Shown piece after piece: positions 1 through 64,000 of a stretch of 64,000 bases of DNA (the first letter of the stretch is position 1; every line of letters starts with the position of its first letter). This DNA is from Entrophospora sp. SA101 (Eukaryota > Glomeromycota > Glomeromycetes > Entrophosporales > Entrophosporaceae). The position numbers and the translations under genes are program-made. Under the pieces are notes generated by a model. That model was not told where the DNA came from, ran no database searches, and saw nothing but the letters and a program-made list of their open reading frames with translations. The stretch is from assembly GCA_958430865.1 (NCBI GenBank), contig CAUDNR010000868.1, positions 46,987-110,986 of the forward strand, given 5' to 3'.

Positions 1-1154
1 TTGGAGTCACCAAATCTGGAAAACTAAATTAAAATCACTACATACAACTATACTGCTTGATTAGTATTAGAGTTTCTTTTTGAATAAGAGTTTATTCGAA
101 TTATTTGTATAAAACGAGTAATTCGAATATTTCAAACAAAATGAATAAACTACAATTATTCAAATTAGCATAGTTAGCGTAATCACAATATGCGTAATTG
201 CAAAAAATGTTTGTAGATGGTTTCCTAAAAGTAACAAAGCCTCTTGGAAGGTGACGATGGGTTATTTCGTAAACTAAAGAAGGCAATTAACACCACCATT
301 AGATGAAATTTTGGTACCAAATGATACTGATTTTGTGCTTGATATAGTGGTAGTATCAGATTGTCTCTGGACATGAATGCAACTTGCTTCTTTTACAATC
401 TACTGCTCTTGATGTTGTGGTTGCTCCAAGACTTGTATCTACCGAACCTAAACAGAATGCAAGGTCAAATTTAAAAGAGTTAATTTTGTATTATTTAATG
501 AAGCAAGTAAGGTTTGATTCATTTTGTCGACACCCATTTCATCGAATGTTTGTTATGTCGAATGTTCATTTCGTCAAAAATTATTTCGTCACAGAAAAAA
601 AAACTTCATTAAACAAATTATTTTCTACTGATTTTCTGGGTTCTGTGTTAATGTAATAATAATGCATCACTACTACATTATCATAAATCAATTAAGTTGA
701 TTGATTGATGGATGGATTGATCATCAAAAAAAAGCTTACTGTAATTTTGCAAGTGATAAAGAATTATATTTTAATCTACTAGTTTCATACATTGTAGAAC
801 TTATTTTTTCATTTCCATCAACGATGCTAACGTTAGTACTATTACGAACTATATAACCCTTTAATAAAAGTTCTTCTCTACCTTTTAAATATGCCTTAAA
901 ATGTTTAAATCCCTTTTTAATTTTTAACATTTAGCATATTTTCAAAGCTTGAATTGTTATTTTGTATTTTTTAAAAAAAAACCTTTAAACAACCAACTGT
1001 AAGACAATCCAAAAGAAATGCTGATAATCGTGCACTCACTGACTATATGGCAACACTTTGATTACCATCACCGTCAACAATATTAGTAGCTATCATTGTT
1101 TACTTTAACGAAATTTAAAAAATTAATAAATAAAATAATTTCATCATATCTATC
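1..1154. other. Gene-poor leading region
   Basis: I see no supported gene here. The stretch around 61-200 carries TTCGAATTATTYG-type degenerate repeats that recur at 32.5 and 35.7 kb. The stretch around 510-600 repeats ATTTCGTC/ATTTCATCGAATG motifs, probably transposon debris. Short open frames at 384-656 (+) and 736-930 (-) have no recognisable domain and no clear splice partners. Confidence 0.5.
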
Positions 1155-1272
1155 AGCTACGGCCATACATAGTGAAAAGCACCGGAACCCGTCCGATCTC
1201 CGAAGTTAAACCACTAATGGCCCAGTCAGTACTATGGTTGGGGACAACATGGGAATACTGGGTGTCGTAGCT
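1155..1272 (+). rRNA. 5S ribosomal RNA
   Basis: This is a complete 5S rRNA gene of about 118 nt. The 5' end AGCTACGGCCATAC pairs with the 3' end GTCGTAGCT to form helix I. The conserved core CCCGTCCGATCTCCGAAGTTAA is followed by the CCAGTCAGTACTATGGTTGG and GGGAATACTGGGTG segments typical of eukaryotic 5S. The internal control region (A-box-like and C-box-like segments) lies within the gene, so no upstream promoter is needed for Pol III. It stands alone in an intergenic stretch, with no other rRNA gene in the window, which fits the dispersed rRNA genes of Glomeromycotina. Confidence 0.96.
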
Positions 1273-1280
1273 TTTTTTTT
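1272..1280 (+). terminator. Pol III oligo-T terminator of the 5S gene
   Basis: A run of nine T residues begins at the last base of the 5S gene, which is the expected RNA polymerase III stop signal. Confidence 0.85.
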
Positions 1281-1367
1281 TATTCATTAATAAATGCGTG
1301 AGAAAATATTAATATATATAAAATAAATATAATAATCATTCTTTACAAATTTTTTTTATTTTTTGAA

Positions 1368-2238
1368 ATGGAACTTCAAGGCTCTTGTCATTGTGGAAAA
1401 GTTAAATTCAAAGTAAAGTCTAATACACCTGTACCATATATGAGATGTTATTGGTAATATTAATAAAAGTTTGAATTTTTGAATATATTAATATGCTTGC
1501 TTACCACCTAAAAATAATCATATTTTCAAGTTCCATATGCCGTAAACTTGATGGTGGAGGTGGATATAGTATTAATATTATGGGATTGGTAATTAATTAG
1601 TTAATTTAGATCATGATTTCTTTTTTTGATAAATTTATAATGGTTTTTTTTTGTTTTAGAATGATACACTTGAAGTTGACGGAATGGAAAATGTCAAGAC
1701 ATATTAGTATGTATTGAATAATTATTTATGATAACTAATAAATATTGTTTTCTTTTGTAGAAGTTATCGTGGAATTAAGGATAAATCTTTACCTAAAAAA
1801 CAACAAGAGGAATGGTAAATCATAATCATAATCACAATAATATTAATAATAATAATAATAAATTTAGATTTTATTTTGCTTAAATAGTGGAAATAGAAGA
1901 TCATTTTGTAAAGAATGTGTGCATTTTTATGGGCCTATGATCCAAAATATTCTGAATGGGTTAGTTATTTATTTATTTATTTTGTAGTTAAATACTCACT
2001 TACATTTATAATATAAACAATTTACTTTTTTAAAAAAAAACATTCACACAAAGTGCTATCCGTTTGCATCTGCAATTGACACACCACTGCCAAAACCCAA
2101 AAGATTGGTTTGTATAATGTTAAAGATAAAGCTGATTGGGCTGAAGTTCCTGATTCAAGTGAAGCTGACTTATTTGATGAATATCCTGATAAATCAATTG
2201 AAGGCTGGCATAAAGCTAATAATCAATGGATCAAATAA
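1368..2238 (+). pseudogene. GFA/CENP-V family protein, frameshifted
   Basis: The gene encodes a glutathione-dependent formaldehyde-activating (GFA)-like zinc protein. Exons read 1368-1453, 1531-1588, 1660-1706, about 1761/1764-1814, 1888-1959 and 2054-2238. The three zinc motifs are visible: CHCG at the N-terminus, CSICRK formed across the first intron, and FCKEC in exon 5. The product would be about 150 aa, usual for the family. Two single-base deletions break the frame, one at about 1917-1922 (after FCKEC; the rest reads AFLWAYDPKYSEW in another frame) and one at about 2098-2110 (before NVKDKADWAEVPDSSEADLF). The exon 3/4 junction also gives a TAA unless an acceptor 3 nt downstream is used. 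The 3' end reads in a good frame to a TAA at 2236-2238. It is either a recent pseudogene or carries assembly indels, since one site lies in an A-run. Confidence 0.75.
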
Positions 2239-2349
2239 TTTTATAATTACAATTATAAATAAATAAATGTCATTCTTCTTATGAGTGCCTTTTTTACCAG
2301 TGAAAATATGATCCTTATATCAAGTTAATCTCATGTTTCCTTTATCCCT

Positions 2350-2494
2350 GTTGTGCGTGAAAATGAAATCTATGTGAACTTGCAATTCACATACGTGAAA
2401 TTCAAATTAACCAATTAGAATTTCATATCCAAACACTCCATCCCAAAATTTTAATTATAAATTTTGATTTCACAGTTTCAATTTCACATACAAC
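2350..2494. mobile_element. MITE with GTTGTGCGTGAAA terminal inverted repeats
   Basis: This is a 145-bp non-coding element. The left end GTTGTGCGTGAAAATGAAA is the imperfect reverse complement of the right end TTTCAATTTCACATACAAC. The direct repeat ATCCCT flanks both sides and is a candidate 6-bp target duplication. A second copy lies at 17751-17880 and a one-ended relic at about 39590-39651. Confidence 0.7.
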
Positions 2495-3356
2495 ATCCCT
2501 AACTTAATATTAATATTTTCCTTAGTGTGAAAAAGGTATTCTTTCTTGCACAAAATATAACTTTTTGAAAATATATAGTAGGACTCTGTGTAAACTTTAA
2601 TATTAATATTTAGCTAAATTTTATAAAGGTTTTATTATAAATTAACTCACAAAATATATTTTATTAAAACATCATCTAAATAAATTTTTATTAAAGCATC
2701 ATCCGATTAAATAAATACATTTTTATTTCTTTATAATAACCAACATGTAAGCATTATTTATATAGGCATATTGTAACAAAACCAGGCAAAGTGAACACAA
2801 TGGGATTACTTTTGATATCATCCTCCTCTTCGGATTGATAAAACTTCTATATACTGTATAATAAACATTATTATAAATAAAAGATAAAAAATCATTTATC
2901 TTCACATACAAATTCATCATGATAATATAGATCACGCACCATTTTGAAGCAAAATACCTGGTTCGTAAAAATTACATCTTCATTGGAGTATGAAATGATG
3001 TTTGCTTCATTTTTTTTCTACTGGTAGAAACTCCATTTTTTTTGATATTATATAAATATCAATATGTTCTTCACGTGCCCTTCAGGCACGTGAAAAAAAG
3101 AATATTGACTATAGGAAGTGTAGGAGGTATCTGATAAATGAATTATCAGGCAGAAATAAAAAATTCTATATTCTTATTATTAAATGATAAACTGATTGTA
3201 TCACATGATTATAATATCAAGTTGCAAAAATAAGTTTGTCTATTTCTGCCAGTGATTACATAGGGACCTACTTGATAATTAATTTTATTCGCATAAAAAA
3301 ACTTTATTGGTGTGTGACAAAAGAAAGTTGACTTATAATAAATAAATCTATTAAAG
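2495..3356. other. Intergenic, with a perfect CACGTG hairpin
   Basis: There is no gene. Positions 3071-3093 form a hairpin, TCACGTGCC then a 5-nt loop then GGCACGTGA, continuing as an imperfect stem on both sides. It lies about 265 bp upstream of the CREG-like start codon and could be a transposon relic or a regulatory hairpin. The short frame 2723-2935 (-) is low complexity. Confidence 0.45.
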
Positions 3357-3582
3357 ATGAAATATTTTTCCATTAATAATTTGTTATTGATATTAATAAT
3401 AATTAGTTGCGAAAAAATAATTATCAATGTTGAAACAAGAGGAATTACAGAAACTAAAGAGGACGCAGCGAGAATAGCAAGAAATTTGGTAAATGAAACA
3501 GGATATGGAACTCTTGTTACTATTATGAGCGAAAATGAAGATCATATGAAAGGTGAAATTATCATGTATATATTTATTCTTA

Positions 3583-3661
<79 letters not shown>

Positions 3662-4476
3662 TTTTAAGGATATCCAATTGGACTTCTTGAATATTTATCA
3701 GATGATTGTCCATCCACTGGAGATCCATTATTACTTTTGAGTCATGTACAGGTAAAAGAAAGGAGGGATGAAAATAAGGGAAGGGATGATTGAAAAATTA
3801 CAAATATACTAAACCATGAATTTACTGTATGTATGGAAAAAAGCTAAATGTTCGCAATGCTTTTGATGATGGACTGAGAGCTTCTCTGTCGATTCGTAAA
3901 TTAAGTTCCAAGAAATCATTTTTTCCTTTCGCTGAACCAAGATTAAATTTATTTGGTAAAATAACAAGGGTTAACGAGAGTGAGGTAAATATAACAAGTA
4001 TTGATTAATTAATTAATTAATTAATTAATTATATTTATTATTATTATTGGGAGAAAAGGAATTCTAATATTTAAATTAATTAGGAGAATGATGTTAAAAA
4101 TTGTTATCTAGAGAAACATCCAAAAGCTCGTTATTGGTAAGGATGTCTTTTCTTTTCATGCTAATGATGGTGATGATAATCAAGAACATTATCAATTCGT
4201 TAACTTCTTAAATGATTATGGCAATTATTAGGCTTCCTGGCAAAGTTCATTCATTTCATTTCTATCGATTTAAAGTTCAAGATATTTATTTTATTGGAGG
4301 TTTTGGGGGGTAATTTGCTAATAATTTTATTGACTGATTGATTGAGATTGGTAATTAATAAGTTAATAACTTTGTTATATGTCATAAAAAGTCTTCATTA
4401 TATAGGATTTATTGAAGAGAAACTATATCATGAGACAACTCTAGATGGTGGTTCTGATGATATTTGTGAAGAATGA
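3357..4476 (+). CDS. CREG-like secreted FMN-binding split-barrel protein
   Basis: The product is related to CREG (cellular repressor of E1A-stimulated genes), a secreted or endolysosomal glycoprotein with a pyridoxamine-oxidase-like split barrel. Exons are 3357-3552, 3669-3751, 3844-3984, 4084-4136, about 4229-4299 and 4406-4476, giving about 205 aa. A hydrophobic signal peptide (about residues 4-19) comes first. The hallmark AARIARNLVNETGYGTLVTI follows, then a G-YPIGLLEYLSDDCPSTGDP block, FGKITRVNESE, YLEKHPKARYW and the C-terminal FHFYRFKVQDIYFIGGF, all in CREG order. N-glycosylation sequons NET and NES are present. The exon 5 donor is uncertain: a donor at 4300 (GTTTTG) gives the clean IGGF join, whereas a donor at 4310 would lead to a stop. 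Intron 1 carries a long AAT microsatellite. No frameshift is seen. Confidence 0.85.
3585..3660. repeat. (AAT)n microsatellite in CREG intron 1
   Basis: About 25 uninterrupted AAT units lie between the donor at 3553 and the acceptor at 3668. The minus-strand poly-leucine frame across it is an artefact of the repeat. Confidence 0.95.
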
Positions 4477-4851
4477 TTGAAAGTACAAATATGCATACAT
4501 GCACGTGTAACTTATTAATGTGTGTTTACTTTTCTTATGAATGGATGTTTTTTGTTTTTCTTGATCACGTGTATACTTTCATTTTTAAGAAAAAATTGTT
4601 TTTTACCTTTTTTATAATTATTATTAAAAAAAATGTAACAATATTAAATTCTTGTTTGTTATTTATTAGTTTGTATCTTATAAATAAGCATAAAAAAGCA
4701 GATAAATAGCGCGTCACTTTATAAAACTATTTTATTTCCCATATATATATGCATGCTTATTATTTCAAAAACAATCAGAAAATTTTCTTCATTTTATTCT
4801 GCATGAACTTTTCCCACTAACGCAGCAACAATCGCAACAACGAAAACAAAA

Positions 4852-5829
4852 ATGGATTTAATTTCACAACATGACGATGAAGAGAGTTCTAATGAGAATT
4901 TAATTCTTCATCTTACAACAGAATTTAAAAAGCCTTTTACAGGCTGGGACTTTTCATATCTTAAAGGTCGCATGGAAGAAAATTCCGGATCTTTAGGTTG
5001 GAATTATGAAAATACCGTGAGAAGTTTGTTACCACATCATAAAGGGCTTTTAGATATGGGAACTGGTAGCGGTGAATTTCTTGCTTCTTTGAGTCCTTTA
5101 CCTCCAGATACTTGTGCAACAGAAGGTTGGGCTCCCAATATTGATATTGCAAGAAAACGTTTAAAACCTTTAGGAGTAACAGTTACAGGTAATTATGATA
5201 TGACAATAATAGTTCAATCAATATTAATTTATTACAATTATTAATCGTTAATAATAAAAAAGCAAAGGAACAAAATGATACAAATGATTGGAATCTATCA
5301 TTCTTTTTTATCGATTTAATCAGTTAATTAATTTAATTCATTCATTTATTTATACAAATAACATTTAGCAATTACCGATTATGACGTTAGATTACCAATT
5401 AATGATGCAAGGTTTGATTTGATAATTAATAGACATGAACCATATATTATCTATGAAGTACATAGGCTCCTTAAACAAAATGGCATATTTGTGACACAAC
5501 AAGTTGGAGAAAGGGATAATATAGAAATAAATAAATTATTAGGTGCACCAGAACATCTTGGTTATCGTGAATGGCATTTAGAACAAGCTTGTAGTGAAAT
5601 GGTCAAGGCGGGATTCACCATACTTGAGAAACAAGAGGCTTTTATAGAGACAAAATTTTATGATGTTGGTGCAATTGTTTACTATTTAAGAGCTATTCCA
5701 TGGCAAATTGAGGATTTTTCAGTGGAAAAGTATTCTGAACAATTGATAAATTTACATCACAAAATTCAGAATGAAGGTTACCTTTCTGTAGAAAGTCATA
5801 GATTTTTCATAATTGCAAGAAAAATTTAA
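4852..5829 (+). CDS. Class I SAM-dependent methyltransferase
   Basis: Two exons, 4852-5188 and 5369-5829, join with a split Ala codon to give 265 aa. The SAM-binding motif I is LLDMGTGSGEFL at about residues 65-76. An acidic-residue strand follows (CATEGWAPNIDIARKRL), then a motif-IV region ARFDLIINRHEPYIIYEVHRLLKQNG where the 'EVHRLLKQNGIFVTQQVG' strand matches the class I fold. The N-terminal WNYENTVRSLLP segment resembles small bacterial-type methyltransferases acting on rRNA or small molecules. The substrate cannot be read from the sequence. The start was chosen because it is the first ATG in frame after a stretch lacking coding character. The single 180-bp intron shows it is a nuclear gene. 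Confidence 0.8.
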
Positions 5830-6577
5830 ATTTAATTACGTTAATTTATTTTTAGAAAGGACTTTTTATTTTACAAAATCACCCCAAAAAATATTTATAT
5901 GCACATATTTAATTATTAATACTTTTTATTTATTATAATCATAATCATGATCATTTTATTTAATATATATTTTTTTTTCAAAAAAAATATTAGTGTCAAT
6001 TCTTATTCTAATTTTATTATTGAGTAGGCGAGAAAAAGAAAATGAGATAATGAAAAAATAATAAAATTTTGTTTTTTATTATTTGTTCAAATAAAATTAT
6101 AACAAGGACAACTATAAATATTACTAAAATTATTCGTCATGAAATGTAATTTTACAACAACTCTGATTTTTGAACTTAATAAAGAATTGGGTTTATTAAT
6201 TGTTGAATGAAATCAATCAGAGAAAAGTTCAAGGTTTTATTTATGTTTATTATAACGATATTTGCTATAATAAGCTTCATTTATTATTTGTACATATTAA
6301 TATAAATTTACAAATTCATAATAAAATAATAACTAATAAAAATATAACTAATAAAAGAATTTAATTAAATTCAGAAGGGAATTAGTAAAAATAAAAAAAA
6401 TGTTCAGTTAAAAACCGTAAAATTAATCCAGTCAAGCTTATGAGATCAGTAAATGATCAAAAAATTAATGATATCCAATAATGTATACAAAATCCAAATT
6501 ATAAAATTGGCACAATCAATTGTTCTGAATTTGTGATGGAACCTTTCTTTATTAATATGTATATATATATAGGCCTG
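5830..6577. other. Intergenic between convergent genes
   Basis: This 748-bp AT-rich stretch lies between the 3' ends of the methyltransferase and the hydrolase-phosphatase gene. I see no coding exon or RNA gene. It presumably holds both 3' UTRs. Confidence 0.6.
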
Positions 6578-9302
6578 CTATATATTTTTGTAATTACCAA
6601 TTGGCGAAGACAATTTATTACCATTCTCGCCGTTATTATTATTGTTGCTATTTGATGATGATCTGTTAGATGAGGAAGGAAAGATAATTGGTGCTGATAT
6701 ATTATTAGAAGATATATCTTTAGTAAGATTATGATGTTGAATTATATATTTATTCAGATTATGCTGATTGTGATTAATTATATTGTTAAATTGCACATGT
6801 GGATTCATTCGAAGAGGTGGTTCATATCTTAGAAATAATTCATCCTTGAAATGACGATGTCTAAAATAATAACATACAATCAATCAGCCAGCCAGATAAT
6901 TAACAAAACTTCAAAGACAATATATACACACAAACTTACCTGATACCAGTTGGTTTTCTTGCTTCTTCAAAATATTTGATAGCGTCTGCAACTGTTAAAT
7001 GTAATTCTTCGATTAAATAAGAACAGATCATGAATCCTGTTCGATTAAACCTATAGCACATGCACACATGCATACACATAGATATGTTAATCATAAAAAA
7101 ATAAAAACCAGTTCCAATAGAATAAAATTCTACTCTGTGAAAAAAATTACAAACCCATAGTGACAATGCACAACAATTTGTTTATCTGGTTTCTTATTCC
7201 AAGCTTCTTTTGCTATTTGAATAAATTTTCTAACCTCATCACGTGAAGGTGGAATTTTACTAGCTGTACTGAATTTTATGTAAGTGATATGAGAATTGTC
7301 AAAGTCACTTGTTCGATATGGTGGTGAATCTTTTGTTATATCTAAAATACTGCGTGTTGAATTAATAATAACAATAACAATATATTAAATTAATATCTCA
7401 TTTTTTTTCCAATAAAGTGAAAAGAAATAAAACCAAGTTCAAAGAAAGTTTGAATACGGATTTATAGATTGTTGAATTGATTTGATAGATTACAATCCTA
7501 TTTCCGGGTGCCGTGCAATAAAAGCCGTCGGACAATGTTCTTCATCATTCTGACGCATAACCTTTTTTATAAAAAGGTGATTAATTTTTCATGTATATAT
7601 TAAATCATAATGAGTAATGAGGAACAATTATCAGATACATACTTTCATTGCTCTAAAACCTGTGTTATTGACAGTAATTTCTGATATAATAGGTGTTTGT
7701 TTCCACTAAATATATATAATTTTTAAATATATATCATAACAACAAGATGAATGATGATGATGTGATATCAAACCTTTTCATAATTTTTCATTGACCATTT
7801 ATTTTCGTCTTTGGTTTCGTAGATTATTTGCCATGCTGGATCCAATGTTGCAAGTCTGCATTCATTTATAAGGAACTGATTAATTATACGATTTAACAAT
7901 TCCGGTTTTTCCAACATTGGAACATGACCTGATTCTTGAATGATAACAGGCTGTGGTGATGCGCCTACTTTATTATTCCATTCATGTATAAGTGCCATTT
8001 CGCTAGGTGGTGTAACTTCATCCTTGAAAAAAAAGTTAAATAAGTTTGATAACCATTACAAAATTTATTTATTAGATTGTAACTAACCGCTTGACCAGAA
8101 ATGAGTAATAAAGGACATTCGATAGCATCTATATTTTCTCTGGTAAACCATTTCGCTCCCTTTAACATAAATTTATAAACTTGAGTTTTTGATTGTTTAT
8201 TCCATAGAAGTTGCTTTGATCTAATCATATCATTTGCAGTTTTGCTTAGCATGCGATTAACACTTGTAGAATGAGTCCCACCTCGACGATCCAATATACG
8301 TAAAATATTAAATATAATATCAGGTATTGATTGAATTCTTCGCTGTCGTTCCAGATCTTTTTCGGTTATTTGAGCTTTTACCGAAATAAGTGTCAAAGCT
8401 TTTATAGATTGTTTTACACGTTGGTACAAAAAAGTACCCAAGCAACAACCATAAGAATGACAAATCAATACCGTATTATCACTTGGATAACGTCTTAGTA
8501 ATTCTATTAGATCTTCCACTAATGATTCCGTAGTATAATCTTCTAGCCTTTAGTATTGTCATTATTATTATTAATAATGTTATAAATGATGTATAAAATA
8601 TTTATTATTACGAGTATATATCTTTTTTTACCTTCTTGATACTTCACTTTTCCCACATCCAACCAAATCAATAGCTAAAACATTTGCAGTCGATGAGAAA
8701 TATTCAATTTGATATTCCCATTGTGCTGCCTTTTTTTTATAGAATACAATAATAAAAGAACAAAGAAGGGTAATTAAGTGGTAAATCATTATGATCAATT
8801 GTTAATCGTATATTATAATCAGCGAGAATAAGCAACCTGGCCACCTAATCCGTGAATAAATAAAATTAATGGCACTTTTGCACCAAGTTCATGTATAATG
8901 TGAACGATCCGAATTCGTTTATTCCTGATGTTTACAAATTGCGTATGCTTCTGAATGATGTTAGATGGTTCATTATCATCTATAAGACCATTTTGAATTG
9001 ATGATAATGGCAGTTGTAATAATGATTATGATATTTAGGATAAATATATTTATTTATAATAATAACAAAAAAAAAAAAAAAATAGGAAACTTCATAATTT
9101 TGTTATTGTCTTGAAACTTGCCCTTTTCAATTTTTTTATAAATATTGAACAGTAAACTAGTCAAAATTAAAGCAAATCCTGTAAAAGCTAATGGTAAAAA
9201 GTAATTAACATTCAAATGTTGAAATGGTGTGGGAAAACTAGAAATAGCTGGAAATTTTTTAATAACATTATTAAAAAAAGGGGAAGAAATAAAAGATTCC
9301 AT
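6578..9302 (-). CDS. Alpha/beta hydrolase fused to CX5R (DUSP/capping-triphosphatase-like) phosphatase
   Basis: Reading from 9302 downward, the exons are: E1 9302 to about 9113 (a TM segment at residues 31-51), E2 ending 8837, E3 8729-8632, E4 8547-8088, E5 8022-7774, E6 7705-7643, E7 7561-7494, E8 7349-7155, E9 7050-6940 and E10 6860-6578. The product is about 620 aa. The hydrolase half shows the oxyanion HGLGGQ, the nucleophile elbow CHSYGC (Ser), the acid in SGQADEVTPPSEM and the His in ESGHVPML. It runs in phase through E5-E7 into a phosphatase whose P-loop HCHYGFNRTG is split by intron 8. The following LIEELHLTVADAIKYFEEARKPTGI resembles the RNA 5'-triphosphatase domain of metazoan capping enzymes. 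A Ser/Asn-rich tail ends the protein. The E1/E2 junction is not resolved. Every other junction keeps frame, so this is one gene, not two. It is tail to tail with the methyltransferase and head to head with the PS synthase. Confidence 0.8.
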
Positions 9303-9482
9303 ATTGTTTTTATAAATTAAATTAGAAATATTTTATTATTATATATTGTTAATTTGGGTTAGTTTACTATTAATATTAAGATGGTCAGTGCTATTACGTC
9401 AATGTTACATCGTACATGTGTATATCATGCTTGACACATAAATAATAAATTTTTTTTCAATTTAAAAAAAAAATTCAAAATT
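9303..9482. promoter_or_regulatory. Bidirectional intergenic promoter region
   Basis: Only 180 bp separate the start codons of the minus-strand hydrolase-phosphatase and the plus-strand phosphatidylserine synthase. The region must therefore hold both 5' UTRs and promoters. It is AT-rich, with no single obvious element. Confidence 0.55.
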
Positions 9483-11428
9483 ATGGCATCTTTCATGGAC
9501 CCAACACTGCAGTCTACCATTAGCAACAATAGTAGTAATAGCAACAGCAGCAACAGTAGTCGTCGTAGCAGCATTGTTAGTGGTAGTATTATAAATAATA
9601 AAGAAGCAATAATAGATCCTTTTGATGCTAGATCTATACCAGTTCAACCAGCTGCATATACAGAAAATGATCCTACGGTTGAATTCTTTTGTATGCTTCA
9701 TAAGAAATCTTCTTTTTTTTTAAGAATGTTATCCCAAACTTATTGATTTTATAAATATGTTATGCTCATAGATCGTCCAAGAACTTTATCAGTACTGTCA
9801 GCAATGTTGATTGGACTACTTTATGTTGCTATGAAACCAGAAATGATTGATACCTCAATTAATATTAAATTGTATGTTAAAAAATTTACTTATAAATATT
9901 AAGTAGTTAATATTCATATTTGTGCTTTTATAATAGTGGAGCCATGGCGGGAGTTGGATTTTTTTTGCTTTTTGCAATGCTACAATTTAGAGATGGGCCA
10001 TTCATTAGACCACATCCAGTAATATGGAGAATTGTATTGGGTTTAGGAGTTTTATATCAAATGTTTTTAGTGTTTCTTCTATTCCAAGTAATTAATTATT
10101 TTCAATTTTATTTTTAATAATTTATCGTTATTAGCTAAATAATCCAAAATTTATATATCATAATATTAATAGAATAAACGTGACGCGAGATACATTTTTG
10201 CAACAATAGATCCATCTTTAGGCAGACCACTTCCTGAACGTTCATATGCTGACAACTGTGAATTAACAATTGAAAATATCAAAGTAAATATATATGTTCG
10301 ATGGGTTTAATAATCATAAGATCTTAAATTAATAAAATTCACATATTTTTTGTTTTGTTGATTTATTAGGATCAGATGGATATTTTCGTTGTTTATCATG
10401 CATCTGGATGGTTTGCCAAGGCATTGGTGCTTCGTGATTATTGGTTTTGTTGGATATTGTCCGTTATGTTTGAGGTGATGGAATATTCGTTACAACATCA
10501 ATTAAATAATTTTGCAGAATGTTGGTGGGATCATGTAAGTTACATATTATTTTTATATATGCCATAGCATATATGAGATTATCATACGCTTCTAGGATAT
10601 TATATATATAAATTTATTCTTACATTACAACTTTAATTTATTAAAGTGGATTTTGGATGTTATAATATGCAATTGGGCTGGTTTATATCTTGGAATGAAA
10701 ACATGTGAATATTTTGAGATGAAGGGTTATTCGTGGAGAGGTATTAAACAAATTCCGTCATTAAAAGGGAAAATGAAACGTACAGTCCAACAGTTCACAC
10801 CGCATCATTGGACAAAATTCGAATGGGGAACAACAAAAAGTTTTAAAAATTATTTAGCCGTCATTGGACTTTTATTTTTGGTATATCTAATGAGCTTCTC
10901 TTTTTATTTTCAAAATGACATTTAATTTTTATAATTTATTAATTTAATTTAAAATTTTCAAATTAGTTTTTACAAACTGATTTGAACGCTTTCTATTTGA
11001 AATATTTATTATGGATACCACCAGAACATCCATTAAATGCATATAGATTTATATTACTTTTTTTTTGTGCAATTCCTGGTACAAGAGAAGCTTATCAATA
11101 TTTAACAGACAAGTAAATGAGATTTTTTTATTGAGTTTCTTTTGAAATTTTACTCAAACATTTTATTTTATTTTATTTCCCATACGAACACTTTAGAGAT
11201 TGTAAAAGACTTGGTCCACAAGCATGGTTGACTATAGCAAATATAATGACAGAATCAGTCATATGTTTTAAATTTGGTAGAGGCGAATTCCCAAATCCAG
11301 CTCCAACGAGTGTAATAATATTTTGGACAATTTTAATAAGTTCATTAGTGATTTATGCAATTTGGCAATTTGGTATACCATATTGGAAAAAGAAAGAGAC
11401 TAAAACACAAAAGATTAAACAAAAATAG
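9483..11428 (+). CDS. Phosphatidylserine synthase, base-exchange (PSS1/2) type
   Basis: The enzyme exchanges serine for the head group of PC or PE in the ER membrane. Eight exons (9483-9690, 9772-9871, 9937-10087, 10173-10283, 10370-10534, 10647-10880, 10967-11112, 11197-11428) sum to 1,347 nt, or 448 aa, close to animal PSS1/2. Family blocks appear in order: [72 protein letters not shown], the [19 protein letters not shown] helix, [16 protein letters not shown] and the [12 protein letters not shown] segment. Several TM helices are evident. The N-terminus is Ser/Asn-rich and cytosolic, and the C-terminus ends in a Lys-rich [13 protein letters not shown] that may retain it in the ER. All splice junctions keep frame and there is no lesion. 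This is not the CDP-DAG-dependent CHO1 type used by yeast. Confidence 0.93.
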
Positions 11429-11953
11429 TGAGAAAGCAGTTAATATAAACAACAATTAATGATTATATTATATTATATTTTTTTAAAATTAATTAGTGGA
11501 GTTAATTAATATTGTAAATATTTTAAAGGAATATGTGAAATAAACACAATCAAGATTTATTCGAGTATATACAGGTTCTGTACATCTGCGCCTCTGTACT
11601 AAATTTTTGTACATATTAAGTACTCAACGCCCATCACAAATTCTGTATAAACAAAAAAGAATAGTAATAGTGTATCAGTACGGACAGAATTGAAAAGCAA
11701 TTGGATTTATTTATATATATTAATATTAAGATTTATTATTATTGTTTGCGAAAAAGTCACATTATTGAAAATTATTTGCGTATAATAAGTTTATCAATTC
11801 TTTTTACAAAATGTTTGTAAGACGACATTTTAATATTCTTGTTTATATATATCTATCTAAACTTGTCAATTTCATTTTGTAAAATATTAATAAAAATTTT
11901 TTCCGATTTTAAAAATTTGTTTAAACTCAGGAGAAAAAAAATTCTTAAAACAT
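11429..11953. other. Intergenic upstream of kinase gene
   Basis: This 525-bp AT-rich gap is the PS synthase 3' UTR and the kinase promoter. Imperfect inverted words around GTACAT...CTGTACT at about 11576-11625 can form a weak hairpin. No gene is seen. Confidence 0.5.
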
Positions 11954-13326
11954 ATGGAAGGCAATTCGAATAGACACAGATATCATAGCGGCTCTTACAG
12001 CTTTGATGACTCTAATGAAGCAAATTTTGACAGACAATCAGAAGTAAAGGATGAAGCAAAATATGGCACATGCCAAAGGTGTATGGGATGTTATGCTAAT
12101 TATGAATGGTGCCAAAGATGTGACCCGATTCTATTAACTGAAGGATGGACTAGCGATAATGAAGCGATAGACGAAATAATAAAGAGCACACAACTCAAAG
12201 CAAAGGGATACAATAATTATAATTATCTTGAATGGATTTCTTATAAGGATTTGATAAACAGTGTAATTATAGGTAGTGGCGGCAATGCAATTATATACAA
12301 AGCTACTTGGAAAAATGGTAGAAAATCCATAGACGAAAATAAAAAACGATGTGCAAACGACATGATTGTTGCATTAAAAAGATTCCATTCTCCAGAAATT
12401 TCGAAAGAATTTCTAAAAGAGGTAAAGTCATTTTTTTTTAAAAAATTTACTAACCAAATTAATTATTAAAATGATTTTACTTTATTTTCTAGTTTAAAAA
12501 TTATGTTATATTTCATCAAGAAAAATGTATAATTCATATTTATGGAATAACAAGAGATCCACATACAATGCAATATATATTTGTAATGGATTATAAAGAA
12601 GAAGGAAGCCTTCGTGACTATTTATCAAGAGAATTTAGAATTTTAAGGTGGAAAGATAAAATAAAGATTCTTGAGAGTATTATCAAAGGGTTAAAAACAA
12701 TTCATGCAAAAAACATCGTTCATCGCGATCTTCACAGTGGTAATATTCTTCACCAAAAACAATGTCATTTTATTACTACATTCATTGCAGACTTAGGGTT
12801 ATCATGTCCAGTTGATCAAAAATCATCAAATAGTAATATGTTTGGGGTGATACCTTATATTGCGCCTGAAGTTATGAATCGAAGGCCATATACAATGGCA
12901 TCAGACATCTATAGTTTTGGGGTGTTGATGGCAGAAATATCAACAGGTCAGCGACCATTCAGTAATGTCTCACATGGAATAAGTCTTATGCTTGAGATTT
13001 TTCATGGGTTAAGGCCAAGATTTTCCAGTAACACACCTAGTTTTTACAAAGAGTTAGCATGCAGTTGCATGGACAGTGATCCAGAAAAACGACCAACTGC
13101 AGAAAAAATTGCAGAGATTTTGGTTTCTTGGAAACTCTCATTTAATGATTTTGTAATTTCTGCTGAAAACCATGATTATTATACACAAGATCAGATTGAT
13201 GAAATAAAATCAAGGAGAAGAGAAATTGATGAAATGGATAGAATGGAATTTGACCCTTCAAAAATTGTTCACCCAAATGCTGTTTATACTAGCAGACTTT
13301 TAGAACTTCCAGGAGACCTTACATGA
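11954..13326 (+). CDS. TKL-type protein kinase with Cys-rich leader
   Basis: Two exons (11954-12421, 12493-13326) give 433 aa. A Cys motif at residues 40-56 (C-x2-C-x2-C-x6-C-x2-C) precedes the kinase domain. The Gly loop IGSGGNAIIYKATW is at about 106-119 and the catalytic Lys is in IVALKR (K142). The catalytic loop VHRDLHSGN has D235. The DFG position reads DLG (D256), APE is present, followed by the DIYSFGVLMAEISTGQRPF helix and the CMDSDPEKRPT motif. A conserved family tail (RRREIDEMDRMEFDPS, then HPNAVYTSRLLELP) follows. Catalytic residues are intact, so it should be active. This architecture is typical of the large Rhizophagus TKL kinase expansion. A paralogue lies directly downstream at 13830. 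Confidence 0.9.
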
Positions 13327-13829
13327 ACCTGTTAAGAAGGGTAGAATTAGTAATACAAATGGTAATTCCATCATTATCAATTTTAAACATGATATTGTAA
13401 TAAAATATCAGTTTTAACAATTATCTTTATATAATATCTCTTTATATTTATAAGTACCTTTTTATATTTATAAATTCTCACAAGTACATTTAGATACGTG
13501 AGATACGGATGAATTGCTAAATTAAGATTATAAAAAAACATTAAATATTTATTTATTAAATTTATAATTTGTTTATATAAATTAATACAATTTCTTATCC
13601 GATAACAGCTTTATTATAATAATAAATTAATATTAATAATAATAAATATATATTATTTTCACGCGGAAAATAAAAAATAAAAATCTAAATAGTAATAGAA
13701 AAAAATGTAACGTAAATAAAGCGGAATAAATAATAACTAGCGTTCACGTTTCACCAAGTTTTAATATTTTCTTTTTTTTCTATATATATATGAGCCGATA
13801 TCATTTGGGGTTTTTTTTTTAAAAAAAAA
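13327..13829. other. Intergenic with a dispersed repeat
   Basis: The stretch about 13485-13645 (TAGATACGTGAGATACG ... TTCTTATCCGATAAC) has a diverged second copy at about 27570-27740. This marks a dispersed repeat with unclear ends. There is no gene. Confidence 0.5.
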
Positions 13830-15181
13830 ATGTTTTTGACGTATATTGGTTTTGTTTCTTCAAGATTGATAGAATTAATTAAAAGAATTTTTGATCCGCC
13901 GAATTCTTGTAAAGAACCAGCTTGTGGTAACGAGAAAAGCATACAACTTGAAGAAGCAAAAAGATGTGATATTAATGATTTACAAATTCCTCATGAACAA
14001 TTAAAATATATTGAAAAGATAGGCGAAGGGGGTTTTACAACCATATACAAAGCTACTTGGATAAAGGGTGAAAATTATATACATCCTAAGAACGACATAA
14101 GGCACAATAAAGATTGTACTGTTGCATTAAAACAATTACATGGCTCTCAAAAGATTTCCAAGGAAGTTTTAAATCAGGCAAGTTACTTTGTCTTATTTAT
14201 TTTCTTGAGATTTTTGTTTTTACAAAAATATATTGCTAAAACGAATATATACATGTATAAATGTTATAGCTCAAAAATTATAAAAAATTTAATCAAATAT
14301 ATGGATTAACAATTGATCCATTTAAAAAAGAACTTATAATAATAATGGAGTATAAACGCGACGGAAATCTTTATGATTATTTATCTGTTGATTTTAAAAA
14401 AATACCATGGTTGGAAAAAATAAAAATTCTTAATTATATTAAAGGTTCTTTACAAAAAATCCATCAACAAAATCTCATTCACTGTAATCTTCACAGTGGC
14501 AACATCTTTCACAAAAAAAAACAACAATTTATGCCTACACATATTACAGATTTAATGTTGACAACTCTAGTCAAACCAATATCAACATCGTCATCATCAT
14601 CAAATACAAATAATATATACGGGGTAATGCCATATATTGCACCTGAAGTTCTAAGAGGTGAAACGCATACAATGGCATCTGACATCTATAGTTTTGGGGT
14701 GTTGATGTCAGTGATATCAACAGGTCAGCAACCATTCAGTGATATCTCACACGATGGAACCCTTGCGACTCGGGTTTGTCAGGGGTTAAGGCCAAGATTT
14801 TCAAACAACACCCCCGATTTTTTCATAAGATTAGCATACAATTGCATGGATGCTAATCCGAAAAAACGACCAACTATAAAGGAAATTGGGGATGTTTTAG
14901 ATTCTTGGAAACATTCATTTAATAATTATGTAATTTCTGCTGAAAAACATGATCATTTTTCACAAGTCCAGGTTAATGAAATAAGATCAAGGAGAAGACA
15001 AATTGATGAAATGGATAAAATAAAATTTGACCCTTCAACACTTACACCAAGTGTTCACCACAAAAATGCTATTTATACCAGTAGATTTTTAGAACTTCCA
15101 AAAGACCTTCCAAAACCTGTTAATCACAATAATGTCACAATAATTGGCAATTTTAATGGTAATTATCAATATAACTGTTAA
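13830..15181 (+). CDS. TKL-type pseudokinase (HRD to HCN, DFG to DLM)
   Basis: Exons 13830-14177 and 14270-15181 give 419 aa. The protein is a close paralogue of the upstream kinase, with the same tail (RRRQIDEMDKIKFDPS, then HHKNAIYTSRFLELPKDLP). The Gly loop IGEGGFTTIYKATW (about 64-77) and the VALK lysine (K101) are retained. The catalytic loop reads IHCNLHSGN, with Asn189 in place of the base Asp, and the metal-binding motif reads DLM in place of DFG. It may bind nucleotide but should be catalytically dead or very weak. The frame is fully open and the C-terminal domain is intact, so it looks like a maintained pseudokinase, not a decayed gene. The intron has a GC donor (GCAAGT at 14178). 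It lacks the Cys-rich leader of its neighbour. Confidence 0.85.
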
Positions 15182-15401
15182 ATTATCTGTTATTTAGTAT
15201 TACTATTATAATAATAATATTATTAATTTTAATATCAATATTAATATCATTATTATAATTTTAACAATTAGAATCCTACAACAAAGAATTAATATCATTA
15301 TTATAATTTTGACAATTAGAATACTACAACAAAGAATTAATATCAGAAGATTACTACACCAATTAAAATTATTAAAATTATTAAAATACAAGTACTATAA
15401 C
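15182..15401. repeat. AT-rich region with short tandem duplication
   Basis: Around 15249-15345 a unit containing GACAATTAGAATACTACAAC-type sequence and AAAGAATTAATATCATTATT occurs about twice in tandem. It is low complexity with no gene. Confidence 0.5.
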
Positions 15402-15402
15402 T

Positions 15403-15530
15403 ATACATGAAGTCGAAGCTATTTCGATCATTTGCAGATCTGGTCGAAATAGGGTCGGAACTGATTTTTACTATGTAGTTACCTCAAGTCGAAACATTTC
15501 GACTTTGGGGTTTAATTTGACTTCATGTAT
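15403..15530. mobile_element. MITE with TACATGAAGTC termini flanked by TA
   Basis: TACATGAAGTCGAA at the left is the inverted match of TTTGACTTCATGTA at the right, and each end abuts TA. The TA target duplication points to a Tc1/mariner-type origin. Internally, CGAAATAG and CGAAACATTTCG add secondary palindromes. No coding content is present. A half-site of the same TIR occurs at about 30673. Confidence 0.65.
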
Positions 15531-15870
15531 AACTATAACTATTATATATAAATTAATAATTGCCTTGAATTAACATATATTTTAGCCAAGTGCTCATTCG
15601 AGTTACGCGGCCAGCCTTGTTTGAGATAAACATTTGGGGGCCTTTTCAACAGAAGTAACTCTCTGGGCCACCCAAAGCCAAAATTAGGTTGAGTGCAAAG
15701 ATTTATTTTTAGCATAATATAACTTTCATGTGTAATATATGCAATATATTTATTTTATTACTTACAGTAATATAAAAAATATCAAAATAATAAAAATATC
15801 AAAATAAAAAATAATAAAATATCAAAATAATAAAAAATATAATAAATAAAAATATCAAAAATCTAAATTC

Positions 15871-15970
15871 TCAAAATTTTGCCGGAAGCACTTTTAGGTA
15901 TCTTATCAATAATGTAGATAACACCGCGCAATAGTAACCTTTTTCAGCCATATAATCTTGAATGGATTTT
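15871..15970 (-). pseudogene. Scrap of 4CL-type acyl-CoA ligase last exon
   Basis: About 100 bp match the C-terminal exon of the ligases at 22968 and 39962, including the segment coding for the catalytic-Lys region and the GGVYIIDK strand. Small deletions have removed the frame. It is joined directly to sequence homologous to the 5' flank of the 22968-25179 gene, so almost the whole gene was deleted. Confidence 0.75.
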
Positions 15971-15977
15971 TGGCAGC

Positions 15978-17700
15978 CGGTTTTGGCATTTAAATTGATA
16001 ACCCCAATATAAAAAAATGTTGCTTTTCCCAGTAAATTCTTCACCATTTCCGCTTTTTACGTGACCTCTCTAACTTGAATTCCTTTAAATGGAAAATGTA
16101 TATTCTATTTATAATGGTTTATGCACGCGCCAAGTGGCAGTGGACACTTGATTTTATTTAATTGGCAAAAAAGTTTCAGCTCGAGAACTTTTTGTATTCC
16201 ATCTTTTTCACATGCATGGTTTTATATAGTGTTATTAGAATATGCAGGACTTGGAAGTTTACGGATGCATATTAATATTAATATTGACGGGCCTGCAGCG
16301 GAAAACATCAAGTATAGGAATGATTCTCAATGAAGTCAAATTGTTTATATATCTATGTTACACGTATTTATTGAGTGCAAAGATAAAAGATTTTTTTTTT
16401 TCACTGTTGTAAATAATGCAAATATCACCAATAAAAAATAAAAATAGAGTTAGTTTTAAACCATATTTTTGTACTTGATTAATATGTGTATCGAAAATCC
16501 TATTACATTTCTATAAAACTCTGTGCCTCAATTTTCACGCGATTTTAGAAAGATTTTACTTTCAATTGTCACTATGTGATAAATGCGACAAGAGGAAATT
16601 AAGTGGTATGTATGAATTAATTGAAAGCAGACGAACGAAGAGACAAAAAGCCAAAATGAAGAAGAGCTAGGAGATGCGAATGAAAAGTTTAAAGGTGGGG
16701 ATAGTGAATAAGAAAGTGAGGATGATGGTGAAAATTTAAAAGGCGAGTGGATGATGGCTGTGTCGTATTTGATCATTATAATGAACATAAAATTAGATTA
16801 ATAAAATAGCCGTTATAACACTAACTTGATTTAATTCTATTATAGCTTATCAATAAAGCAAGCAAACAAAGAAAATTGTTCTTTACGCAATCTCACTCTT
16901 TGAGTTTATATTTTTTTTTAGATTAGCCAACATCTTCTTATTAATTAATAATAAGGCTTATAGCACTATTTTCAAGGCAGATATTCTTTCTGACTCTAAT
17001 ATAATGATTGTGTCTTCCTTTTTTTGACTATATTTTTTTGATAAGATTGAAATAAGCAATTATAAATTTGCAACAAGTAATTAGCGATACAATATATCAA
17101 TATATAAATTGCAGATTTATCTGTCATATCTATACACTTCCTATTATTATTACTATCGGACACAATTTTTCGAAACTTTTGGTATATAATAAAAAATACT
17201 AATACCGTTCTTAGTAGTAACGTCAGCCGGTAGAAAAACCTTAGCGGCTATATTAATTATGTATATAGATAAAAACACTCATTTTTACGTCTGGAATTTT
17301 GGTGCAGAATTCAGTGGTATAGATAAACAATTAGTTGAGATGGGTCTATCTGCATTACTTAGAATGACAAAAAAAAGCATATACTTTCCCTCAGAAAATT
17401 ACAATACTCGTAGCTGGATAAAAGATAATAAATAAAGGAGGCAAAAGCAATAATAACGGCGAATTAGGAAATATAATAATAACGATAGTAAGTAATAACA
17501 ATAGCAAATAATCGTAGTAATTATGATAATAATGATAATGATAATGATAACAATAGTAGTAATAATAATACCGGCGGGCTTAGCCGGCTAAGCTGTTTAA
17601 AACTTTCTTAGCCAGCTCATATCATGAATTTTTAGCTTAAGCTCGTGTGAATATATATGCAAGTTTTAATTTCTTTGCCATTGAAAATAAAAACAAAAAC
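15978..17700. repeat. Ancient segmental duplication, copy A
   Basis: About 1.7 kb are collinear with 25315-27175. Shared landmarks are GCACGCGCCA, TTCAGCTYGAGAACTTTT, AGGCGAGTGG, TTAGCCGGCTAAGC and ATATATGCAAGTTTTAATTTC. Many substitutions and indels separate the copies, so the duplication is old. No gene is seen inside. The segment ends near TTAGCCGGCTAAG palindromes that recur in other repeats of the window. Confidence 0.75.
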
Positions 17701-17750
17701 TCTAAAAAAATTATAAAGGTTGATTGGAAGAATTAGGATTACATATTTAT

Positions 17751-17880
17751 GTTGTATGTGAAATCGAAATATTATGGAGTGGGGTGAAATTCTGATTGGC
17801 TAACTTGAATTTCACGCATGTAAATTTGAATTTCACATATGTGAATTGCAAATTCACATAATTTCATTTTCACGTACAAC
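17751..17880. mobile_element. Second copy of the GTTGTGCGTGAAA MITE, inverted
   Basis: GTTGTATGTGAAATCGAAAT at the left mirrors ATTTCATTTTCACGTACAAC at the right over 130 bp. The internal words (CTAACTTGAATTTCACGC, GCAAATTCACATA) match the 2350-2494 copy in reverse orientation. Confidence 0.7.
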
Positions 17881-20873
17881 ATAAACAAATATTTGCATTC
17901 ACTGTTTCACAATGTTCACAATTAATAAAAAGAAATTTATTTTCCTATTATTATTTTACGAATACCAAATATCAATTTATTTTAAATTCATTTCGGAATT
18001 ATTTTGGAATAGTATTATAGTGTTGTAAGATAGTAACGGGATCATTTACTGTTACTATTTATAATAAAGTTGAAGAAATTGTATCATTATAAACAAATTA
18101 TAAGTTTTAAAAAAAAATTTATATTTGGTAATAACTTAATATAAATAAATAATAATATTTATGATCTTAATTTAGCAATTCACTCATATTAAATCGTTCA
18201 TTCTTCAATATTATACACATCCTTTTGCTTCTTGTTCTTTATAAGAAATCGGCGGATCACAAGTCGGACATCCATAACTTTCTTCAGAATACTCGCCAAC
18301 ATTGTAGTGTTTATATTCATTAATAAAGAGTTCATCAAAAAGTTTTTAAGTAACTCCATTATTGTTACTGTACTGGGAGTGTTGGGATTATTAATTGCTA
18401 TGTTGAACTTGGGAATTTTTTCGTTTATTTTGTTTAATTTTAATAATATTACCAGAATTATCAATTATAAATATTTTGCGGAATATTTAATATTTGTATT
18501 GTATTATTATTACACGAGTTAAGATTTTTAATTTTAATTTCTTGTTGGAACCGGTTCGATAAAATCGAGTTAAACCGGTTGCAACTAGTTGTAATGTAAT
18601 AATAATAAATAATAAATTCTGATTCTATTCAAATAACCGGATACCCGGTTAAAACCGGTTCTGATTTTGAAAAGATGATTAAAAGCAGTTCTTGAAAACA
18701 AAACCAGCTCTAACATTTAACTAGGAGTATGATACTTATTATTATTAGATAATGGAAATCAAGCAGAAAAATTTCCTGATTCCATAAACTTTATTTTTTG
18801 TACTGATTCATATGATGGAATCCTTGTTACAAAGTTCACACATGCTATTGATAATTGGTATAAATAATGAAGATGTTGATAATATTGATGTTAATCGATA
18901 TTAGAAAAAGGATTGATGATGATATTGATATTGATGTAAATTATTAGTAGAAGAAGCTTCCTTTTGAGCCAGATAACACTTTGTTGTTGTTGTTCATCAT
19001 TATTAGTAGAAACTACTTTTTGAACTGAATGAACATTTCTTGTTGTTGTTGCCAATGATGATGTTATTAGCAAAAGTTATTTTCTAACCTTACTCATAAA
19101 CGAGGTTTTTTTTGGAAATCGGTTCTAATTTATTGTAAAATTAGTCTTTACTGTTATAACAAGGAACAGGAAACAGAACTTGAACAGCCATATCAATATT
19201 TCCTTCTTATTATTATGATTAAGTAATATCAAGAGACATTTTTTCTATTGGAGATATTAGCCTTAAATCAAATGGCATTAATAAAAGCAGCAATTTTAGC
19301 TATGAAACTTCAAGATACAAACCCAAAATTCCATCTATACTTGATAAATATTGATATTTTAATTGTTTTTTCACGATTGTATTTTCAGATTGCAAGTGTA
19401 GTTTTCTATCAAAATCTATGGCAAAAGTTAAATATTATAATATATTAAATTTTTATTTTCTGCAAGTAATATAAACCTAAAAATGTCTACTAAATCTAAC
19501 AACTATTTCTAATCCAACTATAAATTAGTGGTGTGCGACGAAACTTTTGATTTTAGTCATTGACGTGATGAAAGTACTGACTAAAGGTAGTTTCTCGCCA
19601 ATGACCATTTTGACAGTTTAACAAAAGTAAAAAGTGTTGATGAAAGTAAAATTGTTGTTTTTTTTTGTTATACAATAAATAAAATATACGTACGATATTA
19701 TGATATCATACAGTATTTTCTGATGAAAGTAATAATACGAGGAAGTTCCTGATATTGAAGTCAAATAATGGTTTAAATTATAACCCAAATGATTTAAGTT
19801 AATAAATATAAATTAATTAATATAATCCAAATATTTAAATACCTTCATCTATTGATTTGAAGTCACTACTTGCAAGGTGTTGCTAACTTTGAGCAAATCA
19901 TATATATAGTTTTTCTTGAACTAGAGAATTTGATTTGATCTATATGAGCATTTCAGGAGGTTGTGGAGACGGAGGAACTGTTGTATTGCTTTGCATAGTG
20001 GTAGAATCAGATGCTTGCAGGTATGGTTGTTGATTTGTCATCGAGCTTCAATAATTTTGGATTATGACTTGAGAAAATGAAAATAATAGCACTGAATTTG
20101 GAAGCGACAATCTTTACTTTGAAAACCTGCATCAGGAATATGTGTTTCTAAATGGAAGTGGAAGTTTACAGATTGAAAATAATGACAGTCAGTCATTACT
20201 TAGAAAGTGAAGTGAAGATTGGAATAATGATGTGGAGATTGAAGATGATGCTAACACAACAATGATAATTGCAATTTAAGCAATATATCAAAAAAGAAAA
20301 GAAAAGTCAAACTTTACATAGAAGAGATGTTAATAATGAAGTTATAAACAAAATCCAAGTAATTGTTAGTTGATATCAAAAAATTAATAAAAACTAGATT
20401 TGGTTCAATGATTTTGAGTTTTCGACAAGAGCTTAGTCATTAGACAAGTGTTTTAGTCTTTCGCCATACAACATTACTATGTATAAACTCATGTTATAAT
20501 GTAGAATGCATCAAAAAAGATTAAGATTATCAAACTTGCCATACAAGAGTGAAAAGCTTCCAAAATTCGATCTGTTATTTTCGATTCCTACATTCACCAA
20601 TACATTCCTTAGCATAACTGTGAGATTCACCTTGTTCTCCATTTTCACTTTTAGATAGCAAAAAAAGACCACCAGACCTTAATCTAATTAACCATTCAAA
20701 CCGGCTGATTAGGAAATTTTTCCCACTGCAACATTATTCTTGAAACAATATCTTTCTTAATTCTTCCTATCCTATCAATTGGTGATATGTTTTAATGGTG
20801 AAGTTGTAAGAAAATTACGAACCTTTTCAAAAAATCCATTAGGCATGGTAGTGGTAGTGGCGGTGGTAGTGCT
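17881..20873. other. Gene-poor repeat debris
   Basis: No supported gene in about 3 kb. It contains clustered AACCGGTT words (18545-18665) and a dispersed repeat around 19534-19660 (GACTAAAGGTAGTTTCTCGCC) with a diverged relative at about 46795-46880. At about 20070-20210 (+) there is an acidic open stretch reading NNSTEFGSDNLYFENLH, ended by TGA and preceded by a stop, probably a transposon-gene relic. The frames 18198-18522 are AT-rich noise. Confidence 0.45.
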
Positions 20874-20885
20874 TATTAAGAATAT

Positions 20886-21111
20886 GGTTGTTTGCCATAA
20901 TCGCCCTTGATAAATGATCTTAAAGCCATAATTAGTTGCCATAATTGACTTTAATAGTTGACAAAATCATTTCTGTAATTATTGAACTCTAAGTCAAATG
21001 GGCATATTAACATATAGTTATTTTAAGTTCATTCATATAAAGAATATCGAAAATCCATAATTATTGCCATAATCACTTTTCCTCCATAAACAATTAATTA
21101 TGGCAAACAAC
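20886..21111. mobile_element. Mutator-like MITE with long target-site duplication
   Basis: The ends GTTGTTTGCCATAATC and AATTATGGCAAACAAC are inverted matches about 225 bp apart. The 12-bp word TATTAAGAATAT occurs immediately outside both ends (20874-20885 and 21112-21123), separated by one extra G on the left. A target duplication of 9-12 bp fits Mutator-like transposition. The interior repeats TTGCCATAATYG and has no ORF. Confidence 0.75.
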
Positions 21112-21123
21112 TATTAAGAATAT

Positions 21124-22967
21124 AGTTTGGTCGGCAATAGATTTATATGCTTTCTCAAAATTTGATATAAACACTTTTGTATCGTTTGTGATGAATTTGA
21201 AAAAAAGTGTTTTTGATGAGGATTGAATGTTATAAAGTAATAGAAAATAAATTTATTTAATTATAGATTTGGATGTTTTAAAAGTTGTGTTTATTATTAT
21301 AAAAAAATAAAATTATTTAATTAGATTTTATTTCGTAAGAATAAATTCACCTGCTTCCTGTTTATTATAGATAATGGTTTAATGGCTTTACCTATAAAGG
21401 TTGTAAATTCTACTAGTGTGTAAATACAGCCTTTTACACTATTTACTATAGGGTGATTTTTTGACGCAATTAATTGGAAAAAAATGTAAATAATTGAGAC
21501 AGACGCAATTAAAAATCGAGATATTGGAAATTTTGACCTTTTTTTTACCCCAGTTAAGAAATTTTATCTTTAAAAATATTAAAAATTTCTAATGCAAAGT
21601 AATCATATTGCCGTGATTATTAACTTGATTTCCCACATAATATATTTGTTTTAATGATAGATTGCTAAATAAAAATTTTCCTCTTGATTGCAAAAAAATA
21701 CAATAATATATGCACATCTGTAATAGGTCGTTTGATATAAAAATGAAAGCTATCAGATGAATTCACCAAATAAACTTTTGCAAATCCATTTTTTCGTGCT
21801 GTAGAATATATGGAGTTCCATCACCTGTAATAATTTCAAAAAAATTTACTTACTATTAATATTATTATTTGATAAGTGCTTCAACATTGAAGTCCTAATT
21901 ATCCAAGGCCCTGAATCACGTAGTCACTCAACTCTTGTGTTTTGGGTTACTCTATAATATTTTATTATAGCCAGACGAAATCCTATGCAACATTTCATTG
22001 ACACATAAAATGAATCCAATTGTTAATTAGAAGAGAGCTAACCCTTCCCAAAACTTACCATCTATATAGTTGTGAAATAATGAATCGAGCTTGAAATAAG
22101 TAAACCCTGCTTACTTCAAAAAGAATCCTTCCCGTGGCTGATTCCAAATGTTTAATAATTTTAAGAGCACAGGATAGCTTTCTTCTCTACAAAAAATTTG
22201 GTATTATTTTTAATTATTTTCATCGCGGGCTTTCGACCCATCTAGCCATACCGCAAGATAACCTTTTCCCAAATCCTCTTTTGCCAAACTATGTAAATGC
22301 TGTTCCTATTCGGTCGTATTAAGTTGAATTCCTCGAATAAATATTGTTTATAATTATTTGGTTACTGTTTGATCGGTTAGAAAACCGGCTTGAAAATATT
22401 GGAAGATTGAAGTAGCATTTTTGATATCAAAAATAATATTCGAATTTTTTTTATTTAACATCTATAATACAAGGATTATAATTAGTCAAAAAATTGGACT
22501 CTGTTCCTAAAGGTTGTTACTAAAAATAGTTTTTTTATCTCAAACCCATATAGCGATATATATATTAGTAATATGATCTAGAAAAACAATATTTTTGTTT
22601 AACGTATTAGTACATAATTTTAATTTATTTATTTTTCAAGTTTCAGAAATCAAAATAGCTTTTACTTGATTTGGTTATAAAATAATTCAATATGCATAGC
22701 TCTCTAAAAAGTAACCTGATATTTGGCTGGCGTATCGCAAATAACTTTACAATTTTTGGATTTTCGCCATTTGCTCTAAATTAAGCAAGTCGTCTTATGG
22801 TACTAATAAAGCCGAGCATGAAACTTGTGTATACGGACACACTCAAAAAAATAACATTGTTATACCAAGATATTCATTGAATCTTTTATTATATTAATAA
22901 AAGTGTTCAAATAAACATTGCACACAATAGTAACAGGCTATTTATAGAAATATATATATATATATAT
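21124..22967. other. Gene-poor region ending in ligase 3' flank
   Basis: No supported gene. The open frame 22134-22322 has no recognisable domain. From about 22705 to 22967 the sequence is homologous to 39683-39961, the 3' flank of the second ligase, so that flank was duplicated together with the gene. Confidence 0.5.
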
Positions 22968-25179
22968 TTATACAGTTTCATCAGGACGGACCCATTCACT
23001 TTTAATCCGTTCTCTCAAATCTTTTCTCAAGATTTTTCCAATGTCATTTTTAGGTAACTTATCAATAATGTAGACACCACCGCGTAGTCGTTTATAACTA
23101 ATAACTTTTTCAGCCACATAATCTTGAATGGATTTTTTAATTTGCTGGTGATCACTAGCAGTCGAATTTTTTAGTACGACGTAGGCAACTGGTAATTCTG
23201 TTGCATCTTGTTCTGAATATACGCCAACTACAGCTGCTTCGGAAATTATAGGATTTTCAAGTAGAATTGATTCAAGTTCCGCAGGTGCAACTTGTGAGCC
23301 CTGAAATTTTTTTTAAATCAACTATTGAAAAAATAAAAAGCAAAAGAAAGAAAAAAGAAAGATTGCAGACCTTAAACTTGATAAGTTCTTTTACACGATC
23401 AACCAAAAAAACATTCCCTTTTTACAATAATAATAATAAACATGTCAATTTAAAAACAAAAGAAAATATTTTACATAACATTATATGATAAATAACAATT
23501 TACCATTTTCATCAATATAACCAAGATCTCCAGTATGAAGAAATCCATCTTTATCCATACATTCTTTAGTGGCTTTTTCATTATTAAGATAGCCCTATTT
23601 TTTGTAGACTTAATCAAAATAATTAATAACAATATTCATTTATATATATGAAAAGTACCTTCATGATGTTTGGACCACGAGCACATATTTCACCTTCTTC
23701 ATTAATTCCAAGTTCTATCAGAAAAATTGATTATTTAGTTTTGAAGAATTAAATTAAATTATTGTTATTGCTTCTTATTACCTATTTCGCTTTCACCAAT
23801 AAATTTTATTTCAACATTTGCCACAATAAGCCCAGATGATCCTAAAAAAGAAAATATTATTATTTATTTCTTTTTTTTTGATGAAATCATTCAAAACATA
23901 ATTTTTATATTACCAATTACAACATCATCAGTTCTAGCCAATGTAATTATTGGTGTAGCTTCAGTAAGTCCATAACCTTGCTTAAGAGGTATTTTCTCGA
24001 ATTTGTCGTTGAACTTCTTGCTCAACTTTTTGCACAATGGAGCAGCACCACTTAAAAAAAAATTTAAACTTGATAAATCATATTTGTCAACAACTGGGTT
24101 ATTAACCAGTTGAAGCACAATTGATGGAACTATATATCCAAGATTTATCTTATGATCTTGTATTGCTTGACAAATTAAATCTATATCATAATCAGGAACT
24201 GATAAGACTATTGCTGTTGCTCCCTATTAAATGTAAAAAATTTGAGAAATTTTATTTTTAAAAAAAAAAAAAAATAACAAATAGTAAAGACTTACGCAAT
24301 AAAGTACTTGATGTATCATCATGTTTAATGCAAAAATATGATAGAATGGCTGTGAAAACAAAAAATCATTATTGTAATCATAATTGTAATCATGATCGTA
24401 ACCTAATTTAATCTTACCAATGCTCCCAAGAATACAAGATCAGAATTGAATTCCTCGAAATGATGAATTTGTTCAAGATTAGCAACCATATTATAATGTG
24501 TGGTCTCAACGCCTTTTCGTTTGCCAGTTGTACCAGAACTATAACACAAATAAGCAACTGTTGATTTGACTTTCTCTTCAGTTGTATAATGAATAATTGC
24601 TGAGTCATCATCATCCTTGTATAGGCTGGTGAATGTCCTAATGCCATCTTCAGAGACTTCCTCTTTATCTAATACAAAGATTTTGGAAGTTGGTATATCT
24701 ACGTTGTTTGCAGCTTTTAAAACAGTGGGTAAGGTTGACGAATGTGCAACAATGATTGATGCTTTGGAATCAGATAATTGATATCTTAATTCCTCAACTT
24801 TATAATTAGGATTAGGTGTTGTAACAGTTCCACCTGAAAAAAAAGTGCAAAGGATGAATTTATTGCTAAAAAATGCAAGTTAATGATTAATTAAATAATT
24901 ACCAAATGCAATGGTTCCTAATAATGCAATAGGAAAATGGATGTGATTTGGAGAAACAATCGCCAAAACTTCTCCAGGTTTAAATCCAATTGATTTTAAT
25001 CCACTGGCAAACTTTCGAGTAGAACTTTTAAGTTCACCAAAAGTAACTTCTTTACGAGTTGATCCATCAATATAAATTGGTTTAGTATCAGGAATAGAAT
25101 TAGGATTACTGGTTACATGATGATAAATATCAAGATGTGGAATCTTTAGATCAGGTGATTTAGATTTAAATATACCCAT
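22968..25179 (-). CDS. 4-coumarate:CoA ligase-like acyl/aryl-CoA synthetase (paralogue 1)
   Basis: This ANL-superfamily enzyme activates a carboxylate as the acyl-AMP, then forms the CoA thioester. Nine exons, equivalent to those of the 39962-42268 paralogue, are all open. Motifs are [13 protein letters not shown] (P-loop, A3), [10 protein letters not shown] (A5), [26 protein letters not shown] (A7), [23 protein letters not shown] (A8) and [15 protein letters not shown] with the A10 catalytic Lys. The length is about 545 aa. The C-terminus is RPDETV, so there is no PTS1 peroxisomal signal. It differs from paralogue 2 by many substitutions but keeps the exon pattern. The natural substrate (fatty or phenolic acid) cannot be inferred. 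The N-terminal MGIFKSK start gives the family's usual beginning. Confidence 0.9.
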
Positions 25180-25314
25180 ATTTTCGTTAATTTTGTAAAA
25201 TAGGATTTCTCACAAAGGCAGACATTATATAAATATTTGTGTGAATGAATGTTAAAGAACATTTCGTTTTTTTTTTGAAGAACGAAGTTGAAATGATTAC
25301 GACTGGATTTAAAC
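25180..25314. promoter_or_regulatory. Upstream region of ligase paralogue 1
   Basis: This short AT-rich stretch sits directly upstream of the minus-strand start codon. No defined element is recognised. Confidence 0.3.
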
Positions 25315-27175
25315 CAGTTTTGGTATTTAAATTGTCAACCCAATACTGGAATGCCCAGATAAATACAATGCAAAATGCAAATAATGCAAGTGAATTAGCT
25401 GCTTTTCCCAGTAAGATCTTCCTTCGTTCTTTCCGCTTTTTACACGTGAATTTCCCTTAAAAGCAAATGTATATTCTGTGCACCCTACCATAATACTAAC
25501 TATACAATAAAAAAATATTTATTTAGAATGGTTTAATTTCCTTCTTACGCACGCGCCAGATGGTAATGGACACTCGATTTTATCTAATTGGCAAAAAATT
25601 TCAGCTTGAGAACTTTTCGTATTCCGCCCTTATCATTTAATGCAAACTTTTTGAATTTTTTTTCACATGTATGGTTTTATATAGTGTTATTAGATTGTTC
25701 ATACAAATGCAATGCTTGCAGTCCTTGGAGATTTATGGATGCAATATTAATATAAAAATTAACAGGTCAAATAAAAAATAGCCGTGGAAAAACCTTAGGT
25801 ATGGAAATGATTTTCAATGAAGTAGTAAGATCTACGTTGCACGTATATATTTGAGTGCAAAGACAAAAGGTGTTTTTTCACTCTATTGTAAATAATGCAA
25901 ATATTACCAATAAAAAAAAAAAACAGTTTAAACTCCATATTTTTGTATTTAATTAAATATGCATGTGTATCGAAAATCCCATTAACAATTGACCGTTTTG
26001 TTCATATTCATTGAATATTATTTCTATAAAACTCCGTGCCCCAGACTTTTCACGTGATTTTTAGGAAAATTTTACTTTTTAATATTAATGTCCTTCAATT
26101 TTTGTCACTATGTGATAAATGTGATAAGAAGAATGTTTTGAAAATTAAGTGGTATGTATGAACTAATTGAAGGCAAACGAACGAAGAAACAAAAAACCAA
26201 AATGATGAAGAAACAGGAGGTGTGAGTGAAAAGTTTAAAGGTGAGGATAGTGGATAAGAAAGTGAGGATGATGGTGAAAATTTAAAGGCGAGTGGGATGA
26301 TAATAAGTTAACATTAAGTTTGTCGTGTCGTGTTTAATCGTTATAATGAACATAAAATTAGATTAATAAGTAGCCGTTATGTCACTAATTTAATTTAATT
26401 CTTTTATAGCTTCAATAAGGTAAGCAAACAAAGAAAATTGTTCTTTACGCAATCTCACTTTTGAGTTTATATATACCTTCTTATTAATTAATAATAAGGT
26501 TTATAATACTATTTGAAGGCAGAAATTCTTTCTAGTTCTAATTAACTTTTTTTTTGAAATAATTTTGCAACAAGTAAATTAGCAATACAATATATCAATA
26601 TAAATAAATGTATTCTGTAAACTTGTACATGCAATTATATATTTAAGTTGTGGGCTGATATATGTAAATGTATATAAATTGCAGGTTTATCTGTTATATA
26701 TATATATATATTATATACTTCCTATTACTATAACTATCTGGATGCAATTTTTTGAAAATTCTGCTAAATAATAAAAATACCATTTTTAGTAGTAATGCCA
26801 GCTGATAAAAAAACCTTAGGTCAAATTAATTATATACGTAGATAAAAAAAAACATTCAACTTACGTCTGGAATTTGATGCAGAATTTAGTGCCATAGACA
26901 CTTAGTTGAGATGGGTCCATCCGCATTACTTGGGATGTCAAAAGAAAAAAACATACATTTGCTCCCCAAAATACAATACTCGTAATAGGATAAAAGATAT
27001 AATAAGGAAAGCAAAAGTAATAACGACGGCGAATTAGAATATATTATTAATACAATAATAGCAACAGTAAATTTGATCCAAGTTCTTAGCCGGCTAAGCC
27101 ATTCAAGCCAGCTCATATCGCTAATTTTTAGCTTAAGTTTGTGTGAATATATATGCAAGTTTTAATTTCTTTGCC
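25315..27175. repeat. Ancient segmental duplication, copy B
   Basis: This is the counterpart of 15978-17700 and forms the 5' flank of the intact ligase, whereas copy A abuts a deleted ligase. A third partial copy of its distal part (ACGTCTGGAAT, GATGGGTCCA, AGAATGACAAAAAAA) lies at about 35510-35640. No gene is seen. Confidence 0.75.
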
Positions 27176-27964
27176 ATTAAAAAAATTTATAAAGGTTGGT
27201 TTGATGAATTGGAATTACTAAATACAAACATACATATTTACACCACGTTTTCACCTTTTGACAAAGTTATCAAAGCCTTAGAGCTCAAAAGACTTTTATT
27301 TTTTAGCATATCTATCCCACAAAGCTTGAATTATCTTTAGAAAAAGAACATCAATGCCTCAATATTTAAAAACAATGATGTCGATAATTGGACCGCCTTT
27401 TTTCTTTGCATTCACTGTTTGTTCATGATAGTATAAATTTTTTTTATTTTTCTGGCCCATCGTACTTAATTAAATAAGTCAGAAGCAGTATTCCTAATAT
27501 CATTCTATTTTACGAATATTTAAATAACAATTTATTTATTATGAATATTCGAATTTTAACATTATATGTTTATAGATTCTCATAAATGCATTAGATACGT
27601 GAAATACGTGAGTGAATTGCTAAATCAAGATTATAAATATTATTATTTGTTTCATGTTAAATTTATAAAATTTTTAATTTGTTTACAATCGACAAATTTC
27701 TTATCCAATAACAATTTTATTATAAATATTAATATTAATAGAAAGGGATCCGGACACTTTCTCACCTCACAATACTATAATATCCATTCCAAAATAATAA
27801 TGATTACGAGTGTCCAAAATAATTTCGAAATGAATTTAAAATTCGAATATTTTGATTACAGTATCAAGTTTTAAATTTGATAATGAAGGATTTATTGATA
27901 ACTTTGGAAACTCCCTTCGCCTATCTTTTAATCGTTCATAAGGAATTCGTAGATAATCATCAAT
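27176..27964. other. Intergenic with dispersed repeat copy
   Basis: Positions about 27570-27740 repeat the 13485-13645 sequence. The frames 27143-27340 and 27566-27874 have no domain and look like chance AT-rich ORFs. Confidence 0.45.
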
Positions 27965-29077
27965 CAATGTTGTGATCCTAAATCCTTTTGGCTTCCCGAA
28001 ACAGTTTCGGTAAGCTAAAACTGTCTAGTTTGGGTTTCTGGTTACAAACCTAAAACTTACCCGAAACCTAAACCCACATTCGAAACCTAAACCATATCCG
28101 AAACCTAAAAATTACCCAAAACTTAAATCCATATCCAAAACCTAACTACCCTCGAAAATTCAAACCAATAATTCCGCTTATTATTTATTTAAATTTGAGA
28201 AATGCAACTCAATTTATATTTCTATTTGTGTTCAGGGCAACGAGGTAATGGTGAATCCATCGATACAGAATCAGATATTGATCTTGACGATTATGAATAT
28301 TATGATAACCATAATAGAGATATAGATTTTCTAATAGAAGACTACATGGATTTAAAACAATTCTTTATTTAATTATGAAGGTGGTAACAAAAATGAAATT
28401 GATATAAGTGTAGAGAATATTTATAACATAATGAAAATTATGAATATAACTCCAACGATTTGGTTTCCAATTTTTTTTGATGTGACATGTGAAAATGATA
28501 TTAATACTGCAAAAAGAAAAAAAAAATTAATTATGAATGTGATACTGATGAGGAAGATTTGGATTGTAATTCACATAATTTAGGTTTGATAATGAAGACA
28601 GAAATTGCAACGTAAATAATAATGATGAAATTCAAAGTTCTGAAGAAATTAATGATGGTGTTTGAAAATAAAATAATAACAATTAGATTAAATTAGAATA
28701 AATTTTTAAAATTTTAAATCCATCTAAAAAAATTCTTGAAATAAAATCAATTGGTAATATTTTGCAATAAAAACAAAATAATTTTGACATAAAAAATAGT
28801 TCAGAAAATAAAAATAATTTGTTGGTATAAAGTTTGTGATTTGGTATAAAATTAGTTTTAGTAAGGGTTTTGGTAAGAATTTAGGTTTCGGGTTAGGGTT
28901 TAGTTTTTTGTGTTTCGGTATAAAATTAGTTTCAGTATGGGTTTTGGTAAGAGTTTAGGTTTCGGGTAAGGGTTTAGGTTTCGGGAAGGTTTAGGATTTT
29001 AAAAACTCCCTAAACTAATTTAGGGAGATTTTGGTTTCGGGTTTTCCCTCAACTCAGAGTTTAGGGTCACAACATTG
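27965..29077. mobile_element. 1.1-kb element bounded by telomere-like CCGAAACCTAAA arrays
   Basis: The terminal inverted repeat CAATGTTGTGATCCTAAATC (left) faces the inverse of GTTTAGGGTCACAACATTG (right). Inside each end lie opposed arrays of degenerate ACCCGAAACCTAAA (left) and TTTAGGTTTCGGGTAAGGG (right) units. The interior (about 28230-28680) has an acidic coding-like stretch, ESDIDLDDYEYYDNHNRDID, followed by stops. It is probably a non-autonomous or decayed transposon whose subterminal repeats resemble a telomeric motif. Confidence 0.65.
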
Positions 29078-29124
29078 GGCGAGGCTGTGTTCAAAATCAC
29101 ATTAATATACTTATACTTAAATCT

Positions 29125-29273
29125 AGTGATGTTAGCCGTTTAAAAATCCTTAGCCGGCTAAGCCGTTTACTACCTAAATTGGTAATTCTATTTCTATAAC
29201 CAGAATGTAATACGGAAATCTATTACCAAATTTAGAAATTATGTATGCAGATTATTAGCCGGCTAACATCACT
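29125..29273. mobile_element. Hairpin MITE with AGTGATGTTAGCCG termini, copy 1
   Basis: AGTGATGTTAGCCG at the left is the inverse of CGGCTAACATCACT at the right. The interior is also self-complementary (ACCTAAATTGGTAAT against ATTACCAAATTTAGA), making a near full-length hairpin of 149 bp. A nearly identical copy lies at 35221-35368. It replaces the 3' end of the decayed gene next to it. Confidence 0.85.
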
Positions 29274-30326
29274 ACTCAAGAAGATAGGTGATAAACATTC
29301 AACAATAAAGGTACGTTCAGATATATCATGGTATAGGACTCTTGGCAGTCTGTACTTGAAGTTTGTGGTGAAATATAGGAGTGCGTACTGTGCAAAAAAG
29401 TTAAATCTTGCTTCTTCTGTCTGGTTATCACCCGTGATGATTGTCTTATTAAGGATTTTTGATTCGATTTCTGTGTAGTCTGTTTCAAATATCTCCTCCA
29501 GCTTCTTAACAAGAGTTTCCTGCAAAACCAATCGATCTTTTATTTGCAACAACTTTTTTATTTATATATAGGTTCTCTCTTCCACGGTCTCCTTAACATA
29601 ATTTATTGTTGAATTGAATGTGCAAATAAGGTATGGGGAATATTTATCATACATCATTTTTGTTATGATTGGTTTGTTTGGTGTAAAAATCAAAGCTTCT
29701 TGAGTCGATCGAATAACTGGACATGGTGTATCTTCACATGAAGTAGTAATATTTTGTGAGGCATCTAATGATGTCAGGTATTGTTGGGATGTACTTTGAG
29801 TAATTTCACACAATATAGTATCTTCTGAGGTATTTGATGACATCATGGTTTGTTGAACCGGACTTTATGTGTTTTCATCCTCTAAAATTTCTAGATGGTA
29901 TGACATGTCACCTTCATCCACACAATCATGGTTCGCTTTTCCACATAATCGTTTTGATTTTTAGATTTCAAAAATAGTATTAAAATCAGAATATTTATGA
30001 TCATGCGAAACAGTAAAAAAAAATTTCAATTACTTTCCCACGTTTCTCCATGTAGTCTGAATCAGATGAATTGGTCTCTTCCACTGAACTTTCAGTATAA
30101 CATACTGATTTTCTTTTTCTAAGGACTTTTTCGGATGAAAAAGGCAATTTTTCTTTCCTGCAAGAAAAATCATAAATCAGTTTTGGGCATTTTTAAAAAT
30201 TTAACTAGAGTAACGACAAGTGGTGGGTGATAACCACCACCACCATCCTTATTCTTAAAACACTTACCCAGCAACATCAACAACGAATTGTTTACTTCTT
30301 TTTCTTCTATCCTGTTTGCTGTTCAT
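29274..30326 (-). pseudogene. Decayed multi-exon gene of unknown function
   Basis: A start exon (30326 down to about 30268) reads MNSKQDRRKRSKQFVVDVA and ends at a GTAAGT donor. The next exon (about 30165-30031) reads KEKLPFSSEKVLRKRKSVC, then a Ser/Glu-rich stretch. Beyond it the frame HDHKYSDFNTIFEI is stopped by TAA, resumes as KSKRLCGKANHDC, is stopped again by TAA after LEILEDENT, and resumes as SPVQQTMMSSNTSEDT to about 29565. A last exon (about 29540-29280) reads KDRLVLQETLVKKLEEIF and runs into the MITE. Two in-frame stops, a probable 1-nt shift in a T9 run and the MITE at the 3' end argue for a pseudogene. I do not recognise the family; the basic N-terminus suggests a nuclear or transposon-derived protein. 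Confidence 0.65.
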
Positions 30327-30819
30327 ATTTTAAAAAAAAATTTAAAAAAGAAGTTTGTTATTTGATCGACGTGTACAATTAATTATTTATCCTATTGGGC
30401 AGACGCGAATTGATTAAACAATTTATTTTTTGAGAGAGTCCAAGGTGACAAAACGTGGGTGTTGTTGTTTCGGTCGGTTTGGGTCTCCTAAAGAATACGT
30501 GTTAATAATTAACCAGAGGTACTTTTTTTTATTTGTATTGATATTTTAATTTTAGCTTATAAATATTTTAATTGGAATCAAAACACGGAGCAGATCTTGC
30601 TGGATAAATATTGATAATATTTTGCTTTGTGTAAACATTAATATTAAAATATTAATTATAATATTATAATTACATGAAGTCAAGGCAATACACCATTTAA
30701 AAAGAAACATTTCGAGTATGAAATGTTTGAACACTTTACAGCCATTCTCACATGTTCCTCATGTGCACAAGGCTAATCTGACTAGTGTGCCCCAATGATA
30801 CAATGATGTTGTTAAATTT
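30327..30819. other. Intergenic
   Basis: This is the upstream region of the decayed gene. It includes a half-TIR ATTACATGAAGTC at about 30671, related to the MITE at 15403. No gene is seen. Confidence 0.45.
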
Positions 30820-31262
30820 TCAGGGGGGACATGGCTCTGGAGTTTGCCAAGACTGCATCATCGTCAATGACACTTTCACTAATCTTCCCAGACCAGAGAA
30901 AGCTGCCATGTTAGACGAAAAGTCACCTGCAATGATCCTACCTCTAGGGTAAGGATGGCTCTGTGACCAAGTTGCAACTCTGTTGATACTCCCATTGTGA
31001 TAGTCACCATGATCACTGGCATCAAGGAGAAAGCTGTAAAATAAAATGGTTCAGATTTTGGTATAAATTAATCATTCCCAAATTTCTGCTTCTCTTTAAT
31101 TTTTGTTTGACCAACCGAACTTGTTATTTAAATGGGGGTATGGTTGTTGGTGAGTAGGTATGCCACTGACAAGACAGGAAACGCCTTTGGGATATACCAG
31201 CCAAACTCATATAAAGGGATCTTTTGTCCCAGATTTAGGGTCACATGGATGTTAAGCACAGA
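30820..31262 (-). pseudogene. Unrecognised coding remnant of higher GC content
   Basis: On the minus strand an exon 31033-30820, preceded by a TTTACAG acceptor and ended by TGA, reads LLDASDHGDYHNGSINRVA, then WSQSHPYPRGRIIAGDFSSN, then about 25 more residues. An upstream open stretch (about 31262-31125) reads LNIHVTLNLGQKIPLYEFGW and then IPKAFPVLSVAYLLTNNHTP before TAA. The base composition is visibly less AT-rich than the surroundings. The word TATATCCCAAAGGCGT recurs in opposite orientation beside the N gap at 33160. This looks like part of a repeat-borne gene. The function is unknown. Confidence 0.45.
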
Positions 31263-33016
31263 AAATGTACATTATCAATGTATATTTTTTTCAACAAAAT
31301 AAACATTTAAATAATTAATTGTTAAATATTAATACTTTTCTTTTCATAAAAATTACAGCAACCCAGACTCAAAACTCTGAATCCAAAACAGCAACTCAGG
31401 TTGCAATCTCCCAAGTTGCAGAACTTTTGAACCAGTTGCAGGTGCCAACTTTTATGCTAGTGTGGCAATAACTCGCAGCAATCATCACACAAATGCCAGC
31501 TATCAATGATCAATGCCCATATGATAACAGCCAAGCCTGGTCTGAGGGGAAGATAGGGAAGTTTTGTCCAAAGCCTTCCAACATGTTCAATCGCCTTGCC
31601 TGTGGGAAAAAAAGTTCTATGGGGACAGGTTGTGCATTGCACCGCAATTGCATGTTTGTGATAGGAAATTTTAATTAAATCTGACACCTGTAATCAACAT
31701 CAGATTTATTATTCATGAGCATCCACAATTGATAATCAGGAAGAATAATTTATTTTGTGAACCCCATAGATCTGGGTAGACATGCATTATTAAAGTTCAT
31801 TCATGCATGGCCTTGGCATCATTATTACCTGAGTGATGCAATTGTTTGTTATGTCAATGATGATATCAAATGTATTGAATAATAATCGTGATCATCATGA
31901 ATATTCGATGGATGGAGGCATTCACATGCAAGGAAATGAAGGAAATCATTAAATAGCTAAGTCATGTTTGTTTTATTAAAAACATTTGATTAATTATATT
32001 TAAAATATACAATAAAATAAAATTGCATTGAATCCAAAGACTACATCACTATGTCAATCAAGCTATCAAGCTGTTAATGTTTGTGCATGATTTAAAATCC
32101 TTTTGTGCTCCCATCTTTCTTTGCTTATATATAATCTATTGGTTCTCTCTACTGGTCAAATGATGCCAAATTGGGTAATGGGGTATCAGCAAATATCAGA
32201 ATCTGATTATTCTTTAAAAAAATAATCAAGGTATTAGCATACTGATAGGTTAATAATATTCTTAGTATTTTTATCATATAGTCTAAAAGTATTAGTTGAA
32301 AGTGCCAATATTTATCAGATATCCTTCTAAAATTAATCACATTTTTAGTTAATTATTGGCTTAATTTAATAAACCAATAACTCTTTTATATTGTAATTAA
32401 ATTGTTGGTTAAATATTTCTAAAGCTCTTTGTGCTAAAATAATATCATAATCTTGAGTAGTAGTTAGGTTTCTATTCAAATAAGGTTTACTCATACAAAA
32501 ACAAACAATTTGAGTAAAAATAATTCAAATAAAATGATTAATAGTAATTTGAATAAAGCAAATAAAACAAATAAAATGAAATTTGTATTATGAACAGAAA
32601 CCATGGATTAATATTAAAATCAAAAAAACAAACCAACAAACAGCTTTATTGTGAAAAAATTAATTTGTTCCTTTGGTGTTAATAATTGAATCAATCACAC
32701 AAGTAGTATATAGTCAATTTAAACAGCATTGTTTTTAAAGAATTTATTCAAAATAATATTGTATAAAGTTTAATGATTTTTAATGTTGCAAATTTTTTTG
32801 ATACATCAATCTCAGTCCACGTTTCTGTATTTATATACTTTAAAGTTCATTTCTTTTTTTGATAAATAATAAATTTATCCTTTTGTTTAATAGATTTTAT
32901 TAGATCAAATGGTACATTACAGCAAATTTCTGAGAATCAATCATGCGAAAATACACATAATAAGTATTGCGAGTGTGCAATCCGAGTTTCCTATTTAATA
33001 GGTTATTTATAGCTCA
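31263..33016. other. Repeat-derived region without a supported gene
   Basis: At 31360-31690 both strands have short open stretches. The plus strand gives ATQTQNSESKTATQVAISQ and a Cys-containing CPYDNSQAWSEGKIGKFCPK stretch ending at 31678. The minus strand gives a frame at 31687-31457. Neither can be assigned. The rest is AT-rich, with TTTGAATAAA-type words at 32480-32590 related to those at 100-200. Confidence 0.4.
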
Positions 33017-33092
33017 ACACACAGCCTCCCCGCTGACTTATAGTTAATTCTATGGTTTGACACACAGCCTACTCGCTGACTTACGGTCAAAA
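33017..33092. repeat. Tandem CACACAGCCT...CGCTGACTTA duplication
   Basis: Two units of about 44 bp, each containing ACACACAGCCT then CGCTGACTTA, lie just before the assembly gap. Confidence 0.7.
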
Positions 33093-33175
33093 ATTAATTA
33101 AAATATAACTTTTATCTTTTCAGATAAAAGGGTCCCTAGGTTCTATATATGTAATTATATCCCAAAGGCGTCCCC

Positions 33176-33185
33176 NNNNNNNNNN
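33176..33185. other. Assembly gap of ten N
   Basis: Ten N bases mark a scaffold join, so order and orientation across this point are not proven by sequence. Confidence 0.99.
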
Positions 33186-33204
33186 ACTTGGAAAATGTAA
33201 CAGT

Positions 33205-33205
33205 A

Positions 33206-33245
<40 letters not shown>
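33205..33245. repeat. (TAA)n microsatellite
   Basis: About 14 TAA units lie close to the assembly gap, which may explain why the assembly broke there. Confidence 0.9.
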
Positions 33246-33540
33246 GGTTTGGGCACTATCACTGTTATTTTGTGACACTATTTACTTTTGTAAGGAATAT
33301 ATACAACATTTTTTTAAAAAAAAAGAAAATTAACAATTCAAACAATTTTTCACGAGATATTAAACTAAAGGAAGGCGAGAAGGAAAAACAAAATTGAAAA
33401 AAAATGTTTCTTTTTTTGTTTAATTATTTTTATTTTAAATAATTGATATTTGTATATAACAACAACATTGATTGACATTATTAGCAATAATAAATAAAGA
33501 AATAAAATCATTTTATTTGCATTTAAATCAAACAAATAAT

Positions 33541-34250
33541 ATAATGGCGTATAACTTGAAACTTTTTTATTATCAAATAATATTAAATCTGAAAATAATT
33601 GTTAAAACCCGCTTTGATATATCGAGCTTCATCTGATTAAAATCATTCTCTTTATTTACGACGGTATTTGCGGAAAATGGTAGCTACCAGCGCCTAATTG
33701 GTCAAGTGTCCAATCATTTACGCCAAGTATCTTTAGCAATGCCAATTCCTACACGTAATCTCTGGGTAGTAAATTACTATAATAAAATTTATTTATATCT
33801 TTTTTTATTACTTAATTGATCATTTATTCGCAATTATTATAATTGTTCTATTAATATAGTAGTAAAAAATTTTTTGTGGCTTAAAAAATCAGGTAAATCA
33901 TATACGTGTTGGATAATGATTGGATTTTGACGTTGCTGATTTATTAAATTCAGCTTATACTGCGCACTTTTCTTACTGTTTCAGAAAAACCAAATTGAAT
34001 TTTCTAAAAGTTGTGAACAAGTTCAGAATAATTATTTCCATATACGGATAGAGTATAAGGAATGGGAAGGTCAAGTAACTCCGGGGCACGGCAAAACGAA
34101 GGTCCATGATAAAAACACCAAGGTTTGTTTCTATTTGAATGAAATGAACAATACAATAATGCTAATAAAAAGATGCAGTACCATGCATGTGCTTGTAGCA
34201 GGAACAGCTCAACCTCACACAACTGTTTGTATAAAAATTCATGTTACGAC
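33541..34250 (+). pseudogene. Unrecognised gene remnant with an in-frame TGA
   Basis: From ATG at 33544 one frame reads through VKTRFDISSFI, then TGA, then SFSLFTTVFAENGSYQRLIG and QVSNHLRQVSLAMPIPTRNL to a GTAGTA donor at about 33766. A later stretch on the same strand (about 33990-34124) reads QIEFSKSCEQVQNNYFHIRI, then EYKEWEGQVTPGHGKTKVHD, ending at a GTTTGT donor. A third open piece follows (about 34200-34225, AGTAQPHTT). The composition looks coding but I cannot name the family. Either the TGA is removed by an intron I cannot place, or the gene is decayed. Confidence 0.4.
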
Positions 34251-35220
34251 AAGTATCGAAGGTTTCATTAATTAATTGCACACCCATCCTTTGCTCAGAG
34301 TCGTGACCCAAATAAAATAACTTAAGTCATACTGAACCTTTTTGGGTCGTTTATAAAACCAGAATTTTCTTCAAATAAAGGCTCCTGCCTGAATTGTGCC
34401 AGCAACTTCTAAAAAGTCTGGTATCTTGGGATTATATTATTTATTATATTAATGTGATTATTTTACTAGGGTCGCTAGCTTTTAATTTCCGAAAAGAATA
34501 CATGAAAATTTGATGATTAATGATTATGCGTTGTTCTCCTATCTATCAACTATTGGAGTCTTCAATATACATACCATCGCCTGAAAAATCATCCCTGCTC
34601 CTGTCGCAATTCTTCTCCAACTGGATGATTTTGAAGTTACAATATTATCAAAACAAAAATTTATTAGCACATAAGGGCTTTAAAAATATAGATTTGTAAA
34701 AGACCTGACTTTTGTGGTTTAAGGATTCTGATCGCAACTTTTGAAACTGCCTCTGTAAACTGTAAACACGGCAAGAAAATAATTTAGCCTTATGTACATA
34801 TGTAAACTCGATAAGTCGGTTTTGGCCTAACTCGGCCAAAAAGTTTCACCTCTTTTTTTTACTATTTAGAAAAATTCGATAGTCGGTCGATCTATATAAA
34901 GTCGCGATAAGTGCTAATATTAAGTTGGTCAATCACTTGACCCAAGTATAATTAAATGAATCACGATAAGTCGGTCTCACGTGATATTTCATTATGTGAA
35001 GGGTCATCATTACTATTTTAGTAATGTGTGATTTAATAATTTTTTATTTGTAATAAAATATCTGATGTTAATATTTTATTATCTCAGCAGTTGTACCTAT
35101 CATAAAATAATATAACATTTGACCATATTGAGATATATCAAAACATCTTTTTTCCTTATTGTATTCAGAGCTTTATCATCCCTGTTGGCCATGTCCATAT
35201 TCAATGTTCACTAATCAAGT
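34251..35220. other. Intergenic, repeat relics
   Basis: No gene is seen. CTCGATAAGTCGGTTTTGG (about 34808) and CGATAAGTCGGTCT (about 34970) are half-sites of the TIR of the small element at 38429-38514. Confidence 0.4.
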
Positions 35221-35368
35221 AGTGATGTTAGCCGTTTAAAAATCCTTAGCCTGCTAAGCCGTTACTACCTAAATTGGTAATTCTATTTCTATAACCAGAA
35301 GGTAATACGGAAATCTATTACCAAATTTAGAAATTATGTATGCAGATTATTAGCCGGCTAACATCACT
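35221..35368. mobile_element. Hairpin MITE with AGTGATGTTAGCCG termini, copy 2
   Basis: This 148-bp copy is nearly identical to 29125-29273, differing by a few substitutions and a 1-bp deletion. It has the same internal hairpin. Low divergence means the family moved recently. Confidence 0.88.
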
Positions 35369-35477
35369 ACTTAAATCATTTAAAAGAGATCCATTAGTTG
35401 ACAATAATAATACCTGTTCCGATCCTTCTTTAGCACATAATAATAAAAGTAAGTTATATCATTTTCTAAACTTGGGT

Positions 35478-35655
35478 GATGTTAGCCGGCTTAGCCGCCT
35501 AAAAAAAAAATTTCTTAACATTCATTTTTACGTCTGGAATCTTAGTGCAGAATTCAATGGCATGGACATTTAGTTGATATGGGTCCACCTAAATTACTTA
35601 GAATGACAAAAAAAACATACATTTGCTCAAAAAGCAATATCATAGCAGGATAAAA
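35478..35655. repeat. Third partial copy of the distal duplicated segment
   Basis: TTTTTACGTCTGGAATC, TGATATGGGTCCACC and AGAATGACAAAAAAAACAT match 17280-17390 and 26850-26960. The copy starts at a GATGTTAGCCGGCTTAGCCG palindrome. Confidence 0.65.
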
Positions 35656-35663
35656 ATCATATT

Positions 35664-35835
35664 TTAATTCGAATTATTCGTTCTATTCGAATTATTCGTT
35701 CTATTCGAATTATTCGTTCTATTCGAATTATTTGTTCTATTCGTATTATTCTTTTTATTTGAATTATTCGTTTGATTTGAATTATTCGTTTTATTCGTTT
35801 ATTCGAATAAAACTTTTAATATAATTCGAATACTC
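35664..35835. repeat. Minisatellite of 18-bp ATTCGAATTATTCGTTCT units
   Basis: About six to eight units, the first ones nearly perfect and later ones diverged, contain the palindrome TTCGAA. Diverged relatives occur near 100-200 and 32500. Confidence 0.85.
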
Positions 35836-36322
35836 AAATTCATAATGAATAAAACAAATAATTTGAACCATTAAAGGCGAAATATTATAGTAAAAATAGT
35901 AAATAATCGTAATAATAATAACGATAGTAGTAGTAATAATAATACCGGAAAGCTTAGTATTAGTACCAGCGATTTATTTTGATCAAGCCATTTGCTAAGC
36001 GATCAAGTTATTTGCTAAGCGATCTATTTGATCAAGTCATTTCCTAAGCGATTTATTTGGCTAAGCCATTCATTGTTCGCATTACTACACTTAGTCACAC
36101 GGGGATGCGAAAGAAATGAAATAAGAAATATAATAAATAAATAAAGATATAAATAAAGTAAATAGAAATCAGCTTTAATCTTAATTCCAATAAATAACTG
36201 CATACAATTTGAAAAACAAAATTCGCTTTCATTTTTTTTATAAATACTCTTACAATAATCCCATACAATTTGAAAATCAAGAAAAAGTGAAAACTTGACA
36301 AAAATTATCTGAATAAATCAAA

Positions 36323-38080
36323 ATGAATTTCAATATTTCTCTTCTCTTTTTGATTATCTTTGCTGTTGTAGCTTTAGCAAGCCCAATTCATAACAATAAT
36401 TTGGTGAAGCGAGGTATTTCATTTATTATTATATTTACTATTACAATAATATATTGTTTTTGAAAAAATACTAACTGTTGGCTTTCATTTTATTTTAAAT
36501 AATAAATAGGCCCGTAAGTATTTTTGCACTATTATTACACTCAATATCATTGTTTTGAAAAAATATTAATTATTGGTTTTCATTTTATTCTAAATAATAA
36601 ATAGTGGTGTAAGTATTTTTGTACTATTATTACAGTCAATATCATTGTTTTTGAAAACATATTAACTGTTGGTTTTCATTTTATTTTTAAATAATAAATA
36701 GTGTGTGAGTGTTTTTATCATTTCATTATTAATATCATTGATTTTTTGAAAATATTAACTGTTGATTTTCATTTTATCTTAAATAATGAATAGAATGTGA
36801 GTATTCTCATCATTTCACTATTATTACAGTCAATAACATTGTTTTTGAAAAAATATTAACTGTTTGATTTTTGCTTTATCTTAAATAATAAATATAGGAA
36901 GTAAGTATTTCCATCATTTTACTATTATTACAATCAATATCATTGTTTTTGAAAAATATTAACTGTTAATTTTCATTTTATTTTAAATAATAAATAGCCC
37001 GTAAGTATTTTTATCATTTCACAGTCAATATCATTGTTTTTGAAAACATATTAACTGTTGATTTTCGTTTTATCTTAAATAATAATAAATAGAGTGTAAG
37101 TATTCTCATCATTTACTATTGTGACAGTCAATATCATTGTTTTTGAAAACATATTAACTGTTAATTTTTGTTTTATTTTAAATAATAAATAGTGTGTGGG
37201 TATTTTTATCATTTCATTATTATTACAGTCAATATCATTGTTTTTGAAAAAATACTAACTGTTGATTTTCATTTTATTTTAAATAATGGGTAGTGGGTAA
37301 GTATTTTCATCATTTCACTATTGTTACAGTCAATATCATTGTTTTTGAAAACATACTAACTGTTGATTTTCATTTTATTTTAAATAATAAATAGCAAGTA
37401 AGTATTCTCATCATTTTACTATTATTACACTCAATATCATTGTTTTTGAAAACATACTAACTGTTGATTTTTGTAAATAATGGGTAGCGGGTAAGTATTT
37501 TTATCATTTCATTATTATTACAGTCAATATCATTGTTTTTGAAAAAATACTAACTGTTGATTTTCATTGTATTTTAAATAATAAATAGCCTGTAAGTATT
37601 ATTATCATTTCACTATTGTTACAGTCAATATCATTGTTTTTGAAAACATATTAACTGTTGATTTTCATTTTATTTTAAATAATGGGTAGCCTGTAAGTAT
37701 TTTCATCATTTCACTATTGTTAAAGTCAATATCATTGTTTTGAAAAAATACTAACTGTTGATTTTCATTTTATTTTAAATAATGGGTAGCGGGTAAGTAT
37801 TCTCATCATTTCACTATTGTTACAGTCAATATCATTGTTTTTGAAAACATACTAACTGTTGATTTTGTTTTATCTTAAATAATGGGTAGTGGGTAAGTAT
37901 TTTTATTGTTTGCTATTATTACAGTTGAAAAATATTAACTGTTTGGTTTTCATTTTATTTTAAATAATGAATACAGGATGTAAGTATTCTCATCATTTCA
38001 CTATTGTTACCATTGTTTTTGTAAACATATTAACTGTTGGTTGATTTTCATTTTATTTTAAATAGAAATAGAGTAAATAA
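36323..38080 (+). CDS. Secreted peptide precursor built from tandem one-codon microexons
   Basis: Exon 1 (36323-36413) encodes 30 residues: a signal peptide (MNFNISLLFLIIFAVVALA) and a short pro-region ending in LVKR, a Kex2-type site. It stops one base into a codon at a GTATTT donor. Sixteen candidate microexons follow, each between a TAG/CAG acceptor and a GTAAGT/GTGAGT/GTGGGT donor: 36510-36513, 36605-36608 (4 nt each), then 3 nt at 36702, 36794, 36898, 36998, 37093, 37193, 37294, 37395, 37488, 37589, 37690, 37790, 37890 and 37977. The last exon is 38072-38080 (Ser-Lys-stop). Since 1+4+4=9, the frame resets and every later microexon is exactly one codon. The product is 49 aa and the peptide after KR is GPGCNEPSCWQRPPRWDSK. 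A CxxxxCW core, Trp residues and Kex2 release recall fungal alpha-type pheromones, but this is only an analogy. The splicing is inferred; the alternative is one 1.66-kb intron, giving KRE-stop. Confidence 0.7.
36414..38071 (+). repeat. Tandem array of 17 intron-like units
   Basis: Acceptor AGs end at 36509, 36604, 36701, 36793, 36897, 36997, 37092, 37192, 37293, 37394, 37487, 37588, 37689, 37789, 37889, 37976 and 38071, a period of 87-104 bp. The consensus has, in order, GTAAGTATTYTCATCATTTC, then ACTATTRTTACAGTCAATAT, CATTGTTTTTGAAAACATAC, a TACTAAC or ATTAAC branch-like site, GTTGATTTTCATTTTATTTT and AAATAATRRRTAG. The unit body is strongly conserved between copies, while the bases between each TAG and the next GT differ from copy to copy. 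Each unit is a complete spliceosomal intron by sequence signals. Confidence 0.92.
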
Positions 38081-38428
38081 AAGCTGTATTTGCTCTTTGG
38101 CTCTTTGATAACTTCATTTATCTCTTTAACTTTTTTTACTTTCATCTTATATTTATCTTTATTTTTTATTGTTGTTTATAATTTTTACGTTGCTTAAGAT
38201 TCATGCAAACTATAATGTTTATATTATAACATAGGAAGCGAGAATAAATATAAACAGTTCATACACAATAAGTGTTTATTATAATTTGAAAAGATTTATA
38301 TGTGTCAATTTAAATGGGAATGAAAATGAATAAAGTTACATCCAGTGTGCGGGCGCGCGTGTTACATTAAGGGTGGCCAATAATCTATTATGGTGCATGT
38401 CCATCTATAAATGTCAATAGTAATACAT
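38081..38428. other. Probable 3' UTR and flank of the microexon gene
   Basis: An AT-rich stretch follows the stop codon. A GC-rich patch, GTGTGCGGGCGCGCGTG, at about 38345 is out of keeping with the local composition. No gene is seen. Confidence 0.4.
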
Positions 38429-38514
38429 ATCTAAACTCGATAATTCGGACATTTATTCATATTATAAAGTACTTTAAATAATTGATTGCTGCATCCGACT
38501 TATCGAATTTAGAT
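38429..38514. mobile_element. Short element with ATCTAAACTCGATAATTCGG inverted ends
   Basis: ATCTAAACTCGATAATTCGG (left) is the imperfect inverse of CCGACTTATCGAATTTAGAT (right), 86 bp in all. Related half-sites lie at about 34808 and 34970. Confidence 0.65.
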
Positions 38515-38988
38515 GTAGATTTTTCCAATATTTTTTATATTATGCAAAGTGCAAAGAAAATTTTGTACATACAGTCAAAGCTCTCTATAACGAACCTCCA
38601 AAAACCCGAACTGCTCTCTATAATGAACTAAGGTGTTGGTCCCGATTTTTTGTTAATTAATTTTGCTCTGTATAACGAACTTTATAATTAAATTCTTTAT
38701 TCTGTATAATGAACTGCTTTTGAAAAATCATATGACAAATTTAAATATAAAATGGCGCTCTCTATACCGAACACAAAAATTGACATAAAAAAAAATTTAT
38801 TATTATTATTATTTGATACAAAGTATATTATACCGATTTCTTTCTTTAACTATAACGAAATACAAGCGATAAGAATACAATTGTTTATTAATTGATTGTT
38901 TACACACTACGTCTCTTTTGTTAAATCATTAATAAAAATAAAGAAAATAAATTAAAATACCAATTTTAGTTAAATATATAAAATATCC

Positions 38989-39201
38989 GTGTGCATTTTT
39001 TTTTTTAAAAAATATATTTTAAAATTCAATCAAATGTCAACTAAAAGAATAACTACTTTGACAGCTTTACAAAAGAAAGAAATATGTTTGTCGAAACAAA
39101 GGGATTCGAATATTTCTAACGTTGAACTTGCAGATATTTATAATGTTGGAAAATCTACAGTAACTGAGATTTTAAAAGAGGTTAATGTGCAATTTTCATA
39201 A
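38989..39201 (+). CDS. CENP-B N-terminal (psq) HTH fragment of a pogo-type transposase
   Basis: The 70-aa frame includes an in-frame internal Met that is the likely true start (MSTKRITTLTALQKKEICLS). The following helix-turn-helix NVELADIYNVGKSTVTEIL matches the DNA-binding head of Tigger/pogo transposases and CENP-B. It stops after the HTH, with no DDE catalytic domain, so it cannot transpose its own element. If expressed, it could act as a DNA-binding fragment. It lies inside the TIR-bounded element 38572-39522. Confidence 0.75.
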   Translation: MCIFFFKKYILKFNQMSTKRITTLTALQKKEICLSKQRDSNISNVELADIYNVGKSTVTEILKEVNVQFS

Positions 39202-39268
39202 TTATATTACGATCACATGACTATAAACGTGATGATTGATCGACACTTTCTTTATTATTATTATTATA

Positions 39269-39452
39269 CAGTGAACCCTTGTTTCAACGAGGTATAATTA
39301 AATTTTTGATACAACGAATTTTTTAAAAACGTTGTTACACATTATGAAAACATGTAAAATTCGTTGAAACGCGATTAGTAACCTTGTTTCAACGAATGTT
39401 GAATAAAATTTTCTTATATGTCCAGCAACTTCGTTGAAACAAGGGCAGACTG
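39269..39452. mobile_element. Nested pogo-like MITE with CAGTGAACCCTTGTTTCAACG ends
   Basis: CAGTGAACCCTTGTTTCAAC (left) faces the inverse of TTGAAACAAGGGCAGACTG (right), 184 bp, flanked by TA. Internal CGTTGAAAC words repeat. It is inserted inside the larger Tigger-like element and is therefore younger. Confidence 0.82.
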
Positions 39453-39961
39453 TATAGTGAACGCTCTCTACAACGAACCCCCTGTCCCGAGAATTTTTGT
39501 TCGTTATAGAGAGTTTTGACTGTATTCTAATTCAATTGAGGCCACATTTTTCACAACATAATAATAAAAAAGATCAACGATCGATTTTGTCACATGTGAT
39601 AAAACGAATGTCCACTATGCTCAAGTTCACATAGGCTTCATTTTCACGCACAACAGTTCTAAATAATTCAATTATGAAAAAGTAACCTGGTATGTGGCGT
39701 ATCACGAATAACTTTACAATGTTTGAATTTTCGCCATTTGCTCTAAATAAGTCGCCTTTATGATACTAATAAATCCGAGTATGAAACTTGTGCATATGAC
39801 ATTCAAAAAATAACATTGTTATGCCAAGATCTCATTGGATCTCAAAAAATGTGTTTATTATATATTATAATATTAATAAAAATGTTCAAATGAACATTAC
39901 ACACAATAGTAACAGGCTATTTATAGAGTGATATAAAAAAAAATATATTTATACAGTTTCT

Positions 39962-42268
39962 TTAAAGATTATCAGGACGAACCCATTCACTTTTAAGTCG
40001 TTCTCTCAAATCTTTTCTCAAAATTTTGCCGGAAGCGCTTTTAGGTATCTTATCAATAATGTAGACACCACCACGTAGTCGCATATGGTGAGCAACTTTT
40101 TCAGCCACGTAATCTTGAATGGATTTTTTAATTTGTTGGTGATCACTGGCGGCTGGATTTACTAGTTCGACATAAGCAACTGGTAATTCTGTAGCGTCTT
40201 GTTCTGAATATATGCCAACTACACCTGCATCGGAAATTATAGGGTTGGAAAGTAGAACTGATTCAAGTTCTGCAGGTGCAACTTGATGGCCCTAAAAAAA
40301 TTTGAGGTGATGATGAAAGGTGATGGTGATGAATAAGGGGATGAGGAATCAATTGATTAAAATTTATTTTAATTAACAAGTAAAAAAAAGAAAGATTGCA
40401 GACCTTATACTTGATAAGTTCTTTTACACGATCAACCAAGAAAACATTCCCTTTTTACAATAATAATAATAAACATGTCAATTAAAAATAAAAGAAAATA
40501 TTTTACATAACATTATATGATAAATAACAATTTACCATTTTCATCAATATAACCAAGATCTCCAGTATGAAAAAATCCATCTTTATCCATACATTCTTTA
40601 GTGGCTTTTTCATTATTAAGATAACCCTATTTTTTTGGAGGCTTTAGTCAAAGTAAATTAATTAACAATATTCATATATATATATATATGTATATGATTG
40701 GTACCTTCATGATGTTTGGACCACGAGCACATATTTCACCTTCTTCATTAACTCCAAGTTCTATCAAAAAAATTAATTATTTAGTTTTGAAGAATTAAAT
40801 TAAATTATTGTTATTACTTCTTATTACCTTTTCCATTTTCATCAATAAATTTTATCTCAACATTTGCTATAATAATTCCAGATGACCCTAAAAAAGAAAA
40901 TATTATTATTTATTTCTTTTTTTCTGATGAAATAATTCAAAACATAATTTTTTATATTACCAATTACAACATCATCAGTTTTACCCAATGTAAGCACTGG
41001 TGTAGTTTCAGTAAGTCCATAACCTTGCTTAAGAGGTATTTTCTTGAATTTGTCGTTGAACATCTTACTCAACTCTTTGCTCAATGGAGCAGCACCGCTT
41101 ACAATAAATTTTAAACTTGATAAATCATATTTGTCAACAACTGGGTTTTTAACCAGTTGAAGCAAAATCGGCGGAACTATATATCCAAGATTTATTTTAT
41201 AATCTTGTATTGTTTGACAAAATGAATTTATATCAAATTTTGATAAAAGTATTGCTGACGCTCCCTATTATTTATAATAAAAAAGTTTCATGAGAAGGAA
41301 GTTTTTTTAAAGAAACAAAATATTTTATTGAAAACTTACACTATAAGCTACTTGATGCAGAGTAATGTTCAATGCATATATATGAAAAAGTGGCTGTAAT
41401 GAAATAAGATAAAATATCATCATCAAACTCATAATCACGATTATGATAAATCATGAATCACAATCATCGTAATTATTATTATCCAATCTCACCAATATTC
41501 CCAAGAAGACAAGATCAGGAGTGAATTTCTCGAAATGATATACTTGTTCAAGATTAGCAATCATATTATAATGTGTGGTCTCAACACCTTTTTGTCTGCC
41601 AGTTGTACCAGAACTATAACACAAATAGGCAGTAGTTGATTTGACTTTTTCTTCGGTTGTATAATGAATAATTGCTGAATCATCATCATCCTTGTATAGA
41701 CTGGTGAATGGTTTAATGCCATTTTCAAGGTCTTCCTTTTCATCAAATACAAAGATCCTGGAAGTTGGTATTTTTACATTTTTTGCAGCTTCCAATACAG
41801 TAGGTAATAGTAATGGATGTGCAATGATGACTGATGCTCTGGAGTCGGATAGTTGATGTGTTAATTCATGAGCTTTATAACCAGAATTAGCTAATGTAAC
41901 AATTCCACCTGAAAAAAAAAAATTTTGCAAAAAATTGAAAATTTTTTTGTGGACAATAAATAAACTAGTTATTGATTAATTAATTAAATACCAGATGCAA
42001 TGACTCCAAATAACGCAATAGGATAATGGATGTGATTCAGGGAAACAATTGCCAAAACTTCTCCAGGTTTAAATCCAATTGATTTTAATCCACTGGCAAC
42101 CTTTCGAGTATAACTTTTAAATTCACCAAAAGTGATTTTTTCGTTAGTCAACCCATCAATGAAAATTGGTTTAGTATCAGGAATGGAATTAGGATTACTG
42201 GTCACATGATGATAAACATCAACATATGGGATTTTTAGATCAGGGAGTTTAGATTTAAATATAACCAT
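39962..42268 (-). CDS. 4-coumarate:CoA ligase-like acyl/aryl-CoA synthetase (paralogue 2, left-arm copy)
   Basis: Nine exons mirror the right-arm copy at 60540-62846 and encode 544 aa. All ANL motifs are present: [18 protein letters not shown] (about residues 190-207), [60 protein letters not shown] and [16 protein letters not shown] with the catalytic Lys. The C-terminus is RPDNL, so no PTS1. It is a paralogue of the 22968-25179 gene, with the same intron positions and a shared 3' flank of about 280 bp, but a different 5' flank. It is convergent with nothing; the start codon faces the GPCR's 3' end about 360 bp away. All exons are intact. Confidence 0.92.
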
Positions 42269-42630
42269 ATTTTTGTTGTTGGTTTAGATTTGTTAAATTT
42301 TGTATATATTTATTTTTTAAAAAAAAAAAAAAAAAAAAATGATAATATTGACATTATATATATATATTAAATTTTCCTAGAATCTAGAATATAAGCGGAG
42401 AAAAAAACCGGTTTTTCCATAAAAAGGATGACAATAACGGATCTCGCTTTAAAATTTACAGTGTTTATTATTATTAAGTTATTATATATATGTGTGTGTG
42501 TGTACACACATGTATATATATATCTATTAATACTACTATATAATAATATACAAAAAAAAAAAAAGAATATTCTATTTATAATATTAATTAATTACAATGA
42601 TAATTATAATATGATAACAATAATATTATA
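42269..42630. other. Intergenic spacer with homopolymer and TG/CA repeats
   Basis: It contains an A-run of more than 20 bases at about 42320, TA repeats and a GTGTGTGTGTACACACATGT stretch. There is no gene. The same tract lengths occur in the right arm (60178-60539). Confidence 0.6.
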
Positions 42631-44534
42631 TTAATACGCAGACGTCTCATTAACGGAATCTAAAGATTCAATTGAAGAAGATGAAAGAGTTCTTTGGTGA
42701 TGTCGATTATGTTGATGTAGATGAATATTGATTGTATTTTGTGATAAAGATGATGATGTTGTTGTTGGAGCATGTAATAAATCATTACCATAGCTATTTT
42801 TGTAACTATTATTAATTTTGTTAATGTCAACATTATTATTATTGTTATTAATGTTATAATTGATCAGTGTAGTTGAACTAGATCTATTATGAGATGATTT
42901 ATTGATTATTGGAGGATGTAATATGGTAATCATTGAAGGCGATGAAGAAGAAGAATAGTGGTGTTGTTGTTGTTGTGATTGTTGTGATTTAATTGATTCT
43001 TTTAGTTGACTTTTTCGTAGTTTTTGTTGTTTTAATCGAGATTTTTGTTGTTTGTCAAGTAGGAAACTACGTACAAACCATTTCATAAATTTACTCTTAC
43101 TTAGGATTGGTGATGATGATTTTTGTAGTGGTGTTATTGGGGGTAATGTTAATGATGAATTTCTAAAAGTTCTATTAAGGTTGGTGTTAGGTGGTGCAAT
43201 TGAAATTTCAGTTAATATTGGTGATGATTGGGGTTGAATTTTATTATTATTAAAATTATTATTAATGTTGTTGTTAATGTTGTCATTATTATTAGTGATA
43301 TTACCAATACTATTAAAAGATGCAGCTGTCGTTGCAGTTGCTGGTGTATTTGACGGAAACCTAAATTCTGATGGTGACAATGGTGGACTATTTAAAGAGA
43401 CAGTTGCTTTGCTATTATCGTCGTCGAACGGCTTCACAAAGCCATAACTATCCACCAAAACTCTTTTATACCTTCTAAAACCATTATGTAAAGCTGGATC
43501 GAATACGAATGCAAAAAAATTAAAAATTCCAGGAGAACATGTTCCAATAATTGACCAAAAAATTATAGCCTGAGGCTCGGTTCGATTTTTTTTGTGCACT
43601 GAAGTATAAATAAGTTCCACCAAGATACCGCTTACATTGAGCAAAGGTATTAACGCATAAAGAGAAATACGACTAACCAATTTTAACAATAATAATTTTT
43701 TGTGTCTGGCTTTTACTGATAAGGTTTTATTGCTTTTTGAAGATTGTATGACTTCTGCCAATTGACGATGTTCAAAGATCAATTTACACACCACAATCAT
43801 CAAAACCGTTGTACAATAAATCATTGATATTGTTATTGGAATGAAAAATGTTAAAATTGACCACCATCTTGTTGCCTCGGAATAACCTTCTCTGTATAAA
43901 CAATCAATGACATCAATGTCAAAGCCAAATCTATTATAGACTAGCGGTGGTATGTTTATAATTAATGCTGTTAGAAACGCTACCGGAACATACCATCTAT
44001 CTGAAAATCTTGAAACTTTTCTTCTGTGAAGAAAAACAACCTGCAATCACCAAGAAAATAAATTTTTTTGCTATTAATAATTTGTAATAATACTAAAAAA
44101 TCAATATTTACGCTAACAATAATTCTAATTACCTGTAGATTGAATGCAATCATAACAGTTAGAAATAAATATAACTGAGGGAAAAAACTCATTCCAAATC
44201 CAATAGCAGTGCATAATGTACCATCTACAGGAATCCATAGCGTGTACGCCAACACAGTTCCACCATTTAACATATCCACAAAGGAAATCATTGCAGTCAA
44301 CCTCAATGATACACGATCGACCAACTTTCTATCATAAAGCCACATAATGGTCATGATAAATAATACCAAGAAACCACATGAAATACTTATAATGCTTAGA
44401 TAAAAATTTAATTTGTCGTAAGTTGCTTCTAATCGAAAATGTTCAATGTCCTGTGTAAACTCTGGATTCACACCGTAATCTACGTAAGGGGCATTTGGAT
44501 CAGTGTTTGGGTCATAACTAGTATCATTACTCAT
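42631..44534 (-). CDS. Seven-TM receptor, cAMP-receptor/Git3-like (left-arm copy)
   Basis: Two exons (44534-44133 and 44040-42631) encode 603 aa, the same as the right-arm copy. An extracellular N-terminus with an NDT sequon precedes seven hydrophobic helices at about residues 43-66, 76-100, 108-132, 148-168, 194-220, 252-276 and 290-314. Cys108 at the top of TM3 and Cys181 in extracellular loop 2 can form the conserved disulfide. The long cytosolic tail (about 290 aa) is Asn/Gln/Ser-rich with basic patches, a likely phosphorylation and arrestin-type region. The overall pattern (YDRKLVDRVSLRLTAMISFV after TM1) fits fungal cAMP-receptor-like or glucose-sensing GPCRs, not the Ste2 or Ste3 pheromone receptors. 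The ligand is unknown. Confidence 0.87.
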
Positions 44535-47500
44535 TATGAATAATAAATATGAGTAACTAAATTATTTCTTCTTTTTCTTCTTTTCATAAACAAAAAAAAT
44601 AAATATAATTGATATTATTTTACGATTATATTTATATGATGACAAAATAATGATTATGGTAATAAAAATTTAAAGTAGAATTGAAGTGATTTGACCTGCA
44701 ATAAGGTGAAGAAAGAAGAAAGGGGAATCGGTGGGAAAAAAAGAATGTGTTGTATTTATAGTAAAATTTTTTTTGCAATTACTTTTTCTTTTTAATTTTA
44801 TTAAAGCTTGTTTACTAAAAAAGAAAAAAGAAAAAGGTTGCGAAAAAAAAAACAAAAAACCAAAAAATAAAAAAAAAATTTTGATGCGGTTTTTTTTCAT
44901 ATTATAATGGTTTTTATTTATACATCTTGTTATATTATTCTAGTTCACACATTGTTGATTTATACAAATAACAATTGAAAAATAATATTAATATATTTAT
45001 TTAAATTGACCTAAATAATCGACATTTATGTATTATATTAAATCTATCAAACTTTTTTGGCAAACAATGAGGGTTCTTTCTTTTACCGATTTGGAATCCA
45101 CAGTTAGAAGTTACACAAACTTAAAAAAACCTCATTTTTTGGTGACATTGTTTGGATCAATATTACAATATATATTGTATGCGGTTTAAAAATATAATAT
45201 GTTCTCATACAAATGAGTTTTTTTTATCGACAACAGCAAAACTAAAAAAATAGACACACATTCAAAATTAAATGCATAAAATAATCATTTGTCCTAATTT
45301 ATTAATTAGCCGATAATGCGCAAATTGTTATTTTATTTATTTAAAACTATTACTTTATTTGGGAATCGTTAGTTCAATGGTGCATTGATATGATAAAAAA
45401 GAGAGATATAATGAAAAAATTCTATCCTACCAATCAAGTTGTACTGTAACCAGCAACAACACAACAGATGCTACAGATAGGTAGAATGAAAAAGTAAAAT
45501 AAGGCAATTAGAATGAAGTAAAAGTCGTGTTGTCATTTAGATGAGATAATGCAAATCATAATGTTATTACCCGGGTGTTTAAGAAATTAATCAAAATTCC
45601 CTGTTATAAGGTGTGAAATGATCGTAATAGTGATTGGTTTACGGGATATGATCGGTTTACGAATGTTTCAATATTATCCGGTTATAACATTTACAATATG
45701 CAATTTTTCGTAAAACAATGTTAATATTTGTGATATCTTATTAAAAAAACCTTGGCATTCACAGTATCAATTATGCTATTCATAGTTAGTCTTTTTTTAT
45801 CATTTAATTTTAAATTAATATTACAAAAATCGTCAACCTTATCAGATAAATCGAACCGCCCAATTAAGTTTATAATGATGTGAAACTTTAACAAAGAAAA
45901 TTCGTTTGCCTATGTTCAATGAACAATAGCAATATTAAGTGTTAACACAACAATGATACGAACAAAAAACGGTTATTTATATCATTATTCTTCATTTTAC
46001 TCATCAAAAAATAAATAAATAAATAATTTATAGAGTGGTTTCTATTATTTTCCTAGAAAAGAACTTAGAAAGTCAAAACTAGGTATCAATTGGTGGAAAA
46101 TTAATTAGTTTAAATAAGAATCAAAAAGAAAAATATTTCGTGGAAAGACTTTTTGGTTAATTACTGCGGGCTAATATACGTGTGTATCACGAAATCCTAT
46201 CTATGGCGTTGAGGATTATGTGTGTATATATATATATATAAGGACATGGATTTGATGTATAAAACAATAAATTTTAATATATATCATCGCATATTGATTT
46301 GAACCATTTTTCTTAGGTTAATCCAAAATGGTGGATAGTTGCAATTCGTATGGTGTATAGTGTTATTAGATTAGAAATCCAATTGCATCGAGAAAGGGAA
46401 GTGGGAATTTAATATAGGCATTGTAAATGAATCATCTAATGAATGTACCTGAAAACAACATTCATATTAATATAGAGAATACAGATATTGAAAATGATTT
46501 AATTTATACTGGAAACAATGATGCCTTAAATAAAGTAAAATATAGGCATCAATGTAATCCATTATGACTTGTCAATTTAAAAGAACAAAAAAGACCAATC
46601 ACAAATCACATATTTGTATAAAATAAAGAAAATAATAAAAAAATACTTCTGCCGAATCTTATTTGCCTAGAAAAGTTAGAGCTAACCAACTATATGATCA
46701 ATCTGTTTTTTATTATATGTATTTATGTTTTGTTAAAAAAAAAAATCCGTATATTTGTCATCGGAATTTCCAGTACTAGTACTAATCGTTAAAATGTTGA
46801 CTAAAGGTAGTTTTTTACCAAGGGTTATTTTGATGATTTAGTCAAAGTATAAATCCTAGACGGAAGTAAAATCTTATTTTTTTTCCTTTATCTAATCTAA
46901 TATTTAATTTGACCTAGATTGCTTTACATCCCATCAATTCTAGATAAAAAGGTAATTGCCATTGTAATTAGAGTGTGTATAGCATATGAACTATATCTGA
47001 ATACATCATATGACCATCCCTATCGATGAAAGCATATTGAGCATACTTAGAATTAAGCAGAGCAAGTTCTTTAAAAAATGTTTTGTTTGAATATGAGAGA
47101 TCGGAGAAAGTTAGTTAATCATGATGGATTGGAAATTTAATGTAAAATGTACTTTTTAATTAAAAAAAAAAACATACTAGACGAAATAAAATGAAGAATC
47201 TTTATATATTTATTTCAACCAATTTGTTGACTTCATTGTTCAAAATATGCTTTTGAGCGTCAAATTTATTTGTTCAATATTTCGTTGTTCATTCATACAT
47301 ACTAGATCCTGTTTTTTGTTACGATTGGTTTATTTTGATTCAAAATTAAGTAAAACAACAACATCATCCTGATAAATGGCATTATTAATAAATGGCCATT
47401 GCATTATATCACTCAAGTCTCGAGGGTCACATACACCTTAGCCTTTTTCTTGCGAAATTGATGGCTAGAATAAAGTATTTATAAAATATTTGTCAAATAA

Positions 47501-48875
47501 TTAATAATTATAATATTATTAACAAATTATTGCATCGCTTACTGTTCCTGATTATATATTAACAATCATAAATTCAAACTATTTGTATCCGCTTCCTTGA
47601 TAAAATAAATTGAGAGAGATCATTTGTAATAATCATTATCATTGTAGAATCGTTCTTGAACAATTAACTAACAATTGAAACCATTTTGTGGTAATCTGGT
47701 CAATCAAAATTCTTTTCGATGCCATCCATAATTTGTTGACCGTTGTTGGTTTAACTGTTGCTTTAGTTGCTCCCAGTATAACTTGAGCAATTGTGCTATA
47801 ATCGAGGCAGTGTTAAAATTCTATTCATAAATACTTGTCTCTCAGCATATAAATTCAAACATGCTGCCTTCATGCCTTATTTTTGTAAATATTCATCTTG
47901 CAACTCCCTATATACTGTCAATGAACCGCAGAGTGAGGTCTGATTACAAATTGCGATCCATATTCGTATAGTTGTTTTTTTTCTTTTCTCGTTAAATCAG
48001 GAGAATATATTACCATTTAAAAAAATTGAAGCTTTGTTGATAATTAATTATATAGAAACGAAGTTGTTTCAGATATGAATAACTTAAAGAGACAATGTGA
48101 ACTTTAAATATTCATCATGACATGATAATTGCGAAAACATGAATTCATCTTCAATTGGTAAGACCTGGTGTAAACAGTTCTAGTAGCTTTAGAAAATTTT
48201 ACATAAATAAATTTTCAGCTGCGAATAAAAGGTAGAGGTGTTTTTATTTTTAGTATATACATTCTTTAAAAAGACAGTTCTTTAAAAAATAGATATTTGG
48301 GGAGCGATAAGCGAAAATACAGGAGACGAGGTTCTTGACAATGAACAACGATTGAAAAGAATCAGGAGTTCAATAAAATTGAGGTAAGCCTATCTATTTA
48401 GAACTTCGAATCAGTTATAATAAATTTGTTATCGTTATTTTTTTAAATAATTTAATAAATTCTTCTTGAAGTTGATTGTATTGTTATGTCCAAAATCAAG
48501 GGATCTGAAAATAATGAGGATGATGAAAATGGATGGTATTTATAAAGTTTTAACTGAATTCAATCCGAAAGATGTGATTTTCGGTTTAGTTTCGATTTTT
48601 CAAGAGCACTAGAAAAGATGAAAGAAATTGCGCCAAAATTGAGTTACAAGTTGTTTTCATTCCAGCCTAGCGCACTCATTCATACTATATTCAAATATTG
48701 TAGGAGAAATTAGATAATAAATTATATTTGCAAAAAAAAACCACAAAAAGGAATGTTGTCATAAAAAATTAATTTTTTTTAAAATAAATATTAAAAAGTT
48801 AAAACGTCCTTTAATAATTTATATAAGTTATTAGCATCAGACAGAAAAGAATTAGCAATTAAAATTTATAATGAA
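44535..48875. other. Long intergenic region of the left arm
   Basis: About 4.3 kb without a confident gene. The frame 44670-44900 (-) is a homopolymer-rich artefact of the receptor's upstream region. At about 46795-46880 lies a relative of the 19534-19660 repeat. On the minus strand about 47660-47820 an open stretch reads DYSTIAQVILGATKATVKPT, then TVNKLWMASKRILIDQ, perhaps a transposase relic. On the plus strand 48290-48387 is an exon-like stretch (see separate entry). Confidence 0.45.
48290..48387 (+). other. Candidate upstream exon, function unknown
   Basis: The stretch reads WGAISENTGDEVLDNEQRLK, then RIRSSIKLR, and ends at a GTAAGC donor. A following open stretch after an AAG acceptor at about 48471 continues to about 48610. 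It could be a 5' exon of the kinase at 48876 or a small separate gene. The mirror copy is at 54421-54518 (-). Confidence 0.35.
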
Positions 48876-49459
48876 ATGCATAGTATTGCTTATTCTGCTT
48901 TTCCGGTTGTTGCTGACAATGAAAATTATAAAAGTTATTTTTTACAATTAGTCAAAGAAAACAAAGAACTATTAGAAAATGAAAAGGAATATTGTAGCAA
49001 AAGGTTTGTTTATAATTTCGAATTAAACAATGCAATTCATAAACTTGGTAAACCAAGAGAATGCAATAATTGTAAAGCAGAAAGATACTCTGATAAATAT
49101 TGTGAAAAGTGTGTTAGTCTACACTTACAGAGCCTTTTTAGTACTTGGACATCTGGAAATGAGATAATTGATAGTTTTATTCAAGAATGTCAACAGCTTT
49201 CATCTCTTCCGCAGCATATTATAGAATGGATACCTTATGAGCAATTTTATGATATAAAAAAGTTAACAGAGGGTGGATTCAGTTCTATTTATACTGCTAC
49301 ATGGACAAGAGGATCTATTGATGATTATGGTGAAAATAAAAAGGAGTTTAATTATTTTGGAGTTGAGCAAGTAGTATTAAAATCATTAAATAATTCAAGT
49401 AATCCAGGAAAACCTTTTTTTGATGAGGTAATTGTTCTTATTTAAAATAAACTAAATTA
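48876..49459 (+). pseudogene. Truncated kinase gene: first exon only (left-arm copy)
   Basis: Exon 1 (48876-49427) is identical to that of the 53932-52543 gene. It has the Cys-rich CNNCKAERYSDKYCEKC motif, EWIPYEQFYDIKKLTEGGFS Gly loop region and VVLKSL lysine, then the GTAATT donor. The arm ends 32 nt into the intron, so no catalytic loop, DFG or C-lobe follows. The downstream sequence (49460 onward) is unrelated. The copy can at most express a 189-aa N-lobe fragment. Coding character extends upstream of the ATG without a stop for about 60 nt, so the true start may be in an earlier exon. Confidence 0.9.
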
Positions 49460-50769
49460 GATTGTATTTTATGTGTAAATTATTATTAATCATCATCTCA
49501 TTTTTTTTTTTTTTCTTCTAAAAAAAGTAAATATCACTCAACTGTAAAAATAATAACTAAAAAACTCGTTTTAGCATGAATTTAATTAAACAATGTTGGT
49601 TTAACTTTTAGGGCATTTACCTAATAAGATACAAGGATTTTTACAACCGTCATTATATCATTGTAAAATTGTTAATGCGGTTGGAATATCTTCCACTTGG
49701 TTGTGCTCAAAAAGATAATGATGAATGAACCTGAAAGTGCCTTTATTGTATTGTCAAGCTTTTTTATAAAAATATTTTAGATTTTAAATTTTAATCTCTA
49801 TTTGGACGCAGCTTTAAAAATCAATCAGTTGGGTGGTTTATAAAAGATTTTTTTACATTACAATGATAATAAAATAACAATTACTATTTCTTATATGGTA
49901 GGTGTACCGCAGAAATAGGTTCCATACATAATAAATCTTCTCCTTTTGTCCAATGAAAATGGGTGGCATCGAAGAAGGTCTCGTTGAACTCAAAAATTTG
50001 AACTAATGCTGAAAAAAGAGCAAACGAAAATCATAAAAAGATTTTAGAATAATTAGCTAAAAATAATTTACAAATAAAATATGCTTTAAAATGTTGTTTT
50101 TTTTTTATTGCAAGATAACGTTTGAGATAAAGAGCTGTTTGAACAGGCTATATATACAATCAAATAAGAATATTAATTCATGGATTTTTCACATATATTT
50201 TTTATTATATATTACGAAATGATTGCATCATGTATATAGAGTATTAACTTGACATAATTGCTCCCATTTTCTTTTTTTTTAATGGGCTGAGGTTTTAAAC
50301 AAATATATGTTTTAAATGATTATCTCTATAAAATCCACCGAATCCAAGAATTGGAGCATGATTAAAAGTATTTTAAAAAGAGAACATACTCGCCCTATGT
50401 ATTTAAATCAGCTGATATTCGGTCACTTGAATATTATCAAGAAATTTCCCAGTAAAGAAAAAAACCCTGAGAAGTTGCCTAATAAGAAAATAATATGTGA
50501 CAGAAGTTAATAATAGACAATTATGTTTTGTTGTCTTTTTTAATCCTTTTACCAACATAAATGATAATAACTATTGTACAAATATAGTTTTTCCTTTTTT
50601 GGATATTTTTTGATAATTAATATCATTTTTACTTATTTCAAATATCAAGATAGCTTACCATATAATAAGTCAAGGTACAATGAAAACTATGAGTTTGCGC
50701 GCAATACTTGCCATTTTAGTCATTATTATTATTTATTATTTGCCATTGCAATGTACAATTATTAATTAT

Positions 50770-51260
50770 TAGTTTCTCGGACATTTGCGCCAAATTTTCT
50801 GTTTGGTTGAAATTTGTAAAGATCTCGGCCAATAATTTACTCTTTGATAAAAATTTTTAATTGGACCTTCACCATTACGTGTCACGCGAACCTGTGATTT
50901 ATCAAGTTTTTCGAAATCAACAAAATTTCAGGTTCACTAATAATATCACCAATTACTGAGCCCAAACTAAATTTGGGGATCTTATTGGAGATTACGGTAA
51001 AGTTTTTATTAAATGTCTAGAGGGTCTTTTCATCGGGTGGAAATTCAACGCCGTTTGTACGTCCGAATAGACCAGCTGATTCGCCTATATCATTTATAAT
51101 ATCATCATCATCTATCAATGTTCATGTGTTATATAAATGGACCTTTCCATCTGGAACGCGGTCCACTTTGGTAATGCTAAATTATTTGATTGCATCATTC
51201 TTTTTAACCTTGGCAATAAACAGAGATATTGATACGATCGTTTGTCTTAGAGTAGCTGAA
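50770..51260 (-). pseudogene. Degenerate coding relic
   Basis: On the minus strand broken frames give RVPDGKVHLYNT, then DDDDIINDIGESAGLFGRTN, then VEFPPDEKTL, a stop, and FNKNFTVISNKIPKFSLGSV, with further stops before VRVTRNGEGPIKNFYQRV. Short coherent pieces separated by stops and shifts indicate an old pseudogene. I cannot name the family. Confidence 0.4.
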
Positions 51261-51360
51261 AACTCTAGTAGTAGCAAGCATTACACAGAATAATTATATA
51301 TTAATATACGGATTATTGTATTTATTTCTATGTAACATCTCTGTGCTAATAATACCAATT

Positions 51361-51456
51361 AAAGCTCCTCACGAGCTGGCTTGCGAGCCAAAAAACTTAT
51401 TCAGCTTGTGAGGCTACTAAGTTATTTGGCTTGCGAGCTGGCTCATGCGGAGCCTT
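51361..51456. mobile_element. Hairpin MITE with 9-bp target duplication at the palindrome centre
   Basis: AAAGCTCCTCACGAGC (left) is the imperfect inverse of GGCTCATGCGGAGCCTT (right), with further pairing of GCTTGCGAGC words, 96 bp. The direct repeat AATACCAAT flanks it (51351-51359 and 51457-51465). A 9-bp duplication fits Mutator-like transposition. It is distinctly GC-richer than its surroundings. Its centre (about 51408) is within 5 bp of the inverted-repeat axis (51404). Confidence 0.78.
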
Positions 51457-52542
51457 AATACCAATATTTATTTACAAAAGTTTTAGAATAATAATATGGA
51501 CATGGATAATTTCTACGATGGATTACCTCAGGTCCTGAAGAAATGCGACTTCACTGAGGTTTAAAAAAAAATTCTGGGCTAAAGATCTTGATCAGAGACA
51601 TTTGAATATTTAACAAGATGTATTGGAGCTGTTATTTATTAACAAAACCCCCTGGCAAAGAAAAATTCTTTAAAGAATCTGAAAAATAGTAATTTTGTAA
51701 CTTTTATTATAAAAGAAAGTCATCAAAAAAGTAAACTAAATTGTTGATGAATTCTTTATGAGAGTAAATTTACAATAAAGTACAGCACTCATTATATTTA
51801 CACTCATTTCATTTCGTACAAAATAACAATATTTCATAAAGTAGAAAACCCATGTGGATAAGAAAATATTTGCTGCAAAAATAGCCAAGTAAACAAATTG
51901 CTGAAACTTATCATGAAGAGATCGATAATCTTTTCACCATTCTACAATATTGTCATATCCACCATTATATCAAGACAATCCTTACACCACTTTGACAAAT
52001 TTATTGAATCGCACGTAGTGCCAGCAATAATAGAAAAAGCACCCATTTTTAGATGTATGATACCAGAGTATATAAAATTCATCATACAGCTAGTAAAAGT
52101 TTAGAAACTAGTTTACAAATTTAGAACACCCAACATTCTCGGCAAAGAAATGGAATCTGATCCAGGTTCATTGGATCTAAAATTCTTAGAATCTGAATCT
52201 AGATCCTTTAAATTTATAATAAACTTGTTATTATTAATTTGTCAGTTAAATTTGTGTCAATCATATTGTAATAATATTGTTTTTTGACATGGTCGGAATT
52301 AGCATACAACATCAGGAAAATTATGTATTAATTATCCAATTATGAAACATGCGATTCTGAATTCGATAATAAAAAAATAAAAAAATAAAAAAATATGAAA
52401 ACAAAGAAAAATAACTAATTATCTAACCATCAACAATTTATCCATAAACTACTTATTATCATTGTAATTAATTAATTAATTAATAATCACATTCAAATTA
52501 ATAAATTTCAATTAATTAACTATTTAATTTACCTTATTAAAA

Positions 52543-53932
52543 TTATATTTCATAATTTAATAAGCTATCATTACTTAAATTCAATTTAGCAATTTCATCA
52601 TTTAAATTTAATATTCTACTTGAATGATATGCTAATGGATGTGATTTGTGAACACTTTGTGAATTACTAATACTACTATTATTATCACTATTATTGTTGA
52701 TAATTTCTTGTAGTTGACTATTAGCAAAGTCACAAAGCTCTCTAATAGTTGGTCTTTTAGATGGATCCCCATCCCAACACTTCTGCATCATTTGTACACA
52801 ATCATCAGGCATTCCTGGTAATATTGGTGGACGTAAACCTTCACATATTTTTAATTGCAAACAAAAATCATGTGCTGTATCATCAAATGGTGGATGACCT
52901 GCAAATATTTCCCACATTAACATCCCAACACTATAAACATCTGTTTCTTTTGTGTATTTTTTTCCTCTAAGTAGCTCAGGTGCAATATAAGATATAATTC
53001 CATAAATTTTATTTGTTAATTTTTCATCAACTGGTCCACATAACCCAAAATCTGTGATAAAACAACTACCTCCTTGTAATCACAATGAATTAAATCTTTT
53101 TCATGTATAAAATATAATGATTCACATAAAAATGTAGAAATATTGATTCTATCTTTTAATGTTAAATTATAATGATTTTTTTGTATATAATCTCTTAAAT
53201 TTCCCTCTGAATGATAATTAAGAACTATTGCATAATTTCCATTTTCTGGAAATTCAGTTATACCATAACAAGAAACAATTAAATTTGATTTAATTTTACA
53301 GTAATTCAATGCCTGAAATTAATAATTAATTATATAAATAAAGTGATTTAATTTAGTTTATTTTAAATAAGAACAATTACCTCATCAAAAAAAGGTTTTC
53401 CTGGATTACTTGAATTATTTAATGATTTTAATACTACTTGCTCAACTCCAAAATAATTAAACTCCTTTTTATTTTCACCATAATCATCAATAGATCCTCT
53501 TGTCCATGTAGCAGTATAAATAGAACTGAATCCACCCTCTGTTAACTTTTTTATATCATAAAATTGCTCATAAGGTATCCATTCTATAATATGCTGCGGA
53601 AGAGATGAAAGCTGTTGACATTCTTGAATAAAACTATCAATTATCTCATTTCCAGATGTCCAAGTACTAAAAAGGCTCTGTAAGTGTAGACTAACACACT
53701 TTTCACAATATTTATCAGAGTATCTTTCTGCTTTACAATTATTGCATTCTCTTGGTTTACCAAGTTTATGAATTGCATTGTTTAATTCGAAATTATAAAC
53801 AAACCTTTTGCTACAATATTCCTTTTCATTTTCTAATAGTTCTTTGTTTTCTTTGACTAATTGTAAAAAATAACTTTTATAATTTTCATTGTCAGCAACA
53901 ACCGGAAAAGCAGAATAAGCAATACTATGCAT
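52543..53932 (-). pseudogene. TKL-type kinase with 1-nt frameshift in the catalytic loop (right-arm copy)
   Basis: Exon 1 (53932-53381, 184 codons) lies in the right arm, and exon 2 (53312-52543) starts just inside the spacer. The N-terminus has a CNNCKAE...YCEKC Cys motif and LTEGGFSSIYTATW Gly loop, with Lys in VVLKSL. Exon 2 runs through YGITEFPENGNYAIVLNYHS to LIHCD, then loses frame at about 53078-53082 (one T too few). The other frame then gives GGSCFITDFGLCGPVDEKLT, YIAPELLRGKKYTKETDVYS and the C-lobe DGDPSKRPT, ending NDSLLNYEI. The exons total 1,322 nt, one short of a multiple of three. Beyond the lesion all motifs are intact, so it is a very recent break or a consensus error. The catalytic loop has HCD and lacks the usual HSGN. 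Confidence 0.75.
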
Positions 53933-56900
53933 TTCATTATAAATTTTAATTGCTAATTCTTTTCTGTCTGATGCTAATAACTTATATAAATTATTAAAGG
54001 ACGTTTTAACTTTTTAATATTTATTTTAAAAAAAATTAATTTTTTATGACAACATTCCTTTTTGTGGTTTTTTTTTGCAAATATAATTTATTATCTAATT
54101 TCTCCTACAATATTTGAATATAGTATGAATGAGTGCGCTAGGCTGGAATGAAAACAACTTGTAACTCAATTTTGGCGCAATTTCTTTCATCTTTTCTAGT
54201 GCTCTTGAAAAATCGAAACTAAACCGAAAATCACATCTTTCGGATTGAATTCAGTTAAAACTTTATAAATACCATCCATTTTCATCATCCTCATTATTTT
54301 CAGATCCCTTGATTTTGGACATAACAATACAATCAACTTCAAGAAGAATTTATTAAATTATTTAAAAAAATAACGATAACAAATTTATTATAACTGATTC
54401 GAAGTTCTAAATAGATAGGCTTACCTCAATTTTATTGAACTCCTGATTCTTTTCAATCGTTGTTCATTGTCAAGAACCTCGTCTCCTGTATTTTCGCTTA
54501 TCGCTCCCCAAATATCTATTTTTTAAAGAACTGTCTTTTTAAAGAATGTATATACTAAAAATAAAAACACCTCTACCTTTTATTCGCAGCTGAAAATTTA
54601 TTTATGTAAAATTTTCTAAAGCTACTAGAACTGTTTACACCAGGTCTTACCAATTGAAGATGAATTCATGTTTTCGCAATTATCATGTCATGATGAATAT
54701 TTAAAGTTCACATTGTCTCTTTAAGTTATTCATATCTGAAACAACTTCGTTTCTATATAATTAATTATCAACAAAGCTTCAATTTTTTTAAATGGTAATA
54801 TATTCTCCTGATTTAACGAGAAAAGAAAAAAAACAACTATACGAATATGGATCGCAATTTGTAATCAGACCTCACTCTGCGGTTCATTGACAGTATATAG
54901 GGAGTTGCAAGATGAATATTTACAAAAATAAGGCATGAAGGCAGCATGTTTGAATTTATATGCTGAGAGACAAGTATTTATGAATAGAATTTTAACACTG
55001 CCTCGATTATAGCACAATTGCTCAAGTTATACTGGGAGCAACTAAAGCAACAGTTAAACCAACAACGGTCAACAAATTATGGATGGCATCGAAAAGAATT
55101 TTGATTGACCAGATTACCACAAAATGGTTTCAATTGTTAGTTAATTGTTCAAGAACGATTCTACAATGATAATGATTATTACAAATGATCTCTCTCAATT
55201 TATTTTATCAAGGAAGCGGATACAAATAGTTTGAATTTATGATTGTTAATATATAATCAGGAACAGTAAGCGATGCAATAATTTGTTAATAATATTATAA
55301 TTATTAATTATTTGACAAATATTTTATAAATACTTTATTCTAGCCATCAATTTCGCAAGAAAAAGGCTAAGGTGTATGTGACCCTCGAGACTTGAGTGAT
55401 ATAATGCAATGGCCATTTATTAATAATGCCATTTATCAGGATGATGTTGTTGTTTTACTTAATTTTGAATCAAAATAAACCAATCGTAACAAAAAACAGG
55501 ATCTAGTATGTATGAATGAACAACGAAATATTGAACAAATAAATTTGACGCTCAAAAGCATATTTTGAACAATGAAGTCAACAAATTGGTTGAAATAAAT
55601 ATATAAAGATTCTTCATTTTATTTCGTCTAGTATGTTTTTTTTTTTAATTAAAAAGTACATTTTACATTAAATTTCCAATCCATCATGATTAACTAACTT
55701 TCTCCGATCTCTCATATTCAAACAAAACATTTTTTAAAGAACTTGCTCTGCTTAATTCTAAGTATGCTCAATATGCTTTCATCGATAGGGATGGTCATAT
55801 GATGTATTCAGATATAGTTCATATGCTATACACACTCTAATTACAATGGCAATTACCTTTTTATCTAGAATTGATGGGATGTAAAGCAATCTAGGTCAAA
55901 TTAAATATTAGATTAGATAAAGGAAAAAAAATAAGATTTTACTTCCGTCTAGGATTTATACTTTGACTAAATCATCAAAATAACCCTTGGTAAAAAACTA
56001 CCTTTAGTCAACATTTTAACGATTAGTACTAGTACTGGAAATTCCGATGACAAATATACGGATTTTTTTTTTTAACAAAACATAAATACATATAATAAAA
56101 AACAGATTGATCATATAGTTGGTTAGCTCTAACTTTTCTAGGCAAATAAGATTCGGCAGAAGTATTTTTTTATTATTTTCTTTATTTTATACAAATATGT
56201 GATTTGTGATTGGTCTTTTTTGTTCTTTTAAATTGACAAGTCATAATGGATTACATTGATGCCTATATTTTACTTTATTTAAGGCATCATTGTTTCCAGT
56301 ATAAATTAAATCATTTTCAATATCTGTATTCTCTATATTAATATGAATGTTGTTTTCAGGTACATTCATTAGATGATTCATTTACAATGCCTATATTAAA
56401 TTCCCACTTCCCTTTCTCGATGCAATTGGATTTCTAATCTAATAACACTATACACCATACGAATTGCAACTATCCACCATTTTGGATTAACCTAAGAAAA
56501 ATGGTTCAAATCAATATGCGATGATATATATTAAAATTTATTGTTTTATACATCAAATCCATGTCCTTATATATATATATATACACACATAATCCTCAAC
56601 GCCATAGATAGGATTTCGTGATACACACGTATATTAGCCCGCAGTAATTAACCAAAAAGTCTTTCCACGAAATATTTTTCTTTTTGATTCTTATTTAAAC
56701 TAATTAATTTTCCACCAATTGATACCTAGTTTTGACTTTCTAAGTTCTTTTCTAGGAAAATAATAGAAACCACTCTATAAATTATTTATTTATTTATTTT
56801 TTGATGAGTAAAATGAAGAATAATGATATAAATAACCGTTTTTTGTTCGTATCATTGTTGTGTTAACACTTAATATTGCTATTGTTCATTGAACATAGGC

Positions 56901-58273
56901 AAACGAATTTTCTTTGTTAAAGTTTCACATCATTATAAACTTAATTGGGCGGTTCGATTTATCTGATAAGGTTGACGATTTTTGTAATATTAATTTAAAA
57001 TTAAATGATAAAAAAAGACTAACTATGAATAGCATAATTGATACTGTGAATGCCAAGGTTTTTTTAATAAGATATCACAAATATTAACATTGTTTTACGA
57101 AAAATTGCATATTGTAAATGTTATAACCGGATAATATTGAAACATTCGTAAACCGATCATATCCCGTAAACCAATCACTATTACGATCATTTCACACCTT
57201 ATAACAGGGAATTTTGATTAATTTCTTAAACACCCGGGTAATAACATTATGATTTGCATTATCTCATCTAAATGACAACACGACTTTTACTTCATTCTAA
57301 TTGCCTTATTTTACTTTTTCATTCTACCTATCTGTAGCATCTGTTGTGTTGTTGCTGGTTACAGTACAACTTGATTGGTAGGATAGAATTTTTTCATTAT
57401 ATCTCTCTTTTTTATCATATCAATGCACCATTGAACTAACGATTCCCAAATAAAGTAATAGTTTTAAATAAATAAAATAACAATTTGCGCATTATCGGCT
57501 AATTAATAAATTAGGACAAATGATTATTTTATGCATTTAATTTTGAATGTGTGTCTATTTTTTTAGTTTTGCTGTTGTCGATAAAAAAAACTCATTTGTA
57601 TGAGAACATATTATATTTTTAAACCGCATACAATATATATTGTAATATTGATCCAAACAATGTCACCAAAAAATGAGGTTTTTTTAAGTTTGTGTAACTT
57701 CTAACTGTGGATTCCAAATCGGTAAAAGAAAGAACCCTCATTGTTTGCCAAAAAAGTTTGATAGATTTAATATAATACATAAATGTCGATTATTTAGGTC
57801 AATTTAAATAAATATATTAATATTATTTTTCAATTGTTATTTGTATAAATCAACAATGTGTGAACTAGAATAATATAACAAGATGTATAAATAAAAACCA
57901 TTATAATATGAAAAAAAACCGCATCAAAATTTTTTTTTTATTTTTTGGTTTTTTGTTTTTTTTTTCGCAACCTTTTTCTTTTTTCTTTTTTAGTAAACAA
58001 GCTTTAATAAAATTAAAAAGAAAAAGTAATTGCAAAAAAAATTTTACTATAAATACAACACATTCTTTTTTTCCCACCGATTCCCCTTTCTTCTTTCTTC
58101 ACCTTATTGCAGGTCAAATCACTTCAATTCTACTTTAAATTTTTATTACCATAATCATTATTTTGTCATCATATAAATATAATCGTAAAATAATATCAAT
58201 TATATTTATTTTTTTTGTTTATGAAAAGAAGAAAAAGAAGAAATAATTTAGTTACTCATATTTATTATTCATA
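53933..58273. other. Long intergenic region of the right arm
   Basis: This is the mirror of 44535-48875, with the same repeat relative (about 55928-56013), the same exon-like stretch (54421-54518, -) and the same coding relic (about 54988-55148, +). No confident gene is seen. Confidence 0.45.
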
Positions 58274-60177
58274 ATGAGTAATGATACTAGTTATGACCCA
58301 AACACTGATCCAAATGCCCCTTACGTAGATTACGGTGTGAATCCAGAGTTTACACAGGACATTGAACATTTTCGATTAGAAGCAACTTACGACAAATTAA
58401 ATTTTTATCTAAGCATTATAAGTATTTCATGTGGTTTCTTGGTATTATTTATCATGACCATTATGTGGCTTTATGATAGAAAGTTGGTCGATCGTGTATC
58501 ATTGAGGTTGACTGCAATGATTTCCTTTGTGGATATGTTAAATGGTGGAACTGTGTTGGCGTACACGCTATGGATTCCTGTAGATGGTACATTATGCACT
58601 GCTATTGGATTTGGAATGAGTTTTTTCCCTCAGTTATATTTATTTCTAACTGTTATGATTGCATTCAATCTACAGGTAATTAGAATTATTGTTAGCGTAA
58701 ATATTGATTTTTTAGTATTATTACAAATTATTAATAGCAAAAAAATTTATTTTCTTGGTGATTGCAGGTTGTTTTTCTTCACAGAAGAAAAGTTTCAAGA
58801 TTTTCAGATAGATGGTATGTTCCGGTAGCGTTTCTAACAGCATTAATTATAAACATACCACCGCTAGTCTATAATAGATTTGGCTTTGACATTGATGTCA
58901 TTGATTGTTTATACAGAGAAGGTTATTCCGAGGCAACAAGATGGTGGTCAATTTTAACATTTTTCATTCCAATAACAATATCAATGATTTATTGTACAAC
59001 GGTTTTGATGATTGTGGTGTGTAAATTGATCTTTGAACATCGTCAATTGGCAGAAGTCATACAATCTTCAAAAAGCAATAAAACCTTATCAGTAAAAGCC
59101 AGACACAAAAAATTATTATTGTTAAAATTGGTTAGTCGTATTTCTCTTTATGCGTTAATACCTTTGCTCAATGTAAGCGGTATCTTGGTGGAACTTATTT
59201 ATACTTCAGTGCACAAAAAAAATCGAACCGAGCCTCAGGCTATAATTTTTTGGTCAATTATTGGAACATGTTCTCCTGGAATTTTTAATTTTTTTGCATT
59301 CGTATTCGATCCAGCTTTACATAATGGTTTTAGAAGGTATAAAAGAGTTTTGGTGGATAGTTATGGCTTTGTGAAGCCGTTCGACGACGATAATAGCAAA
59401 GCAACTGTCTCTTTAAATAGTCCACCATTGTCACCATCAGAATTTAGGTTTCCGTCAAATACACCAGCAACTGCAACGACAGCTGCATCTTTTAATAGTA
59501 TTGGTAATATCACTAATAATAATGACAACATTAACAACAACATTAATAATAATTTTAATAATAATAAAATTCAACCCCAATCATCACCAATATTAACTGA
59601 AATTTCAATTGCACCACCTAACACCAACCTTAATAGAACTTTTAGAAATTCATCATTAACATTACCCCCAATAACACCACTACAAAAATCATCATCACCA
59701 ATCCTAAGTAAGAGTAAATTTATGAAATGGTTTGTACGTAGTTTCCTACTTGACAAACAACAAAAATCTCGATTAAAACAACAAAAACTACGAAAAAGTC
59801 AACTAAAAGAATCAATTAAATCACAACAATCACAACAACAACAACACCACTATTCTTCTTCTTCATCGCCTTCAATGATTACCATATTACATCCTCCAAT
59901 AATCAATAAATCATCTCATAATAGATCTAGTTCAACTACACTGATCAATTATAACATTAATAACAATAATAATAATGTTGACATTAACAAAATTAATAAT
60001 AGTTACAAAAATAGCTATGGTAATGATTTATTACATGCTCCAACAACAACATCATCATCTTTATCACAAAATACAATCAATATTCATCTACATCAACATA
60101 ATCGACATCACCAAAGAACTCTTTCATCTTCTTCAATTGAATCTTTAGATTCCGTTAATGAGACGTCTGCGTATTAA
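58274..60177 (+). CDS. Seven-TM receptor, cAMP-receptor/Git3-like (right-arm copy)
   Basis: Exons 58274-58675 and 58768-60177 encode 603 aa, identical to the left-arm copy. The single intron falls after residue 134, at the end of TM3 (FNLQ|VVFLHRRK). TM5 begins at the RWWSILTFFIPI segment and TM7 at the IIFWSIIGTCSPGIF segment. The tail includes Asn runs encoded by pure AAT/AAC tracts. Identical dose in both arms would double the gene if the palindrome is real. The promoter side faces the long 4.3-kb intergenic region. Confidence 0.88.
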
Positions 60178-60539
60178 TATAATATTATTGTTATCATATT
60201 ATAATTATCATTGTAATTAATTAATATTATAAATAGAATATTCTTTTTTTTTTTTTGTATATTATTATATAGTAGTATTAATAGATATATATATACATGT
60301 GTGTACACACACACACATATATATAATAACTTAATAATAATAAACACTGTAAATTTTAAAGCGAGATCCGTTATTGTCATCCTTTTTATGGAAAAACCGG
60401 TTTTTTTCTCCGCTTATATTCTAGATTCTAGGAAAATTTAATATATATATATAATGTCAATATTATCATTTTTTTTTTTTTTTTTTTTTAAAAAATAAAT
60501 ATATACAAAATTTAACAAATCTAAACCAACAACAAAAAT
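60178..60539. other. Intergenic spacer with homopolymer and TG/CA repeats (mirror)
   Basis: This is the mirror of 42269-42630, between the receptor stop codon and the ligase start. It must contain the ligase promoter. A T-run of more than 20 bases sits about 55 bp upstream of the ligase ATG. Confidence 0.55.
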
Positions 60540-62846
60540 ATGGTTATATTTAAATCTAAACTCCCTGATCTAAAAATCCCATATGTTGATGTTTATCATC
60601 ATGTGACCAGTAATCCTAATTCCATTCCTGATACTAAACCAATTTTCATTGATGGGTTGACTAACGAAAAAATCACTTTTGGTGAATTTAAAAGTTATAC
60701 TCGAAAGGTTGCCAGTGGATTAAAATCAATTGGATTTAAACCTGGAGAAGTTTTGGCAATTGTTTCCCTGAATCACATCCATTATCCTATTGCGTTATTT
60801 GGAGTCATTGCATCTGGTATTTAATTAATTAATCAATAACTAGTTTATTTATTGTCCACAAAAAAATTTTCAATTTTTTGCAAAATTTTTTTTTTTCAGG
60901 TGGAATTGTTACATTAGCTAATTCTGGTTATAAAGCTCATGAATTAACACATCAACTATCCGACTCCAGAGCATCAGTCATCATTGCACATCCATTACTA
61001 TTACCTACTGTATTGGAAGCTGCAAAAAATGTAAAAATACCAACTTCCAGGATCTTTGTATTTGATGAAAAGGAAGACCTTGAAAATGGCATTAAACCAT
61101 TCACCAGTCTATACAAGGATGATGATGATTCAGCAATTATTCATTATACAACCGAAGAAAAAGTCAAATCAACTACTGCCTATTTGTGTTATAGTTCTGG
61201 TACAACTGGCAGACAAAAAGGTGTTGAGACCACACATTATAATATGATTGCTAATCTTGAACAAGTATATCATTTCGAGAAATTCACTCCTGATCTTGTC
61301 TTCTTGGGAATATTGGTGAGATTGGATAATAATAATTACGATGATTGTGATTCATGATTTATCATAATCGTGATTATGAGTTTGATGATGATATTTTATC
61401 TTATTTCATTACAGCCACTTTTTCATATATATGCATTGAACATTACTCTGCATCAAGTAGCTTATAGTGTAAGTTTTCAATAAAATATTTTGTTTCTTTA
61501 AAAAAACTTCCTTCTCATGAAACTTTTTTATTATAAATAATAGGGAGCGTCAGCAATACTTTTATCAAAATTTGATATAAATTCATTTTGTCAAACAATA
61601 CAAGATTATAAAATAAATCTTGGATATATAGTTCCGCCGATTTTGCTTCAACTGGTTAAAAACCCAGTTGTTGACAAATATGATTTATCAAGTTTAAAAT
61701 TTATTGTAAGCGGTGCTGCTCCATTGAGCAAAGAGTTGAGTAAGATGTTCAACGACAAATTCAAGAAAATACCTCTTAAGCAAGGTTATGGACTTACTGA
61801 AACTACACCAGTGCTTACATTGGGTAAAACTGATGATGTTGTAATTGGTAATATAAAAAATTATGTTTTGAATTATTTCATCAGAAAAAAAGAAATAAAT
61901 AATAATATTTTCTTTTTTAGGGTCATCTGGAATTATTATAGCAAATGTTGAGATAAAATTTATTGATGAAAATGGAAAAGGTAATAAGAAGTAATAACAA
62001 TAATTTAATTTAATTCTTCAAAACTAAATAATTAATTTTTTTGATAGAACTTGGAGTTAATGAAGAAGGTGAAATATGTGCTCGTGGTCCAAACATCATG
62101 AAGGTACCAATCATATACATATATATATATATATGAATATTGTTAATTAATTTACTTTGACTAAAGCCTCCAAAAAAATAGGGTTATCTTAATAATGAAA
62201 AAGCCACTAAAGAATGTATGGATAAAGATGGATTTTTTCATACTGGAGATCTTGGTTATATTGATGAAAATGGTAAATTGTTATTTATCATATAATGTTA
62301 TGTAAAATATTTTCTTTTATTTTTAATTGACATGTTTATTATTATTATTGTAAAAAGGGAATGTTTTCTTGGTTGATCGTGTAAAAGAACTTATCAAGTA
62401 TAAGGTCTGCAATCTTTCTTTTTTTTACTTGTTAATTAAAATAAATTTTAATCAATTGATTCCTCATCCCCTTATTCATCACCATCACCTTTCATCATCA
62501 CCTCAAATTTTTTTAGGGCCATCAAGTTGCACCTGCAGAACTTGAATCAGTTCTACTTTCCAACCCTATAATTTCCGATGCAGGTGTAGTTGGCATATAT
62601 TCAGAACAAGACGCTACAGAATTACCAGTTGCTTATGTCGAACTAGTAAATCCAGCCGCCAGTGATCACCAACAAATTAAAAAATCCATTCAAGATTACG
62701 TGGCTGAAAAAGTTGCTCACCATATGCGACTACGTGGTGGTGTCTACATTATTGATAAGATACCTAAAAGCGCTTCCGGCAAAATTTTGAGAAAAGATTT
62801 GAGAGAACGACTTAAAAGTGAATGGGTTCGTCCTGATAATCTTTAA
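60540..62846 (+). CDS. 4-coumarate:CoA ligase-like acyl/aryl-CoA synthetase (paralogue 2, right-arm copy)
   Basis: Exons 60540-60816, 60900-61315, 61415-61468, 61544-61847, 61921-61980, 62048-62103, 62182-62272, 62358-62404 and 62517-62846 total 1,635 nt, or 544 aa. Every junction keeps frame. The exon 8 donor (GTCTGC) is non-consensus but conserved in paralogue 1. Motifs are as in the left-arm copy, including the A10 Lys in SASGKILRK. It follows the receptor on the same strand after 362 bp. Substrate is unknown; the ANL subfamily includes 4-coumarate, medium-chain fatty acyl and luciferase-like enzymes. Confidence 0.92.
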
Positions 62847-63285
62847 AGAAACTGTATAAATATATTTTTTTTTATATCACTCTATAAATAGCCTGTTACT
62901 ATTGTGTGTAATGTTCATTTGAACATTTTTATTAATATTATAATATATAATAAACACATTTTTTGAGATCCAATGAGATCTTGGCATAACAATGTTATTT
63001 TTTGAATGTCATATGCACAAGTTTCATACTCGGATTTATTAGTATCATAAAGGCGACTTATTTAGAGCAAATGGCGAAAATTCAAACATTGTAAAGTTAT
63101 TCGTGATACGCCACATACCAGGTTACTTTTTCATAATTGAATTATTTAGAACTGTTGTGCGTGAAAATGAAGCCTATGTGAACTTGAGCATAGTGGACAT
63201 TCGTTTTATCACATGTGACAAAATCGATCGTTGATCTTTTTTATTATTATGTTGTGAAAAATGTGGCCTCAATTGAATTAGAATA

Positions 63286-64000
63286 CAGTCAAAACTCTCT
63301 ATAACGAACAAAAATTCTCGGGACAGGGGGTTCGTTGTAGAGAGCGTTCACTATACAGTCTGCCCTTGTTTCAACGAAGTTGCTGGACATATAAGAAAAT
63401 TTTATTCAACATTCGTTGAAACAAGGTTACTAATCGCGTTTCAACGAATTTTACATGTTTTCATAATGTGTAACAACGTTTTTAAAAAATTCGTTGTATC
63501 AAAAATTTAATTATACCTCGTTGAAACAAGGGTTCACTGTATAATAATAATAATAAAGAAAGTGTCGATCAATCATCACGTTTATAGTCATGTGATCGTA
63601 ATATAATTATGAAAATTGCACATTAACCTCTTTTAAAATCTCAGTTACTGTAGATTTTCCAACATTATAAATATCTGCAAGTTCAACGTTAGAAATATTC
63701 GAATCCCTTTGTTTCGACAAACATATTTCTTTCTTTTGTAAAGCTGTCAAAGTAGTTATTCTTTTAGTTGACATTTGATTGAATTTTAAAATATATTTTT
63801 TAAAAAAAAAAATGCACACGGATATTTTATATATTTAACTAAAATTGGTATTTTAATTTATTTTCTTTATTTTTATTAATGATTTAACAAAAGAGACGTA
63901 GTGTGTAAACAATCAATTAATAAACAATTGTATTCTTATCGCTTGTATTTCGTTATAGTTAAAGAAAGAAATCGGTATAATATACTTTGTATCAAATAAT
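63286..64000. mobile_element. Pogo/Tigger-like transposon, mirror copy cut by window end
   Basis: This is the inverse of 38572-39522, starting with CAGTCAAAACTCTCTATAAC. The nested CAGT...ACTG element is at 63356-63539. The element leaves the window before its other end. Confidence 0.85.
63607..63819 (-). CDS. CENP-B-type HTH fragment (mirror copy)
   Basis: Identical to the 38989-39201 frame, on the opposite strand. It has only the psq-type helix-turn-helix, with no DDE domain. Confidence 0.72.
   Translation of the reverse strand: MCIFFFKKYILKFNQMSTKRITTLTALQKKEICLSKQRDSNISNVELADIYNVGKSTVTEILKEVNVQFS

Follow-up and report, generated by a model that had tools for sequence, protein, structure and literature searches.

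The spliceosome can reportedly handle exons of a single nucleotide: APC11 of Arabidopsis is said to contain a spliced 1-nt exon, proof that spliceosomes can do so, and this is one isolated tiny exon, unlike the arrays described below. Runs of very short exons have been described in the micro-exon genes (MEGs) of Schistosoma, where the excerpted source gives exons of 6-81 bp in its body text (3-81 bp in its abstract), mostly of 15 bp, with 10-20 exons per gene and introns of 0.1-5 kb (PMC10526429). In aphids, the portion of the report drawn on here gives ~17 exons on average for bicycle genes and more than 100 microexons for megacycle genes (PMC9168663). Closer to the organism of this study, excerpts of three papers on secreted proteins of Rhizophagus describe a conserved intron before the first repeat in SP7-like genes, and one or two introns in AGL genes, one of them adjoining the signal peptide, with introns more conserved than the mature coding sequence; these excerpts on SP7-like, AGL and Kex2-repeat proteins make no mention of microexon arrays (PMC11333574, PMC8786786, PMC6339444). 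Arrays of one-codon exons, or micro-exon genes of arbuscular mycorrhizal (AM) fungi, were likewise absent among the matches listed in open-access titles and abstracts, a body of text to which subscription papers and bioRxiv mostly do not belong.

We analysed a 64,000-nt stretch of the genome of Entrophospora sp. SA101 (hereafter the window), in which a gene at 36323-38080 is split by 17 introns into a 91-nt signal-peptide exon, 16 microexons and a terminal exon (Table 1). A sequence-only reading had proposed a signal exon ending in LVKR and followed by 17 intron-like units, separated by microexons of 4, 4 and then fourteen times 3 nt, with the phase reset by 1 + 4 + 4 = 9. Scanning window positions 35800-38700 for an acceptor AG and a donor GT within a few bases recovered this layout in full, lengths and phase arithmetic included. 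The predicted joined product is MNFNISLLFLIIFAVVALASPIHNNNLVKR-GPGCNEPSCWQRPPRWDSK-stop, and the donor of exon 1 is GTATTT. The last acceptor is ambiguous, as an AG six bases 5' of it (38064-38065), picked in some versions of the parser described below, would give ...WDK-stop. Tandem Repeats Finder reports the array as a tandem repeat with a period of ~100 nt; its units are therefore not independent of one another, and genome-wide spacer length is the better test against chance. The further proposal of one codon per exon gains its support more from the gene family, through frame tests, spacers and a database protein consistent with such splicing, than from the single locus.

Table 1 Exons and introns of the microexon gene in the window. 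Positions are those of the window; exon boundaries and encoded residues are predicted from splice-site motifs.
Feature	Position	Strand	Basis
Exon 1 (MNFNISLLFLIIFAVVALASPIHNNNLVKR and one further base, G): putative signal peptide, then a short pro-region with LVKR at its end	36323..36413	+	sequence; 63 genome matches
Microexon 1, GCCC, 4 nt, frame-setting	36510..36513	+	AG/GT scan; 45 four-nt spacers genome-wide
Microexon 2, TGGT, 4 nt, frame-setting	36605..36608	+	AG/GT scan
Microexon 3, TGT (C)	36702..36704	+	AG/GT scan
Microexon 4, AAT (N)	36794..36796	+	AG/GT scan
Microexon 5, GAA (E)	36898..36900	+	AG/GT scan
Microexon 6, CCC (P)	36998..37000	+	AG/GT scan
Microexon 7, AGT (S)	37093..37095	+	AG/GT scan
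Microexon 8, TGT (C)	37193..37195	+	AG/GT scan
Microexon 9, TGG (W)	37294..37296	+	AG/GT scan
Microexon 10, CAA (Q)	37395..37397	+	AG/GT scan
Microexon 11, CGG (R)	37488..37490	+	AG/GT scan
Microexon 12, CCT (P)	37589..37591	+	AG/GT scan
Microexon 13, CCT (P)	37690..37692	+	AG/GT scan
Microexon 14, CGG (R)	37790..37792	+	AG/GT scan
Microexon 15, TGG (W)	37890..37892	+	AG/GT scan
Microexon 16, GAT (D)	37977..37979	+	AG/GT scan
Terminal exon AGTAAATAA, AGT AAA TAA = S K stop	38072..38080	+	sequence; similar AGTAAATAG ends in several paralogues
17 alike introns of ~100 nt each, with the microexons between them	36414..38071	+	donor mostly GTAAGT, branch-like TATTAAC/TACTAAC, acceptor AG

Another contig (G000:C1893:81310-83067) carries the gene once more, with 100% identity across 1,758 nt; the flanking kilobases there do not match those of the window letter for letter. 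About eight copies of an 18-bp repeat (ATTCGAATTATTCGTTCT) occupy window positions 35667-35805, ~0.5 kb upstream of the gene.

The locus belongs to a family. In the genome searched (101.3 Mb, 2,123 contigs), at least 85 stretches match it as DNA, a lower bound composed of overlapping pieces, and a search with the signal exon at E ≤ 10 returned 63 matches; the weakest has an E-value of 0.02, and 42 lie below 1e-5. Arrays were delimited by a parser that links donors to acceptors and takes no account of the reading frame. Units with 3- or 4-nt gaps served to train its site tables, and it was revised several times in the light of its output, so its length statistics are supporting rather than independent evidence. 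Of the 49 loci entered in the final parse, 39 gave one array each, of which 35 are distinct, and ten gave none (L017, L036, L042, L050, L059, L070 and L077-L080), L079 having a longer first exon that falls outside the donor range of the parser. Each parsed array contains from 2 to 45 exons of 3 nt, some arrays being cut by the end of the stretch taken, and near-identical copies of arrays are present in the genome.

The leader is a hydrophobic MKFNISLLFLIIFAVVALAS (judged by eye) that may act as a signal peptide, and most arrays have a putative Kex2-type dibasic site between leader and mature peptide. Exon 1 ends in KR in 24/35 arrays, in RR in 2/35 and in SR, ER or MR in 5/35; in the remaining arrays the site is either completed or lost across the exon that follows. 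The peptides encoded by the arrays are very different from each other. C, E, P, A, D, G and K abound in the predicted mature sequences. L019, with 45 one-codon exons, would encode a Cys-rich peptide, L009, with 36, would encode NPGVCWACGGCISCCCAECCTKEELAALRAALREKFLAEL, and other predicted peptides are IPVFRRPYDYDWDYDCEQCK (L013) and DCDPDPHSIDPCPVFTTP... (L029). Broken first exons mark some members of the family as dead: exon 1 contains stops in L038 and L039, the usual ATG is out of frame in the two L017 arrays, and it is lost in L077. One-codon-spaced arrays with no usual signal exon in view were also seen on G000:C167 and at L082 (G000:C139:43300-46600), where the triplets include ATT, GCT, GCA, GCG, AGT, CAC and TTG and the upstream sequence is N.

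In its sequence, the family fits the architecture of micro-exon genes, with many consecutive, very short and mostly symmetric internal exons. It resembles the MEGs of Schistosoma, as far as the excerpted source describes them, in its secreted products (here predicted), in runs of very short exons that are mostly multiples of three, and in being hard for automatic annotation (PMC10526429). The likeness to schistosomes drawn by the sequence-only reading holds for architecture only. Unlike in MEGs, nearly all exons are 3 nt, with up to 45 per array, and the introns are tandem near-copies of ~98 nt; the mostly 15-bp exons and introns of up to 5 kb by which the MEG superfamily is defined were not found here, and homology with MEGs is not expected. 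To our knowledge, aphid bicycle and megacycle genes have no single-codon exons and no tandem intron copies. They do share with the family many small exons of one phase, rapid divergence and a putative role as host-interaction effectors, according to the part of the report drawn on (PMC9168663). The predicted products would also be secreted proteins of Glomeromycotina, like the SP7-like effectors, AGL proteins and Kex2-processed repeat proteins of Rhizophagus; unlike SP7-like effectors, the parsed arrays have 7 to 54 introns, and the mature peptides are mostly without long repeats, the exceptions being duplicated blocks in L019 and L030 (judged by eye, against the excerpts of PMC11333574). Since the excerpts and abstracts drawn on show no such architecture, the arrays are classed as an extreme form of micro-exon gene.

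We counted acceptor-donor spacers across the genome independently of the parser, holding the flanking motifs fixed (AATAAATAG...GTAAGTAT) and allowing 0 to 6 nt between them. The counts, which include near-identical duplicate loci, were 0, 15, 0, 284, 45, 0 and 1, respectively. Spacers of 2 and 5 nt, either of which would break the frame anywhere, were thus absent between these motifs throughout the genome, and reversed-motif controls gave at most 3 matches per strand. The 35 distinct parsed arrays display the same preference: 535 of the 553 exons that follow the frame-setting ones are exactly 3 nt long, and the 616 introns have 46 different lengths that fall in all three length phases, with a mean of ~98 nt. 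Later exons whose length is not a multiple of 3 number 9/553, two of them in L019, which has a damaged donor, and seven near array ends. Exons of 4 nt occur at the first two places only, as do those of 1 nt, apart from two L019 units with the damaged donor and one unit near the end of L043.

These first exons set the frame. Together with the one leftover base they add up to a multiple of 3 in 28/35 arrays, as pairs of 4+4 (17 arrays), 4+1 (7), 4+7 (2) or 1+1 (2). The seven that do not compensate include L029, L031 and L035, in which an 85-nt first exon is combined with one frame-setting exon; L032 and L033, which have a frame-setting unit missed or damaged and are read out of frame; the pseudogene L038, with a shifted first donor; and L064, which has no frame-setting exon. 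A sub-family (L029, L030, L031, L034 and L035) is characterised by the 85-nt first exon and by 3-nt exons that are read as split between codons. TGA triplets occur in three arrays with this first exon (1/13, 1/11 and 2/21), all out of frame, and are harmless because of the split. The first microexon of L035 can be read as ATAGAAA or AAA, with the frame open either way, so that its phase is ambiguous and provides no proof of a split; L029 and L031 carry that point.

Read in the frame set by exon 1, 28/35 arrays contain no stop. In L018, L022 and L026 a stop falls in the last codon only and in L024 five codons before the end, whilst the arrays of L019, L038 and L039 are damaged, L039 also having a stop when exon 1 is counted. 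After exon 1, this frame holds stops at 11/660 codons, and the other two frames at 24/637 and 105/632. The 11 comprise the three last-codon stops, the one in L024, six in L019 after the damaged donor is read as a 1-nt exon, and one in L038. Among phase-0 triplets no stop was found (0/490, with 23.2 expected from base composition by position), nor was there one among non-redundant triplet contexts (0/289, with 14.8 expected; P = 2.5e-7). L032 and L033 lack stops even though they are read out of frame; an open frame on its own is therefore weak evidence in a short array.

Splice signals are strong and uniform across the units: the donor is GTAAGTAT in 449/535, the acceptor is TAG in 516/535, and a branch-like motif is present in 507/535, its branch A at a median of 37 nt from the exon. 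At all eight intronic positions the donor GTAAGTAT would presumably be complementary to the 5' end of U1. As donor, branch-like motif and acceptor all lie within the intron, the codon need not add to splice-site strength and would be free to vary. Abutting acceptor AGs and donors, equivalent to exons of zero length, occur in 18/35 arrays (for example L019, L009 and L010), with one to three in each. Altogether there are 41 such junctions, with GCAAGT next in 26 and GTAAGT in 15, and in form they resemble recursive splice sites. AATAAATAG joined directly to GTAAGTAT is found nowhere in the genome, and GTAAGT zero-length junctions follow AAAAG instead. RNA secondary structure that would bring the sites together was considered and rejected (z = 0.09 for the 778 nt that begin at the start codon).

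Taken together, this analysis makes it highly probable that these loci are micro-exon genes and form a large family, whose products are small secreted peptides with nearly all of the mature part encoded by one-codon exons. The conserved exon 1 would supply the signal peptide followed by a short pro-region with a terminal KR, a site suited to Kex2-type cleavage, and the mature peptide would be read from successive one-codon exons that are set between copies of one ~98-nt intron. With an acceptor and a donor only 3 nt apart, use of both at once is unlikely, and the introns are most likely removed singly by intron definition. Exon definition would be implausible over 3 nt, and we posit a sequential, intron-defined removal akin to recursive splicing.

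Comparison of related arrays revealed a roughly 7-13 times higher level of difference in codons than in the introns around them. In runs with less than 2% intron difference, aligned unit by unit, 23/531 exon sites differ as compared to 119/20,567 intron sites. Under a stricter filter, with flanking introns at least 97% alike, the values are 5/381 and 24/22,930. Within the latter set 3/127 codon pairs differ, all of them non-synonymously; the direction is clear but the events are few. In the wider comparison, more distant runs show a difference of ~52% in exons versus 5% in introns, values obtained by aligning on the intron alone, which leaves codon homology doubtful, and the pairs of runs, close or distant, overlap and are not independent. 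When each unit is matched to the one most similar in flanking sequence, among arrays that share no four-codon run, the two codons agree in 24% of cases, as compared to an average of 7.7% and a maximum of 11.7% in 1,000 within-array shuffles. Cassette and codon thus seem to travel together. The Cys codon TGT is accompanied by a GTGAGT or GTGGGT donor in 44/68 units, and nine other common codons nearly always by GTAAGT; this tie may reflect a founder effect or functional coupling.

These patterns are consistent with a repeat unit made of one codon and one intron, in which unequal recombination between alike introns would add, remove or swap whole codons. As such recombination would take place within introns, the frame would stay unbroken, and codons would diversify whilst introns stay alike. 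We consider it likely that codon and exon coincide here, that single-codon cassettes are shuffled by intron recombination, and that the spliceosome reads the array codon by codon, zero-length steps included. This would be exon shuffling at the smallest possible unit.

A spliced form of such a gene may be represented among database proteins. Searching 11 predicted precursors against 5.8 billion proteins gave two matches at E ≤ 1 (265 candidates), P0001 and P0002. P0001 (56 aa, from a 1,024-nt JGI contig) consists of MKFNISLLFLIIFAAVTALASPTHNNNLAKR, a putative signal peptide with AKR, directly joined to the 25-residue RLPTVWCWDEQWAQWYDCRDPYVSE. With introns of ~98 nt, 25 one-codon exons would need ~2.5 kb, more than the contig holds, which suggests that the contig is probably cDNA or an intronless gene copy. 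The mature part of P0001 was found in no parsed array or predicted peptide compared by eye; the protein may come from another species or from an intronless gene copy. P0002 (654-nt ENA contig) resembles exon 1 running on into intron 1, as unspliced DNA would. When used as a query, P0001 returned only itself and P0002.

None of the peptides of L019, L009, P0001 and the window gene has a Pfam match above cut-off, and none matches gamma-thionin (PF00304); P0001 has a sub-threshold match to Toddler (14 bits, cut-off 27). An intronless locus, L078 (G000:C106, from 23380), has the same type of leader and a KR site, is defensin-like and scores 25.9 bits for PF00304 (cut-off 25.1). It may be a relative whose signal exon has the same origin, and no homologues of its defensin were found at E ≤ 0.001. 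With this gamma-thionin match, antimicrobial, effector and signalling roles are all candidates for the family peptides, which might serve the symbiosis, defence or signalling. An amphipathic helix in KEELAALRAALREKFLAEL of L009 was dropped, its helical moment (0.119) being below that of shuffles (0.259).

We weighed these results against three other readings. The array could be a non-coding tandem repeat, a minisatellite or introner-like element, within one 1.66-kb intron, with KRE-stop as the product. Tandem Repeats Finder does see an ordinary ~100-nt repeat, and the exon-1 donor GTATTT is weak as compared to the GTAAGT donors of the array. A repeat of this kind, however, would not account for fixed-motif spacers restricted to 1, 3, 4 and 6 nt and never 2 or 5, for the stop-free in-phase triplets, for compensating frame-setting exons in 28 of the 35 arrays or for the joined signal and mature peptide of P0001, and its product would have nothing after the KR site; we regard it as very improbable. 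Slightly less so, and still unlikely, is a relic in which one or a few functional genes are accompanied by many dying copies, so that most of what is seen is decayed paralogy with no current function. The broken first exons of L038, L039, both L017 arrays and L077 fit such decay, and the near-identical copies suggest recent duplication. On the other hand, 28 of the 35 arrays are stop-free in the parsed frame and three more have a stop only in the last codon, two thirds of the signal-exon matches (42/63) lie below 1e-5, and codon differences exceed intron differences, unlike in neutral decay.

The remaining reading would add to the preferred one rather than exclude it: as skipping of exons would not lose the frame, each gene could yield a population of peptides. 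It draws on the 535/553 later exons that are symmetric single codons, on the damaged donor of L019 (present in two copies), which would be harmless if its unit were skipped, the frame then being open, and on schistosome micro-exon genes, which in the excerpted source vary mainly by splicing of their central exons (PMC10526429). The strong, uniform splice signals, with GTAAGTAT at most donors, favour constitutive inclusion instead, and such combinatorial output appears possible though doubtful.

If the arrays are spliced as predicted, with one codon per exon, up to 45 one-codon exons stand in series, more than 95% of the transcribed array is removed, and the known serial capacity of the spliceosome is stretched. 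Because the exon seems to be free of signals, the arrays would be well suited to testing intron definition and recursive splicing. They would also represent a route of peptide evolution in which single codons are moved between frame-safe blocks of intron homology. Such genes are likely to escape standard annotation and read mapping, and the genomes of AM fungi and other organisms may therefore hide a class of secreted peptides.

Elsewhere in the window, whose sequence is AT-rich, an inverted repeat with arms of ~10.6 kb (38821-49440 and 53368-63987) starts ~0.7 kb downstream of the array. The arms mirror each other about a single axis near 51404 at all 529 sampled 60-mers, and the repeat is either a genuine palindrome or an artefact of assembly. 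A kinase exon lies at 12568-13326 (Pkinase); together with the AT-rich sequence and the secreted-peptide content, it suggests a Glomeromycotina (Rhizophagus-like) genome. Two Glomeromycota rRNA primer sequences had no exact match in the genome, whose assembly may lack rDNA. The window also contains a 5S rRNA gene at 1155-1273 (Rfam RF00001, 101.8 bits).
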